Positions 1-64,000 of a stretch of 64,000 nucleotides of DNA are shown piece after piece. Position 1 is the stretch's first letter. The number at the start of each line of letters is the position of its first letter. The DNA lies in the NCBI RefSeq assembly GCF_041381155.1, contig NC_091144.1, positions 31,428,980 through 31,492,979 on the forward strand. The letters are read 5' to 3'. The stretch comes from Argopecten irradians. Its lineage: Eukaryota > Mollusca > Bivalvia > Pectinida > Pectinidae. The notes beneath the pieces were generated by a model. It had not been told where the DNA came from. It was given only the letters and a program-made list of their open reading frames with translations, and searched no databases. Made by a program: the position numbers and the translations under genes.

Positions 1-110
1 TTTTGCTAGATATTTTTGTCTAACTTCTTAGAACAAAAGGAGACCGAAATACCTATATCATTGAGTTTATTAGAATTGGTCGGTCAATGTTTATATCAGA
101 TTCACTATTT

Positions 111-136
111 TCAAAAAAAAAAAAAAAAAAAAAAAA
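111..136. repeat. poly(A) tract
   Basis: An uninterrupted run of A residues in an AT-rich stretch. It may be the tail of an old retroposed element. The rest of 1-350 holds only a short fragment (about 225-290) resembling the dispersed repeat that starts at 352, and no gene. Confidence 0.6.
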
Positions 137-351
137 CTATTGTTACTAAATTAATAATGGCGGAAAAACTTTGATGAAATATCTTGGTTCTGTCCTTTGA
201 TGGGGCAACACCATAGAATATATGAAAGGACATACATGGGATGCCGTCCTTAAATGACTATAGCTGTAGTAGTACGTCAATAAAAATCAGCGAATCAACC
301 AGTTTACTTTTGCAGTAGACCAATTCCTGCATTCTTGACTCTATAAAATTG

Positions 352-852
352 TTTTCATTGTTTGTTTGATTAAATCAAAGCCCTATTGATAGCCAGGATC
401 ATGTAAGGAAGGCATCTTATGTATGCAGTGTCCTGAGTGTATGAAGTGCGTAGTGTGCGATATGGGAGACTTCGGTATATTCATGTTGTGTCTTCTTCTA
501 TAGTGGAACTCTTGCCCTTTTCATAGTGCTATATCACTGAAACATGCCGCCGAAGACACCAAGCAACACATCCCCCAGTCACATCATACTGACAACAGAC
601 GAACAAGTCGTCCTACTCCCTTAATGCTGAGCGCTAAGCAGGGTGTGTCTCCGCCAGGTGACAGAACCCAGAGCCTACCTCACAGGGGCGAGCTCTCAAC
701 CGAAGGCCAAATGTGAGACAGTGTCAAGGAAGACGTTAAGAAGTATAAATTAAGTTAGGAAGAAGGAGATGCTATGATACGATCCTAAATTTAGTCGCCT
801 TTTCTTATCATGCGATATGGGCAGTAGGTACAATTCTAACGCCCTACCTGCA
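352..852 (+). mobile_element. Dispersed repeat R1, copy 1 (SINE-like)
   Basis: This element recurs in the window at about 9477-9950 (opposite strand), 10569-10890 (opposite strand, partial) and 48271-48795 (same strand), with fragments at 4725-4975 and 41385-41535. Shared landmarks in order are a TTGTTTGATT-type start, AGCCAGGATCATGTAAGGA, a GGAGACT..GGTATATTCATGTTGTGTCTTC block, TATATCACTGAA, GCGCTAAGCAGG, a block that reads on the other strand as a tRNA-like B box, and the end CAATTCTAACGCCCTACCTGCA. Similar sequences are common in molluscan genomes. No reading frame spans it, so it is probably a non-autonomous retroposon. Confidence 0.7.
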
Positions 853-889
853 GGACCGCATTTTCATCGTTATTTCATTTTAATGTCAT

Positions 890-1860
890 AGGGTCATCTA
901 ACCAGAAGGGTCAGGATGACCTACAGCCACCATGCTTTGTCCATGGTCGTGCGCTGTTCGCATTTCGTTGTAGGTATAAACTTTTCATTCAAACAACTTC
1001 TTCTCAATATCCGAAAGGCCCAAGAAACTGATATTAGGCATGTAGAATGCTGAAATGATGGACCACAAAGTTTGTGGAATGTGGACCTTCATTCAAGGTC
1101 AAAGAATTCAAAAAGGCTAAATCTTTTAACGATTTCTTGTGAATAACTAAGATGCCTAGATACCTGATATAAGGCATTAAGTATGCTGGCATGAACGACT
1201 ACCAAGTTCATTTAAGGTTACAAGGGTCAAATAGGCTAAAAACTTTAAACGACTTATTGTGAATAACTAAGAGGCATTGAAATCTGATATTGGGACTGTA
1301 GAATGATAGCTTAAACGACTACCAAGTTTGTTTAAATAAATGACCTTGACCTATCTTCATGGTCACATGAGTCAAATAGACTGAAATCTTTTAAACGACT
1401 TCTTGTGGATAACTAAGAGGACTAGACACCTGGTATTGTACATGTAGCATGTTGGGATGAAGGGCAAATGTTCCTAAACCATCTTGCCCGATAGGTCAGG
1501 GTGACCTTGAGTGATCGTGCTTCGTGCGCCGTCGTTCATAAACTTTTCATTCAAACGACTTCTCAACAATTGGAAGGCATCAATACATGATGTTAGACCT
1601 AACATATTCTTAAATAAAGGGCTACTAATTTGTTTGTCAAATGAATGACATTGACGTTAATTGAAGGTCACAGGGTTCAAATTGGCAAACATAAACGACT
1701 TCTTGACAATAACTAAGACGCCTTGCAGTATGCTGGAATAAAGGGCTTCAGACAAGTCAAATATATGAAAATCTTCAAACAGCTTTTCAATATGTGAAAG
1801 GCCTAAAGAACTCAGATAGTGGGTCTGCAATATTCCGCATGATTTGTTTACTTTACCTAC
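890..1860. repeat. Degenerate tandem repeat with an AACGACTTCTTG core
   Basis: The core AAACGACTTCTTGTGAATAA followed by CTAAGA recurs near 1125, 1245, 1395, 1555 and 1690. Between cores lie CAAGGTCA/AGGTCACAGGG and GTCAAATAGGCT motifs and a CTACCAAGTTTGTTTAAA-type motif. Spacing is roughly 130-160 bp and copies differ substantially, so this is an old, decayed tandem or nested repeat. There is no coding sequence. Confidence 0.6.
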
Positions 1861-3300
1861 TTTCATAGTAACAGTTTTTAAATATATCAGACACCAAGAA
1901 CGTCAATTGAAGAGTTCCTAGAGTGAAATATCTTATTTGGTGCCCCAAAAAGTTAAGCAATTTCAGTCCACTGTATTCTTTTTTCATTACTGTATAGTTT
2001 GACTATGTTTTATTGTGTGAATAATAGTCCGAGATGGGCTGTTTGGCTGAAGAATGAAATCCAAATTATGCATGACATATTTATGACATAAAAACAACAG
2101 TATATTCTTTTGAGAAATATCTAAGGTCAACATATAAGTTACACCGATATACCATAATACGTTTCGCTAAACGGAACATTTGCTTATTAATAAGTAAATA
2201 AACCCATGAAGACAGAAATACTTCTGACGATTGGTGTAGGAAATATTATAGGACCCTATTTAACATATTGTCTAGTTCAATATATGACCCTAAAATTAAC
2301 ATTTTGTGATATAGGCAAAAGAAGTTTTTATTTAGATGTAGGTCAAATGTCAATATATAAGTCAGTTTGACCAACTTTGGTACACCAACTTACATAGGAT
2401 ACGTTTTACTCAAGTATGACGTCGCTAAAGCGGCTTTTGATACATGATAGAGCCGAGAGAAGGACAGATTTCGTTTAACATTTTTAACTCTCAGTACTTT
2501 GATATTGGGTAAGAAATAAAGGGGGTAGCCGTACAAAAGTGCAAAAAAGTCGGCATACCCAGTGATTCATCGACACAATATTTTCTTGAGTCAATAAATG
2601 ATATATGAAGATATTTTTGATTGCTGAAATTTTAGGGTACTCGGGGTTTGCCATTGTTATCTAAGGAATTTATTAAAAACTAATGAAATGAAATTCCTCT
2701 ATTTTCATGAAAAATTAAGAGCAAAACTGGAAATTGCAAGAAAACCCCAACAGATCTAATGACGTATTGTATATCGTTAAAAAGATAATACGAAATGCTA
2801 TGTTATTACACCAAAATAATTTATCTCTTTGTTTTGTATGTCTTAATATGATGCATTAAAGGCGCACAAGTAGGAATCGGACGTAAAACTTACAAAAGGT
2901 GGCGCTGTAGTCGCATGATTAATCTATTCATGGAATAAGTACTGGTCCGAAACGTATTATGTGCCGATTGATGTATTTGCACCAAAAAATTAAAAATCGA
3001 TCGTGGGCGGCCATGCAACACCTCCTTAAAATAAAATTGATAATCTGCATACATGATTATAACCTATGCACAATGAGTTACATTCTAAAGGTACTTTAGC
3101 GACATGAAACATTATATTTATCTGCTCTACCATCTAAAATATACATGTATTACCACTAATTCGAAAATTAACCGAGTTTTTCATACTTTCGGGTAATATC
3201 AGGATAAACATGTCTTTAGAATGCGTTCACATCACGTGACAAAATACTGGACTCTGATTGGCTACAAACATTGCGTTGGGAGGTGTCCCTTAACGTACTT
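1861..3300. other. Gene-free AT-rich sequence
   Basis: I see no splice-bounded reading frame, RNA gene or clear repeat here. Short open frames are of chance length. The stretch contains many A/T runs only. Confidence 0.5.
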
Positions 3301-3344
3301 CTATTACGATGTCATAAAAAACGGGTCTCATGTGAGGGTGATGT

Positions 3345-3475
3345 ACTAAACCCATTATGGCCTGGTCTATCGGGCATTATTTCATCCCTCGACAATACAA
3401 TGAGGCGATAGTGCCCTCTCAACCAGGCCACAATAATAAAATAGTGCCCTCTCCACCAGGCCATAATAGATAAAT
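3345..3475. repeat. Small foldback around ATTATGGCCTGG
   Basis: ATTATGGCCTGGT near 3354 is answered by ACCAGGCCATAAT near 3458, with an internal third copy (AACCAGGCCACAATAA) and two copies of ATAGTGCCCTCTC. The arrangement resembles the ends of a small foldback element with a partial internal duplication. Confidence 0.45.
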
Positions 3476-3616
3476 AGAAGCATGCATTACATATATACGA
3501 GGACATTAATCATGTCATCTAGTTACCATAATATTACTGCCCTGTTGTCGACTTATTAAAAATTTGTTTACAAGATACTCAAATGAAGCTAACACTTGAA
3601 AACAACAAACGCTTTC

Positions 3617-3978
3617 TTAAAGATGCTCCATCGCTGACAAATGACATTTTTTCACTATCAAAAACAGGAGCAGACGAATAAGTATTTTTCTTCAGTTACA
3701 AAAGTTACTTACTTTACACCATTACCACCATTGAAAAGTTTGAGCTTGTAATTTCACTTCAAGTTAAAGTTGCAAAAATAATTAATTGCATCCCGAAAAA
3801 AATCCGTGTCACTATATTATATATGGAAAGAAGTACTGATTGCGCATGCACCAAAGGCAAAATAATTTATTTTATAATATTTTTGTGTTAATTAGACATA
3901 CATATACACGATTAAACACCAATTATTGTTCAAGTGATTAATATCATTTATGCTCTGTCGGCGATGGAGCATCTTTAA
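3617..3978 (+). mobile_element. MITE family A, copy 1 (TTAA target site)
   Basis: This is a non-coding element bounded by TTAA on both sides. Terminal inverted repeats read AGATGCTCCATCGCTGACA at the left and TGTCGGCGATGGAGCATCT at the right. The interior is AT-rich and carries conserved stretches (AGGAGCAGACGA, TTACTTTACACCATTACC, ATTAATTGCATCCCGAAAA, GATTGCGCATG, ACACCAATTATTGTTCAA) that recur in the copies at 42622, 44668 and 61832. A TTAA duplication points to a piggyBac-like mobilising transposase, which is inference from the target site only. Confidence 0.75.
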
Positions 3979-4724
3979 TGGTTATACATGCATTAATATT
4001 CAGTAATAGTTATGATTGACGATAAAAGATTTAATTAGAAAATAAATGAATAAAATATCTGACCGGTAATTATACAATTTTTCAGAATCAGAAATGATTT
4101 CCCGAAAAAAACTTCAGGTGCAAAAATCTTATTTTATATAACTATAACAATTGGTCTCTGAATAAAAGCCTAGCTGTTTATTGGACGACGTGAAGCTTAT
4201 TTAACAAATGCAAGAGATATTTGATGATATTTTATTTTATTGTAGTAACATTTACAATCTACTTTGTAAGCATGTAAGGTAACACCGTCATCAACTCTAT
4301 CGGATTTGGAGAGTTCACCTGAATGAGTTCAGTGTTATTGTGGATACCTCAATTTCCAACACAATAATACCATGATGTATCTGCGATTCTATTATTGGAC
4401 TTTGATTGTGTTTTACTTTGGTAAATAATATCAGTCTGTATCAAATGAATGCAATCATGAAGTAAGGTGAAGGTTATTGTGTGACGTCATATTATGAAGG
4501 GAAATAGGTAACTTGGAATACTTTTTACAGAAGAGGTGTGATCACCAGGTACCGTTTCTTTAATAAAACATTCAGTATATCAGACGTGACGTAGATTGAG
4601 CAATATTTTCAATAAAGCTTGGGTTTACTTTATGTAGATAATAAAGCTTTCGTTATAACGTCGGGTAAACAGTATGCTTATTTTCATGCATGAGTTACCT
4701 TGTTAAATAGATAAAACACCACGA
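3979..4724. other. Gene-free AT-rich sequence
   Basis: No supported feature. Only chance-length open frames and short A/T runs are seen. Confidence 0.45.
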
Positions 4725-4975
4725 GTTTTATATGTTTGTCATATCAGATATTTACATAATTTATGTTCTGAAAAATTTATGTTCTGAAAGGAATTCAAGA
4801 TTGTTTCAAGAATTGTCAGAGATTCTATTCTCTTTTACCTGTGTACACACAACACAAATATACCGCAGCCTCCAAAAATTCACTAAACTCACGCAACACA
4901 CCGCATACTCTGGAGGCCGCCCTGAAATGACCCTGGCTGTTAATAAGACGTTAATATAATCAAACAAACAGTCAA
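4725..4975 (-). mobile_element. Fragment of dispersed repeat R1
   Basis: The stretch CACAACACAAATATACCGCAGCCTCC followed by a GGAGGCCGCCC..TGACCCTGGCTGTTAATAAGACG block and ATCAAACAAACA is the reverse complement of the R1 start (compare 48290-48420). Only the first quarter of the element is present. The 75-residue open frame over it is a by-product of the repeat. Confidence 0.55.
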
Positions 4976-7300
4976 ATATGACAACTTAATCAAGATTAAT
5001 TTATTGCAGATTAGGTTTTAATTATCTATGTAACTATATTTATCTTTTACACATAAACAAGACCACAGGTGTCCTTGCTTGAATAATTCATTGAAAAGAG
5101 GGTAACTGAAGAACACACACTAATACATTCTGCTCTTCCAAAGTTTTGTGGATTTGATTCATTATGCCAAGTCATCAACTTCGGAAGTTTATAGACTTTG
5201 CAATGATAGATGACAGCTTAAATGTCGGAAGACGATTGTTTTAATTACTCCCTTCAACTCTTAGAACACTTTACATATCCAATGTTCTCCTAATATTCTT
5301 GTTCACCGCATTATCAGTCAACTAAAACCAAAGTTAAACACTTAAAGCAAATAATTTATAAATTCTGTAACCTAACACAACATATAGATGTTACATGGAA
5401 TGAAAATTTCTCCTTTAAACTGTTTATGGTGCAGCTATCTCCTTTCATTCTGATGAAATACTATCACATTTTAGCGTATGAATAGAGATACAGAAACTGA
5501 CACGATAAAAAGTCGTAAAGAATAAATGAAATTACACATTACTCACCGACAGTAAAACTCGGTAAAAGTCTTCTTAATCAACATGTCCAAGATACAAATG
5601 CCTATATGTATCCATGTAAGATTCCGAGTTCAAATAAATAGATATGTTAATGTACTCATTTACATACAACTTGAAGCAATGCCGTACACATATTAGGTGT
5701 GTAATAGAGGAAAAGGGCGTCCAGTCCCATGGTAAATATTGTTTATACACATACGTGTGCTTGTATGTACTGTGATGGACGGCGTACTGGGCGTTTTGAC
5801 ATATATATGGTTAAGTAGTAACCAGGCCTTAAAGGTGAATTGTCGGAGTAAACCAAAGTCAATTTTTGTGTCCATATAATGTCCGTCCAAGAACAGATAT
5901 ACCATACAATTCTTTTAATGAAGATTTATTTATAGAATGTAGATTAAATGTGTCCTTGTTTTAAAATGATGAAACTGATTATTGAATGTACTTGCTTATA
6001 AATCATGTAATATTTTTCTGATAGTTTTGCATGCAGGTAGGAAAAGTTCCAAAGTGTAAACATAGCTCCCACATACTATCGGCTTCCCAGGATATTTGAC
6101 TAAGCAAGTATGTGACAGAGTATACGACAATGTTAGAGAGTGTAAGAGAAATGTATGTTGCAGAAACCTTTAAAAATTCAGTTTATAAAAAACATACTAG
6201 ATTGTATGACTTTAAATCTGACATGCAACAGAGGCATGGTGAGCGATTGGAATGATGTAGTGAGGTGACCTCTTTGTATAAATCAAAATAAGTTAGTTTC
6301 ACGTTAACATAACACTGTAAGCAACAACCGAAGAACTAGGGAGTCTATTATAAACAATTTGTCTTTATAAATCCTAAGGTTATACATTTCAATCGTAAAT
6401 AATACAAGAGTCATTCATATGTGGATATAAAGGATTTACTTAATCTATGAAAACCAGATTGGTTTTATTATCTAATTCTATTTTATTTTCTGCAAAGAAC
6501 ATGGGAGGTTACTTTGATTTCTCTTTGTTATGAGTAGGTTTTCCTGACTCATTCATTGACCAGGGTCACAAAATGTAGTAAAAATCGAGAACATTTTCTC
6601 TCATACCTCAACGTTTTTATTGCAAAACAATTATGATATTCCGCCATTTTGAAATAATTTCCGCGACTGCTAGTCAATTATGAGAATATTGAAAATAATG
6701 GTAAAAATTTACCAGGAAAATTGAAATTTTCTATCACAATATGGTGGGTCTTTTGATTGCGAATCATCTGATAATGCATTTATGGCTCCGGTGGCAGGAT
6801 ATGAAGGCTTATTTACTTCATGATGTAAATTTCCTGAGGACTGCATAATGTAGGGATTCCAAATTATATATAACGGTTTTTTTTCTAGATTTATAATTGT
6901 ATTAAGGAGCAATAACACATAATTATTTAATCAGTTTAAACAAAACTTATGAAGTCTGTACTTATAAATGTACGTTACTAGCGTCACTCAAAATTAGATT
7001 AATCGAAACATCTATAAAAGACGATGGAAATGTAATAAGTTAATGCAACAACTACGCACATCCGGAATCAGTTATATCGTCTGACATATCTTGATGAAAA
7101 TAAGGTATCAAAATAAAAGAAATCTATGTAAGGGCCAAACTTAGTGCCCTTATTTGTCCTACACCTTTGTATGGGTCAAAGAAGTAATATCAGCGGTATT
7201 TTTTCAGGTAATACGATATCCGTACAAATGTTTGTCTGTAGGATACGAATTACTCAAGATATTGAATAATGCCATGGGATAAGGAACAATCTGATAAAGA
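4976..7300. other. Gene-free sequence
   Basis: Scanned on both strands. There are only short open frames without splice context, and no repeat structure that I can define. Confidence 0.45.
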
Positions 7301-7309
7301 ATATATATA

Positions 7310-7565
7310 CATATTTTTATAACCACTCCACTCAATATAGGATCAGACAACATCCCATAAGGGGTTATGTTTGGATGACCTTTATACCACATGTATTTCA
7401 GATCAAATGTATTTTTACACCTTGCTACATCAATTGAAAACGCCATTTCGTCCCAAGATATACATACTGTTGTGGCAGCAATTGGGTTGGCAAAATTCGA
7501 AAGGTCACCAGAATATAACCTCTAATGGGATGTTGTCATATCCTCTTATCAACGTAGTGATAACA
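7310..7565. mobile_element. Foldback element (inverted repeat arms of about 75 bp)
   Basis: The left arm (about 7318-7390), with ACAACATCCCATAAGGGGTTAT and GGATGACCTTTATA, is roughly complementary to the right arm (about 7492-7565), with AAAGGTCACCAGAATATAACC and TAATGGGATGTTGTC. The arms differ by scattered substitutions. This fits an old MITE-like foldback. The two small open frames over it are not credible genes. Confidence 0.5.
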
Positions 7566-7665
7566 GGAATCTGTATTTTAATTTGGGACAAGAAAGAACT
7601 GCTAACCGCGCAGACAAGCCATATTTTGTCAACACAGTTAGGATTACTTCCGTGCCCTGTATAGC

Positions 7666-8073
7666 TTAAAGGGCCACTACCTTTCCGAAACGGCTTTTAA
7701 TTTTTAAAATAGGAATGTAAAACGAGATCAATAATTTTGTAGAGTCGCAGAAGTTATTAACTATACGTTTACTAGCACACTTATCATCACCTTCAAAACT
7801 GTTTAATTAGAATAAATAAAATGTTAATTTTCATAACGCGGGTCGTTTTATGTTTCCCGCCGTCGTCCTAAATGCCGCGCGGTAGTTGACTATCACTGCG
7901 CCAGACGGCAAAACAGCGAAATGAATCTCCACTGTTATCGTACATTAGACAGGAAATCTTGCATATGTTTGGTGTTGTAATCTCATCTTAAGCCATCGAT
8001 ATATATTTTCTTTTGTTATTAATGTTTTTAAGAAACCTTTAAATTTTGCTCCGGAAAGGTAGTGGGCCTTTAA
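7666..8073. mobile_element. MITE family B (TTAA target site)
   Basis: TTAA lies directly outside both ends (7666-7669 and 8070-8073). The termini are AGGGCCACTACCTTTCCG and its complement CGGAAAGGTAGTGGGCCT. The 400-bp interior has no coding capacity. The target site matches family A but the terminal sequence differs, so the two may share a class of transposase while being separate families. Confidence 0.7.
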
Positions 8074-9476
8074 ATTTGTGCCAAAACATTGAACTAGGTT
8101 TACAAAGTGACGAAAAGTATCAAAGTCACGCGTACAATTGTTATCGTTTGGGAACCCATACAATGACTCTAATAAATACTATTTAATGATATGAAACCTT
8201 ACAAATGAATATTGAAAATACATGCTGGTCTTAATTAATGAAATTAAGAAAAATGTTTTTATGTATTTCTTTTACTATATTGTTTGTTGGATCACCACGT
8301 TGTTTATTTACCATAAAACATTAAATATACATCATGTGCGAAGTGGTCATGTACAATTGCTTCTTGAAGTTGTGAAATACTCGAATTTACAAACAAATTG
8401 AGTTTCTCACACCTTGCCACTAACTACCTAGGGAATTCATTGCCGGTATGTCTAATTACATTACATCCCTACTAACTCACGTTGATTGACTTTTTATAGT
8501 AATGTGAAACAAAACAAATAACACAATTACCTACCAACTGGGAGGTTTGTGTCCCTCTGCGCATTTATATTAATTGTACCAAGGGTAATGGTATTCGTGG
8601 TGAACGTTACACAGCTATATTAGGCTCGGTATCAGACTCCGAGTCTACAACGCTATGCCGGCACATGAACAAAAACACTACATGTGAACAAAGCCAGGGC
8701 CATTTTTAAAAGTGTTAAGATAAACCATGTGTAAATAGTAACAACATAGGAATACTTCGATTTTGCTTTCTCTAGAACATCTGCTTGAACTGTAGATATA
8801 TATATGTTATTCATCACCAAAAGTTACTAACATTTCGATAATTACAGTACTTTCAATGCATTGGTTTTAATTTTACAAATACAAAGAAGAGAAGAAAAAG
8901 GTTTTTAGCAGTACTGCCAAAAATCATTATATGTACATATATAGTGAAGCGAAATGTGTGCCTACGGTCAGACTATTTAGCCAAATTCTGGTCTACAATT
9001 TCATTTTACATTTTTACACTGTTATTAGCCAGTATAAAGTGATTTCTGCAGAAAAGTTTCCATCTAAACACACAACAATTTTGCAGTTCAGAATTTCTTT
9101 GTTGTAACTGACGTTTATCTGAAGCCATTTGAATGATTTTAACGGCTTGATTCTTCAAACCATATGGTTTTTAATAGATAAATGAAGAATAATTAACATG
9201 CCAAAATTTTCGCCCAGTTAAGGCAAATATAACTTTAAACAAAGTGATAAAAAAACAGTTTACAGATTTGAGCACTATGAAAAAGAATCTAGTATGTTTA
9301 CAACATTTTATAAACCCTTTTAGAAGAAGCTATTGACCTCTTCATCTCGGTTTACATCTGCACAGGTGATTGAACTCGTACAGATCCCTTCCTTACCTAT
9401 TTCAATGATGTGACCATCATATAAAATGACGTAAAAAGAGGCAACCAAAAGAAGGCAAGTATGTATTGTATATATG
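8074..9476. other. Gene-free sequence
   Basis: No gene, RNA or definable repeat is seen. The sequence is AT-rich with short homopolymer runs. Confidence 0.45.
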
Positions 9477-9950
9477 AAGGTAGGGCGTTAAATTGTACCT
9501 GCTGCCCCTATTGCATAATTGTAAAAGGCGACTAAATTGAGGATTCCCTTGGCACCATCTCACATTTGGCCTTCGGTTGAGCGCTTGCCCCTGGAAGGCT
9601 CTGGGTTCTGTCTCCTGGCCGAGACATATCAATGTCTATAAAAATTGTAGTTTTCTGCTCCTGCTTAGCGCTCAACAGTAAAGGAGTGGGACGACTGGTT
9701 CGCCGTTGTCAGCATAATGTGACTTGGTGAGCTGTGATGCTTGGTGTCATCGGCGGCATGCTTCAGTGATACAACACTATAAAAAGGGCAATAGTTCCAC
9801 TTTACACGAGGACATAACATGAATATACCGCAGTCTCCCAAAACACTCACCGCGCACTTCATACACACTACACTATACCGAATACATGGGAGGTCGTACT
9901 TACATGACCCTGGATGTTAATAGGATGTTAATAAATCAAACAAACAATCA
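9477..9950 (-). mobile_element. Dispersed repeat R1, copy 2, with tRNA-like head
   Basis: The complete R1 in reverse orientation. In this orientation the plus strand reads GGTAGGGCGTTAAATTGTAC, then TTTGGCCTTCGGTTGAGCGC (A-box-like), then GGGTTCTGTCTCC (B-box-like, compare GGTTCRANNCC), then GCTTAGCGCTCAACAG, ending in GTTAATAAATCAAACAAACA. A pol III-type box pair inside a repeat without coding capacity suggests a tRNA-derived SINE or a composite containing one. Confidence 0.65.
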
Positions 9951-10568
9951 AACAATTCACAAACATTTTATTACAAATACAATCAAAAATCAAGAAATAA
10001 ATATTGAAACGCTGTTAAAAAATTTGCTTGCTTCTCACTTGATAAATCATGAAAGATTTTACACTCTCGCCCACAGCCTGGTTATAATTATTTCACCTTC
10101 TTAATGCGTTTCTCCAGCTAAAACCTATTTCATTGTCTTTTTGCATGTGGAAAGGTCGGCTTCAGTAATTCATGCTAGTTTCGGCATTATTTACCGTCCC
10201 TAGAGAACCAAACCATGTACTTTCACAAACTTTAAGCACCAGACTCTCACAAATGCTTTCCCGGTGTCTGTTGTTTCCGATGATTTGTTTTCTTTCACAC
10301 TATTATTGTAGACCGATCCGCAATGTTATAAATTGATTTGAATTCTTAAAAGGAAATTTATATCTTACCACAAAAACCAATCAGAAGGGAAGATTTTTTT
10401 TACCACGGGGTCATTTATATTAAACAATTGTAATGTCAAGTAAGTAGACCAATAGTAATGCATCTGGCGTTTTGTTTATATATATATTTTTTACCTAAAC
10501 AAACAATTCCTACTGTACAATTACAAATTGCGTATAAGCGCATAACTTCGATCAATCTCTCGCCCATA

Positions 10569-10890
10569 TCAGGAAGGTTTTGGGTTTTGTCTTCTGGCCG
10601 AGACAGTTCATAGACTGTAAAATTAGTAGTTTCTGCTTTGCGCCCAGTATAAAAGAATGGGGCGACTGATTTATCTGTTGTCAGTATAATGTGACCAGGT
10701 AGGGTGTGACGCTTGGTGTGTTAGGCGGCACGGTTCAGTGAGATTGCACTATAAAAAGGGTAAGTTCTACTCTATTACAGAGAGGCACAACACGGATATA
10801 CCTCAGCCTCCCAACGCATACAGACATCGACACCAGAACATCATACTCATTACAGGGAGGAAGGTTTTCCTTAACGGACCCTGAATTCTA
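10569..10890 (-). mobile_element. Dispersed repeat R1, partial copy 3
   Basis: Shares with the 9477 copy the order GGTTTTGTCTTCTGGCCGAGACA, GTAGTTTCTGCT, GCGCCCAGTA, GTCAGTATAATGTGACC, CAGTGAGATTGCACTATAAAAAGGG and ATATACCTCAGCCTCCCA. It lacks the A-box half and is more diverged. Confidence 0.6.
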
Positions 10891-12680
10891 GCAGCACTAA
10901 ATCTTTTATTTAGTAGAATTGTTGTTACTTCCCTTATTTGTCCCTTATTTGCATCCGACACCTGACCGTTCACCACAATGTACTATTATAGTTTTTTTAT
11001 CACTAAAGGTATTGGTAAATCTTTAAATTAATCATATTGTTTAATTTTCGTTTAACATAATGTCATACTTTGTGACATTCCTTCCCTCAAGAATAAAAGA
11101 AAATGTTGATTATGTTTATCTAACGTTATTTAACAGTAATTTCTGATAATCGTATTTATCAAAACGAAATCGAGGAAAATACTTTCATCATTTTCTTTGT
11201 CATTACCTGATGTATTTCATTAATTAGAAATGCAAAGTCTACACGAAGCGTAGTGCACAGTTTACATTGCAAATCGGTCGGTCCCTAATGTTCTAACATA
11301 TATATCCACCGTCATATCATAAAAAGGAGATAATATCCGGGTTTTTTTTTTTTTTTTTTTTTTGCGAAGAACCGATTTAATGAGTTCTATTTGTAAAGTA
11401 AATACATTTAATATAAACGTTCTTTTTGATGGAGACCATTTCCTTTCTCATTGTTCTGTATTTCATTAATAGTCATACCGGGAAATTCCGCAGCATAATA
11501 CCACTCGCGCATCTAGCATAATCCCTCCTCACACTAGTTTTCACGTATAGAATTAATGGCAATTTTATATTTACCGTGATCTATTCTTTTATACAGATTA
11601 AATTAACATTTGAGATTAGAAGTGTAGCCTGTATCAGTCCCATGTGTATTGAAAGTTCAATTACATGCTAGTACTACATCATAAAACATGGTGACCTTTC
11701 TGCTAGGTGGCAGGCAATATGTTTAACTTCATTAACTGGTTTTTAACCATTCTACAAAAGAGCACAGGGATTTAATTACCGGTCGTTTCGCATCTATCTT
11801 ACATTCCGTTAGAGAAAGCCACGAACGAACCATCAAGTGCCACAATGCAAATGCAGAAAATCGAAACTGTGAAAAGCCACTTTAATTAGAAGTAGCTGCA
11901 TTTGACCAGTGATGGCTTATACTTACGATATCATAAATAACTCATCTCATTGATTTTGTAGAGCCGGTCGTGTGCATTATCGAAGTTGTATTGTTATGTT
12001 GCAGGGAGCTCCGTGTTTTATAGCCTTGAGGTGACATTAGCGTTTCACAATAGTACTGTGTACAGGACCCGACGCATTGTCAGCCGAGATACTCGCGATA
12101 CACATCCCTCAGTGTTGTTACGACTATAAAGAAACTGATATGGAGAAATAACATGCATCGCCCATGGAGCAACATGTTTGAACATAGTGTCAACTAGTGC
12201 ATGGATAAAATGATCAAGCTTTGTATCAGGATGTGATTTTCGTCGGGATTAATCGTTATTACAGCAGTTTGATTTATGAATTATCAGAACTTTCATAACA
12301 CTGCCGTGCCTTTTTCGGAAAAAGGAAGTTTGTGAATACAACCTCCGATAATATCATTAGGCTTAAATACTCAATGAGCATTATGTTGTGGAAACATCTT
12401 CCGAATTTGTTGAATTCAAGGAATATTTTTTGAAATTTAAAATCTTCAAAATGTGATCCAAAAGTAAAATACGACTATAAACGAAAATTATTAGGTTCTG
12501 GAAAAATGTTAAAAATGACATTTATTTGAAGTTTACTCAAAATTGTGATGTATTATTTCATAAGCCTTAGGTTCAGGACTATGCACGGATATCAATGATT
12601 TCCTTTAGCCTGTATGATCCCAATTCCAGTATGTGAAAAACACTTCATCTGTGACATTATAAAGGAGTAAATTATAAAAC
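10891..12680. other. Gene-free upstream region of the receptor gene
   Basis: Contains a poly(T) run at about 11341-11362 and otherwise unremarkable AT-rich sequence. The promoter of the receptor gene should lie here or closer to 12806. I see no clear TATA box or CpG-rich block that would place it. Confidence 0.4.
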
Positions 12681-12727
12681 TAAATTGCTGTCCCATTACC
12701 CAAGCAATTACATGTTAGTGATATGAT

Positions 12728-12779
12728 TGACCTTTGATGTGACCTTGGCCTATGTAGCTGACCTTCAGGTTGACTCGGA
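12728..12779 (+). promoter_or_regulatory. Cluster of TGACCT hexamers before the receptor start codon
   Basis: TGACCT occurs at 12728-12733, 12740-12745 and 12759-12764, followed by the related GGTTGACT. TGACCT is the complement of AGGTCA, the nuclear-receptor half-site, and the first two are direct repeats with 6-bp spacing. The stretch lies 40-80 bp before the ATG, so it may equally be 5' UTR. TGACCT-rich repeats also occur elsewhere in this DNA (890-1860), so it could be repeat-derived. Confidence 0.25.
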
Positions 12780-12805
12780 TACTTGGTGTATTGGTTCACT
12801 AGGCC

Positions 12806-12908
12806 ATGAATTCCCGCCAAGCCTTTGTGTCTCTGGGTACAGTGACCTTGGTCCTGATTCTGGCCCCACTGTTTAGCCATGCTGGACCTAGTGATTACTC
12901 TATACCAG
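12806..12908 (+). CDS. Receptor exon 1: signal peptide
   Basis: Starts at ATG and ends before GTAGGT at codon phase 1. It encodes residues 1-34 plus one base, which completes an Asp codon with exon 2. The open frame continues into the intron but without meaning. This start is chosen because it supplies a good secretion signal and a phase that fits the next acceptor. Confidence 0.8.
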
Positions 12909-15900
12909 GTAGGTCGTTTTTTGTTTATTTTTGTAACACCATTTTACTGAATACTGTACATTGGCTAAATTTAGCATGTGTTTTATTTTTGCTGTATTCT
13001 GGACCCCCGCTGAAATCCGCGAGTTCTAAACACCAGCGAAATACTCAAAAATCCATTGACATAGCTAAGGAAAATAGTTCAAAGTTTTAAATGAATTAGT
13101 AATTACTGCCGAATTTAACCTCAGTGAATATGCTCTTCTTGTGAAACTACGAAATTTTGTCCCGGAAATTTAAAGCGTTATACAGTATGTAAACATGGTT
13201 GGTTATCCCATACTTTTTTTTCTTATGATGTTGGCAAGTGCTCGTAAATATAAGTGTGATTTTTGTGATAAATACGTTTGGATTTGTGTAAACCATAAAT
13301 TTATATGGACAGGCACGTCTAGAAGACAATTATCGTGTATTGTGCTAGTCGATGATCCTTCATATGAGCTTCACCACAGAGAATTAAAATCAATTGACGG
13401 CAGTGAACAGTGAACTGAAATATTCCCAACACGTGTTTTGTTTCATCGATAAATAGTCTCGCTGTTCAATGGACATTTCTCAACACTTTTTTTATCACTC
13501 AGCCATTATATAATAACAGCTTCATTACGGCAACTTAGGAGATTTATTGTCATAGTTTTTTTCTGTGATGAAATAGTTTCCATAAAAAATAATGTGAGGT
13601 AAAGATAGTGTATTAGTAATACCATTTAGACAGGACAGGAGAGAAAGAAAGAAAGCTCAGAGGAAAATAGTTTTATTTTTCTACTTTTCTCTTTGTTTTT
13701 GTATTATTTTTATCTCCTTCACTTTCATGCTACCAAAGTAATGCTCTATATTGGTTCCTCTCTTCTCGCTATCTTCTCTACTGTTACACTATGGGTTTCA
13801 ATCTGTCGCCTCAGTATTGATGAATATAGTCCACGAACGAACTCCTTTCAATCCTCTCACTGTCTATTCTCAATATATTCTTTATTACTTAATCTCATAT
13901 GCAAGATACAATATACACTTACCTGATATTGTATAATGTGTCCCAATAGTTTATGTTTTTCTACGCTTTATATGCATATTGTTTATTTTTTGTAGACATT
14001 TGATCTTAAGGTATAATTTTGTTTAATCTGTTGATACCGTTCAGTCGTTGATATTGCAACTTTAATCCATGTCTTGGTCCATGTGTATATCAAATGAGGA
14101 ATGAACAAATACTTTTTGAACCAAATGTGAAATTTGACATGATGGAAAAATTGTGATCAACTTTAAATATAAGACAAATTAGTTCAGCATTTAGCATTGT
14201 GTTTTAAGGCCCCCACTAAAGCATAGTGAGTACAAAGACCGTTTCTAACACCTATCCACAGATTATTTTTGTAGTAAAGCACTTGAATTCGTACCCTAAA
14301 TATAACTAATTGAACAAGTCGACAAGTCTTATTGCTTTAAATCCGTGCAACAATAATTTGTCTGAACATCCAACATGCTTTTTCATGTGATACAAACTTT
14401 TGTTGAATATGTACTACGAAACACGTTCAACCTTCTGTACAAAGAACCATAGAAATGGCACGGTGTGAAAGTTGTTGAGATATGCCGCTTCTCTATTATG
14501 TTGCCAACTAGAAATTATAGATTTCTTTATAATCTAGGTAAATTCTTAACATTTCATCTTAAAAGTGGAAGAAATGAATCGGCGGGTTGAATATATCTTT
14601 CTATCTAACTTTTCAGTAGAATTTTTGAATTCTAGGAAAAAGTTAAATATGTTCTTTACCTGTAGCGTGATATTTGCAATATATTTTTCCTTTCAGATTT
14701 TGGGTTTCAAAAATATCAATCGATACTTTTCATCTTTATACCGTAAAAATATTTTACATTCACTTTCGAAATGAAAAACATACAAAAATAAAACCAAAAA
14801 CCACTCAAACCATGAAAGGTGTCATTTTATCTTTCTCAGGTTGATAATTTATCTCATTGATAATATTCATTGTATAATATGTTAAGTTTTAAAAAATAAT
14901 GAAACCATATGTAAGTATTCTAGGATGGGTACTTCGTTGTTTATTTGCTGTTTTTGCTATTTTTGACATATCAAATTACTTTCAATTTCAAAGCATATGT
15001 ACTGTAAAGATCATCTATTGACAATTTAATGGTTCTGTATAAAAGGTTTTAGCTAATATATTTCATGGCTCTATTTATTGCAGTGTCTAGATGGCTTTTC
15101 GGCCTCTATTCAATATTATTCAAAATTATCCAAACAAAATATTTTTTTACAAAATAACAAATTCTTAAATTATGCTATCAAAGCAAATATTAAAATCATA
15201 TAATGGCAATTGAAAGCTACAAAGGAAATGCTTCTTATGTAAGTCGAATATAAAGCTGATCAAGCCCTAGATACAGTGAACATTTTAAGTGTCGCTATTT
15301 TCTCTGTACTCCTGTTTTCGAGGCCATAACAACAACATAACCGATTTATCTGAAGATTGAAATCTATGATTGATGCCGGCATTGCATCTAAAACACCAGT
15401 TCTTACTATAAGGTATAGACATATAAATACACGCCTAATCTGATAGCAGTTCCAGAACACTGTTTGGAATATCCAGTAAAAGCATTGTGTTCTACGAAGT
15501 GTCACGTAGTATTAGATGTATAGTTAGCTTCCCGAGTTGGTTGAAATATTGTGTTTCCCTTGGTGGGAAAAAGCTAGACTGTCGCATTGAGTGAAAGCTT
15601 GTGGTTCACTGTCAGGACCTTGTTCTCGTTTAAGACCATGGCTTTACCCGGCTTTGCCACAGGTTTGAAATGCGGTTGACATCGATGAAAAGTTGCGATC
15701 GACCTTTTTGTTTGACAGCTGATTTTCCATTCTCATTATAATTTGTAGTTTGTTTATGTGTCGAAAGATGACAATGCAAGCTAAAACAGGCAATTGAGAT
15801 TTGAAAGAAAAATAATTTACTATATATCCAAAATCGTTATTTCCATTGTCTTATACAAGGAAAGTACAGCTATTTTATACCCCCTCTCACTCTACTTGGA

Positions 15901-18900
15901 AACATTCAGTTTGTTTTACAGCTTTTTCATTGTGTCATTCTTCCTCCATTTTAAAAATAATATGTGTCGCTTAGACTTCAAGCTACCGGCGATTCAGCCT
16001 TTGACTGAAGGTGTTAGCGCCTGTTTCAACTTGTGATATTTTGTATGCATATTTATATTGATCCTTAGGAAATTGTTTTACGCATATTTTGACAAATTTT
16101 GCAAGCTACACAACACTGTACGAGTCAACAGTAATGCCTTAAGTTAGCCCCGATGCATACATGCTTTTTGTCGACTTTGTTATGTTCGACTGCACCCCAG
16201 AAGATATATATATATATATACATACAAAAAAACACTAGTTTAAACAACGGTTAATATCTTAACTGAAGCTCTGACGTGTCTTACAAAGAAAAAATAGCTG
16301 TTGTGCCGAAATTTAAAGATACTTTTAAGATATAATATTTTTGAGATCCCTTACAACAGATTATATCGTTACCATTTTATATGGTTATTCATTCTTTACA
16401 TTCAAAAATAATATTTGATATAAACTTGTTAACTATATATATTTTTATATGATTCCTTGTTAAGTGTAGACTGCACAGTGTCTGCCCAGTGTCAGTTTAA
16501 TCTATCAGTAGGGTACATATGAGTGTCGGTGTCCGTGACAGTAGTAGCATGATAGCAGTACATATCTACGCCAATGTACCCCAAGGGATTAGATGGTGTG
16601 GAGTACATTTGGTGATAGTATTCCGATTGACATTACTGCCAGACAGGACTGTCTCGTGCAGCTAGCTGAAAGTGGCGTTAATCTCAATCATCACACAAAG
16701 GGGCATACGCTATCGGTATAACTGATCTAATTATCTATATACAGGTTTGATATACAAGCTTACATTCAAAGTGCACTTCAGGTTTGCTATCTCTATCCAA
16801 GCTGTTCTACATAGGGCCTCTATGTATTCTCTGGGCAAATGTGGTAACTAAACCGTATGCTGAGGCTCAATAGCCACAGAAAGAATATATTTACCGTACA
16901 GATAGTTGGGAAAAGAGTGTAACAGAGCCAGAGTAATGTACCGCACGTCAGGCTCGAACCCGCAACCCCGGACTGATCTGCCGCTCTACCGACTGTGCTA
17001 TAGATAAATCCCCCTAGCGTGAAGCTAGAAGGCGATACTATATACAATTAAAATCTGTTGCAGGAGTTATATTGTCAAAGGAAATATTATTGTAAACACC
17101 GTTAGTGCATAACTTGGATACGTATATCTGAATCAGTATGATCGATGATTATAGAATTCCTTGTAGTATATTTTATCTAAGATATTGTAAAGATATAAAA
17201 ACTGTTATTTTCATGCATTAATATCTATACATGTATTTTTATGTCGTTATGATAAAGATAAATAGAAAATCGATAATCACTTCCACAGAGAGTCTAGATT
17301 ATGGTTGTTATATCTACAACTGGTAATTTCAGCTTTGATGAGAAATCATTTGTAGAACATATGGACGATGTAACACAAATTAGGAAACACATTGCTATTT
17401 AATGGTGATATGACGATATGAAATTAAAGATAAAACAGCGAAGATTTGTATCTATGCATAATTTTATAAAATACATGAATTGATAATCAATTTGTATCCA
17501 TATGTCTGACGTCGACTTAAGCTGTTTTGCTGAACAGTGTAACGTGAAAAGTATAGACAATTATTATCACTGTCTTCTACAATATGTTTTATGCATAAAC
17601 GACTGATCAGTTTCAAATACATCTGCTCTCGGCTTACATTACCTATGCAAAATGTCAAGTTGGTTTCTCTTAGTCATACTTTCATTGCATTTCTAAATTG
17701 TATGAAGTATATCCTAAAATTTAAACTAGAGTAATACCAAGTAATTAACTTCTGAATAATACTAGTTTCCAAGGATCCTAAAGCATAATTTCCAAACAAT
17801 GTAACCCATAAATATAGGTCATTTGGCTCTAACGGCAATATGTCCTTTGTCCCTCGGGTAGTCTTTAGGAAATTATGAATGTATATCACAACATATGCCC
17901 TTTGTCTCTTGGGTAGTCTTTAGGCAATTTTGATTGTATATCATAACATTTACAGTAATATCTAAAATTAGAAATATGAATAATATAAATGTCATTTGAA
18001 ATGAGGCATTTTTCTATTGCAGATAACCAATGCAGAGGATGTCCCGACGGGAGCTGCCATAATCTTAACGGGCAGTACTCTTGCATCGGAGACTGCAAGT
18101 CGGGTTACTATGGTCGGTCATGCCAGCATCAGTGCCCTTTGAACTGCAAGGAGGCCTTTTGTGATAAATTGCTTGGAACTTGTGACGGTTGTACGTATGG
18201 ATTCCACGGATCAAAATGTTCTTTTCCTTGTTCGCCTCATTGTAATACAAGAGCCCACCAAAAATGTAATCAAGAGACTGGAGAATGTATCGGAGCCTGT
18301 GAGTTGGGGTTTTACGGACAAAGCTGCAGTATGGATTGTCCCAAGCATTGCTATCTGAGCTGCAACAGGAACGATGGTTCTTGTTTTGTCTGTGACTCAA
18401 GGTACTGGGGTCAATTCTGTAATAACACATGTGGTGCGAACTGCTTCCTCTCGTGTGATCAGATGACTGGGAGATGCCCCGTTTGTATTTCAGGATGGCG
18501 TGGAATGACCTGCCATTTGCCTTGTAGTCTTTCTAACTGCAAAAGCTGCACAACAAACGACGAGTGTTCTGTCTGCAAGGAAGGATGGTACGGGCTGAAA
18601 TGCGACCAAGTTTGTTCTCCGTATTGCCAAAGCTCCACATGTGATCGACGGACGGGTAATTGTGATTGTCAACCTGGCTGGTTCGGGGAACAATGCAATA
18701 ACCAGTGCATTCCACACTGCTCTTTCTGTAGCTCAAATAAAACATGTGTGTTGTGTGAGGATGGTTTTTACGGACCTCAATGTGAACATAGATGTATTGA
18801 TGAGTGTAAAACGTGTCTACGATCAGGTCTTGTATGCATGGAATGTAAAGATGAAGACATGTTCGGCGACAATTGTGAATGTAGCTTCTCGGAATGTGCG

Positions 18901-21900
18901 AAGCGCGAGAAAGGGAAATTTGATTGTATCTTGTGTTCAAACGAAGACTGGTTTCCTTTTGAAAATGGTTGTTGCCCATGTAGAACTAGTCACTGTTTAG
19001 ACAAGGCAGCATGTAATGTTAATTCTGCAGCGTGTTCATCTGGGTGTCACGATGGATATTACGGTATAATGTGCACAAATAAATGTAGTCCGTTTTGTAA
19101 AGGTGGAAATAGCACTTGTAGGGGAAATTTAGGTCACTGTGCAAAAGGTTGTAAAGATGGCTGGTTTGGTAAAAGGTGTGACGCATCGTTCTGTAAAGAG
19201 TCGTACCCACATTGTATTCAGTGTGCTTATCGTCAGAAACCATATTCCATTGAGAGAAACGATCTGGACTGTACAGAATGTGAGCCTGGATACTACATAA
19301 CAAATGGTCATTGTGAAAAATGCCTCCATTGTAAAGACGACAAGTGTAGAAGCCATGACGGGATTTGTCTTGAAGGTTGTGCACGTGGATGGTACTTAGA
19401 TTCATTCCGTGAATACTGTACTAATGAATGTGGTCGATGTGTAAATCAGATTTGTCACGCGTTTAATGGAACCTGTGTAAATGGATGCCAACCAGGATAT
19501 TATGATCATACATGTACCTTACACTGCCCCAGGAACTGCATGTATGCTACTTGTAATGCCTCGGGTATCTGTGCTGAGGGCTGTAGTCGAGGATACTATG
19601 GAACCTACTGCTATGACGAATGTGAGAAATGCTTAGATGACATTTGTGATCGTGAGACTGGGACATGTATAAGTAAGTAAAGCGAAATAGAACTATATAC
19701 AGTACATTAAAACTTCATTTTTTTCTCATATATATATGCTCTCACTTATTTTACACTTTTCGAAATGGCTAATACGTGGTCACGTGTATGGTTCGATATA
19801 TAGCATATCAACCCGGTTTGTCAATATTACGTTTGTGACGTCAAAACCGAGTCGATATTGCGTTTGTGAACTTCATTGCCTAAATGTTGAGTTATTCAGG
19901 GTGTCTTCCTATGGATATTGTTCTTGTTGAACAGTTGGTTATTCAGAGATGGTCTCTAATGTAGATTTACCGTGTCACTCTGTACAAATGTACCCGACGG
20001 TAACAAAAAGAGAATGATTATTTAATAGTGTATATAGATTGTTATAATTGAAATTCTAAAGACCAAAATAATCGTCAGATATATATCGCAAGAGTTATTT
20101 TTACTATTTTTAGAGTGTAAACCCCAGTGGCATGGCCCTGACTGTAGCCAAAGTTGTGACGGGTGTGTGGAGGGGATGTGTACAGACGGCCAAGGATGTG
20201 CTGATGGCTGTTGGCCCGGACTGTATGGTATTTCCTGTAACATGACGTGTCCTGACCAAGCCTCGTGCTATGCGTGTGACCAGTTGTCCGGTCAGTGTAT
20301 CGTATGTAAGAAAACAATCGGATCCACTGCGCCACCATCTTGCAAGGAAGTCATGGATGACGTCACGTGGACGGAAGCGTACAGGGAGACGTCATGCGCA
20401 GTTGGTTATTATGGTGAATTTTGTAAATTGAAATGTCCAGAAAACTGTTTAGTGGACTCCGAAAAGCGACATCGCTGTGATAGGTTTACAGGGACTTGTT
20501 TGCCGATAGCCGGTTGTTACCCAGGTAACTACGGACTATTCTGTGACCGGATATGCCTTAATTGTCTCTACGGCGCATGCTCAAGAGACGACGGAATATG
20601 CTTACATGGTTGTGATACTGGTTGGACAGGATCTGAATGCCTGTGTAAGTATAACTGTTTACCATTTTTGCCAGATACATGTATTTAGTTTCGCAGTCAG
20701 AGGGATATCCACACAAAAAAACTTCGTAGTGAATTTAAATGCAAATACAAAGAAAATCTTATGGCAAGGAGTGGATATGTGAATATAAACCATTGGGGAT
20801 AATTGTCAGAAATGAAATAGACACTTCAAATGACAATATCTGAGAACAGCTTATTATAATTTGTCAACATCAATAAAAAGTCAAAGATGACATTTTCAAA
20901 ACCAATTACTGCTGTCGTATTTCAAATGCAGCCATTTGGGAAATATTCGAAAGAAATATCCACTGTAAGAGCTCTGGAAAAGCTTTCTCGGTTTTTAAGT
21001 CGATGTCTCAAGCAATATCCGATACGCTTGATATGCATTAGAGAGTGTTCCATATGTTCGCGTCCACATATAAGCAAAAAGGCCTCAAACAATGACACCG
21101 TTGGGAATATACTTGTCTACAGCAGACGGGCTAATCAAATAAACATACTTATTTCTCGACCGCTCCAAAAGGTGCTTTCTAACTTAAAGAAACTAGCGCA
21201 GATCCCATCTCCGTCAAATGCATCGTTCATATCGCCGGCTCATGGTAATTTAAGAGGCAAAAAACAAAGCCATCCAACAGGCGTTTTTCTGTAACGTGAC
21301 AAGAAGCAATTTCGCAGTCTACTCTGTTTTGTTTATTATAACACAGGACAGCTTAAATAGAGTATTCCTTTAACCAGTTTTGAGATATGGATAAAAAAAA
21401 ACAAAGGCTGATCTCGACTTGTTATATTGCTTCGGTAAATACTCCAGACAGAGAAAGGCAATGATGAACGCGACATACGATATATATATATATATCGGTT
21501 ACTGAAAAATCGTGTATACATCTATACCGAGCTTACTATAAGACAACTCCAACATCAAATAAAGTTGATATTCTGATAAACAACTCCACATCAAATAAAG
21601 TTGATATTCTGATTATTTCAAGTAGTAATACCAAATTTAATTCGTGTCTCCGGTTATTAATCAATTTTATTATCTATCCTGAGATACAATCTGTGGATAA
21701 CTTCATTCTGACCGGTTTTGGTTGTATTTGTATACAAAAGTATACCCTACACATGCTGCTGCTTTCCAACCTCCTTAATATTACATATATGCAATATTTG
21801 ATTCGATCGATTGTAATTGCTCTTGATAGCTTTATATCTTGGGTGGATTTTAATTCAATGTATGTTTGATTTACATGCACGATTGTTTATTTTATCCTTT

Positions 21901-24900
21901 TACAACTGGTTGTGAAGGCCATGCTAGTATAATTTTCGAATTTGCTTGCCTTTCTTTTTCATTCCTAACGCGCTACATTGAATATGTATATATTCACTTG
22001 CGTTCATACCACCTTTAACGCAATCAAAGCACTATTCAAACCCTATTTTAACAATACAATTCTGAAAGATATTATCCGCGCTGATGTTGCTGCTTCATTT
22101 CCAAATTAATACATCTTTCCTAAATCCTTGACGTCTGTGGGAATTTAGCGAGCTACACATAGAGAAGGGGCTCACTATCTGGATTGTCATAAATAACAAT
22201 GTCTCGGCAGTATAACGATGTTTTAATACTCTACGTTTTAGCAACTGTGAACTGTTTACGCCTAAAATTGATATTGCAATAAGAAATGGTATCTAGAGAC
22301 ATAGAAGGGTGGAGCGACACAGCAATTAGCTATATCCGCTGTTCAGTGTTTTGATATCGATTCGTAACTTCATTTCACAATTTTATTTCATTGTGATATT
22401 CGTTCCTTCGTTTGATTTTATATTGTAATAAGAAAAAGTGTCTTAAGACATGGAAGCTAGGGTGGAACATCAGCAATTAACTAGACTATTGTATCCACCA
22501 TTCAGCGATTTCATATCGATTCGTAACTTCATTTCGTGGTAATATTCGCTCTTTCGTTTGCTTTGAAAACATTACTCTATGAACAAATTAAGATAATTGC
22601 CTTACTCACGCTGTAATGGCTTTTGTTATAAATCACGTCATTTACACGTCAGATCGCCGTTTGAAAATGATCAGTTCTAATTGTCAGCCACAAACCATGA
22701 TTTATACTTTAAGTTTTTAACCGTAAGAATTCTGGAACGTCTTTATGATTAACTATGTTTATTTTGATTCTAATGATGACAACTTTTGATTTATTTCACA
22801 GCCAAGCTAGAGACAGTGGAGTCTGTTGATATTTCGCTGTTGTTTACTACTGTAGCCGTACTGGGAGCTACAGGAGTGGGCCTTCTCCTAATTCTTCTTT
22901 GTTATATCTGCTGGACTACAAGGTCAGTGAACAAGTGCGCATGCTTGGTCTGAAAACCATCTTTTTTAAATATAAACTTTATTTATTGTACATGGATTGC
23001 AAAACAAGTAATATAACTTATACATATCACTTTTGATGGTCCAGGTGTAAGCGCGCGAAGAGTCTTAGAGTTGGGGGAAACCAGATTACCCGGAAAGAAC
23101 CCATCGGGCAGGTGACCCCTTACCTTTTCATGTTCGGCAGGGGAGTGAACCCCGGACAGATAGGTGAAAGGCGAGTGGCGTAACTACCCGACCACCCAAC
23201 TGAAAACTATTAACACTCTACTATTTGTAAAAGCATGCATGTTATAAGCCCCCTGGAAATATTTTGTATCATATAATACATGTCTATTTATTTATTAACA
23301 GTATAATTATGTCTGTTCTACCCAAGCATATCAATATGTCTCTTCATCGCGAGCATCAATAAATCTGTTCTACGCAAGCATCAATAAATCTATTCTATCC
23401 AAGCATCAATAAGTCTATTCTACCCAAGAATCAATAAGTCTCTTCTACTCAAGCATCAATAAGTCTCTTCTACTCAAGCATCAATAAGTCTCTTCTACGC
23501 AAGCATCAATAAATCTATTCTATCCAAGCATCAATAAGTCTGTTCTACCCAAGCATCAATAAGTCTGTTCTACCCAAGAATCAATATGTCTCTTCTACCC
23601 AAGCATCAATATGTCTCTTCTACGCAAGCATCAATAAGTCTTTTCTACGCAAGCATCAATAAGTCTCTTCTACGCAAGCATCAATAATCTCTTCTACTCA
23701 AGCATCAATAAGTCTCTTCTACGCAAGCATCAATAAATCTATTCTATCCAAGCATTAATAAGTCTGTTCTACCCAAGCATCAATAAGTCTGTTCTACCCA
23801 AGCATCAATAAGTCTGTTCTACCCAAGCATCAATAAGTCTCTTCTACCCAAGCATCATTTAGAAGTCTCTTCACAGCAAGCATCAATAAGTCTCTTCATA
23901 GCAGCATCAATAAGTCTGTTCTACCAGATCCAAGTTTCATCATCAATAAGTCTGTTCTACCAAGATCAATAGTTTCTACCCAAGAATCAATAAGTCTGTT
24001 CTACCAAGATCAATATGTCTCTTACCAAGATCAATAAGTAGTCTCCCAAAATCAATAAGTCTTCTACTCAAGCATCAATAAGTCTCTTCTATCAAGCATC
24101 AATAAGTCTATTCTAAGAATAATAAGTCTGTTCTACCCAAGAATCAATAAGTCTGTTCTACCCAAGCATCAATAAGTCTCTTCTACTCAAGCATCAATAA
24201 GTCTCTTCTACTCAAGCATACAAGTCTCTTCCATCAAGCATCAATTGTCTCTTCTACTCAAGCATAATAAGTCTCTTCATCCAAGCATCAATATGTCTCT
24301 TCTACTCAAGCATCAATAAGTCTTTCTACTCAAGCATCAATAAGTCTCTTTACCAAGCATCAATAAGTCTGTTCTACTCAAGCATCAATTGTTCTCATCA
24401 AGCATAAGTCTCTTCATCAAGCAGGCATCAATTTGTCTGTTCTACCCAAGCATCAATAAGTCTGTTCTACCCAAGAATCAATAAGTCTGTTCTACCCAAG
24501 CATCAATAAGTCTCTTCTATCAAGCATCAATTGTTTCTACCAAGCATCAATAAGTCTGTTCTACCAAGCAATCAATAAGTCTCTTCTACCAAGCATCAAT
24601 ATCTTTCTACCCAAGAATCAATATGTCTCTTCTACCCAAGCATCAATAAGTCTATTCTATCCCAAGAATCAATAAGTCTCTTCTACCCAAGAATCAATAA
24701 GTCTCTCTCTTACAGCCAAGTCAAGTAATAGTCTTTCCACAAGCACCAATATGTCTCTTCTACTCAAGCATCAATAAGTCTCTTCTACTCAAGCATCAAT
24801 AAGTCTCTTCTACTCAAGCATCAATAAGTCTGTTCTACTCAAGCATCAATTTGTCCCCTCTACTCAAGCATGAACAAGTCTCTTCCATTCAAGCATCAAT

Positions 24901-25449
24901 AAGTCTCTTCTACTCAAGCATGAATCAAGTCTCTTCATCAAGCATCAATAAGTCTGTTCTACTCAAGAATCAATAAGTCTGTTCTACTCAAGCATCAATA
25001 AGTCTGTTCTACTCAAGCATCAATAAGTCTCTTTCATTCAAGCATCAATAAGTCTGTTCTACTCAAGCATCAATAAGTCTCTTCTACTCAATCATCAATA
25101 AGTTTTTCTTCTCAAGCATGAACACGTATCTGCTACCCAAGCATCCCGATAGACGACAGAACTATAATTGAAACAAATAAACAAAATATGTAGTTAATCA
25201 TAATTTAATCTAGGTATTCAATGTTGATGAGCAGAAAATAACATATCATTGGCAAGTCCTCTAAGACTGATATCTAACATTAACATTTCACCTATTTATT
25301 TACAGCCAAACCGCAGAAATCATTTTGTTTCGGTTTATTTGCATATATATGTCGCTGTGTTGGTATATTCTTATATTCTCATTTACAGGAAAAATACAAA
25401 AGCTGAAGTTTATACACCGACAGATCCACCTGGCCAAACTACGCTATAG
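12806..25449 (+). CDS. Multi-EGF-module scavenger-type receptor, draper/MEGF10-like
   Basis: Five exons join in phase: 12806-12908, 18023-19672, 20114-20644, 22802-22922, 25389-25449, giving 821 residues. Residues 1-26 form a signal peptide (basic start, hydrophobic core VTLVLILAPL, cleavage likely after SHA). Residues about 35-761 hold roughly 20 cysteine-rich modules of about 35-45 residues with the recurring pattern C-x-G-[YFW]-[YFW]-G-x-x-C, typical of MEGF10/11, draper, CED-1 and SCARF ectodomains. One transmembrane helix spans about 774-799, and the tail has 22 residues ending QTTL. Known members bind apoptotic cells, microbes or modified lipoproteins at the surface of phagocytes; that role is family inference. 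The tail lacks NPxY and YxxL motifs, unlike CED-1 and draper, so it would signal through a partner or not at all. QTTL fits a class I PDZ ligand. I cannot name a one-to-one orthologue. Confidence 0.85.
12909..18022 (+). other. Receptor intron 1 (5.1 kb)
   Basis: Bounded by GTAGGT and TTTTTCTATTGCAG. It holds a tRNA-related repeat (16840-17030), an AT dinucleotide run near 16206-16221 and many chance open frames. An additional small exon of symmetric phase cannot be excluded, but none is visible. Confidence 0.6.
16840..17030 (-). mobile_element. tRNA-derived SINE-like element
   Basis: On the minus strand TAGCACAGTCGGTAGAGCG (17000 downward) is a very good A box and GGGTTCGAGCC (about 16961-16951) a good B box, 30-35 bp apart as in a tRNA. 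The flanks do not pair into a convincing acceptor stem and the sequence runs on beyond the B box without a terminator, so a SINE head or tRNA pseudogene is more likely than a working tRNA gene. Confidence 0.55.
18023..19672 (+). CDS. Receptor exon 2: first 14-15 cysteine-rich modules
   Basis: Acceptor TTCTATTGCAG, donor ATAA|GTAAGT, 1650 bases, phase 1 at both ends. The whole block of modules sits in one exon, which is unusual because EGF-type modules are often one per exon; it may reflect loss of introns or expansion within the exon. It encodes residues 35-584. Module hallmarks include GYYGRSC, GFYGQSC, GWYGLKC, GWFGEQC, GYYGIMC, GWFGKRC and GYYGTYC. Antisense open frames over this exon are shadows caused by its codon use. 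Confidence 0.9.
20114..20644 (+). CDS. Receptor exon 3: last five modules
   Basis: Acceptor TTTTTAG, donor CTGT|GTAAGT, 531 bases, phase 1 at both ends. It encodes residues 585-761 with modules marked by HGPDCS, GLYGISC, GYYGEFC, GNYGLFC and GWTGSEC. The last 100 bases are duplicated at 28098-28197. Exons 2 and 3 are both symmetric, so either could be skipped without a frame shift. Confidence 0.9.
20887..21294 (+). other. Intronic open frame of 135 codons, conserved in both copies
   Basis: It lies within receptor intron 3. It is open from ATG to TAA and is also open in copy B (28441-28848). The two copies differ by about four replacement changes and one silent change, which gives no sign of protein-level selection. 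No domain is recognised; the product would be basic, with many Ser, Lys and Ile. No clear splice acceptor precedes it. It is probably a chance frame kept open by recent duplication. Confidence 0.15.
22802..22922 (+). CDS. Receptor exon 4: transmembrane segment
   Basis: Acceptor TTTATTTCACAG, donor AG|GTCAGT, 121 bases. It encodes residues 762-802, with a strongly hydrophobic helix (LLFTTVAVLGATGVGLLLIL and onward) followed by Thr-Thr-Arg as the stop-transfer signal. Its duplicate at 30362-30482 is identical base for base. Confidence 0.9.
23036..23200 (-). mobile_element. tRNA-related SINE-like element, copy A
   Basis: On the minus strand TGGTCGGGTAGTTACGCC (A-box-like, about 23197-23180) precedes GGGGTTCACTCCC (B-box-like, about 23153-23141). 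Downstream come GGTTCTTTCCGGGTAATC and GGTTTCCCCC, a module widespread in bivalve SINEs. The duplicated copy lies at about 30596-30760. Confidence 0.55.
23305..25145 (+). repeat. 25-bp minisatellite in receptor intron 4, copy A
   Basis: More than 70 units of TCTNTTCTACNCAAGCATCA plus ATAAG. Variants include CAAGAATCAATAAG and GTCTCTTCATCGC. The stretch 23870-24620 contains many truncated units with missing bases, unlike the clean units on either side and in copy B, which may be consensus error in the assembly. The pyrimidine-rich strand is the sense strand of the gene. Confidence 0.9.
25389..25449 (+). CDS. Receptor exon 5: cytoplasmic tail and stop
   Basis: Acceptor CTCATTTACAG, then 61 bases ending in TAG. 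With two bases from exon 4 it gives Arg-Lys-Asn-Thr then KAEVYTPTDPPGQTTL. It has a single tyrosine (Y810) and a C-terminal Thr-Thr-Leu. The copy at 32657-32717 encodes the same residues. Confidence 0.85.
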
Positions 25450-27060
25450 AACTGTTGTACAGCTGCACGGATCACCATCACGTCACACAGGAAAGACCAT
25501 TTGCTTTACACGATCCAGAATATCCTACCGATAAAGCATGGTCTAGACCTTCACGAAACATTTGGAAACAGCTAGCTTCACAATAACTGTCAGCACTTTT
25601 ATGAGTTTGTGTCTGATATTGGGATCAGAAAACGTTTTGTGAATGTTGACATCTTTGGATTAACACTTGCATGGAATGGCAAGTTAAAATAGTAGATCTT
25701 TGCGCACAGAAACTTAAAAGCTCAAACGATCCCTTTCTTCATAAACTTGTTGAGCAAAATGTTCTCGATACCCAAACAGCTAGCAATACAGTGTCATCTA
25801 TTGATAACAAATATGTGAAACAAAAATTCATGGACATTTCTGGATATTTGTGAAGCATTGATCGCCTTTTTGAGTCCTCATATCGGGAAACGTTGTTGTG
25901 TTAACAGAAAAAAAAATTACTGAGCGAGACTTTTAGCTATCATCCCAAGTCATTTAGTTTCTCGTAAAGTCTACAGTGATGCTATCTATCGCCTTCGCTA
26001 TCCCACCAATTTATTTCCGTTGTTCCAAAGCAGTGAATCAACATTATTCATGCGTTCGTGGTACGATAATGCGATAAAGGGCAAAGCAAAGGTAAAGTTC
26101 ATTGTTCTCTGGGAGATTTCGGAGTGATTTATTCAGTAATGTTAAGAGATCAAGTGATTGTAGTTCACCTCCGAAGCTCTACGTTTGCTCATGCAACTAT
26201 TATTTTTGTTCCTTCATCACTGTCTGGTTAACGCTTAATTTGCTCCGGCGGTCTTACATGCCTGGTAAACGTTTGACAGATCTATCTTAACCCCGCTTTT
26301 ATCTCTGTCATGTAAAAGCTCTATTGATCTCTATTAAGACGGTCCGTGATTGACTGTTTAAGAAAACAAATCGGTATTTAATCGGTGTTTTTCAGTAGGA
26401 TAACGTTCACGGTATGCTACGGCCGAGAGTAACTTAAAAAGGAATTTGATGACAACCAAGTACAAAATGTAAGATATTACTCTCAATTTCTGTGCTTTGT
26501 TTTGTTTTTTACCTCAGCAATGACGACATGTAGGTATCATTTATCCCCAACATTCGGAGAGGTTTCCGTGTGAGTGATAAAACTTTTTTTTCGTAAAAAC
26601 GATCAAGCTTTAAAAGTCCATTTCCTTTTTCTGTACCGTAGCACGTCCTTTACATTGTTTTTGTGGTCAGAAAGTCATCCGTTGGCCATGCAAGCTTACG
26701 CGTCACGCACACCTTTGCAAAACGCGATTAGTTGGGAATACTTGTTAAAGGTCAAAACATTTTGATTTTATATTAAATAGAAATATTATTTTCCGTTGAA
26801 TATCTCATATTGTAGACGACAAATCTGCTTTCGTGGAGTTTCTCATATAAATCCAAGAGAAAGGTAAAATTTTCTATCAAGAAACACATGACATACGCAG
26901 TCAGTGCTAGCAATCATTGTCATTCAAAAGTTTAGTTTATACTCAGAACAATATAGAATGTTTGGTCTAAAACTTGTGGAAAGAAATGCAATAACCGTAA
27001 CCTGGTGTCTTATTCATTTGAGAAATACAATATCAATGAAATACAATGTATTGAAATAAA
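25450..27060 (+). other. Probable 3' UTR and flank of the receptor, copy A
   Basis: Follows the stop codon without coding potential. AATAAA at 27055-27060 is the first good polyadenylation signal that I notice, which would give a 1.6-kb 3' UTR. The short open frames here (25671, 26102, 26574) recur in copy B only because the block is duplicated. Confidence 0.4.
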
Positions 27061-27639
27061 TATTGTGTTCTACAGTGTCTGTATAGCCTGGCATTGACAT
27101 ACCCATGCTTATCTACATATAGATCAATTTGATTAAAATACATATTATTATGATCAATCATCAAATCGTTCCATGGAGGATGGGGTGAGAATAAGGATAT
27201 ATATGTTAATCAGATTGGACATAGTTTTATATGACGAGTGTCATCGATGGAAACAGACACCGCTTATTCATTTGGGACTCGTGGTTCTGTTATCGTAGGT
27301 TTTATTTGTTGTCTTGAATTATCACTTACGTTTTCTTTGTTATTTATCTATTCCTTGTGTAATGAGCAATATGTAATGATGGCTCAGGAGAAAAATAACG
27401 ATTAAACAGTTACTATTGTTTTACATAAAATAAACAAAGTAACAAATGTTTTTCAAGACCCGCATTTTTTTCAGAACATGTGACGTTTATGAAGACAACA
27501 TTTTGTTTGATTTGTAAATAATAATTATGAAATTGGATTCTGTATTGTTGACTGTTTACGGGGATTCAGTTTCGCTGTATTCGCGGTAAAGTTAGCTTCC
27601 GCAAAATCAAAGATCTGCGAAAAAAACGGGAACAACGAC

Positions 27640-28097
27640 GAGGAAAGATCTGTGAATAAAATGGGAACAATGACAAGTAATGATCTTTGAATAAAATTGG
27701 AACAATGACAAATAAAGATCTGCTAATAAAATGGGAACAATGACAAGTAAATATCTGCTAATAAAAAGGGAACAATGACAAGTAATAATCTGCTGATAAA
27801 ATGGAATAATGACAATGTAAAGTTCTGTGAATAAAATGGAAACAATGACAAGTAATGATCTGTGAATAAAATGGGAACAATGACAAGTAAAGATCTACTT
27901 ATAAAATGGGAACAATGACAAAAAAATGATTTGGATTTGCTAATAAAATGGGAACAATGATAAATAAATATCTGCTAATAAAACGGAACGATGACAAGTA
28001 ATGATCCGCTAATAAAAGGGGAATAATGACAAAAAATGATCTGCTAATAAAATGGGAACAATGATAAATAAATATCTGCTAATAAAAAGGGAACAAT
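27640..28097 (+). repeat. 35-bp minisatellite, copy A
   Basis: About 13 units built on AATGGGAACAATGACAAGTA plus AAGATCTGCTAATAA. The array stops abruptly inside a unit at AACAATGAC and is followed directly by exon 3 sequence of copy B. The junction shares TGAC with exon 3 (20543-20547 region). Confidence 0.85.
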
Positions 28098-31000
28098 GAC
28101 CGGATATGCCTTAATTGTCTCTACGGCGCATGCTCGAGAGACGCCGGAATATGCTTACATGGTTGTGATACTGGTTGGACAGGATCTGAATGCCTTTGTA
28201 AGTATAACTGTTTACCATTTTTGCTAGATACATGTATTTAGTTTCGCAGTCAGAGGGATATCCACACAAAAAAACTTCGTAGTGAATTTAAATGCAAATA
28301 CAAAGAAAATCTTTTGGCAAGGAGAGGATATGTGAATATAAACCATTGGGGATAATTGTCAGAAATGAAATAGACACTTCAAATGACAATATCTGAGAAC
28401 AGCTTATAATAATTTGTCAACATCAATAAAAAGCTCAAAGATGACATTTTCAAAACCAATTACTGCTGTCGTATTTCAAATGCAGTCATTTGGGAAATAT
28501 TCGAAAGAAATATCCACTGTAAGAGCTCTGGAAAAGCTTTCTCGGTTTTTAAGTCAATGTCTCAAGCAATATCCGATACGCTTGATAAGCATTAGAGAGT
28601 GTTCCATATGTTCGCGTCCACATATAAGCAAAAAGGCCTCAAACAATGACACCGTTGGGAATATACTTGTCTACAGCAGACGGGCTAATCAAATAAACAT
28701 ACTTATTTCTCGACCGCTCCAAAAGGTGCTTTCTAACTTAAAGAAACTAGCACAGATCCCATCTCCGTCAAATGCATCGTTCATATCGCCGGCTCATGGT
28801 AATTTAAGAGGCAAAAAACAAAGCCAGCCAACAGGCGTTTTTCTGTAACGTGACAAGAAGCAATTTCGCAGTCTACTCTGTTTTGTTTATTATAACACAG
28901 GACAGCTTAAATAGAGTATTCCCTTAACCAGTTTTGAGATATGGATAAAAAAACAAAGGCTAATCTCGACTTGTTATATTGCTTCGGTAAATACTCCAGA
29001 CAGAGAAAGGCAATGATGAAGGCGACATACGATATATATATATATATATATATATAGGTTACTGGAAAATCGTGTACATCTATACCGAGCTTACTATAAG
29101 ACAACTCCAACATCAAATAAAGTTGATATTCTGATTATTTCAGACAACTCCAACATCAAATAAAGTTGATATTCTGATTATTTCAAGTAGTAATACCAAA
29201 TTTAATTCGTGTCTCCGGTTATTAATCAATTTTATTATCTATCATGAGATACAATCTGTGGATAACTTCATTCTGACCGGTTTTGGTGGTATTTGTATAC
29301 AAAAGTATACCCTACACATGCTGTTGATTTCCAACCTCCTTAATATTACATATATGCAATATTTGATTCGATCGATTGTAATTGCTCTTGATAGCTTTAT
29401 ATCTTGGGTGGATTTTAATTCAATGTATGTTTGATTTACATGCACGAATGTTTATTTTATCCTTTTACAACTGGTTGTGAAGGCCATGCTAGTATAATTT
29501 CGAATTTAATTGCCTTTCTTTTTCATTCCTAACGCTCTACATTGAATATGTATATATTCACTTGCGTTCATACCACCTTTAACGCAATCAAAGCACTATT
29601 CAAACCCTATTTTAACAATGCAATTCTGAAAGTAATTATCCGCGCTGATGTTGCTGCTTCATTTCCAAATTAATACATCTTTCCTAAATCCTTGACGTCT
29701 GTGGGAATTTAGCGAGCTACACATAGAGAAGGGGCTCACTTTCTGGATTGTCATAAATAACAATGTCTCGGCAGTATAACGATGTTTTAATACTTTACGT
29801 TTTAGCAACTGTGAACTGTTTACGCCTAAAATTGATATTGCAATGAGAAATGGTATCTAGAGACACAGAAGGGTGGAGCGACAACAGCAATAAGCTATAT
29901 CCGCTGTGTTTTGATATCGATTCGTAACTTCATTTCACAATTTTATTTCATTGTGATATTCGTTCCTTCGTTTGATTTTATATTGTAATAAGAAAAAGTG
30001 TCTTAAGACATGGAAGCTAGGGTGGAACATCAGCAATTAACTAGACTATTGTATCCACCATTCAGCGATTTCATATCGATTCGTAACTTCATTTCGTGGT
30101 AATATTCGCTCTTTCGTTTGCTTTGAAAACATTACTCTATGAACAAATTAAGATAATTGCCTTACTCACGCTGTAATGGCTTTTGTTATAAATCACGTCA
30201 TTTACACGTCAGATCGCCGTTTGAAAATGATCAGTTCTAATTGTCAGCCACAAACCATGATTTATACTTTAAGTTTTTAACCGTAAGAATTCTGGAACGT
30301 CTTTATGATTAACTATGTTTATTTTGATTCTAATGATGACAACTTTTGATTTATTTCACAGCCAAGCTAGAGACAGTGGAGTCTGTTGATATTTCGCTGT
30401 TGTTTACTACTGTAGCCGTACTGGGAGCTACAGGAGTGGGCCTTCTCCTAATTCTTCTTTGTTATATCTGCTGGACTACAAGGTCAGTGAGCAAGTGCGC
30501 ATGCTTGGTCTGAAAACCATCTTTTTTAAATATAAACTTTATTTATTGTACATGGATTGCAAAACAAGTAATATAACTTATACATATCACTTTTGATGGT
30601 CCGGGTGATGGCGCGAAGAGTATTAGAGTTGGAGGAAACCAGATTACCCGGAAAGAACCCATCGGGCAGGTGACCCTTACCTTTTCATGTTCAGCAGGGG
30701 AGTGAACCCCGGACAGATAGGTGAAAGGCGAGTGGCGTAACTACCCGACCACCCAACTGATAACTATTAACACTCTACTATTCGTAAAAGCATGCATGTT
30801 ATAAGCCCCCTGGAAATATTTTGTATCATATAATACATGTCTATTTATATATTAACAGTATAATTATGTCTGTTCTACCCAAGCATATCAATATGTCTCT
30901 TCATCACGAGCATCAATAAATCTGTTCTACGCAAGCATCAATAAATCTGTTCTATCCAAGCATCAATAAGTCTATTCTACCCAAGAATCAATAAGTCTGT

Positions 31001-32717
31001 TCTACTCAAGCATCAATAAGTCTATTCTACCCAAGAATCAATAAGTCACTTCTACGCAAGCATCAATAAATCTGTTCTATCCAAGCATCAATAAGTCTGT
31101 TCTACCCAAGAATCAATAAGTCTGTTCTACCCAAGAATCAATAAGTCTCTTCTACCCAAGCATCAATATGTCTCTTCTACTCAAGCATCAATATGTCTCT
31201 TCTACTCAAGCATCAATAAGTCTCTTCTACGCAAGCATCAATAAGTCTATTCTATCCAAGCATCAATAAGTCTATTCTATCCAAGCATCAATAAGTCTGT
31301 TCTACCCAAGAATCAATAAGTCTGTTCTACCCAAGCATCAATATGTCTATTCTACTCAAGCATAAATAAGTCTCTTCATCGCAAGCATCAAGAAGTCTCT
31401 TCACAGCAAGCATCAATAAGTCTCTTCATAGCTAGCATCAATAAGTCTGTTCTACCCAAGCATCAATAAGTCTGTTCTACCCAAGAATCAATAAGTCTCT
31501 TCTACCCAAGCATTAATATGTCTCTTCTACTCAAGCATCAATAAGTCTCTTCATAGCAAGCATCAATAAGTCTGTTCTACCCAAGAATCAATAAGTCTGT
31601 TCTACCCAAGCATCAATATGTTTCTTCTACCCAAGCATCAATATGTTTCTTCTACTCAAGCATCAATATGTCTCTTCATCGTAAGCATCAATAAGTATGT
31701 TCTACTTTAGCATCAATAAGTCTCTTCATAGCAAGCATCAATAAGTCTCTTCATAGCAGGCATCAATTTGTCTGTTCTACCCAAGCATCAATAAGTTTGT
31801 TCTACCCAAGAATCAATAAGTCTGTTCTACCCAAGCATCAATAAGTTTGTTCTACCCAAGAGTCAATAAGTCTCTGTTCTACCAAAGAATCAATAAGTCT
31901 GTTCTACCCAAGAATCAATATGTCTCTTCTACCCAAGCATCAATAAGTCTATTCTTTCCCAAGAATCAATATGTCTCTTCTACCCAAGAATCAATAAGAT
32001 CAATAAGTCTCTTCTACCCAAGCATCAATAAGTCTCTTCTACCCAAGCATCAATATGTCTCTTCTACTCAAGCATCAATAAGTCTCTTCTACTCAAGCAT
32101 CAATAAGTCTCTTCTACTCAAGCATCAATAAGTCTGTTCTACTCAAGCATCAATTTGTCTCTTCTACTCAAGCATGAACAAGTCTCTTCCATTCAAGCAT
32201 CAATTTGTCTCTTCTACTCAAGCATGAATAAGTCTCTTCCATTCAAGCATTAATATGTCTGTTCTAATCAAGCATCAACAAGTCTCTTCTCTCTTCCAAG
32301 TCTCTTTCATTCAAGCATCAATAAGTCTGTTCTACTCAAGCATCAATAGGTCTCTTCTACTCAATCATCAATAAGTTTTTCTTCTCAAGCATGAACACGT
32401 ATCTGCTACCCAAGCATCCCGATAGACGATAGAACTATAATTGAAACAAATAAACAAAATATGTAGTTAATCATAATTTAATCTAGGTATGTTGATGAGC
32501 AGAAAATAACATATCATTGGCAAGTCCTCTAAGACTGATATCTATCATTAACATTTCACCTATTTATTTACAGCCAAACCGCAGAAATCATTTTGTTTCG
32601 GTTTATTTGCATATATATGTCGCTGTGTTGGTATATTCTTATATTCTCATTTACAGGAAAAATACAAAAGCTGAAGTTTATACACCGACAGATCCACCTG
32701 GCCAAACTACGTTATAG
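28098..32717 (+). pseudogene. Duplicated 3' end of the receptor gene (copy B)
   Basis: Contains the last 100 bases of exon 3 (28098-28197, donor intact, no acceptor), the membrane exon (30362-30482, identical to copy A) and the tail exon (32657-32717, same residues, silent CTA to TTA change). There is no signal peptide and only one partial module, so it cannot make a receptor alone. It could act as an alternative 3' end: exon 3 of the intact gene could splice to 30362 and give the same protein with a different 3' UTR. Without that use it is a truncated pseudogene. Confidence 0.75.
30865..32400 (+). repeat. 25-bp minisatellite, copy B
   Basis: Same unit as the copy A array, about 60 units, with cleaner periodicity. 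A 94-codon open frame at 31847 is simply the repeat read in one frame. Confidence 0.9.
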
Positions 32718-34889
32718 AACTATTGTACAGCTGCACGGATCACCATCACGTCACACAGGAAAGACCATTTGCTTTACACGATCCAGAATATCCTACCGAT
32801 AAAGCATGGTCTAGACCTTCACGAAACATTTGGAAACAGCTAGCTTCACAATAACTGTCAGCACTTTTATGAGTTTGTGTCTGATATTGGGATCAGAAAA
32901 CGTTTTGTGAATGTTGACATCTTTGGATTAACACTTGCATGGAATGGCAAGTTAAAATAGTAGATCTTTGCGCACAAAAACTTAAAAGCTCAAACGATCC
33001 CTTTCTTCATAAACTTGTTGAGCAAAATGTTCTCGATACCCAAAACAGCTAGCAATGCAGTGTCATCTATTGATAACAAATATGTGAAACAAAAATGCAT
33101 GAACATTTCTGGATATTTGTGAAGCATTGATCGCCTTTTTGTCGCTCATATCGGGAAACGTTGTTGTGTTGACAGAAAAAAAAATATATTACTGAGCGAG
33201 ACTTTCAGCTATCATCCCAAGTCATTTAGTTTCTCGTAAAGTCTACAGTGATGCTATCTATCGCCTTCGCTATCCCACCAATTTATTTCCGTTGTTCCAA
33301 AGCAGTGAATCAACATTATTCATGCGTTCGTGGTACGATAATGCGATAAAGGGCAAAGCGAAGGTAAAGTTCATTGTTCTCTGGGAGATTTCGGAGTGAT
33401 TTATTCAGTAATGTTAAGAGATCAAGTGATTGTAGTTCACCTCCGAAGCTCTACGTTTGCTCATGCAACTATTATCTTTGTTCCTTCATCACTGTCTGGT
33501 TAACGCTTAATTTGCTCCGGCGGTCTTACATGCCTGGTAAACGTTTGACAGATCTATCTTAACCCCGCTTTTATCTCTGTCATGTAAAAGCTCTATTGAT
33601 CTCTATTAAGACGGTCCGTGATTGACTGTTTAAGAAAACAAATCGGTATTTAATCGGTGTTTTTCAGTAGGATAACGTTCACGGTATGCTACGGCCGAGA
33701 GTAACTTAAAAAGGAATTTGATGACAACCAAGTACAAAATGTAAGATATTACTTTCAATTTCCGTGCTTTGTTTTGTTTTTACCTCAGCAATGACGACAT
33801 GTAGGTATCATTTATCCCCAACATTCGGAGAGGTTTCCGTGTGAGTGATAAAACTTTTTTTTCGTAAAAACGATCAAGCCTTAAAAGTCCATTTCCTTTT
33901 TCTGTACCGTAGCACGGCCTTTACATTGTTTTTGTGGTCAGAAAGTCATCCGTTGGCCATGCAAGCTTACGCGTCACGCACACCTTTGCAAAACGCGATT
34001 AGTTGGGAATACTTGTTAAAGGTCAAAACATTTTGATTTTATATTAAATAGAAATATTATTTTCCGTTGAATATCTCATATTGTAGACGACAAATCTGCT
34101 TTCGTGGATTTTCTCATATAAATCCAAGAGAAAGGTAAAATTTTCTATCAAGAAACACATGACATACGCAGTCAGTGCTAGCAATCATTGTCATTCAAAA
34201 GTTTAGTTTATACTCAGAACAATATAGAATGTTTGGTCTAACACTTGTGGAAAGAAATGCAATAACCGTAACCTGGTGTCTTATTCATTTGAGAAATACA
34301 ATATCAATGAAATACAATGTATTGAAATAAATATTGTGTTCTACAGTGTCTGTATAGCCTGGCATTGACATACCCATGCTTATCTACATATAGATCAATT
34401 TGATTAAAATACATATTATTATTATCAATCATCAAATCGTTCCATTGAGGATGGGGTGAGAATAAGGATATATATGTTAATCAGATTGGACATAGTTTTA
34501 TATGACGAGTGTCATCGATGGAACAGACACCGCTTATTCATTTGGGACTCATGGTTCTGTTATCGTAGGTTTTATTTGTTGTCTTGAATTATCACTTTCG
34601 TTTTCTTTATTATTTGTCTATTCCTTGTGTAATGAGCAATATGTGATGATGGCTCAGGAGAAAAATAACGATTAAGCAGTTACTATTGTTTTACATAAAA
34701 TAAACAAAGTAACAAATGTTTATCAAGACCCTCATTTTTTTCGGAACATGTGACGTTTATGAAGACAACATTTTGTTTGATTTGTAAATAATCATTATGA
34801 AATTGATACTGTATTGTTGTCTTTTTACGGGGATTCAGTTTTGCTGTATTCGCGGTAAAGTTAGCTTCCGCAAAATTAAATATCTGTGA

Positions 34890-35530
34890 ATAAATCGGTC
34901 ACAACGACGAGGAAAGATCTGTGAATAAAATGGGAACAATGACAAGTAAATATCTGCTAATAAAAAGGGAACAATGACAAGTAATGATCTGCTAATAAAA
35001 TGGGAACAATGACAAGTAAATATCTGCTAATAAAAAGGGAACAATGACAAGTAATAATCTGCTGATAAAATGGGAATAATGACATGTAAAGTTCTGTGAA
35101 TAAAATGGAAACAATGACAAGTAATGATCTGTGAATAAAATGGGAACAATGACAAGTAAAGATCTACTTATAAAATGGGAACAATGACAAAGTAAATTTG
35201 GATTTGCTAAAATGGGACAATGATAAATAAAATCTGCTAATAAAACGGAACAATGGCAAGTAAAAATCTGCTAATAAAATGGGAACACTGACAAAAAATG
35301 ATCTACTAATAAAATGGGAACAATGACAAGTAAATATCTGCTAATAAAATGGGAACAATGACAAGTAAATATCCGCTAATAAAATGGAAACAATGACAAG
35401 TAAAGATCTGATAATAAAATGGGAACAATGACATGTAAGATAAAAACAATGACAAGTAAATATCCGCTAATAAAATGGAAACAATGACAAGTAAAGATCT
35501 CGATAATAAAATGGGAACAATGACATGTAA
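34890..35530 (+). repeat. 35-bp minisatellite, copy B
   Basis: About 17 units of the GGGAACAATGACAAGTA-type repeat, with a higher-order duplication near 35390-35530 (GATCTGATAATAAAATGG twice, each followed by GACATGTAAGATAA). It ends in unique sequence, which marks the original downstream border of the duplicated block. Confidence 0.85.
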
Positions 35531-38441
35531 GATAACTTGTATAGCGTATTGCTATTAGAAATTGACAAAAACTCGAATATTCCTTCCCGCGAATATGATT
35601 CAAACGGGTAATGATGAAACTAGCAGCTGTGCAGTATCATTATTTAACATATAAACTTGCTTGATGAGGACAGCGGATAATCATCGTCGTATCTACGTAT
35701 ATGTTTAGAATCAAGATTATAATTCCCAATTCATACAATATTTGTCGATGTCGAAAACGAGCCTGATTAATTAATGCATTTTGTCGTATCTTTTCTATTT
35801 TGTTATGGACAACGTTGATAAAATTATGTTTTAATAAAGCTTTTGAATAACAAAATACAACAGCTTTATTTGTTTTGTGTAATGCGTTCGGTGGGGCAAG
35901 TTAGGATCGCAGCCATCAATACTACACAGCAGTGATTAACGATATGAATAATTGATAGTTAATAGGGACAGAACCATAACACAGAGAATTGGTGCTACAT
36001 CCCTTTTACACTAGGTTAGTGTGTTGTGTTTTGTGAAGAGAACATAAATATTGCGTGGACGCTTTTACAATCCGGCGCCTAGCCTGATGATTGGGTGTGT
36101 ATAGCAATAAGTCCGCACTGCATCAATAGCCATCGGCAATAACCATAAATAAGAAAACGCTGAAGTACCTTGTTGCACCTCAGCAAATTTCAAAACTACA
36201 TTGAAATGTTTGATGACTTGACATGACAGCTGCTGACAAATGACAAAAAAAACATATCTATAATAGGGTTATGGATAAAGAGTGATAACATTCCCAGTTT
36301 GAGAAGGGGTTTGTCGTAAGCAGCTTCGTCGTATCGGGAAATTCATCTCCGTCTTAAATGAAGTCCATCGTTTTCTTTGTTCGTTGATGTTCTTTGTGGT
36401 TTCGTTTCATAGTCATTTACAAGATTAAGTTACTCGAGATGATGCCTAACTGCATTTGACTAGGATTTGTGAGATCGCTGACACAGAGCACCTGGTCCGA
36501 TACACTTTGTACATACTTTTTTTCTTATTATAAGATTGGTTGTTTCTTTATGGGGTCGATATTATTAATTATTTTCTACTGTTAACTTTAATGTGTCGAA
36601 ACAACTAAAGGTTCTCTAGATTAAAGTTTTATTTATACATACACTGGTTAATCAGTAGATTATAATTCTTTACACACTATGGGTTACTATCACTACATAG
36701 TTATATCAATAACTGGAATACTTCATAGAAAAACTGAAGGCAGATCAGGTTCAGGAGAAAAAAAAACCCTGACCAATAACAGACCTGCAGAGATTTCCTT
36801 TGAAGAATGCAGATATAGAATTGCCCGACTTAAAAGCAACACAGTCAACTTCAGTTTACCATTATTCGATCATTTTGATGTAAATCAAAGGATCAGACGA
36901 AACGTCTCATCTGGTGTCGCCCCCAGAGTCGCTTCAGTTTAGCTGACATAATCCATGGGCTAATATAACGACAGTGATAGTAACCCCTGGAGTATTGAGG
37001 ATGTGAAGTATACTTCTGGGATAGATGCTGAGTGTTTTGCACATGTGTAGTCTTAAATTGATAATCATATTAAAACAAGTATTATCTGTATATAATGTAA
37101 AGGCTTTATTGAACTATATAGATATCAGCAGTATGAAATCTCTAAGCACCGTTTTCATACACAAGCATCTTATAATACTACTCAAGAACCGGAAACTAAT
37201 ACTGGTTAACATTCCAAAATCAAAACCAGTTCCAGAATTATCGAATTCCCTCCACGCATAACATGCTGTGGCAGGGATTTTCAAAGAGCTGGAACTGTCA
37301 TTCAGCATTCATTGAAATCAATGTTAGCCAGACAACAAAACGTCTGTTTTAAATTCAAATTAACAAAGCTCCTGGTAATGGTTTCCTGCTAAGCGCTAAA
37401 CCGTTCTTGAAAGCACATTGTAATACTGCATACAAAATACTAAGCGGTATAGGATAAATAGTAATGCTGATAGTATGTGATACGGAGATCATGAAAGAAA
37501 ATATGGAATCTCAAATTTTAGTTTTAAAAGACACAATTGGTTAAATACTTTGATGAAATGTGAAAATAACTGAGATTCATAAGTGTCGCTCTTTGCTGGA
37601 AACGCATGACCATAAACCAAAATGTGAAACGTCAGTTTTGATTTCAAAGCCGTGATATATACTAGGGTAAATAAATAATATGTGATAAAAACGGCACTCT
37701 CAGTGTGCGAAGTGCTAAAATCTAACACCGAACAACTATAAATAGACGTCCACTAATGACACATTTAAGCAAGCATCACAATTGTTAATGTAGCCTGTCC
37801 CATGACAAATACCTTATATGGTTGTGCAATCCAGTTACACCGAGTAGACTTATAGACCTATTAACCTAGAAAGGACACAGTCCTGAGTATCCATTTGCTG
37901 TTACCTGTGACTAGAGAATTACAAAAACCTTTAGGGACTAATTTAGCAGACTCGCGGATGAATTTCCTGTGACAAGTTTGATTTGATACGGTCACCACAA
38001 CCACATATCGCGGTTACTTGGTGATTGGATTTGATATGCTGCCAGAGTGTGCATTATGGCTGTTTTTATGCTAACCCATCATGTAAGCTTCTTTCCAAAT
38101 TATAACAAATCGTAATCTACTAGGCACGTTTTGTCTTTTGCTATGATTTTTCAAGAGGTCTAGCCACACATAAATATTAATTTAAGCTGAATTTTGTTAT
38201 AGTCGAAAAGCAGACTAGCTCTTTGAAGCAAAAGCAAAATCTATATTATATGGCATGATTTCAATATCTCGAAAAAAAACAGTAAATCGAGACCCAACCG
38301 GCTAAGGAAAAAAAATGATCGACCAGCTGCAATACTCGAATTAATATGAAGCATAATCATTTTTCTTGTAATTTACCGTACGTATTGAGGTCCTACATCG
38401 CTACCAATCATGCAATCTTTGAACTTTTATAAGTTGTTGTA
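35531..38441. other. Intergenic region between the receptor copies and the ankyrin gene
   Basis: No gene is supported. The longest open frame (36679-36942, +, 87 codons) has no recognised domain and no clear splice partners. The two flanking genes converge here, so both 3' flanks lie in this interval. Confidence 0.45.
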
Positions 38442-39543
38442 TCAAAAAATTGAGAACTCTCCAAAATTAATGTCGTATTCCTCTCCCTTGATATTTGGGT
38501 AATGTCTAGGTTCATTCATATTGCGAAAAGCATTCACGACTCTCTCCCGCTGAACCCTGGCGCTGGACCAGTTTCTACCCCCTGATACCGGGGTCTTAGA
38601 CGAGGTTGAACTGGAGTCACAGTGAAACGAATTCGCTCGTTGTAGACTTTCCTTGAACAACAAAGACTTAAAATCGTCACATATATGCAAACTCACTTCA
38701 CTTCGTCCTCTCTCTTCGATTTCGTACTTTTTCTTCTTTGTCACATCACTCATGTGTATCGGTTTGAACAATACCGGTCGCTCTGTCTTACTTGGGTCGT
38801 CCATTAATACTTTATCGACTACATCATTAGGAAGGTCCACATCACGTACCTTCACCTTTAACCTCCGCGTTTTCGTATTCTCGTCTGTGACATATATACT
38901 AGGCGCATGCTTTCCCGTATAGTACATTGGCGCCGATTTCAGTTTCGGCATTCGCGTGAACGGATCTCTAGGATAATCGTCCTTTAAGTTCTCAATATAT
39001 GCCTTCTTTGGAACTTTTAGAGGTACTTTCCATTTTTCAGGGTTTACATAAGGTGGCGATTTCATTCTAACCGCCTTTGGCTGGGCATTTTCATTTCGTT
39101 CATGAACATTTCCATCGTCGTATTGCGAAAAGGTAGTAGGGCGTCGTTCTACAGGGCTTGGCGTTCTCTGGGTACGGAAGGCCACGTGTACATTGGTTGT
39201 TGTAGATGACCCAGGGTGTTTGATAGATGATTTTACTGACTTCCCTGATGAAGCATTATCTGGCCTTTGGACCTTACTGTTGGCTTTGTGGAGGGATTCC
39301 CCTACTGGCTTTGTCGGCTTTTCCGTCCTGTCTCGTCCCCTGGGACCTGTGTTTTGTGGTGGAAGTTTCTGTTTGTGTAACCATTCCTGATAAGCCTTCT
39401 CCCCATAGAATTCTTGCGCCGCGCGTTTCTCTTCCTCATCTTCCATCTCCTTCATGACCTGTTGCATTTTCAGTTTCTTCAGATAGTCCATTTCCTTAGC
39501 GACGTGGTCTTTTCCTTGGTGCCAACTCTCTGCTGCCAATATT
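38442..39543 (-). CDS. ANKRD53: ANKRD53-like exon 4: helix and disordered tail
   Basis: Acceptor TTCAATTACAG, 1102 bases to the stop TAG/TAA region at 38442. It encodes residues 188-554. It starts with ILAAESWHQGKDH and ends GEEYDINFGEFSIF. Antisense open frames at 38653-39457 are shadows. Confidence 0.85.
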
Positions 39544-42500
39544 CTGTAATTGAATGGAAAATCTAGTAATAAACTCGTTAACAATTACCAACACATTTTG
39601 TGAATCCTATATACATAATTTGAATGAAGAAAATAGCTACATAATTCTAAACTTTAATCCCACCACAAACGTTGTAACAGCATATATACCAAAGGTAAAC
39701 AGTATGACAAAGTTGGCTGAGCCTCAGTTACGATTTTCTACTAACCTTGCACATTTCTTGTGTCCCCAAAGTTTCGCCAGGTCAAGAGGAGTGTGACCTC
39801 TGCAGTCCTTCCCTGTAATGGCGGCCCCTATATCAATCAGCTCCTTAAGGCACTGCACGTGACCCTCAGACGCCGCCTGGTGGACAGGTGTAATACCATC
39901 ATTGTTGGCCCTTCACGTGAGAAAACAAATTATACCTTTATTTAGAGCATGGTGTATCGACGGATTTGGGGAAAATAGTGTTATCGCATTATTGTATCTT
40001 ATATACCTGCTTATGTATTTTGAGTCAACAGTGATGGCTTTAGCAGGCTTTATCCTCAATGTGTATTAAAAGAAATTTTAATCGTTTTAAGCATTGAACG
40101 TGTGTGCATTTGATCCCTGTCACCTAGAAGTGATAAAGCTATGACAACGCATTGTATGGTCCCTTTGAAGAGATCGTTATGCGGAAGAGTTGAAAATTCC
40201 AATGGATTCTCAAACATCAATTCTGATAGGGTGTCAAATCATCTGTTTTATTTTAGGCCAATTTCGGATATGTCTAAAGACCAATTAGATAAAGTCTAAA
40301 ACGGAATGCCCTTCTTAAGCATGTGGTCAATCGGAAAATAGAATTATTTTAAAAACTTGATTAAACTTTAACAACTACTTGAAGAAACGTCAACACGTCA
40401 GGGAATTTCTACCATCAACCTAGAATACTATAATAATACATTTAATGCCTTGCTAGGGAGAGTACCATAGTTATTGTATATGCAACCACACTATGTACAT
40501 ATAATTAACCATTAATGAAAATATTACCATACATCGTAACAAGCCACTTTCTTCTTTCATAATGGAGTGGTGATATACTGGTCGGAAAATTAAAACGAAT
40601 GAATTAAAACTTACACAGAAGCATCCGCCTTCTTGCTTAGGAGATAGGAGAGGCACTGTAGTGCCCTCTTACCCGTCTGGTTACTGATGCAGAGATGAGC
40701 AGCCCGCCAGCCCGTCGTACTCGGCATATTTATATCGAATTTATATTTCTCAATAAGTAGTTTGAGGCATTCCAGACGTCCATGAATGGCTGCAAGATGT
40801 AGCGACGACAACCCCTGAAATGGATACATCGTATAAAGTAAAATCAATACCGCTAATGTCATAACAAAACAACAAATCAAATGTCTCCGTCTTTTACTGC
40901 TACCCGTACATGCAACACCATTCAATACTATTGGTGGTGTCTAAATACAGAGTTTTCTTATAATACATGTAATGATTTGCGGTGAAGGCGGTATATCACT
41001 TTTCCATGTGAGTCCGGAGTTCTACATGGATATTATGACTGGGAGTAATTAAATTTAGTCGGTGTGGGACATATTGTTTGTAATTGAACACTTTCTCCAT
41101 AAAAATGAATATACAGGTCAATTACTGTGAGGGTAAGTATCCCAGTATTTGACGTTTGACATTTGTTTGGCAAACATAACGACATCGTTAACGCCAATTC
41201 CTTCTGACATCAACTACAAAGCATTAAGTAATGGTGACAGAAACTGGCATAAGATCAAAAGGAACTGTTACATTTATCTCTCTTTAGTGCATTATGGTCA
41301 ATTTGAGCACCATTTGTTTGTATTGGCGACTATAAAATAAACTAACTGGAAGAGACATTCTGAAGGTCGCCAGCAATACAGGTTGTCTGTTTGGTTGGTA
41401 GGGTTAACATTGTATAAACAAGGACGGCCTCCCATGGGTGTACTGTGTAGCATGTTTTGGCAGACTGCAGTATGTTGTTGTTGCGACCCGTTGTATAATA
41501 GAACTCTTGTATATAGGTCAAACTGTATGTTATTATCGTGGTGAAGAGTATTCCTGAATTCAAAATATAGTACAACTGAGGCAATACAAATCCTTGTACA
41601 CAATCATCAGCTTGCAATATTGTAACTATAAAAAGACTTTTCGACAGATAGCAGCGTAGTAGGCCGGGCACGTATATTCGTTCTATGGCTATACCAACTA
41701 TATGAACGCTGTGGTTGTTTGCAAATGGCATTAATTCGATTAATTGATAATAATCATCAAGTTGCATCATACAGCTTATATAGTGTTATACCACTACTGT
41801 CGACCTAAAATACGTATAAAACTAAATTGAGTTGTTTGAGTCAGATTGTAAACTAAATACAATTTGTACACAGTAAAATTTCCTAACTTGAATATCAGGT
41901 CAAGAAATCTTGATTAATTATTGGTCAATTTCAGGCCATAATTTTCTTTACCTGAAATTCAGATCAAATTTCATGTGAAATACGTTTTATTCCATGTTAG
42001 TTCATTAACCTTAAATTATATTCTGTTCGTTTCAGGTCAACTTCAGGTAAGCTTTCTAACCAGAAATTCATTCTGGTCAATTTCAGGTTAGGAAATGTTG
42101 CTGGTGTACAGTGAGCAGCAACAGTTTTCCACATTAAAGAAATCCACAACATTCACTTACAATCGTCTTCATTGTTTAATCAGCGAGAGAATCAATCTAG
42201 TCATCTTGTAAGTGTATTCAGTATTTGTGTTGTGTTTGAAGTATTAAATAGAGTGTATCTCTCCAATCTAAACATCTAATACTGTCTTCTAAGTGTACTC
42301 TATCGGTCCTAAGGGGAAGCAATACAATACACTAATACTTTTAAATGGTTATTTTGGGAGATGTGATTTGTCTGTTTACACATACCAGTACATCTAGTCA
42401 TGATAAGAACAATCCTGAATATATACTGGTACAGTAAAACTAGTAAAGAAAATAGCTAAACTAGACTTAATGTTTCCGCTCAGCTTTTTTTTTCTTCTTC

Positions 42501-45500
42501 GTAATTATAGTTCCGAATTTGTTTTTGTCGCCTTGTTTCAAGCATATCTTATTACTTTCTTGCTATAGGGAATGTACTCAATGTTTTTTTTTTTAGATTT
42601 CTGTCATCATATAAAAATATAAGATGCTCCACCGCTGACAAATGGTATTTTTTTCACTATCAAAACAGGAGCAGACGATTTAGTATTTTTCTTCAGTTAC
42701 AAAAGTTGCTTACTTTACACCATTACCGCCATTGAAAAGTTTGAGCTTCTAATTTTGCTTCAAGTAAAAAATATGAAAAATAATTAATTGCATCCCGAAA
42801 AAATTCCGTGGCGCTATATCCTATATAGAATAAGTACTGATTGCGCATGTGCCAAAGGCAAGACAAATTATTTTATATTATTTTTTGTGTTAATTAGACA
42901 TATATATACGCGATTAAACACCAATTATTGTTCAAATGATGAATGTCATTTGTGCACTGTCGGCGGTGGAGCATCTTTAACTAACAATAAATAGTGGTCA
43001 AACTCAAGATAATAAAATACATTAATTGGCCACCATGTATACATTTACCTCTATACCCAGTATAACAAATAAATCTTGGTTTGGCTTGTGCTAACAGTAA
43101 GAGAGTCTTGTTTTAAGCCATATAGTCTATCCAGTACATTAAACATTATATTGTCAAGGGGTTAATTGACTTTGTAACCAATCCTTCCGATCGAACTGAA
43201 CAAAACCTCCGCGAGTCCATATTAATCTGGAGAGCAGCAGTTATAACACAGGCTTTTGATTCTCTAGTCATATAGACTTCTATATAGCATGTATAATACT
43301 GGGTCTTACCAGTATTATACATAAAGTTGTCTGAATATTTATAGAATCAACAGCCTGTCGTTAAAGTAACAGAAAGAATTCTTCCACTCAAAAGAAACCT
43401 GGGTTGAGCTGAACCTACAATGTACATAAATCTAAATTAGACCTTATAAAATTTATAGGTATGTCAATTATACAAAACACTTCTTCAATGCATAACGATA
43501 CTTACGGATGTGTCTAGAAGATTGGGTTCATTTTCATAAATAAACCTATTAAGATTGCCATCTCGTAAAAGTATGTAGTCTTTAATACATAAGTACTCTG
43601 GATTTTAAATAAGGCTAAGCCTGTATATCTAAGCGTATGTAATTAGCATCTATACGTATTAAATTATTCCTATATATCCCTAGGGAAAAACACAGCAATT
43701 CATTAAATGAATTTAAAAACGTTAATTTGGGGGATAAAAAGTGTTAGCCCGAGATACTCTGCCCTGACACTAGACTTAGACATTATAACAGATAGATGTC
43801 TGGCGTAGGGCCAGAGCGCAGTAGTACTCGAAAACCTGGAATAAGCCGACACCGTTTGGTATCGGGCCAGGTCATCTCCGATTGAGACTACTTACAGAAT
43901 ATTACCACCGAGAAGCCCCACTTACCTTGGTCTTTTCAACAAATGAATAATTTATCTACTCATAGTCATCAATTTCATCACACATGCACGTTCTATAGTG
44001 TCAACATAGTAGTTTCTTATCCGCAACTTTAAATTTCCCTCGTCGTCGTCGCCATTTTTCTCGTAGTATGCAAATCACCTTTAATCTCGACGGATTGCTA
44101 TATTTGGGTAGATATAATATTCATTTGTTTAATAGACTAAGGTTAGTGATGCTTCTCGGTGGTCAGTCTGAATCGGAGATGACCTGGCCCGATACCAAAC
44201 GGTGTCGGCTTATAAAAAGTGTGTACCCATATAGAGCTGTCACCATCGTATTAATTCCGAAGTGTAACTAGATTTTCACGGGATCCTTTGAAACATGTAC
44301 GGGTGATGGCACATACATGTATAGTACATAAAAACCGATTGTGTACAAAGTCATATTGTATGTGCTATGTTGAATTAATAGAGTAAGCTAACATCGTAAC
44401 TAAAGTAAATATTCACGATTTATACGTGTACAAAGTAAATAAATTGAATATTCAAATTTGACGTACATGTAAATAAACACAAATCTAAATAATCATAAAA
44501 TATAAATACATGGTATTCCAGGAAATGTTATAAACTGGAGATTTTTTGTGGATTTTTCACTCGACTCACACCAAATATACAGTACAGAATGTATATATCT
44601 TTCTCTTATCGTAGAAAGTATCAGGTATTTGCAATGGCAATTAAAAAGTTCATACTTAACTGTCGCGTTTAATGCTCGACCGCCGACACAGCATAAATGA
44701 TCTTCATCATTTGAACAATAATTGGTGTTAATCGTGTATATATATGTCAAATTAACACAAAATATAACATAAAATAATTTATATTGCTTTTTGAGCATGC
44801 GCAATCAGTACTTCATTCCATGTAGGATACAGTGCCACAGATTTTTTTTGGGATGCAATTAATTATTTTTTTTATATTTTTTACATGAAAAAATGGAAGC
44901 TCAAACTTTCCAATGGTGGTAATGGTGTAAGGTAAGTAACTTTTGTAACTGAAGAAAAATATATTTGTCAGCGGTGGAGCATCTTACACTCAGCCATAAA
45001 ATTATTCCTTTACAATTACCTATAAGATGGTCAATTAGTCCTTATAACCACACATTTGAATATAAAATACACAACTAGAAGATCGTCTAATAAGATATAT
45101 GTATATGTTTAAGCTTCTCATATTTCAGACAACGGACTGTTTAGATTATAGAGACACACATGTATCCAGTTACATTCCAATAATGTACAGGATTTCCGAT
45201 ACCCAAACAGATGTGGTTTTGAATTTCGATATTTTAATATTACAGGTTTCGAATACGATCTAAATGGAGGTGGTCTGACAGGTGGGTATTGTTTGAGTAC
45301 ATGCACAGGGATCTGAGAATTAGTTACTGATGATATAATCACGGACCCGCCAGAGTGACTATAAGACCATTTTTAGACGTTAAAAATCGATATTCTACAT
45401 GGTAATATATACTCGTATTTAGTACCATGTAGAATTTGATTTTTATCGTTTTTTGATCTACACCTCTAAAACGTCTAAAAATGGTCTTAGGGCACTCTGG

Positions 45501-46257
45501 TGGGTCCATGGTTATATCATCTGTAACTAATTCTCAGATCCCTGTGAGTACATGTACAAAGTATGAAGTTTCTTAGTGTTGTCAGATGGTATCCAAAAAA
45601 ACAATTATAATGTGTTTCTTTGTCAATATCTACATGATAATTTAATTTGGAATAACTTAATTCAGTTTTCTGTTATTGATTTTGAAACAATCAAAAATGC
45701 TTTCACTTTCATAGACTTATAGATTACACTGTATATAAACATATTAACAGCAAAACATGAACATTCAGTCCAGCCGAAGTTCATTTGATCACTAAATGTT
45801 TTCAGTTTTTGTCTGTGTTGCATTGGTTAATATAGATACATGTTATAATGTACATATAAACACCGACGTTCGTGCTGTTACACCTCGACCGATCATTATC
45901 TAGACACTCGAAAGTATTTCCGGTTGAATGACTCTTTCTTTCACATGATAATATCATAGCAACGGCTGTAAACAAATGAACTTCGTTTTAAAATTAAACA
46001 AATAAACGAAAGACAGTTTATACATTACAAATATATCTATGAAAATCATATAGACCTACATTTTTGTCGAAGTTGATTTGTCCCCTAGCGTCACGTAGAC
46101 TTTGTTTTAGCCATTCAACATCTCCTATAGCAGCCGCCATAAATTCGTCGTCGGCGATTTTTTTGTCATTTCCCCCAGCTCTTGGTCTGCGTTTCCTCTG
46201 ATACCGGTCAGTTTCCGTCCCCGGACTCGCCATAGAGGACTTTCCAACGTCCGGCAT
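38442..46257 (-). CDS. ANKRD53: Ankyrin repeat domain-containing protein 53-like
   Basis: Four exons on the minus strand join in phase: 46257-46060, 40814-40615, 39910-39746, 39543-38442 (stop), giving 554 residues; human ANKRD53 is of similar length. Residues 1-40 are basic and disordered. An EFMAAAIGDVEWLKQSL helix precedes four ankyrin repeats at about 67-187, with the hallmarks GLSSLHLAAIHGRLECL, DGITPVHQAASEGHVQCL and GHTPLDLAKLWGHKKCAR. A charged helix follows (KDHVAKEMDYLKKLKMQQVM, then EDEEEKRAAQEFYGEKAYQE) with WLHKQKLPP, and the rest is a low-complexity Pro/Ser/Lys tail. The order AAA-x-G-x-VEWL, four repeats, then [KD]-rich helix and WLH matches vertebrate ANKRD53, which is a microtubule/spindle-associated protein in mammals; a role here is inference. 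Intron 3 is short (202 bp) and the intron after exon 1 is 5.2 kb. Confidence 0.85.
39746..39910 (-). CDS. ANKRD53: ANKRD53-like exon 3: ankyrin repeats 3 and 4
   Basis: Acceptor CTCACGTGAAG, donor GCAAG|GTTAGT, 165 bases, phase 2 at both ends. It encodes residues 133-187. It was found by extending the ankyrin pattern and is not a standalone open frame with a start codon. Confidence 0.85.
40615..40814 (-). CDS. ANKRD53: ANKRD53-like exon 2: ankyrin repeats 1 and 2
   Basis: Acceptor ATCCATTTCAG, donor TCTGT|GTAAGT, 200 bases. It encodes residues 67-132, including LSSLHLAAIHGRLECLKLLI and GWRAAHLCIS. Confidence 0.85.
41385..41535 (+). mobile_element. Fragment of dispersed repeat R1
   Basis: ACAAGGACGGCCTCCCATGGGTGTACTG, then GGCAGACTGCAGTATGTTG and ATAATAGAACTCTTG follow the R1 order seen at 48310-48430. 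It lies in intron 1 of the ankyrin gene. Overlapping minus-strand open frames (41298-41770) are produced by the repeat. Confidence 0.5.
41865..42110. mobile_element. MITE family E (TGTACACAG ends)
   Basis: The left end TGTACACAGTAAAATTTCC and onward (CTAACTTGAA) is matched by the complement of the right end, TTCAGGTTAGGAAATGTTGC then TGGTGTACA. The interior has several diverged copies of TCAGGTCAA/ACCTGAAATT. It is about 245 bp, non-coding. Confidence 0.6.
42622..42976 (+). mobile_element. MITE family A, copy 2
   Basis: Ends AGATGCTCCACCGCTGACA and GTCGGCGGTGGAGCATCT. The right flank is TTAA, the left flank TATA, probably a mutated TTAA. Full-length interior. Confidence 0.75.
43843..44211. 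mobile_element. Foldback element with near-perfect 41-bp arm cores
   Basis: AAGCCGACACCGTTTGGTAT then CGGGCCAGGTCATCTCCGATT (43843-43883) is exactly mirrored by the complement at 44171-44211. A further complementary block (ACCACCGAGAAGC near 43904 against GCTTCTCGGTGGT at 44151) extends the arms. The loop is about 230 bp. The small open frame at 44068 spans one arm and is not a gene. Confidence 0.65.
44668..44984 (-). mobile_element. MITE family A, copy 3 (internally deleted)
   Basis: Reverse orientation. One end reads GGTGGAGCATCT (44984), the other ATGCTCGACCGCCGACAC. About 40 bp next to the right end, including the AGGAGCAGACGA motif, is missing. Confidence 0.65.
45304..45546. mobile_element. 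MITE family D, copy 1 (long hairpin)
   Basis: CACAGGGATCTGAGAATTAG at the left is complementary to CTAATTCTCAGATCCCTGTG at the right. The pairing continues inward through GATGATATAA, GACC(C/A)..CAGAGTG and AAGACCATTTTTAGACGTT against AACGTCTAAAAATGGTCTTA. Almost the whole 243 bp can fold back. It lies in intron 1 of the ankyrin gene. Confidence 0.7.
46060..46257 (-). CDS. ANKRD53: ANKRD53-like exon 1: start and N-terminal region
   Basis: ATG at 46257-46255, donor AAAAAT|GTAGGT, 198 bases, phase 0. It encodes residues 1-66. A second in-frame ATG lies eight codons later (MPDVGKSS-M), so the start is not certain. Confidence 0.75.
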
Positions 46258-47289
46258 CCTGATAGTGGGTTGGATTTTAACCGACAGACCACATGGACCT
46301 AATTACCTCCCTAGCTACCGAGTTATAATGGGCACCTGTTAGCGGACTACGCCATGTTGTTGACATAGGCTAATTTATTTTACGGATTTCTCCGGGGATT
46401 TAAAACGAAACGACACATGCGCATACGGGGTCCACGTACGGTACTTACAGTCGACTTCACAAAATGTATACAACATTCACAAATGATGCTGTAGATATTA
46501 GACCTCTAAAATATGGATAGTTATTATTGTTTATGAAAGACATATATAATTACAAAAATGTACTTTAATAATGCTATATACATGCATACAATACAATGTG
46601 TATAAATTATAAAATATAAGTCGCATATAATGTAATATAAATATGTGTTCGCTTTCGTAGGCCTACATTTGTCTTTGTGCATTCAAGAGCCATGTGTAAA
46701 AACGATTTAAATAGACATTTAAAAAACAACCAATGCATGACAACTGCCGGACTAAATGAAATGATACAGATATAACTTATTCATTCACGAACTCGTGAAC
46801 ATGATCATGATGTGACTAAACAGGGATTTAAACGCCTATGTTAAACTACATACAATGTATTGTATGACAAGTAATTGAGCGTTTGTAACAGCACGGGTCT
46901 TCACAATGTAATACTAGATTATGGTGATTTAATCTTCATTTGTTCTATTTTCTTCAAATGTAATCAAGTTTGTCCTTGCATTTCTATTCCATGTAAAACA
47001 AGAACTAAGAAAAAGTCGTTTATACAATTAAACTTCCGTACAGTTATGTACCTTTGTTGGAAAATAATATAAAATATCGATACATATACACATATATATA
47101 GACACTATTGGAAACATAATGGCATGGTTAAACGTTACTTAGTGAAAGAAATAAGATCATGAATTGTTGTCTTTTTCCCCGCATGTTTTGCAAAAAAAAA
47201 AAAAAAAACCAAAACAAACAACAGCAGACAAATAAACTATTTACACATCTACAGCAAGGCCTTTATAATAAGTTATTAATCGTGATGCA
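46258..47289. other. Intergenic region upstream of the ankyrin gene
   Basis: The ankyrin promoter should be just above 46257, where GC content rises somewhat (46180-46460). Beyond that the sequence is AT-rich, with a poly(A) run near 47192-47208. No gene is seen. Confidence 0.4.
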
Positions 47290-47468
47290 TTCTGTATTTG
47301 CATATTACAGAGTTATCTGGCCTTGCGGGTAGGTATTAATTGTGACGTCATGTGTTTGCGAGCGTAACGGGGAAAACGACGTGAATTGCGCTCAAAAATA
47401 AAGACTAGGCTAACAATCGATACCTATCCGCAAGGAAGGTAACTCTGTAATATGCAAAAACGGAATAC
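47290..47468. mobile_element. MITE family C, copy 1
   Basis: The inverted ends TGCATATTACAGAGTTATCT and AGGTAACTCTGTAATATGCA continue inward through TTGCGGGTAGGTAT / ATACCTATCCGCAAGG. The interior carries TGACGTCA (about 47343) and GTGTTTGCGAGCGTAACG. A second full copy is at 60125-60313 and a half copy at 51170-51245. Confidence 0.7.
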
Positions 47469-47585
47469 ACCCGTTCGGTTAACTTAGTTGTGTTCAACGG
47501 AACCATAGAAGTAATTCTAAAATATCAGTACATTTTACGGAGGTCAAAACTTCAATAGCAAAATAACGATTCCGAGGGAGGCACA

Positions 47586-47715
47586 CACAGGGATATGAGA
47601 ATTAGTTACATTTTGTATCAATATGGACCACGCAGTTTAGGGGTCTTGATAAAAAAAGCCTGGTGGGTCCATATATATTGATATATACTGTACATAACTA
47701 ATTTTCAGGTCCAAA
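47586..47715. mobile_element. MITE family D, copy 2 (short)
   Basis: CACAGGGATATGAGAATTAG at the left and TAACTAATTTTCAGGTCC at the right resemble the family D ends at 45304-45546. The internal TGGACCACGCAGT and GGTGGGTCCATAT blocks also match. It is about half the length of copy 1. Confidence 0.5.
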
Positions 47716-48270
47716 TGGAGACACAGGGTAATGGTGAAATCGAGCACCGATGTGTTTTGTTTTCTTTGATTTTGTGAAACCTAGCTACCAGCCAGCAAGT
47801 CGAAAAAAACAAGATGTTGACGGAGGACGATAGACACCGTGGCATGACATAGATACAGATGTATAGACTCAACGACTTTAAGAGCCTTAGAATGAAGATA
47901 TGTATCTCTAGTAACCTTGACTGTAGGCAAAGGCCATTCATTTTAACACAATTGATGCATGTTATAAATCGAATATCAGAAACCTGGACCTCATTCTGAT
48001 TAAGAAATCATTCAAAAATGTTAGTATATTTGAAATTCAGTGAAGGTCATTATTCCAGCATGCTACAGAACCAAAACAAATAGAAATTGAATTGTCGTAA
48101 ATAAACTTGAATAGAGGCAAAAGTCATTTGTTGGTAATCCTTATTACTTCTTGATATTTGATACATTATTACAAGGACATACACTTGCAAAAAAAATTGT
48201 ACTTTTCATCTCAGCTTGTTACAGGTCCAGTAGAAAGTGTCTGCGCCACACGGTTATTAAGAATTTGAAA

Positions 48271-48795
48271 ATTGTTTGTATATGTTTTTGTTTGATTTAT
48301 TAACGTCCTATTAACACCCAGCGTCACGTAAGGACGGCCACTCATGTATGCGGTGTGTATCAGGTGCAAGGTGCGTGGTTTTGGGAGACTGCGGTATGTT
48401 CGTGTTGTGTCTTCTTGTATAGTGGAACTATTGCCCTTTTTATAGTGCTATATCACTGAAGCCTGCTGCCGAAGACACTAAGCAACCCATCCACCCGGTC
48501 ACATTATACTGACAACGGGAGAACTAGTCGTTCCACTCCCGGTATGCCGCGCGCTAAGCAGGAGCAGAAACTACCATTTTTATACTCTGGTGTGTCACGG
48601 CAAGGGGATAGAACCCAGGTCCTACCTCACAGGGGCGTGCGCTCGACAAAAGGCTAAAACTGAGGAGGTGTCAAGGGAGGCATTAGGAAAGATAAAGTCA
48701 GTTAGGAAGAAGAGAAAAGATAAGATCCTAAATTAAATCGCCTCTTACGATCATGCAATAGGGGCAGCAGGTACAATTCTAACGCCCTACCTGCA
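48271..48795 (+). mobile_element. Dispersed repeat R1, copy 4 (most complete)
   Basis: Begins TTTTTGTTTGATTTATTAAC, GTCCTATTAACACCCAGCG and ends CAATTCTAACGCCCTACCTG. Read on the minus strand it shows a B-box-like GGGTTCTATCC near 48612. It gives the best frame of reference for the other R1 copies. Confidence 0.7.
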
Positions 48796-50188
48796 TGGTA
48801 GCATATTGCACGACACAAACGGACGACTCTGGACAAACGATGATCTAATGTGTCGGTTGAGACTTGGTCTACATTACATTCTCTTTTGTCTGTAGCAATT
48901 AAACATTGGGACTACGCAGGGGAACAATTAGTGTTATATTTGTGGACAAAGACTTGTGGAAGGAGTTTAGCGGGATTAGTCTGGTTCAACGGGATTAGTC
49001 TGGTTCAACAGTCCTGTCTTTTATTCTGATTTTGAACTTTTCCTTTCATACAGATTAAGATTGTTCAGTTTTGCCTGTCTGCATGTGGTTGAAAAATATC
49101 ACAATCTGCGCTGTACATGGCATAATTATGAGATGACACAACTCTGGTCTTCTTCGATATTCCAGGGGTTACTAACATTGACATTATGTCCACCCTCTGG
49201 ACTATCTCAGAGTAAAATTCGTGACTCTGGTATGCAACACACTACTCCACCCATGAGATGGAACAGAGATCGGTGGATGGAACCATCAGAAAGTACAGGA
49301 GATACAGTCTGGACAATTTAGAAAGAAAAAAAAATTAAGGTCAAAGGTCAAAATATGGTCAAAACATAGTGACCAGGTTTTGATACACAATATATTTATA
49401 TCTTCATTGCCAGATGTAACTTTGCTAATAGTAAGATGTAAGACACGATATATTGTTTCAAAATTGTCTGATCATGTTTAACTAACCTCTAACATAATTA
49501 GAATATGTCTTGTCTGCATGAACTAACACAACAACTATAAAATTTAAATCATTTGTAATTTTTTTCAATTTTAACAAAATTTTATTTCAATAATAAATTG
49601 AAATAGGATTGAACAACAGGCAATGTCTATGTAATCTCTCCTACATATATAGTTATATAGTACAGGGGCTAGAATCTGGACAAAATATTTTGAGGAAGGG
49701 CAAACAGACTGACGGACGAATGGACACCACACAAACCTATGGCATGCTTGTTTCCCCAGTAGGGGACTAATAATTAACTCGTTATGACTGACTCATTCTG
49801 AGCACACAATCTCTGGTCATCTTTTATTGAAATGTATGAACACAAGAATTAAATAATCAACACCAATTTTAAAAGTATTTAATAAATTAATTAAATTATT
49901 GCGTTACATCTTCAACAAAACATTAACAAAGATACTATAAAAATGTATGAATTCTTACGAAAATCAGACTATTGAATTAAAAGACTTGGCAGTTAGCTGA
50001 AGTAAACTCTCATTGTTGATTTTGAATAACAAACTGACGGACCATGTTCATTCTTATTTGTATAAAATCAAAGACCTGTTTACAAGCTGATAATTAGAAG
50101 TATTTTGCTGATCCTGATCAACCATTTAATTATATCATCTCAAGTGCACTGACGTTTGGTACTTAAACATCCACTATGAACGTTTAAT
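48796..50188. other. Intergenic region downstream of SEPSECS
   Basis: Non-coding. An 86-codon open frame at 49061-49321 (+) has no recognised domain. Otherwise the stretch is AT-rich. Confidence 0.45.
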
Positions 50189-50194
50189 TTTATT
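50189..50194 (-). terminator. Possible SEPSECS polyadenylation signal
   Basis: AATAAA on the minus strand, 250 bp after the stop codon. It is the nearest canonical signal that I notice; cleavage itself cannot be seen. Confidence 0.35.
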
Positions 50195-50443
50195 TAACTA
50201 GGGCCCTATACTGATGTTGAGAAAGATAGGTATTTTGACTGGAATAAAACATACGTTGAAAAATGAAATAAAAAAGCTAGATGATTGCATTAAAAGTACA
50301 TGTAACAATATTTCAATTAACAATATGGTTTTTAAATTAAGCACAAATAATCTTTACATTACTGTGTATATTTTAAATCCTTATAATTATATTGTTGGAT
50401 TTATGGTAATTATACGATATTACAAAATCATTTATATAATGTA

Positions 50444-50732
50444 CTAAGACTCATTAGATCCTTGCATGTCTTTATCACTGTTGTCGTCTTTACTTGATGG
50501 CTGATCCTCTCTTCCATCTGTAACAGATTTGCCGACAGAGTTGTAAGGCACCAGTTTACACTTTGATAACACTTTATCCAATCTAGATATAAATGTATCT
50601 ACGTCTTCTTTTGTCATTCCAATGCCAGCTGCTGCAGTTAGGTAGGAGCAGGGGTAAGCATCCGAATGGGCACCAAAGTTCGAGAATTTCTGTCCGTTTA
50701 TGTCACTTATCTTCCCTGTTGGAGCTATAACC
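50444..50732 (-). CDS. SEPSECS: SEPSECS exon 10: C-terminal region and stop
   Basis: Acceptor CTCCTTCTTCAG, 289 bases, stop at 50444-50446. It encodes residues 400-495. [15 protein letters not shown] and [13 protein letters not shown] match the conserved end of the family; the last 30 residues are acidic and not conserved. Confidence 0.93.
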
Positions 50733-53700
50733 CTGAAGAAGGAGAGAAGCATATCACAGGATGTTAATTTTCTAATTTTGTGTATGAAACCAAATGCTTA
50801 TCTATTCTATCTTTACATATTATAGTTAGCGCTCTTGAAGGTTGGTAACAATGGTTACCGTATTTCACCGCAAATAAGACCCCTTCCGCAAATAAGACCC
50901 CCCCACCTATTTTGACACTTTTCCAGACTTAGGGGGGATGTCTGCAAATAAGACCCCCCCCCCACCTATTTTTCAGTTTACTGGATGATGGATTTGAGCA
51001 ATGGAGTAATTAAAGATATCACCAAAATGACTTTGTATCGGAACTTCTTTTTGTTTGTTTTTTCGGCATAGAAAAATCACGTAGTAAACAACTGTTTGTG
51101 TGTTTGTTATTTTTGTCATTATTTTGCGGGCACAATTCACATTATTTTCCGCAAACAGTATGATGTTACGCTACCAAATACAAGATGTCAGAATCAATAC
51201 TGACCCGCAAGGGCAGATAACTCTGTAATACGCAAATACAAAATACATATATAAAATTGAAAGTTTGATATGTAAAACATAATGACTCAGCCTTTAGCAA
51301 CCATCTCTGAATAATGCTAATCACATGTACTGATATTAACACAAATTTCGGAAAAAAAACCATGAATCCATTTTCTGACTAAACATTTTCCTTATAAGAC
51401 ATTAAATTGAGTGAATTTCTCCTTAGAAAAACTTATGATATACTCAAGATTTAACAGGTAAGGTATACTAGCATAAAAGTGTAACTTTCCACATTGATTT
51501 CTGTAGAATTCAATAAGTTACCTTGTTCCTGAGACACAGCGTGTAAACAGCTTGGAGCCTATATCAGTAGCACTGGTTCCTTCTACCATTAGAGTCATGG
51601 CTGTAAACAAGACAGGGGAACATCACACATATCATATAACCTTATTTTAACATCTTACATACCATATCATACTAAACTTATGTTAAAACAAGACAGGGGA
51701 ACATCACACATACCATATCATACTAAACTTATGTTAAAACAAGACAGGGAACATCACACATACCATATCATACTAAACTTATGTTAAAACAAGACAGGGG
51801 AACATCACACATACCATATCATACTAAACTTATGTTAAAACAAGACAGGGGAACATCACACATACCATATCATACTAAACTTATGTTAAAACAAGACAGG
51901 GGAACATCACACATACCATATCATACTAAACTTATGTTAAAACAAGATGGGGAACATCACACATAGTCACATATGAACCTGTGTAAGTTGTATTCAATGT
52001 TTGTGATTACATTTCCATCATATACAAATTTAACTCATAGATATTATTATTCACAGGGGATTGATCGATCCATGCAATGATTTTGTTTTTTTGTTAACCA
52101 TGCTTATTGAGAAATTCCTCTAATTATATATTCAATATGGGGCGCTATGATTGTGAGGTACTAAACCAAAGATATAAGGTTGTGTGGTAATTACACATAG
52201 GTAGATGGTTGTGTGGTACTTACCCATAGATATATGGTTGTGGGGTACTTACCCATAGATATATGGTTGTGGGGTACTTACCCATAGATATATGGTTGTG
52301 GGGTACTTACCCATAGACATATGGATGTGGGGTACTTACCCATAGATATATGGTTGTGGGGTACTTACCCATAGATATATGGTTGTGGGGTACTTACCCA
52401 TAGATATATGGTTGTGGGGTACTTACCCATAGATATATGGTTGTGGGGTACTTACCCATAGATATATGGTTGTGGGGTACTTACCCATAGATATATGGTT
52501 GTGGGGTACTTACCCATAGATATATGGTTGTGGGGTACTTACCCATAGATATATGGTTTGTGGGGTACTTACCCATAGATATATGGTTGTGGGGTACTTA
52601 CCCATAGACATATGGATGTGGGGTACTTACCCATAGATATATGGTTGTGGGGTTCTTACCCATAGATATATGGTTGTGGGGTACTTACCCATAGATATAT
52701 GGTTGTGGGGTACTTACCCATAGATATATGGATGTGGGGTACTTACCCATAGATATATGGTTGTGGGGTACTTACCCATAGATATATGGTTGTAGGGTAC
52801 TTACCCATAGATATATGGTTGTGGGGTACTTACCCATAGACATATGGATGTGGGGTTCTTACCCATAGATATATGGTTGTGGGGTACTTACCCATAGATA
52901 TATGGTTGTGGGGTACTTACCCATAGATATATGGTTGTGGGGTACTTACCCATAGATATATGGTTGTGGGGTACTTACCCATAGATATATGGTTGTGGGG
53001 TACTTACCCATAGATATATGGTTGTGGGGTACTTACCCATAGATATATGGTTGTGGGGTACTTACCCATAGATATATGGTTGTGGGGTTCTTACCCATAG
53101 ATATATGGTTGTGGGGTACTTACCCATAGATATATGGTTGTGGGGTACTTACCCATAGATATATGGATGTGGGGTACTTACCCATAGATATATGGTTGTG
53201 GGGTACTTACCCATAGATATATGGTTGTGGGGTACTTACCCATAGATATATGGTTGTGGGGTACTTACCCATAGATATATGGTTGTGGGGTACTTACCCA
53301 TAGATATATGGTTGTGGGGTACTTACCCATAGATATATGGTTGTGGGGTACTTACCCATAGATATATGGTTGTGGGGTACTTACCAATAGATATATGGAT
53401 GTGGGGTACTTACCCATAGATATATGGTTGTGGGGTACTTACCCATAGATATATGGATGTGGGGTACTTACCCATAGATATATGGTTGTGGGGTACTTAC
53501 CAATAGATATATGGTTGTGGGGTACTTACCCATAGATATATGGTTGTGGGGTACTTACCCATAGATATATGGTTGTGGGGTACTTACCCATAGATATATG
53601 GATGTGGGGTACTTACCCATATACATATGGATGTGGGGTACTTACCCATAGATATATGGTTGTGGGGTACTTACCCATAGATATATGGTTGTGGGGTACT

Positions 53701-56700
53701 TACCCATAGATATATGGTTGTGGGGTACTTACCCATAGATATATGGTTATGGAGTACTTACCCATAGATATATGGTTGTGGGGTACTTACCCATAGATAT
53801 ATGGATGTGGGGTACTTACCCATAGATATATGGTTGTGGGGTACTTACCCATAGATATATGGTTGTGGGGTACTTACCCATAGATATATGGTTGTGGGGT
53901 ACTTACCAATAGATATATGGTTGTGTGGAACTTACCAATAGATATATGGTTGTGGGGTACTTACCTATAGATATAAGGTTGTGGGGTACTTACCCATAGA
54001 TATATGGTTGTGGGGTACTTACCCATAGATATATGGTTGTGGGGTACTTACCCATAGATATATGGTTGTGGGATACTTTACCCATAGATATATGGTTATG
54101 GAGTACTTACCCATAGATATGTGAATGCACAGTACTTACCAATAGATATATGGATGTGGGGTACTTACCCATAGACATATGGTTATGGAGTACTTACCCT
54201 GAGATATATGGTTGTGGGTTACTTACCCATAGATATGTGAATGCACAGTACTTACCAAAAGATATATGGGTGTGGGGTACTTACCCATAGATATATGGTT
54301 GTGGGGTACTTACCCATAGATATATGGTTGTGGGACACTTTACCCATAGATATATGGTTATGGAGTACTTACCTATAGATATATGGATGTGTGGTACTTA
54401 CCCATAGATATATGGTTGTGGGGTACTTACCCATAGATATATGGTTGTGGGGTACTTACCCATAGATATATGGTTGTGGAGAACTTATCCTTAGATATGT
54501 GGACATAGGGTACTTACCCACAGATATATGGTTGTGGGGTACTAATACCCATAAATATGGATGTGTGGTACTTACCCATAGATATATGGTTGTGGTTTAT
54601 ATTGAGGAGTTTCTGCCCGTGTTTGGCTGCACACTTTGATAGAGATGTGTGTAGATAGCTATACATCTCCTTCCTCTGTTTAACCAGAGCCTTGTAGCCT
54701 TGAGACCCCATACTGAGTAAGGTAATAAACAGGTCCATGGTCGGTGACATTGACGCTCGCCCTGTCAAAATACATATTAACCAATCTCAAGTGATGAATG
54801 TTTTTGCTTATTTGCCACCAAAATGAGAGAAAGCAATGCACATTCCATCACATCATCTACTTTCTTCATAAATCAAAACTTTTCTGGAGATATATTTTTC
54901 TTCCCTTTCCACCAACCCCTCCTCCATCTTTTTTTAAAGCTGATCAGTTTAAGTAATGCATATTAACAAGAATACCACACAAGTGGATGTTTCGCCTGTA
55001 CAGTAGTTAAAACCATTACAACAAATAGTTATTGTACATAATTTGGTTGAAATCAGATAATAAATACTAAAGTTATTGAGCAGAAACCAAGAAATTGTCT
55101 GTTTTGACAAGTTTAAAGTGCCATAACTCTTACAAATATTGACGGATTTTGACAGTATCAATCACATCCTAGATCTCATTGCAATAAAGAAATATACAAT
55201 ATTTGGTTAAAATCAGATAATAAATATTAAACATATCACACGGACACCAAGAAATTGTCTGTTTTGACAAGTTTAAAGTGCCATAACTCTTACAAATATT
55301 GACGAATTTTGACTAGTATCAAACCAATCCGATCATCTTATTAATATAAAGCGATATAACAAATTTGGTTAAAATTGGACAAAGAAACCTTTTCTCGGAT
55401 GCCGCCAACGCTGACACCGATGCCAACATATAGTGATACCTATATGTCGCCTTTGGGTTGCATTACAGGTGACACAAAAATACCTGGGTTAATGTATATA
55501 GAGGTTACACAACGAGTGGCTGTTGGATATGGAATTTATTCCACATGAGCGAGTTATTTTTTAAAAGTTACAAAAGACACTAGCTTTAGCGAGTGTCTTT
55601 TAAAAAATAACTTACTAGTGTGGAATAAATTCCATATCCAACAACCACGAGTCGTGTGACCTGTTTCTACCACAATTACATCCGCTTTTAGCCGATAGAT
55701 ATACGGCGAGGATAAGTACGCTATCCAACAGCAGTTTTGGCGTCAAGCGGCAATCACAGCATAGCGTGACGTCACTCGATTATTGATGACGTTGACAAAT
55801 GATGACACGACACTCAGAAAGACGTAGTTCGGTCAAAGTTCATCGTGTCAGCCAATCAGAATGCGTACAGAGTTTATACCACGTGTGGTATAAACAAATT
55901 GTTAATCAACAGCTGCATCGTTTATTTGATACCCTGAGAGTTGAATAACACTGACTATTGTGGTAGAAAACAGAATAAGACATATTCAACGGAGAGAAAT
56001 TGGCCAAATAGTATAACGCTACTGTTTGACTAATGTGCAGCTGCAAATTAAACTTATCTAAATTAAAGTAAACTTATCTAAATTAAAAGTCTATGTGTTT
56101 GATAAAGAAATAACTGCTTCATAATACAATAATTGTAATCAAACATACATTATATCCTTGTGTATTTTTCGTTAAAACTTGAATATAATAATACAGCAAG
56201 CATATTATAAATACAGGATATGGATTACTTTATACACCATACATACCAGGGTAGGTTTTGCTGATCTGTTCCAGTAGTTTAACATCAAGTCCAGCTATAA
56301 TGGAGCCTCCGACAGGTACCATAAAGTTTTTGTCTGTACTCTGGACAAAAACATCTACTCTCCCTGTCCTAGCAGCCTATCAGTAGAGAAAATAACCGTC
56401 AACAAAACTTTACTTCAAGCCATCTACCATAAATTGTACAAACACAATTATTTGTAAATTATCTCCCCTTATACTCTTAATGTCAAAGTTTTATTTGTAG
56501 TTTTTCTCAATCTAAAAATAGTCTTTGTAAGTTCATGAACTTCATGGTATATGTTGATTTGAAAGACATGTCCTATTACTTTATTGTTTGACAAAGGATT
56601 ATCTCCCATTAGTTCTATGTTAATTTCCCCCCAAATTATTTAGATTATGTAATATCTAACTCATATTCGAATGTTGGTGGAGTTATCTCCCTTATAGTTC

Positions 56701-59700
56701 TGATTTTTGTGGTTACCCCATCTAGTAAACACTGAGCACTAAATAGCTATATTAGCTCCTCTAGCATTTAAGTTTAAATGATGAGTTATCTCCCTCTACC
56801 TCTACTTACCTGCTGTATAAGGTGCGTACACTTGGTACATTGCAGACCATAGGCGTTGTTTATAAGATGTGGAATGTCGTTAACTTTACATATCTGTCCT
56901 ATCTCCTCTAGTCTACAACACAAATATATTGTGATATGATTAATTGATTTAAAATAAGATCTGTTGGTCTTTACATTGGCTTTAGTTGTAACATGTACAT
57001 GTGTGTACTACACTGCTTTGCTAGACAGCTATGATTTTTAACGACTCTGACCACAGCCAACTATACATGTATACGATAGTCTTTCATCTAGTAGTAATTC
57101 CCTCACTAATGTCATAATCCAAATTTTAAATGATGACGGTAGAATCTATTAAGATATTATAATAATACCATTCTCTATAATATTGTAAACCCAGTGTACA
57201 TGAATAATTACATACCAAGATGATATATGGCTACTCATTTCTGTTAGAATTACTTTTTATGAAGTACCGTAAGTGATCTCAGGTAAGAATAAGGTTGTAA
57301 GGATGTAACCATCCACAGGTAGGCAGTACACACACACCTGTCTGGGGCTCGAGGTGCGAAGCAACTGGTAGTGGTAAAGATACAGAGGATATTAGAGGCC
57401 CCCAGCTCAGTCACCTTATCACGGACCGCCTGTACATCTGTCCTCAACTCGTCTCCTTCTAGTGTGTTCTCTATCACTACTGGGGTAAGTCCTGTAATGA
57501 TATCAGTATTTATTGTTCTCTATCACTACCAGGGTAAGTCCTGTAACGATATCAGTATTTATTGTTCTCTATCACTACCAGGGTAAGTCCTGTAATGATA
57601 TCAGTATTTATTGTTCTCTATCACTACCGAGGTAAGTCCTGTAATGATATCAGTATTTATTGTTCTCTATCACTACCGGGGTAAGTCCTGTAATGATATC
57701 AGTATTTATTGTTCTCTATCACTACCGGGGTAAGTCCTGTAATGGTATCAGTATTTATTGTTCTCTATCACTACCGGGGTAAGTCCTGTAATGATATCAG
57801 TATTTATTGTTCTCTATCACTACCGGGGTAAGTCCTGTAATGGTATCAGTATTTATTGTTCTCTATCACTACCGGGGTAAGTCCTGTAATGGTACCAGTA
57901 TTTATTGTTCTCTATCACTACCAGGGTAAGTCCTGTAACGATATCAGTATTTATTGTTCTCTATCAGGGGTAAGTCCTGTAACAATATCAGTATTTATTG
58001 TTCTCTATCAGGGGTAAGTCCTGTAATGGTACCAGTATTTATTGTTCTCTATCACTACCGGGGTAAGTCCTGTAATGATATCAGTATTTATTGTTCTCTA
58101 TCACTACCGGGGTAAGTCCTGTAATGATATCAGTATTTATTGTTCTCTATCACTACCGGAGTCAGTCCTGTAATGATATCAGTATTTATTGTTCTCTATC
58201 ACTACCGGAGTAAGTCCTGTAATGATATCAGTATTTATTGTTCTCTATCACTACCGGGGTAAGTCCTGTAATGGTACCAGTATTTATTGTTCTCTATCAT
58301 TACCGGAGTCAGTCCTGTAATGGTATCAGAATTTACTGAAGTCTATTTTCGTAAAAATGAAATACTTGAAAACTTTTAAATCATGAAGATGAAGAAAATT
58401 ATTTTCAAACAGCACTCAAGAAATTACGTTCTTACTCAGCTACATATTCACAAGTAGAACTGTTAAATTGTGGAATAGTCTACCTTAAGACTGATGTAAT
58501 ATCAGTATCGAACATTACAATACAACTGTTTCAAAAATAGACTTGGTAAAACTTGGAAAAATCAATATATAATGTAACAATAATGCAGCAATAACCAGAA
58601 TATGAACTCTTGATCTATTGGCTAATTGATAACATATTCACCCCTGAAGACATATATAGACCCTTCTAGTTCAAGGGCTGGAATAGTTCATTTTGCAATT
58701 TCAGGGTGAATGAGGGACTTTAACTGGTATTAATGCCAGTACTGGAAATTATCTTTTTCTATAGTTATATCTGTATCTATGTGAGGATTTGATGCAAAAA
58801 AAAATATTGATCAATCAACATCCAGGATGTACACAAACCTGCAGTAATAATGGACTTAATACAGGATTTCTGGTCAATACGTGGCCATATGACATACTTG
58901 GCGTTTGGTCGACTTTGTCTGAAGGTCAGCATAGAGAGCACCATACTCATACCCGTTGCCATGGGCACCACAAAACAACTCTTCACGGAGGAAACACCTG
59001 TTATTTCGAAATATTAGAAGTATAAGGTGAACTAAACTGTTCATTTTAGCATCAAACTACTTTTATGGCAAATTAAACATGAAGCGCTAGAGCACTTCAT
59101 TAAATTTGCCACTGTACAGTTGACATTCATACTCCCATAATTGCCAACTCAATGCTTACATTTACATTTGAAAACAATTTTATGATGAGATCTGAAGAAA
59201 TTTTGCATCTTTTATGAATAAAGAATTCAGTATTGTAAAAGCTGGAATAGCCATTTGAACAGCCATTTTCTAAGATCGCTTGCATGACAATTGTGACGGC
59301 AATGATAAGTTGATAATGAAGTCATCATAAGAGGATGGCAGTTTATGGACTGATGAATGCCAACTGCACTTGGTAAGATTACATAGTGGGGCTGCAGTGA
59401 AAATGTACCGTACACATGTATATATCAATCACTGCCCTGCACCCTAATTGGATGACAGAGCAATAACACAGAGCAGGAATGATACAAATCATCCTTAAAA
59501 TATAATGAATTCTTCATAGGAGAACAAAATGTACAACACAAAACTCAATCTGATTAAAATACAATAATTCATTTAATTCATTAACACGTGCAAGTACATA
59601 AAATGTTCATACCTGAGAGTTTGATGAGGTCGAGAGCCAAACTGTTTGTTAATTTCATTATCAGACTGGACCCCGCAGCCTTTGGTTGTATGGCAGTAAT

Positions 59701-60617
59701 TTCTCCTGATCGACCAATTCCATGACCAAAACTGAAATTTATAACTACATATGCTTTAACACAAATTATTCTACTTAAAGTATGTTTCATAAAAGCATTT
59801 TAAAAGCATTTCTATTTATAAATTTATAGCAAATATTTTGAAATATGTAAAAATTCATTTTTTATATTTTTTAAATTACAAATCAATCTGCACTAGATCA
59901 CTTTTTGTATTTAATGTATTACAACTCTTACTTGTAATGTCGTTTTAGCACTAAAGGGGAGAAAACTCTTGCTTCCCTCTCCCCAACTCCGCAATTTCCA
60001 GGAAAATTGTTGCTATCCATCACTGAAAACTCTTGGAGGAGAATTTCAATAGTAAGGTCACTCCATCCTTCCTCTGGCAACTTTTTCTGTTAAATAAAAT
60101 AAAAAATTGATGATTGTGGTATTATTCCGAATTTGCATATTACAGAGTTATCTTCTGCACTTGTGAGTAGGTATTGATTGTGACGTCATGTGTTTGCGAG
60201 TGTAACGTCATACTTTTCGGAGATAACACACGTGAACTGCGCTCACAAAACAATGACGTAACAATATATACCTACTCGCAAGGGAGCTAACTCTGTAATA
60301 TGCGAAGACAGACTATATTTCAAAATATTTCATTAAATCAAAAACATTGATGTTAATCTGATAAGCAATATAAAAGATACACATGTAACAAAGTTAGGTA
60401 TGACTATATATATCTTGGTACCCAGGTGGTGTTTTTCTTGACTTGAGAAATAAATAAATTTCAAATAGCTGTATAAATATTCCTATGTCCATTATACATA
60501 TACCTGTTCTAGAAGATGTCTGATCTTGTTTTGGTGGACATGTTTGGCCTGTTGTCCCTGCTGGACATATGTATCTGGTATCAACTTCTCACAAAGTTTG
60601 TAACAGTCACTGTCCAT
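50444..60617 (-). CDS. SEPSECS: O-phosphoseryl-tRNA(Sec) selenium transferase
   Basis: Ten exons on the minus strand join in phase to 495 residues (human 501): 60617-60504, 60086-59932, 59731-59613, 58997-58839, 57491-57338, 56912-56810, 56376-56247, 54761-54576, 51600-51522, 50732-50444. The enzyme uses PLP and selenophosphate to turn phosphoseryl-tRNA(Sec) into selenocysteinyl-tRNA(Sec), the last step before UGA-directed selenocysteine insertion; it acts in the cytosol as a tetramer. Visible hallmarks are [16 protein letters not shown] (61-76), HGIGRSGEI (93-101), [40 protein letters not shown] and [15 protein letters not shown]. The PLP lysine is K284, and R75, R97, S98, Q105 and R313 fall at the same numbers as the human phosphoserine-binding residues. 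The C-terminus is Ser/Asp-rich, as in animals. The gene is intact. Its oddity is three minisatellites built on its own splice junctions (see separate entries). ATG lies one base after an AG, so an upstream 5' UTR exon is possible. Confidence 0.96.
50865..50985. repeat. GCAAATAAGACCCC repeat fragments in SEPSECS intron 9
   Basis: Three copies of GCAAATAAGACCCC with CACCTATTTT between them lie within 120 bp. Sequences of this type are common dispersed repeats in invertebrates. Confidence 0.5.
51170..51245. mobile_element. MITE family C, half copy
   Basis: Only the right end is present: CCGCAAGGGCAGATAACTCT and GTAATACGCAAA match the end of the copies at 47290 and 60125. Confidence 0.5.
51522..51600 (-). 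CDS. SEPSECS: SEPSECS exon 9
   Basis: Acceptor CTTGTTTACAG, donor AACAAG|GTAACT, 79 bases. It encodes residues 374-399, including [16 protein letters not shown], which aligns with the LGSMLFTRQVSGAR segment of the human enzyme. Confidence 0.92.
51601..51965 (-). repeat. 51-bp minisatellite at the exon 9 acceptor
   Basis: About seven units. On the gene strand each unit contains GATGTTCCCCTGTCTTGTTT, the same pyrimidine tract that precedes exon 9 (CTGTCTTGTTTACAG|CC), but in the repeats TTT is followed by TAACATAAG instead of ACAG. So the tract, not the exact AG, is amplified. The open frame at 51781-51966 is the repeat read in one frame (17-residue period). Confidence 0.85.
52150..54595 (-). 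repeat. 29-bp minisatellite made of the exon 8 donor junction
   Basis: About 80 units. On the gene strand each unit is CCACAACCATATATCTATGG (last 20 bases of exon 8) followed by GTAAGTACC (first 9 intron bases). The exon-side copy at 54576-54595 encodes conserved residues, so it is the parent. Units nearest the exon (54070-54575) and at the far end (52150-52210) are diverged, and the middle is nearly uniform, with recurring variants such as ACATATGGATG. The array fills the 5' part of intron 8. Confidence 0.93.
54576..54761 (-). CDS. SEPSECS: SEPSECS exon 8
   Basis: Acceptor GTATTTTGACAG, donor CTATGG|GTAAGT, 186 bases. It encodes residues 312-373, with [20 protein letters not shown]. The final 20 bases encode HNHISM and are the coding part of the neighbouring minisatellite unit. 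Confidence 0.93.
55020..55380. repeat. Duplicated 170-bp unit in SEPSECS intron 7
   Basis: GGTTGAAATCAGATAATAAA and the block GACAAGTTTAAAGTGCCATA..TTACAAATATTGACG occur twice, about 175 bp apart, with a third partial start near 55360. This motif is a common dispersed repeat in molluscs. Confidence 0.6.
55504..55977. mobile_element. Compound foldback element
   Basis: TGTTGGATATGGAATTTATT then CCACA (from 55521) pairs with its complement ending near 55645, forming a 160-bp hairpin; its centre is AAAGACACTAGC/GCGAGTGTCTTTT. A second pair (CTGTTTCTACCACAAT near 55661 and ATTGTGGTAGAAAACAG near 55957) encloses about 300 bp. It lies in SEPSECS intron 7. Confidence 0.6.
56247..56376 (-). CDS. SEPSECS: SEPSECS exon 7: PLP lysine
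   Basis: Acceptor CTCTACTGATAG, donor ACCCTG|GTATGT, 130 bases. It encodes residues 269-311. [12 protein letters not shown] carries the Schiff-base lysine K284. Confidence 0.94.
56810..56912 (-). CDS. SEPSECS: SEPSECS exon 6
   Basis: Acceptor TTGTGTTGTAG, donor CAGCAG|GTAAGT, 103 bases. It encodes residues 234-268, including [20 protein letters not shown], equivalent to the human DIPHIVNNAYGVQ segment that lines the PLP site. Confidence 0.93.
57338..57491 (-). CDS. SEPSECS: SEPSECS exon 5
   Basis: Acceptor ATATCATTACAG, donor CAGACAG|GTGTGT, 154 bases. It encodes residues 183-233, with [15 protein letters not shown] and [12 protein letters not shown]. Its first 27 bases form the coding part of the neighbouring 49-bp minisatellite. 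Confidence 0.93.
57465..58335 (-). repeat. 49-bp minisatellite made of the exon 5 acceptor junction
   Basis: About 18 units. On the gene strand each unit is ATAAATACTGATATCATTAC then AG (22 intron bases: branch-point-like TACTGAT plus 3' splice site), followed by GACTTACCCCGGTAGTGATA then GAGAACA (first 27 bases of exon 5, A to G at one site). Two units are about 10 bp shorter. The parent is the exon copy at 57465-57491, which encodes conserved residues. Confidence 0.93.
58839..58997 (-). CDS. SEPSECS: SEPSECS exon 4
   Basis: Acceptor CGAAATAACAG, donor ACTGCAG|GTTTGT, 159 bases. It encodes residues 130-182 ([37 protein letters not shown]), among the most conserved parts of the family. Confidence 0.94.
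59613..59731 (-). CDS. SEPSECS: SEPSECS exon 3: phosphate-binding loop
   Basis: Acceptor ATAAATTTCAG, donor CTCTCAG|GTATGA, 119 bases. It encodes residues 90-129. [20 protein letters not shown] contains R97, S98 and Q105. Confidence 0.94.
59932..60086 (-). CDS. SEPSECS: SEPSECS exon 2
   Basis: Acceptor TTTATTTAACAG, donor TTACAA|GTAAGA, 155 bases. It encodes residues 39-89, including [18 protein letters not shown] and the GNCGVGERE loop with R75. Confidence 0.94.
60125..60313. mobile_element. MITE family C, copy 2
   Basis: Ends TTGCATATTACAGAGTTATC and GCTAACTCTGTAATATGCGA, with inner GAGTAGGTATTG / ATACCTACTCGCA. The interior again holds TGACGTCA (about 60181). It lies in SEPSECS intron 1. 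Confidence 0.7.
60504..60617 (-). CDS. SEPSECS: SEPSECS exon 1: start
   Basis: ATG at 60617-60615, donor GAACAG|GTATAT, 114 bases, phase 0. It encodes residues 1-38, with IPDTYVQQG and IRHLLEQ matching the family start. The residues before IPDTY are less conserved, so this start is likely but not proven. Confidence 0.88.
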
Positions 60618-61668
60618 CCTACAACATAATTTTTTTTTTTATTTTATGTATGTGTGTATATAGGTTTGTACAATCTATATATCATTACAGAGAATATATC
60701 ACTTGATAGAACCAGATATTCAATTATCAGTTATAAATTATAATCCCAACATACATGCAAAAATAGTTTTGAATAGATGATCATAAATTCTACATTATAT
60801 ATTGTCCAGTAGAAGTGACATTGTACAAAGTGCCCAATATCTAAATCTTTATGGAGATATATATGATTGCATGTCAGTGGAATGTTCACTTGTTTCGCAT
60901 ACTGTACATTATATTTGTATTGATATCAGTGATGCATCAATCAATATCTGCAAATACATTTTGTATGTGAAAAGTTCATAACCATATAGTTCATACTCTC
61001 TAGCATGTACTACAATGTACATGACAATATAGATCTAAAATAATCTGTAAATTATTTTCCTTTTTCTTTTATCTTTAAGCTAGTGTTTGTTAACATCTGA
61101 CATGCTATATGTACATGTACATTTTGTTTATCCTGCAACTGCCCCACACACTGCCGGATAACTACTGCCGGATAAATTTGTGCTTTATCCGTCAATACAA
61201 AATGCTTTATCCGTCAACACAAGCACATGAATTTGTTCCATATTTGATGGAACGTTTTCTAACTTAACCCAGAACTTTAACCTTCCGGTGAATGAAATGT
61301 CATTCAATCCTGCTAAAAATTGATGTCACATTCATCTGAATGACGTTATTTTTACGATATCGAAAATCTTGTGTGGTGGTGTCATTTTTTTCTTGGCTCA
61401 AAGCATTGTACCCATAATGTAATTCTTTGATGTTTTAGTAGCATTTTTATATTGTTTAAATGATATTACACACTGAATAGAACCACAGGTACTGTTTCCA
61501 AAAGGGCTTATATATTTCCCACGGAAGTGAAAAGGAGTACACTCTCATTCGGTTTAGTGAATGAATCTTTCCCTCCACATCAAATAAGCGTCTCTCTTTG
61601 AGCGAAACCAAGTAAATAAATGGCAAGTTACTTTCGTTATGAATGTCATAATGGCTGCAGAATAAACA
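60618..61668. other. SEPSECS upstream region
   Basis: Should contain the promoter or a 5' UTR intron. There is no GC-rich block next to the start codon. An inverted CCGGATAA..TTATCCG motif lies near 61155-61215. No other gene is seen. Confidence 0.4.
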
Positions 61669-61817
61669 GAATACACGGTTATTATCTTACAATACAAGGT
61701 TTATTTTGGTGCTTGACACGGAAAGCCGAGACGACTCAGTATAGCATCGTCCTCTCGGCTTTCCTAAGTCTCGCACCAAAATAAACCTTGTATTGTAAGA
61801 TTATAACCATGTATTCT
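61669..61817. mobile_element. 149-bp near-perfect hairpin element
   Basis: The left arm AGAATACACGGTTATTATCT, ACAATACAAGGTTTATTTTG, GTGC is matched by the right arm GCACCAAAATAAACC, TTGTATTGTAAG, ATAACCATGTATTCT. An inner pair GAAAGCCGAGACGA / TCCTCTCGGCTTTC tightens the fold. The loop is only about 15 bp, so the transcript would form a long double-stranded stem. Confidence 0.7.
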
Positions 61818-61831
61818 ATCTGTCATTTTTA

Positions 61832-62185
61832 AGATGCTCCAACGCCTACAGAGCATAAATGATATTCATTTTTTAACTATAATTGGTGTTTAATCGTGTA
61901 TTTATATGTCTAATTAACACAAAAAATAATATAAATAATTTATTTTGACTTTGGTGCATGCACAATCAGTACTTCATTCCATATAGGATATAGTGACACG
62001 GAATTTTTTTCTAGATGCAATTAATAATTTTCATATTTTTAACTTGAAGTAAAATTAGAAGCTAAAACTTTCAAATGGTGGTAATGGTGTAAAGTAAGTA
62101 ACTTTTGTTACTGAAGAAAAATACTAAATTGTCTGCTCCTGTTTGTGGTAGTGAAAAAATACCATTTGTCAGCAGTGGAGCATCT
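61832..62185 (-). mobile_element. MITE family A, copy 4
   Basis: Reverse orientation. Ends AGATGCTCCAACGCCTACA and GTCAGCAGTGGAGCATCT. The right flank is TTAA, the left TTTA. Full-length interior. Confidence 0.75.
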
Positions 62186-63650
62186 TTAATGCAAGAGTGT
62201 TATATATCTGTAAAAGGGCAGTGAATTTTTTGAGTGCATTTGGGGCAAAAATTCAGCCCCTTCCCCTACAAAAATTGAGCTGTATTTTCCCAATTTTATG
62301 TAAATATTTTCCCAAATAAAGAAAAACCTCTGCTAAATATATGCATTTAAAGGAAGGAAAAATGTAGTATTTCCCCAAATTAAAAGGCACAGGCCCCTGA
62401 AATGTTCATATACAAAAATCACTGAAGGGATAGGTAACAGAATCTAACATTGAAATTTTGTCCTTAATCTTAAATTTCAAAAGCTGTTTTATTTGATACT
62501 ATCACTTTAAAATGTCCGCCTGGCAAAGGGGAATAATGTTAACGTTGTGTATATTTTGTAGCCACAGTCACATAGTTTTGCATGAAGTGAAAGTAGATAT
62601 GTTCAATGCTTCATACATATACATTATTTGTAATGTTTTCAACGCCAGGAATTTACTAAGGCTATGATATATAAAACTTGTTTTTGGTAATTATATATGC
62701 TCACAATAAGCAATATAGAAACAATCGATATCCCTTGCATTGTACTGTGCTCTCAAATAGGATTTGCTTAAATTGCATTAATATTTTGATAAATAATAAA
62801 TTAATGAAAATACCTACAGTATTTTATGGCGGCTTCAATGAACAATTAAAAAATAATGTAAATGGGCTATCGATCTATCAATACAATTTTTAGCAGGTCA
62901 GATAATCAGAAACATTAGGAAGAGTTAAAATGTATTAAATACAGATGTTGTAATTTTAGGTTCGTGAGTACAGTGCATTCATCCACGTACCCTGCACCCG
63001 TGTACCTACATGTACATTTTTACATAATGTAGTTAAACATGTTAGCCTACTGATAGCTGTAGCTGGCGATGCATCCAACAGGTGGGAATAGTATGTCTTA
63101 AATTGAAGCATAGCAAATCTCATGCGACATACATTTTGTATTCTTAGGTAAGTAAATGATTAGACGAAATGTGTTTTAAGGTCACAGTACCCAAATCGGA
63201 TCACCAAAACAACATTTTCTTCTTTCTAAACCAAATTTTGCAACTGACCTTTTACATATCGTGTTTTTTCATAAAAAGGCTATGCCTGACGAAGTTCAGA
63301 CAGCTCCACACTGTCATAGTCGCGTGCGCGCGTGAATTATGACGTCACAAACATTGACAGATGAACTTCCGGTTTTTACGGTAAAACTTGGTTTTACCAG
63401 TATTGGTATCGCAATTCCGGAACTAGCTTTTTACCCCCCCGGCTGGTGTCGTGAAGAATAAACTGAATAACCACACATTTGTGGTATATGTAGTTGTAAT
63501 TTGCACCCAGATACAATATAAACTAGTTTAGAATCATTCTGTAAACTTATTCAGCAGCATCAATATCATTTTAAGTGGATTGCGAAGAAAATAAGAAAAT
63601 ATAGTGAACTGCATTTCATTAGTAGATTAATAATATTCCCGTGGCAAACA
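62186..63650. other. Gene-free sequence
   Basis: Non-coding. A GC-richer stretch with TGACGTCA and alternating CGCGCG lies at about 63320-63350, followed by a small inverted pair GGTAAAACTTGGTTTTACC. It could be regulatory or part of another repeat, but I cannot assign it. Confidence 0.4.
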
Positions 63651-63661
63651 ACAGGTACAAG

Positions 63662-63745
63662 TGGTGTCGTGGTAAGTCCTGAGCTTTCTAAGCTCACGGC
63701 CCGGGTTCAACCCTTATCGTCGGCAGGTTAATTTTATTTTTTTTT
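63662..63745 (+). mobile_element. tRNA-like SINE head
   Basis: TGGTGTCGTGGTAAGTCCTG (A-box-like), a perfect anticodon-type hairpin GAGC-TTTCTAA-GCTC, and CGGGTTCAACCC (B box) lie in tRNA order, followed by a T-rich tail. The acceptor stem does not pair well, so this is a SINE head or pseudogene rather than a tRNA gene. Confidence 0.5.
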
Positions 63746-64000
63746 AATTCATATTTTTATTTGTTGTTAATTCACCATGCTTGAAATTCCTTATTTTGTC
63801 TTTATATTTATTTTTGTTTTATTTCATTTTTATTTTCCAAAAGTTTATTCCAAACATAGACATGTATAGCATATACACTAAATTACGAACATCCCACTAT
63901 TACGGCCACTTATTTTCAGTTCCGAATTTTTTTTCTCTTCAAGAAATACAATCACACCGCTATTCCGTTTTACGACCAATTTTAATTGTCCCCAACGACC

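Follow-up and report, generated by a model that had tools for sequence, protein, structure and literature searches.

How can a splicing machinery find the right 5' splice site when the exon-intron junction that it has to recognise recurs dozens of times in the intron that follows? This question is raised by a SEPSECS gene on the minus strand of a 64,000-nucleotide stretch of DNA (hereafter the window). The original prediction had placed about 80 tandem 29-bp copies of the exon 8 donor junction at 52150..54595, and had read them as a piece of coding exon that was amplified, along with its 5' splice site, into the intron. We asked how this array and the rest of the gene are built, whether such arrays belong to a known class, and which of the many splice sites is probably used.

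The SEPSECS gene

Our gene model joins 10 coding exons into a product of 495 amino acids plus a stop codon, and all 9 introns are of the GT-AG type (Table 1). Exon numbers refer to coding exons counted from the one that holds the ATG, a count that agrees with the label "exon 8" used previously. The product aligned with human SEPSECS (3hl2; residues 3-457, E = 1.5e-184) and was matched by the Pfam SepSecS family (E = 4.2e-149). The junctions are therefore placed by homology, not by splice-site consensus alone. Where exon 8 joins exon 9, the alignment with the human protein is gapless at the junction and reads HNHISM-AMTL against HNPISL-AMTL. A search against Rfam gave no matches at gathering scores.

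Table 1. Coordinates of the SEPSECS gene, its coding exons and its junction-associated arrays within the window.
Feature	Position	Strand	Basis
SEPSECS gene, coding exons 1-10	50444..60617	(-)	Gene model, human SEPSECS, Pfam
Coding exon 1	60617-60504	(-)	Gene model
Coding exon 2	60086-59932	(-)	Gene model
Coding exon 3	59731-59613	(-)	Gene model
Coding exon 4	58997-58839	(-)	Gene model
Acceptor array, 18 units, ending with the authentic intron 4/exon 5 junction	57465..58335	(-)	TRF, sequence, unit alignment
Coding exon 5; the last acceptor unit takes its exon portion from the first 27 bases	57491-57338	(-)	Gene model, unit alignment
Coding exon 6	56912-56810	(-)	Gene model
Coding exon 7	56376-56247	(-)	Gene model
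Coding exon 8; final 20 bases supply the exon portion of donor unit 1; intron 8 begins at 54575 with the authentic donor	54761-54576	(-)	Gene model, human homology
Donor array of 84.4 copies of a 29-bp unit; exact GGTAAGT 75 times; the authentic exon 8/intron 8 junction forms unit 1	52146..54595	(-)	TRF, unit alignment
51-bp array, 6.3 copies, just upstream of the exon 9 acceptor	51649..51965	(-)	TRF
Coding exon 9, partner of the exon 8 donor	51600-51522	(-)	Gene model, human homology
Coding exon 10	50732-50444	(-)	Gene model

A donor array and an acceptor array in one gene

TRF described the donor array with a period of 29, 84.4 copies, 92% matches and a score of 4225, and wrap-around alignment on the minus strand resolved it into 84 complete units plus a partial one. 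The sequence of unit 1 (54595-54567), CCACAACCATATATCTATGG|GTAAGTACC, consists precisely of the end of exon 8 followed by the authentic donor with which intron 8 begins. The predicted run of about 80 junction copies is thus borne out. The coding exon is the parent of these copies, as its bases align with human SEPSECS across the junction, and a piece of it was amplified into the intron together with the 5' splice site. The statement that all copies carry ATCTATGG|GTAAGTACC was too strong: the last 13 bases (ATGGGTAAGTACC) are common to 62 of the 84 complete units, 49 units are identical to the consensus over their whole length, and the exact GGTAAGT occurs at the real donor and at 74 decoys.

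Variation among the units is unevenly distributed. Counting 29-bp units only, the mean number of mismatches per unit is 2.62 on the exon side (units 2-24), 0.40 in units 25-82 and 5.0 in units 83-84. Unit 1 equals the consensus while just 5 of the next 17 units do so, which fits the expectation if selection holds the real junction.

The same gene contains a 3' counterpart at exon 5 that the original prediction overlooked. Its units measure 49 bp in 16 cases and 44 bp in 2, and consist of 22 intron bases ending in TTACAG followed by exon bases, of which the longer units have 27 and the shorter ones 22. TACAG|GACT is kept in all 18 units, and the exon 5 bases in the unit encode LTPVVIEN, where human SEPSECS has FEPVVIEN.

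Repeats at the other junctions

We compared a 40-base window from each of the 18 junctions of the gene with the rest of the 64,000 nucleotides. Two of the 18 had copies elsewhere at 75% identity or more (79 and 17 copies), and the other 16 had none within the window at this threshold. As a control, 200 random 40-mers were drawn from the gene outside the arrays; 15 had at least one copy and 2 had at least three.

A third array, with a 51-bp unit, copies the polypyrimidine tract that precedes exon 9. This tract, TTCCC(C)TGTCTTGTTT, is present six times in the array, the real one included, and the 40-base window of the exon 9 acceptor has no further copies at 75% identity. We rejected this array as a full junction-spanning repeat of the kind discussed below ("mirage") because its copies contain no exon bases. 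If three arrays were placed at random in the array-free gene, the chance that all would lie within 30 bp of a junction is about 0.0035, a post hoc value for one gene. The TRF edge of the 51-bp array lies 49 bp from its junction, and at a limit of 50 bp the chance becomes 0.016, which is likewise post hoc and for one gene. This calculation omitted an intron 7 repeat (55040-55375; 2.1 copies of 160 bp), which touches no junction. Outside this gene, the window has long arrays of 25-bp and 35-bp units, in which inspection by eye found no splice junction.

Relation to known systems

Minisatellite-like repeats that span exon-intron boundaries have been described in lancelet genes under the name "mirages" (PMC3087553, PMC3902484). 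The reported cases are the globins BflGb6 and BflGb9, Adh3, troponin C and PGBD5, the last two having been added by PMC3902484. It had been claimed that no minisatellite class defined by an exon-intron junction had been described, and this claim fails, since mirages are defined in just this way (PMC3087553). The original prediction is consequently supported in part, for the amplification of an exon end with its donor, and unsupported as to the absence of a known class.

The lancelet reports describe several properties that the SEPSECS arrays share with mirages, namely tandem repeats across a boundary that may be of either type, an authentic gene section that forms one edge unit, a homogenised interior from which the boundaries are excluded, and splice signals in many units. 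In both SEPSECS arrays, the unit spans an exon-intron boundary and a single edge unit is the authentic section, the first in the donor array and the last in the acceptor array, with all others intronic. In the donor array, the interior is homogenised and the boundary units are excluded from this. The unit lengths of 29 and 49 bp fall within the 10-72 bp given for the Adh3 mirage, and two full arrays in one gene are also reported for lancelet PGBD5. The SEPSECS arrays differ in size, with 84 units at the donor and 18 at the acceptor, compared with 2 to 7 in those lancelet globin and PGBD5 cases for which a unit number was available. Membership of the mirage class is the best explanation of the SEPSECS arrays. 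None of the matches listed in our literature search named a mirage outside lancelets. Should the animal studied here be something other than a lancelet, the distribution of mirages extends beyond a single animal group, here with about 12 times more units than the lancelet cases that have 2 to 7; should it be a lancelet, the gene adds a further case to those from lancelets.

Further systems share part of this arrangement. In human segmental duplications, internal tandem repeats at exon-intron boundaries are able to supply splice sites, and 27 intron modifications were tied to novel introns (PMC2812944); in SEPSECS, by contrast, the ancestral junction remains and the intron that holds the repeats was already there. 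Tandem duplication around AG|GT, as a route to intron gain, likewise copies coding sequence with splice signals (PMC4974935), but no new intron has come from the SEPSECS copies. We rejected intron gain because the intron 8 acceptor (51601) lies outside the donor unit, the intron 4 donor lies outside the acceptor unit, and the exons join as in human SEPSECS.

Origin of the arrays and choice of splice site

We estimate a probability of about three in four that both arrays are mirage minisatellites derived from junction-spanning tandem duplication, with splicing kept accurate by exon definition. A short tandem duplication across a splice junction would leave one exon and its site whole, and the extra copy would land in the intron. 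Replication slippage or unequal exchange could then have multiplied the intronic copy, 29 bp by 84 at the exon 8 donor and 49 bp by 18 at the exon 5 acceptor. The variation among units suggests growth and homogenisation as in other minisatellites. Because the copies sit solely on the intron side, the real site is the closest one across the exon, and long flanking introns would cause sites to be paired by exon definition, favouring the real one. As decoy use breaks the frame, selection would hold the real junction and decoys would be tolerated while unused. A corollary is that an array, by lengthening its own intron, would strengthen the very mode of recognition that makes it harmless.

Splicing is thus probably accurate: the real donor should be chosen, as no decoy lies closer across the exon, and exon definition should work in its favour. 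The original prediction had emphasised that the right donor must be picked among some 80 near-identical sites. How that donor is picked has, in principle, a published answer. In one study, five exon-definition minigenes carrying two donors of identical strength used the upstream donor exclusively, and in human data competing donors of nearly equal strength led to upstream choice in the long-intron (exon definition) class. Against this, when these data were not filtered by site strength, all four architecture classes favoured the downstream donor (PMC9225289). Introns 7 and 8 around exon 8 (1485 and 2975 nt) and introns 4 and 5 around exon 5 (1347 and 425 nt) all exceed the 365-nt introns given for those minigenes, and 1 of the 74 decoy donors would produce an exon 8 of 250 nt or less, the exon-size cut of PMC9225289. 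For human acceptors, the preference for the upstream site is described as reduced, though not as reversed, in the long-intron class (PMC9225289). The acceptor half of the argument is therefore less certain, and splicing at the acceptor array may likewise be accurate. In the lancelet reports, mirages did not disturb regular splicing (PMC3087553, PMC3902484).

We also considered RNA structure as a discriminator of the real donor, given that GGGUAAGUACCC can form a 4-bp hairpin over the donor. This candidate was rejected because the opening energy of the real donor ranked 60, 65, 12 and 16 of 75 (1 being the easiest to open) with flanks of 25, 40, 60 and 100 nt, respectively.

With 75 donors of the same core in a row, 18 near-identical acceptors, and a protein that is broken by the wrong choice, the gene is in effect an experiment of nature in the choice of splice sites, and exon definition could be tested quantitatively by comparing alleles that differ in array length.

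Alternative explanations

The consequences of decoy use bear on whether the decoys might serve as alternative donors that give protein variants, as is stated for the minisatellite of human IFI6 (G1P3, 6-16; Turri et al. 1995). That minisatellite also gives many splice donors at an exon end, its downstream units are said to be used and to give isoforms (PMC4526556), and the SEPSECS decoys have the same G|GTAAGT core as the real donor. However, the 29-bp unit shifts the frame: 24 of the 74 decoy donors stay in frame with the exons that follow, and not one of these 24 leaves it open, so the donor array lacks downstream units that, as in IFI6, could be used with an open reading frame. A stop would be placed more than 50 nt before the last junction by 73 of the 74 decoy donors, and each of the 17 decoy acceptors would give an early stop, at codon 190-208. 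Protein variants are therefore unlikely to arise from the arrays, and we regard alternative donor use as very improbable. Slightly less probable still is that the donor array is an assembly artefact or was misplaced from another locus. Its true length could differ from the assembled one, but the 84 units fall into 28 distinct types and diverge at the edges, which resembles natural turnover, and unit 1 forms one uninterrupted sequence with its parent exon. We give the least credence to an unrelated intronic minisatellite that spread into exon 8 and supplied its end. The identity of exon end and repeat would fit growth in this direction, yet the exon bases encode HNHISM, which aligns with its human counterpart and continues without a gap into exon 9, and the similarly conserved arrangement at exon 5 would require the accident to have happened twice.

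More serious, though still improbable, is the possibility that the decoys are functional. In this view, U1 snRNP sites and decoy acceptors would form a splicing brake, causing either retention of intron 8 or 4 or the decay of diverted transcripts, and SEPSECS output would be tuned through the length of the array. Within the gene, 75 of the 87 GT sites having at least 7 of 9 matches to CAGGTAAGT fall in the donor array, the acceptor core is invariant among its units, and early stops would follow decoy use. We looked for erosion of the donor cores across the decoy units and did not see it. Of 82 decoy units, 74 have an intact GGTAAGT, the highest number for any of the 29 circular 7-base windows, and by fewest mismatches it ranks first or second of the 29, depending on the test. 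Of the 58 mutation events in units 2-24, 4 fall in GGTAAGT against an expectation of 14 (permutation p about 0.011), in a count that includes units 9 and 18, both of 30 bp with an insertion inside the donor. The decoy donors in these units look better kept than the rest of the unit, a suggestive observation that pure neutrality would not predict. Against this, the tests over all decoys gave p = 0.060 and 0.085, with 0.052 for distinct types, and the latter two values omit the three 30-bp units, including units 9 and 18. Ranking first among 29 windows has a chance of 0.034, and the units are not independent. Moreover, the acceptor array has other invariant stretches too, and the published lancelet mirages reportedly leave splicing undisturbed. 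It is accordingly a long shot that some 74 U1 sites and 17 decoy acceptors in a selenocysteine-pathway gene constitute a selected, length-variable splicing brake, and that junctions are favoured for the origin or survival of minisatellites in some animal genomes. Mirages with tolerated decoys and probably accurate splicing remain our preferred reading.

Other features of the window

On the minus strand, GGGAGATAA occurs four times at 56459-56794, in SEPSECS introns 6 and 7 or beside exons 6-7, where 0.37 occurrences are expected in the window; we take it to be a common motif of mollusc genomes. Self-complementary stretches at 61668-61817, 55502-55662 and 45297-45551 are 84%, 78% and 75% identical to their own reverse complements and are possibly foldback or MITE-like. 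A dispersed repeat of about 290-360 bp is present in both orientations, with copies 85-89% identical at 3617-3978, 42621-42980, 61828-62189 and 44672-44961.

The window also holds a tandem segmental duplication (20544-24847 and 28097-32418), its copies being 92.7% identical across an alignment of 4376 bases. Each copy leads into 25-bp and 35-bp minisatellites, which are the same for the two. The duplication has one edge in coding-like sequence, GACCGGATATG, at 20545 and 28098, and there the second copy meets the end of a 35-bp array. Cysteine-rich, EGF-like coding stretches were noted by eye on the plus strand at 17989-20688; two stretches were scanned and gave no Pfam match at 0.001. A minus-strand ankyrin-repeat gene occupies 38442-46302, with Pfam Ank matches at 40611-40940 and 39724-39912.
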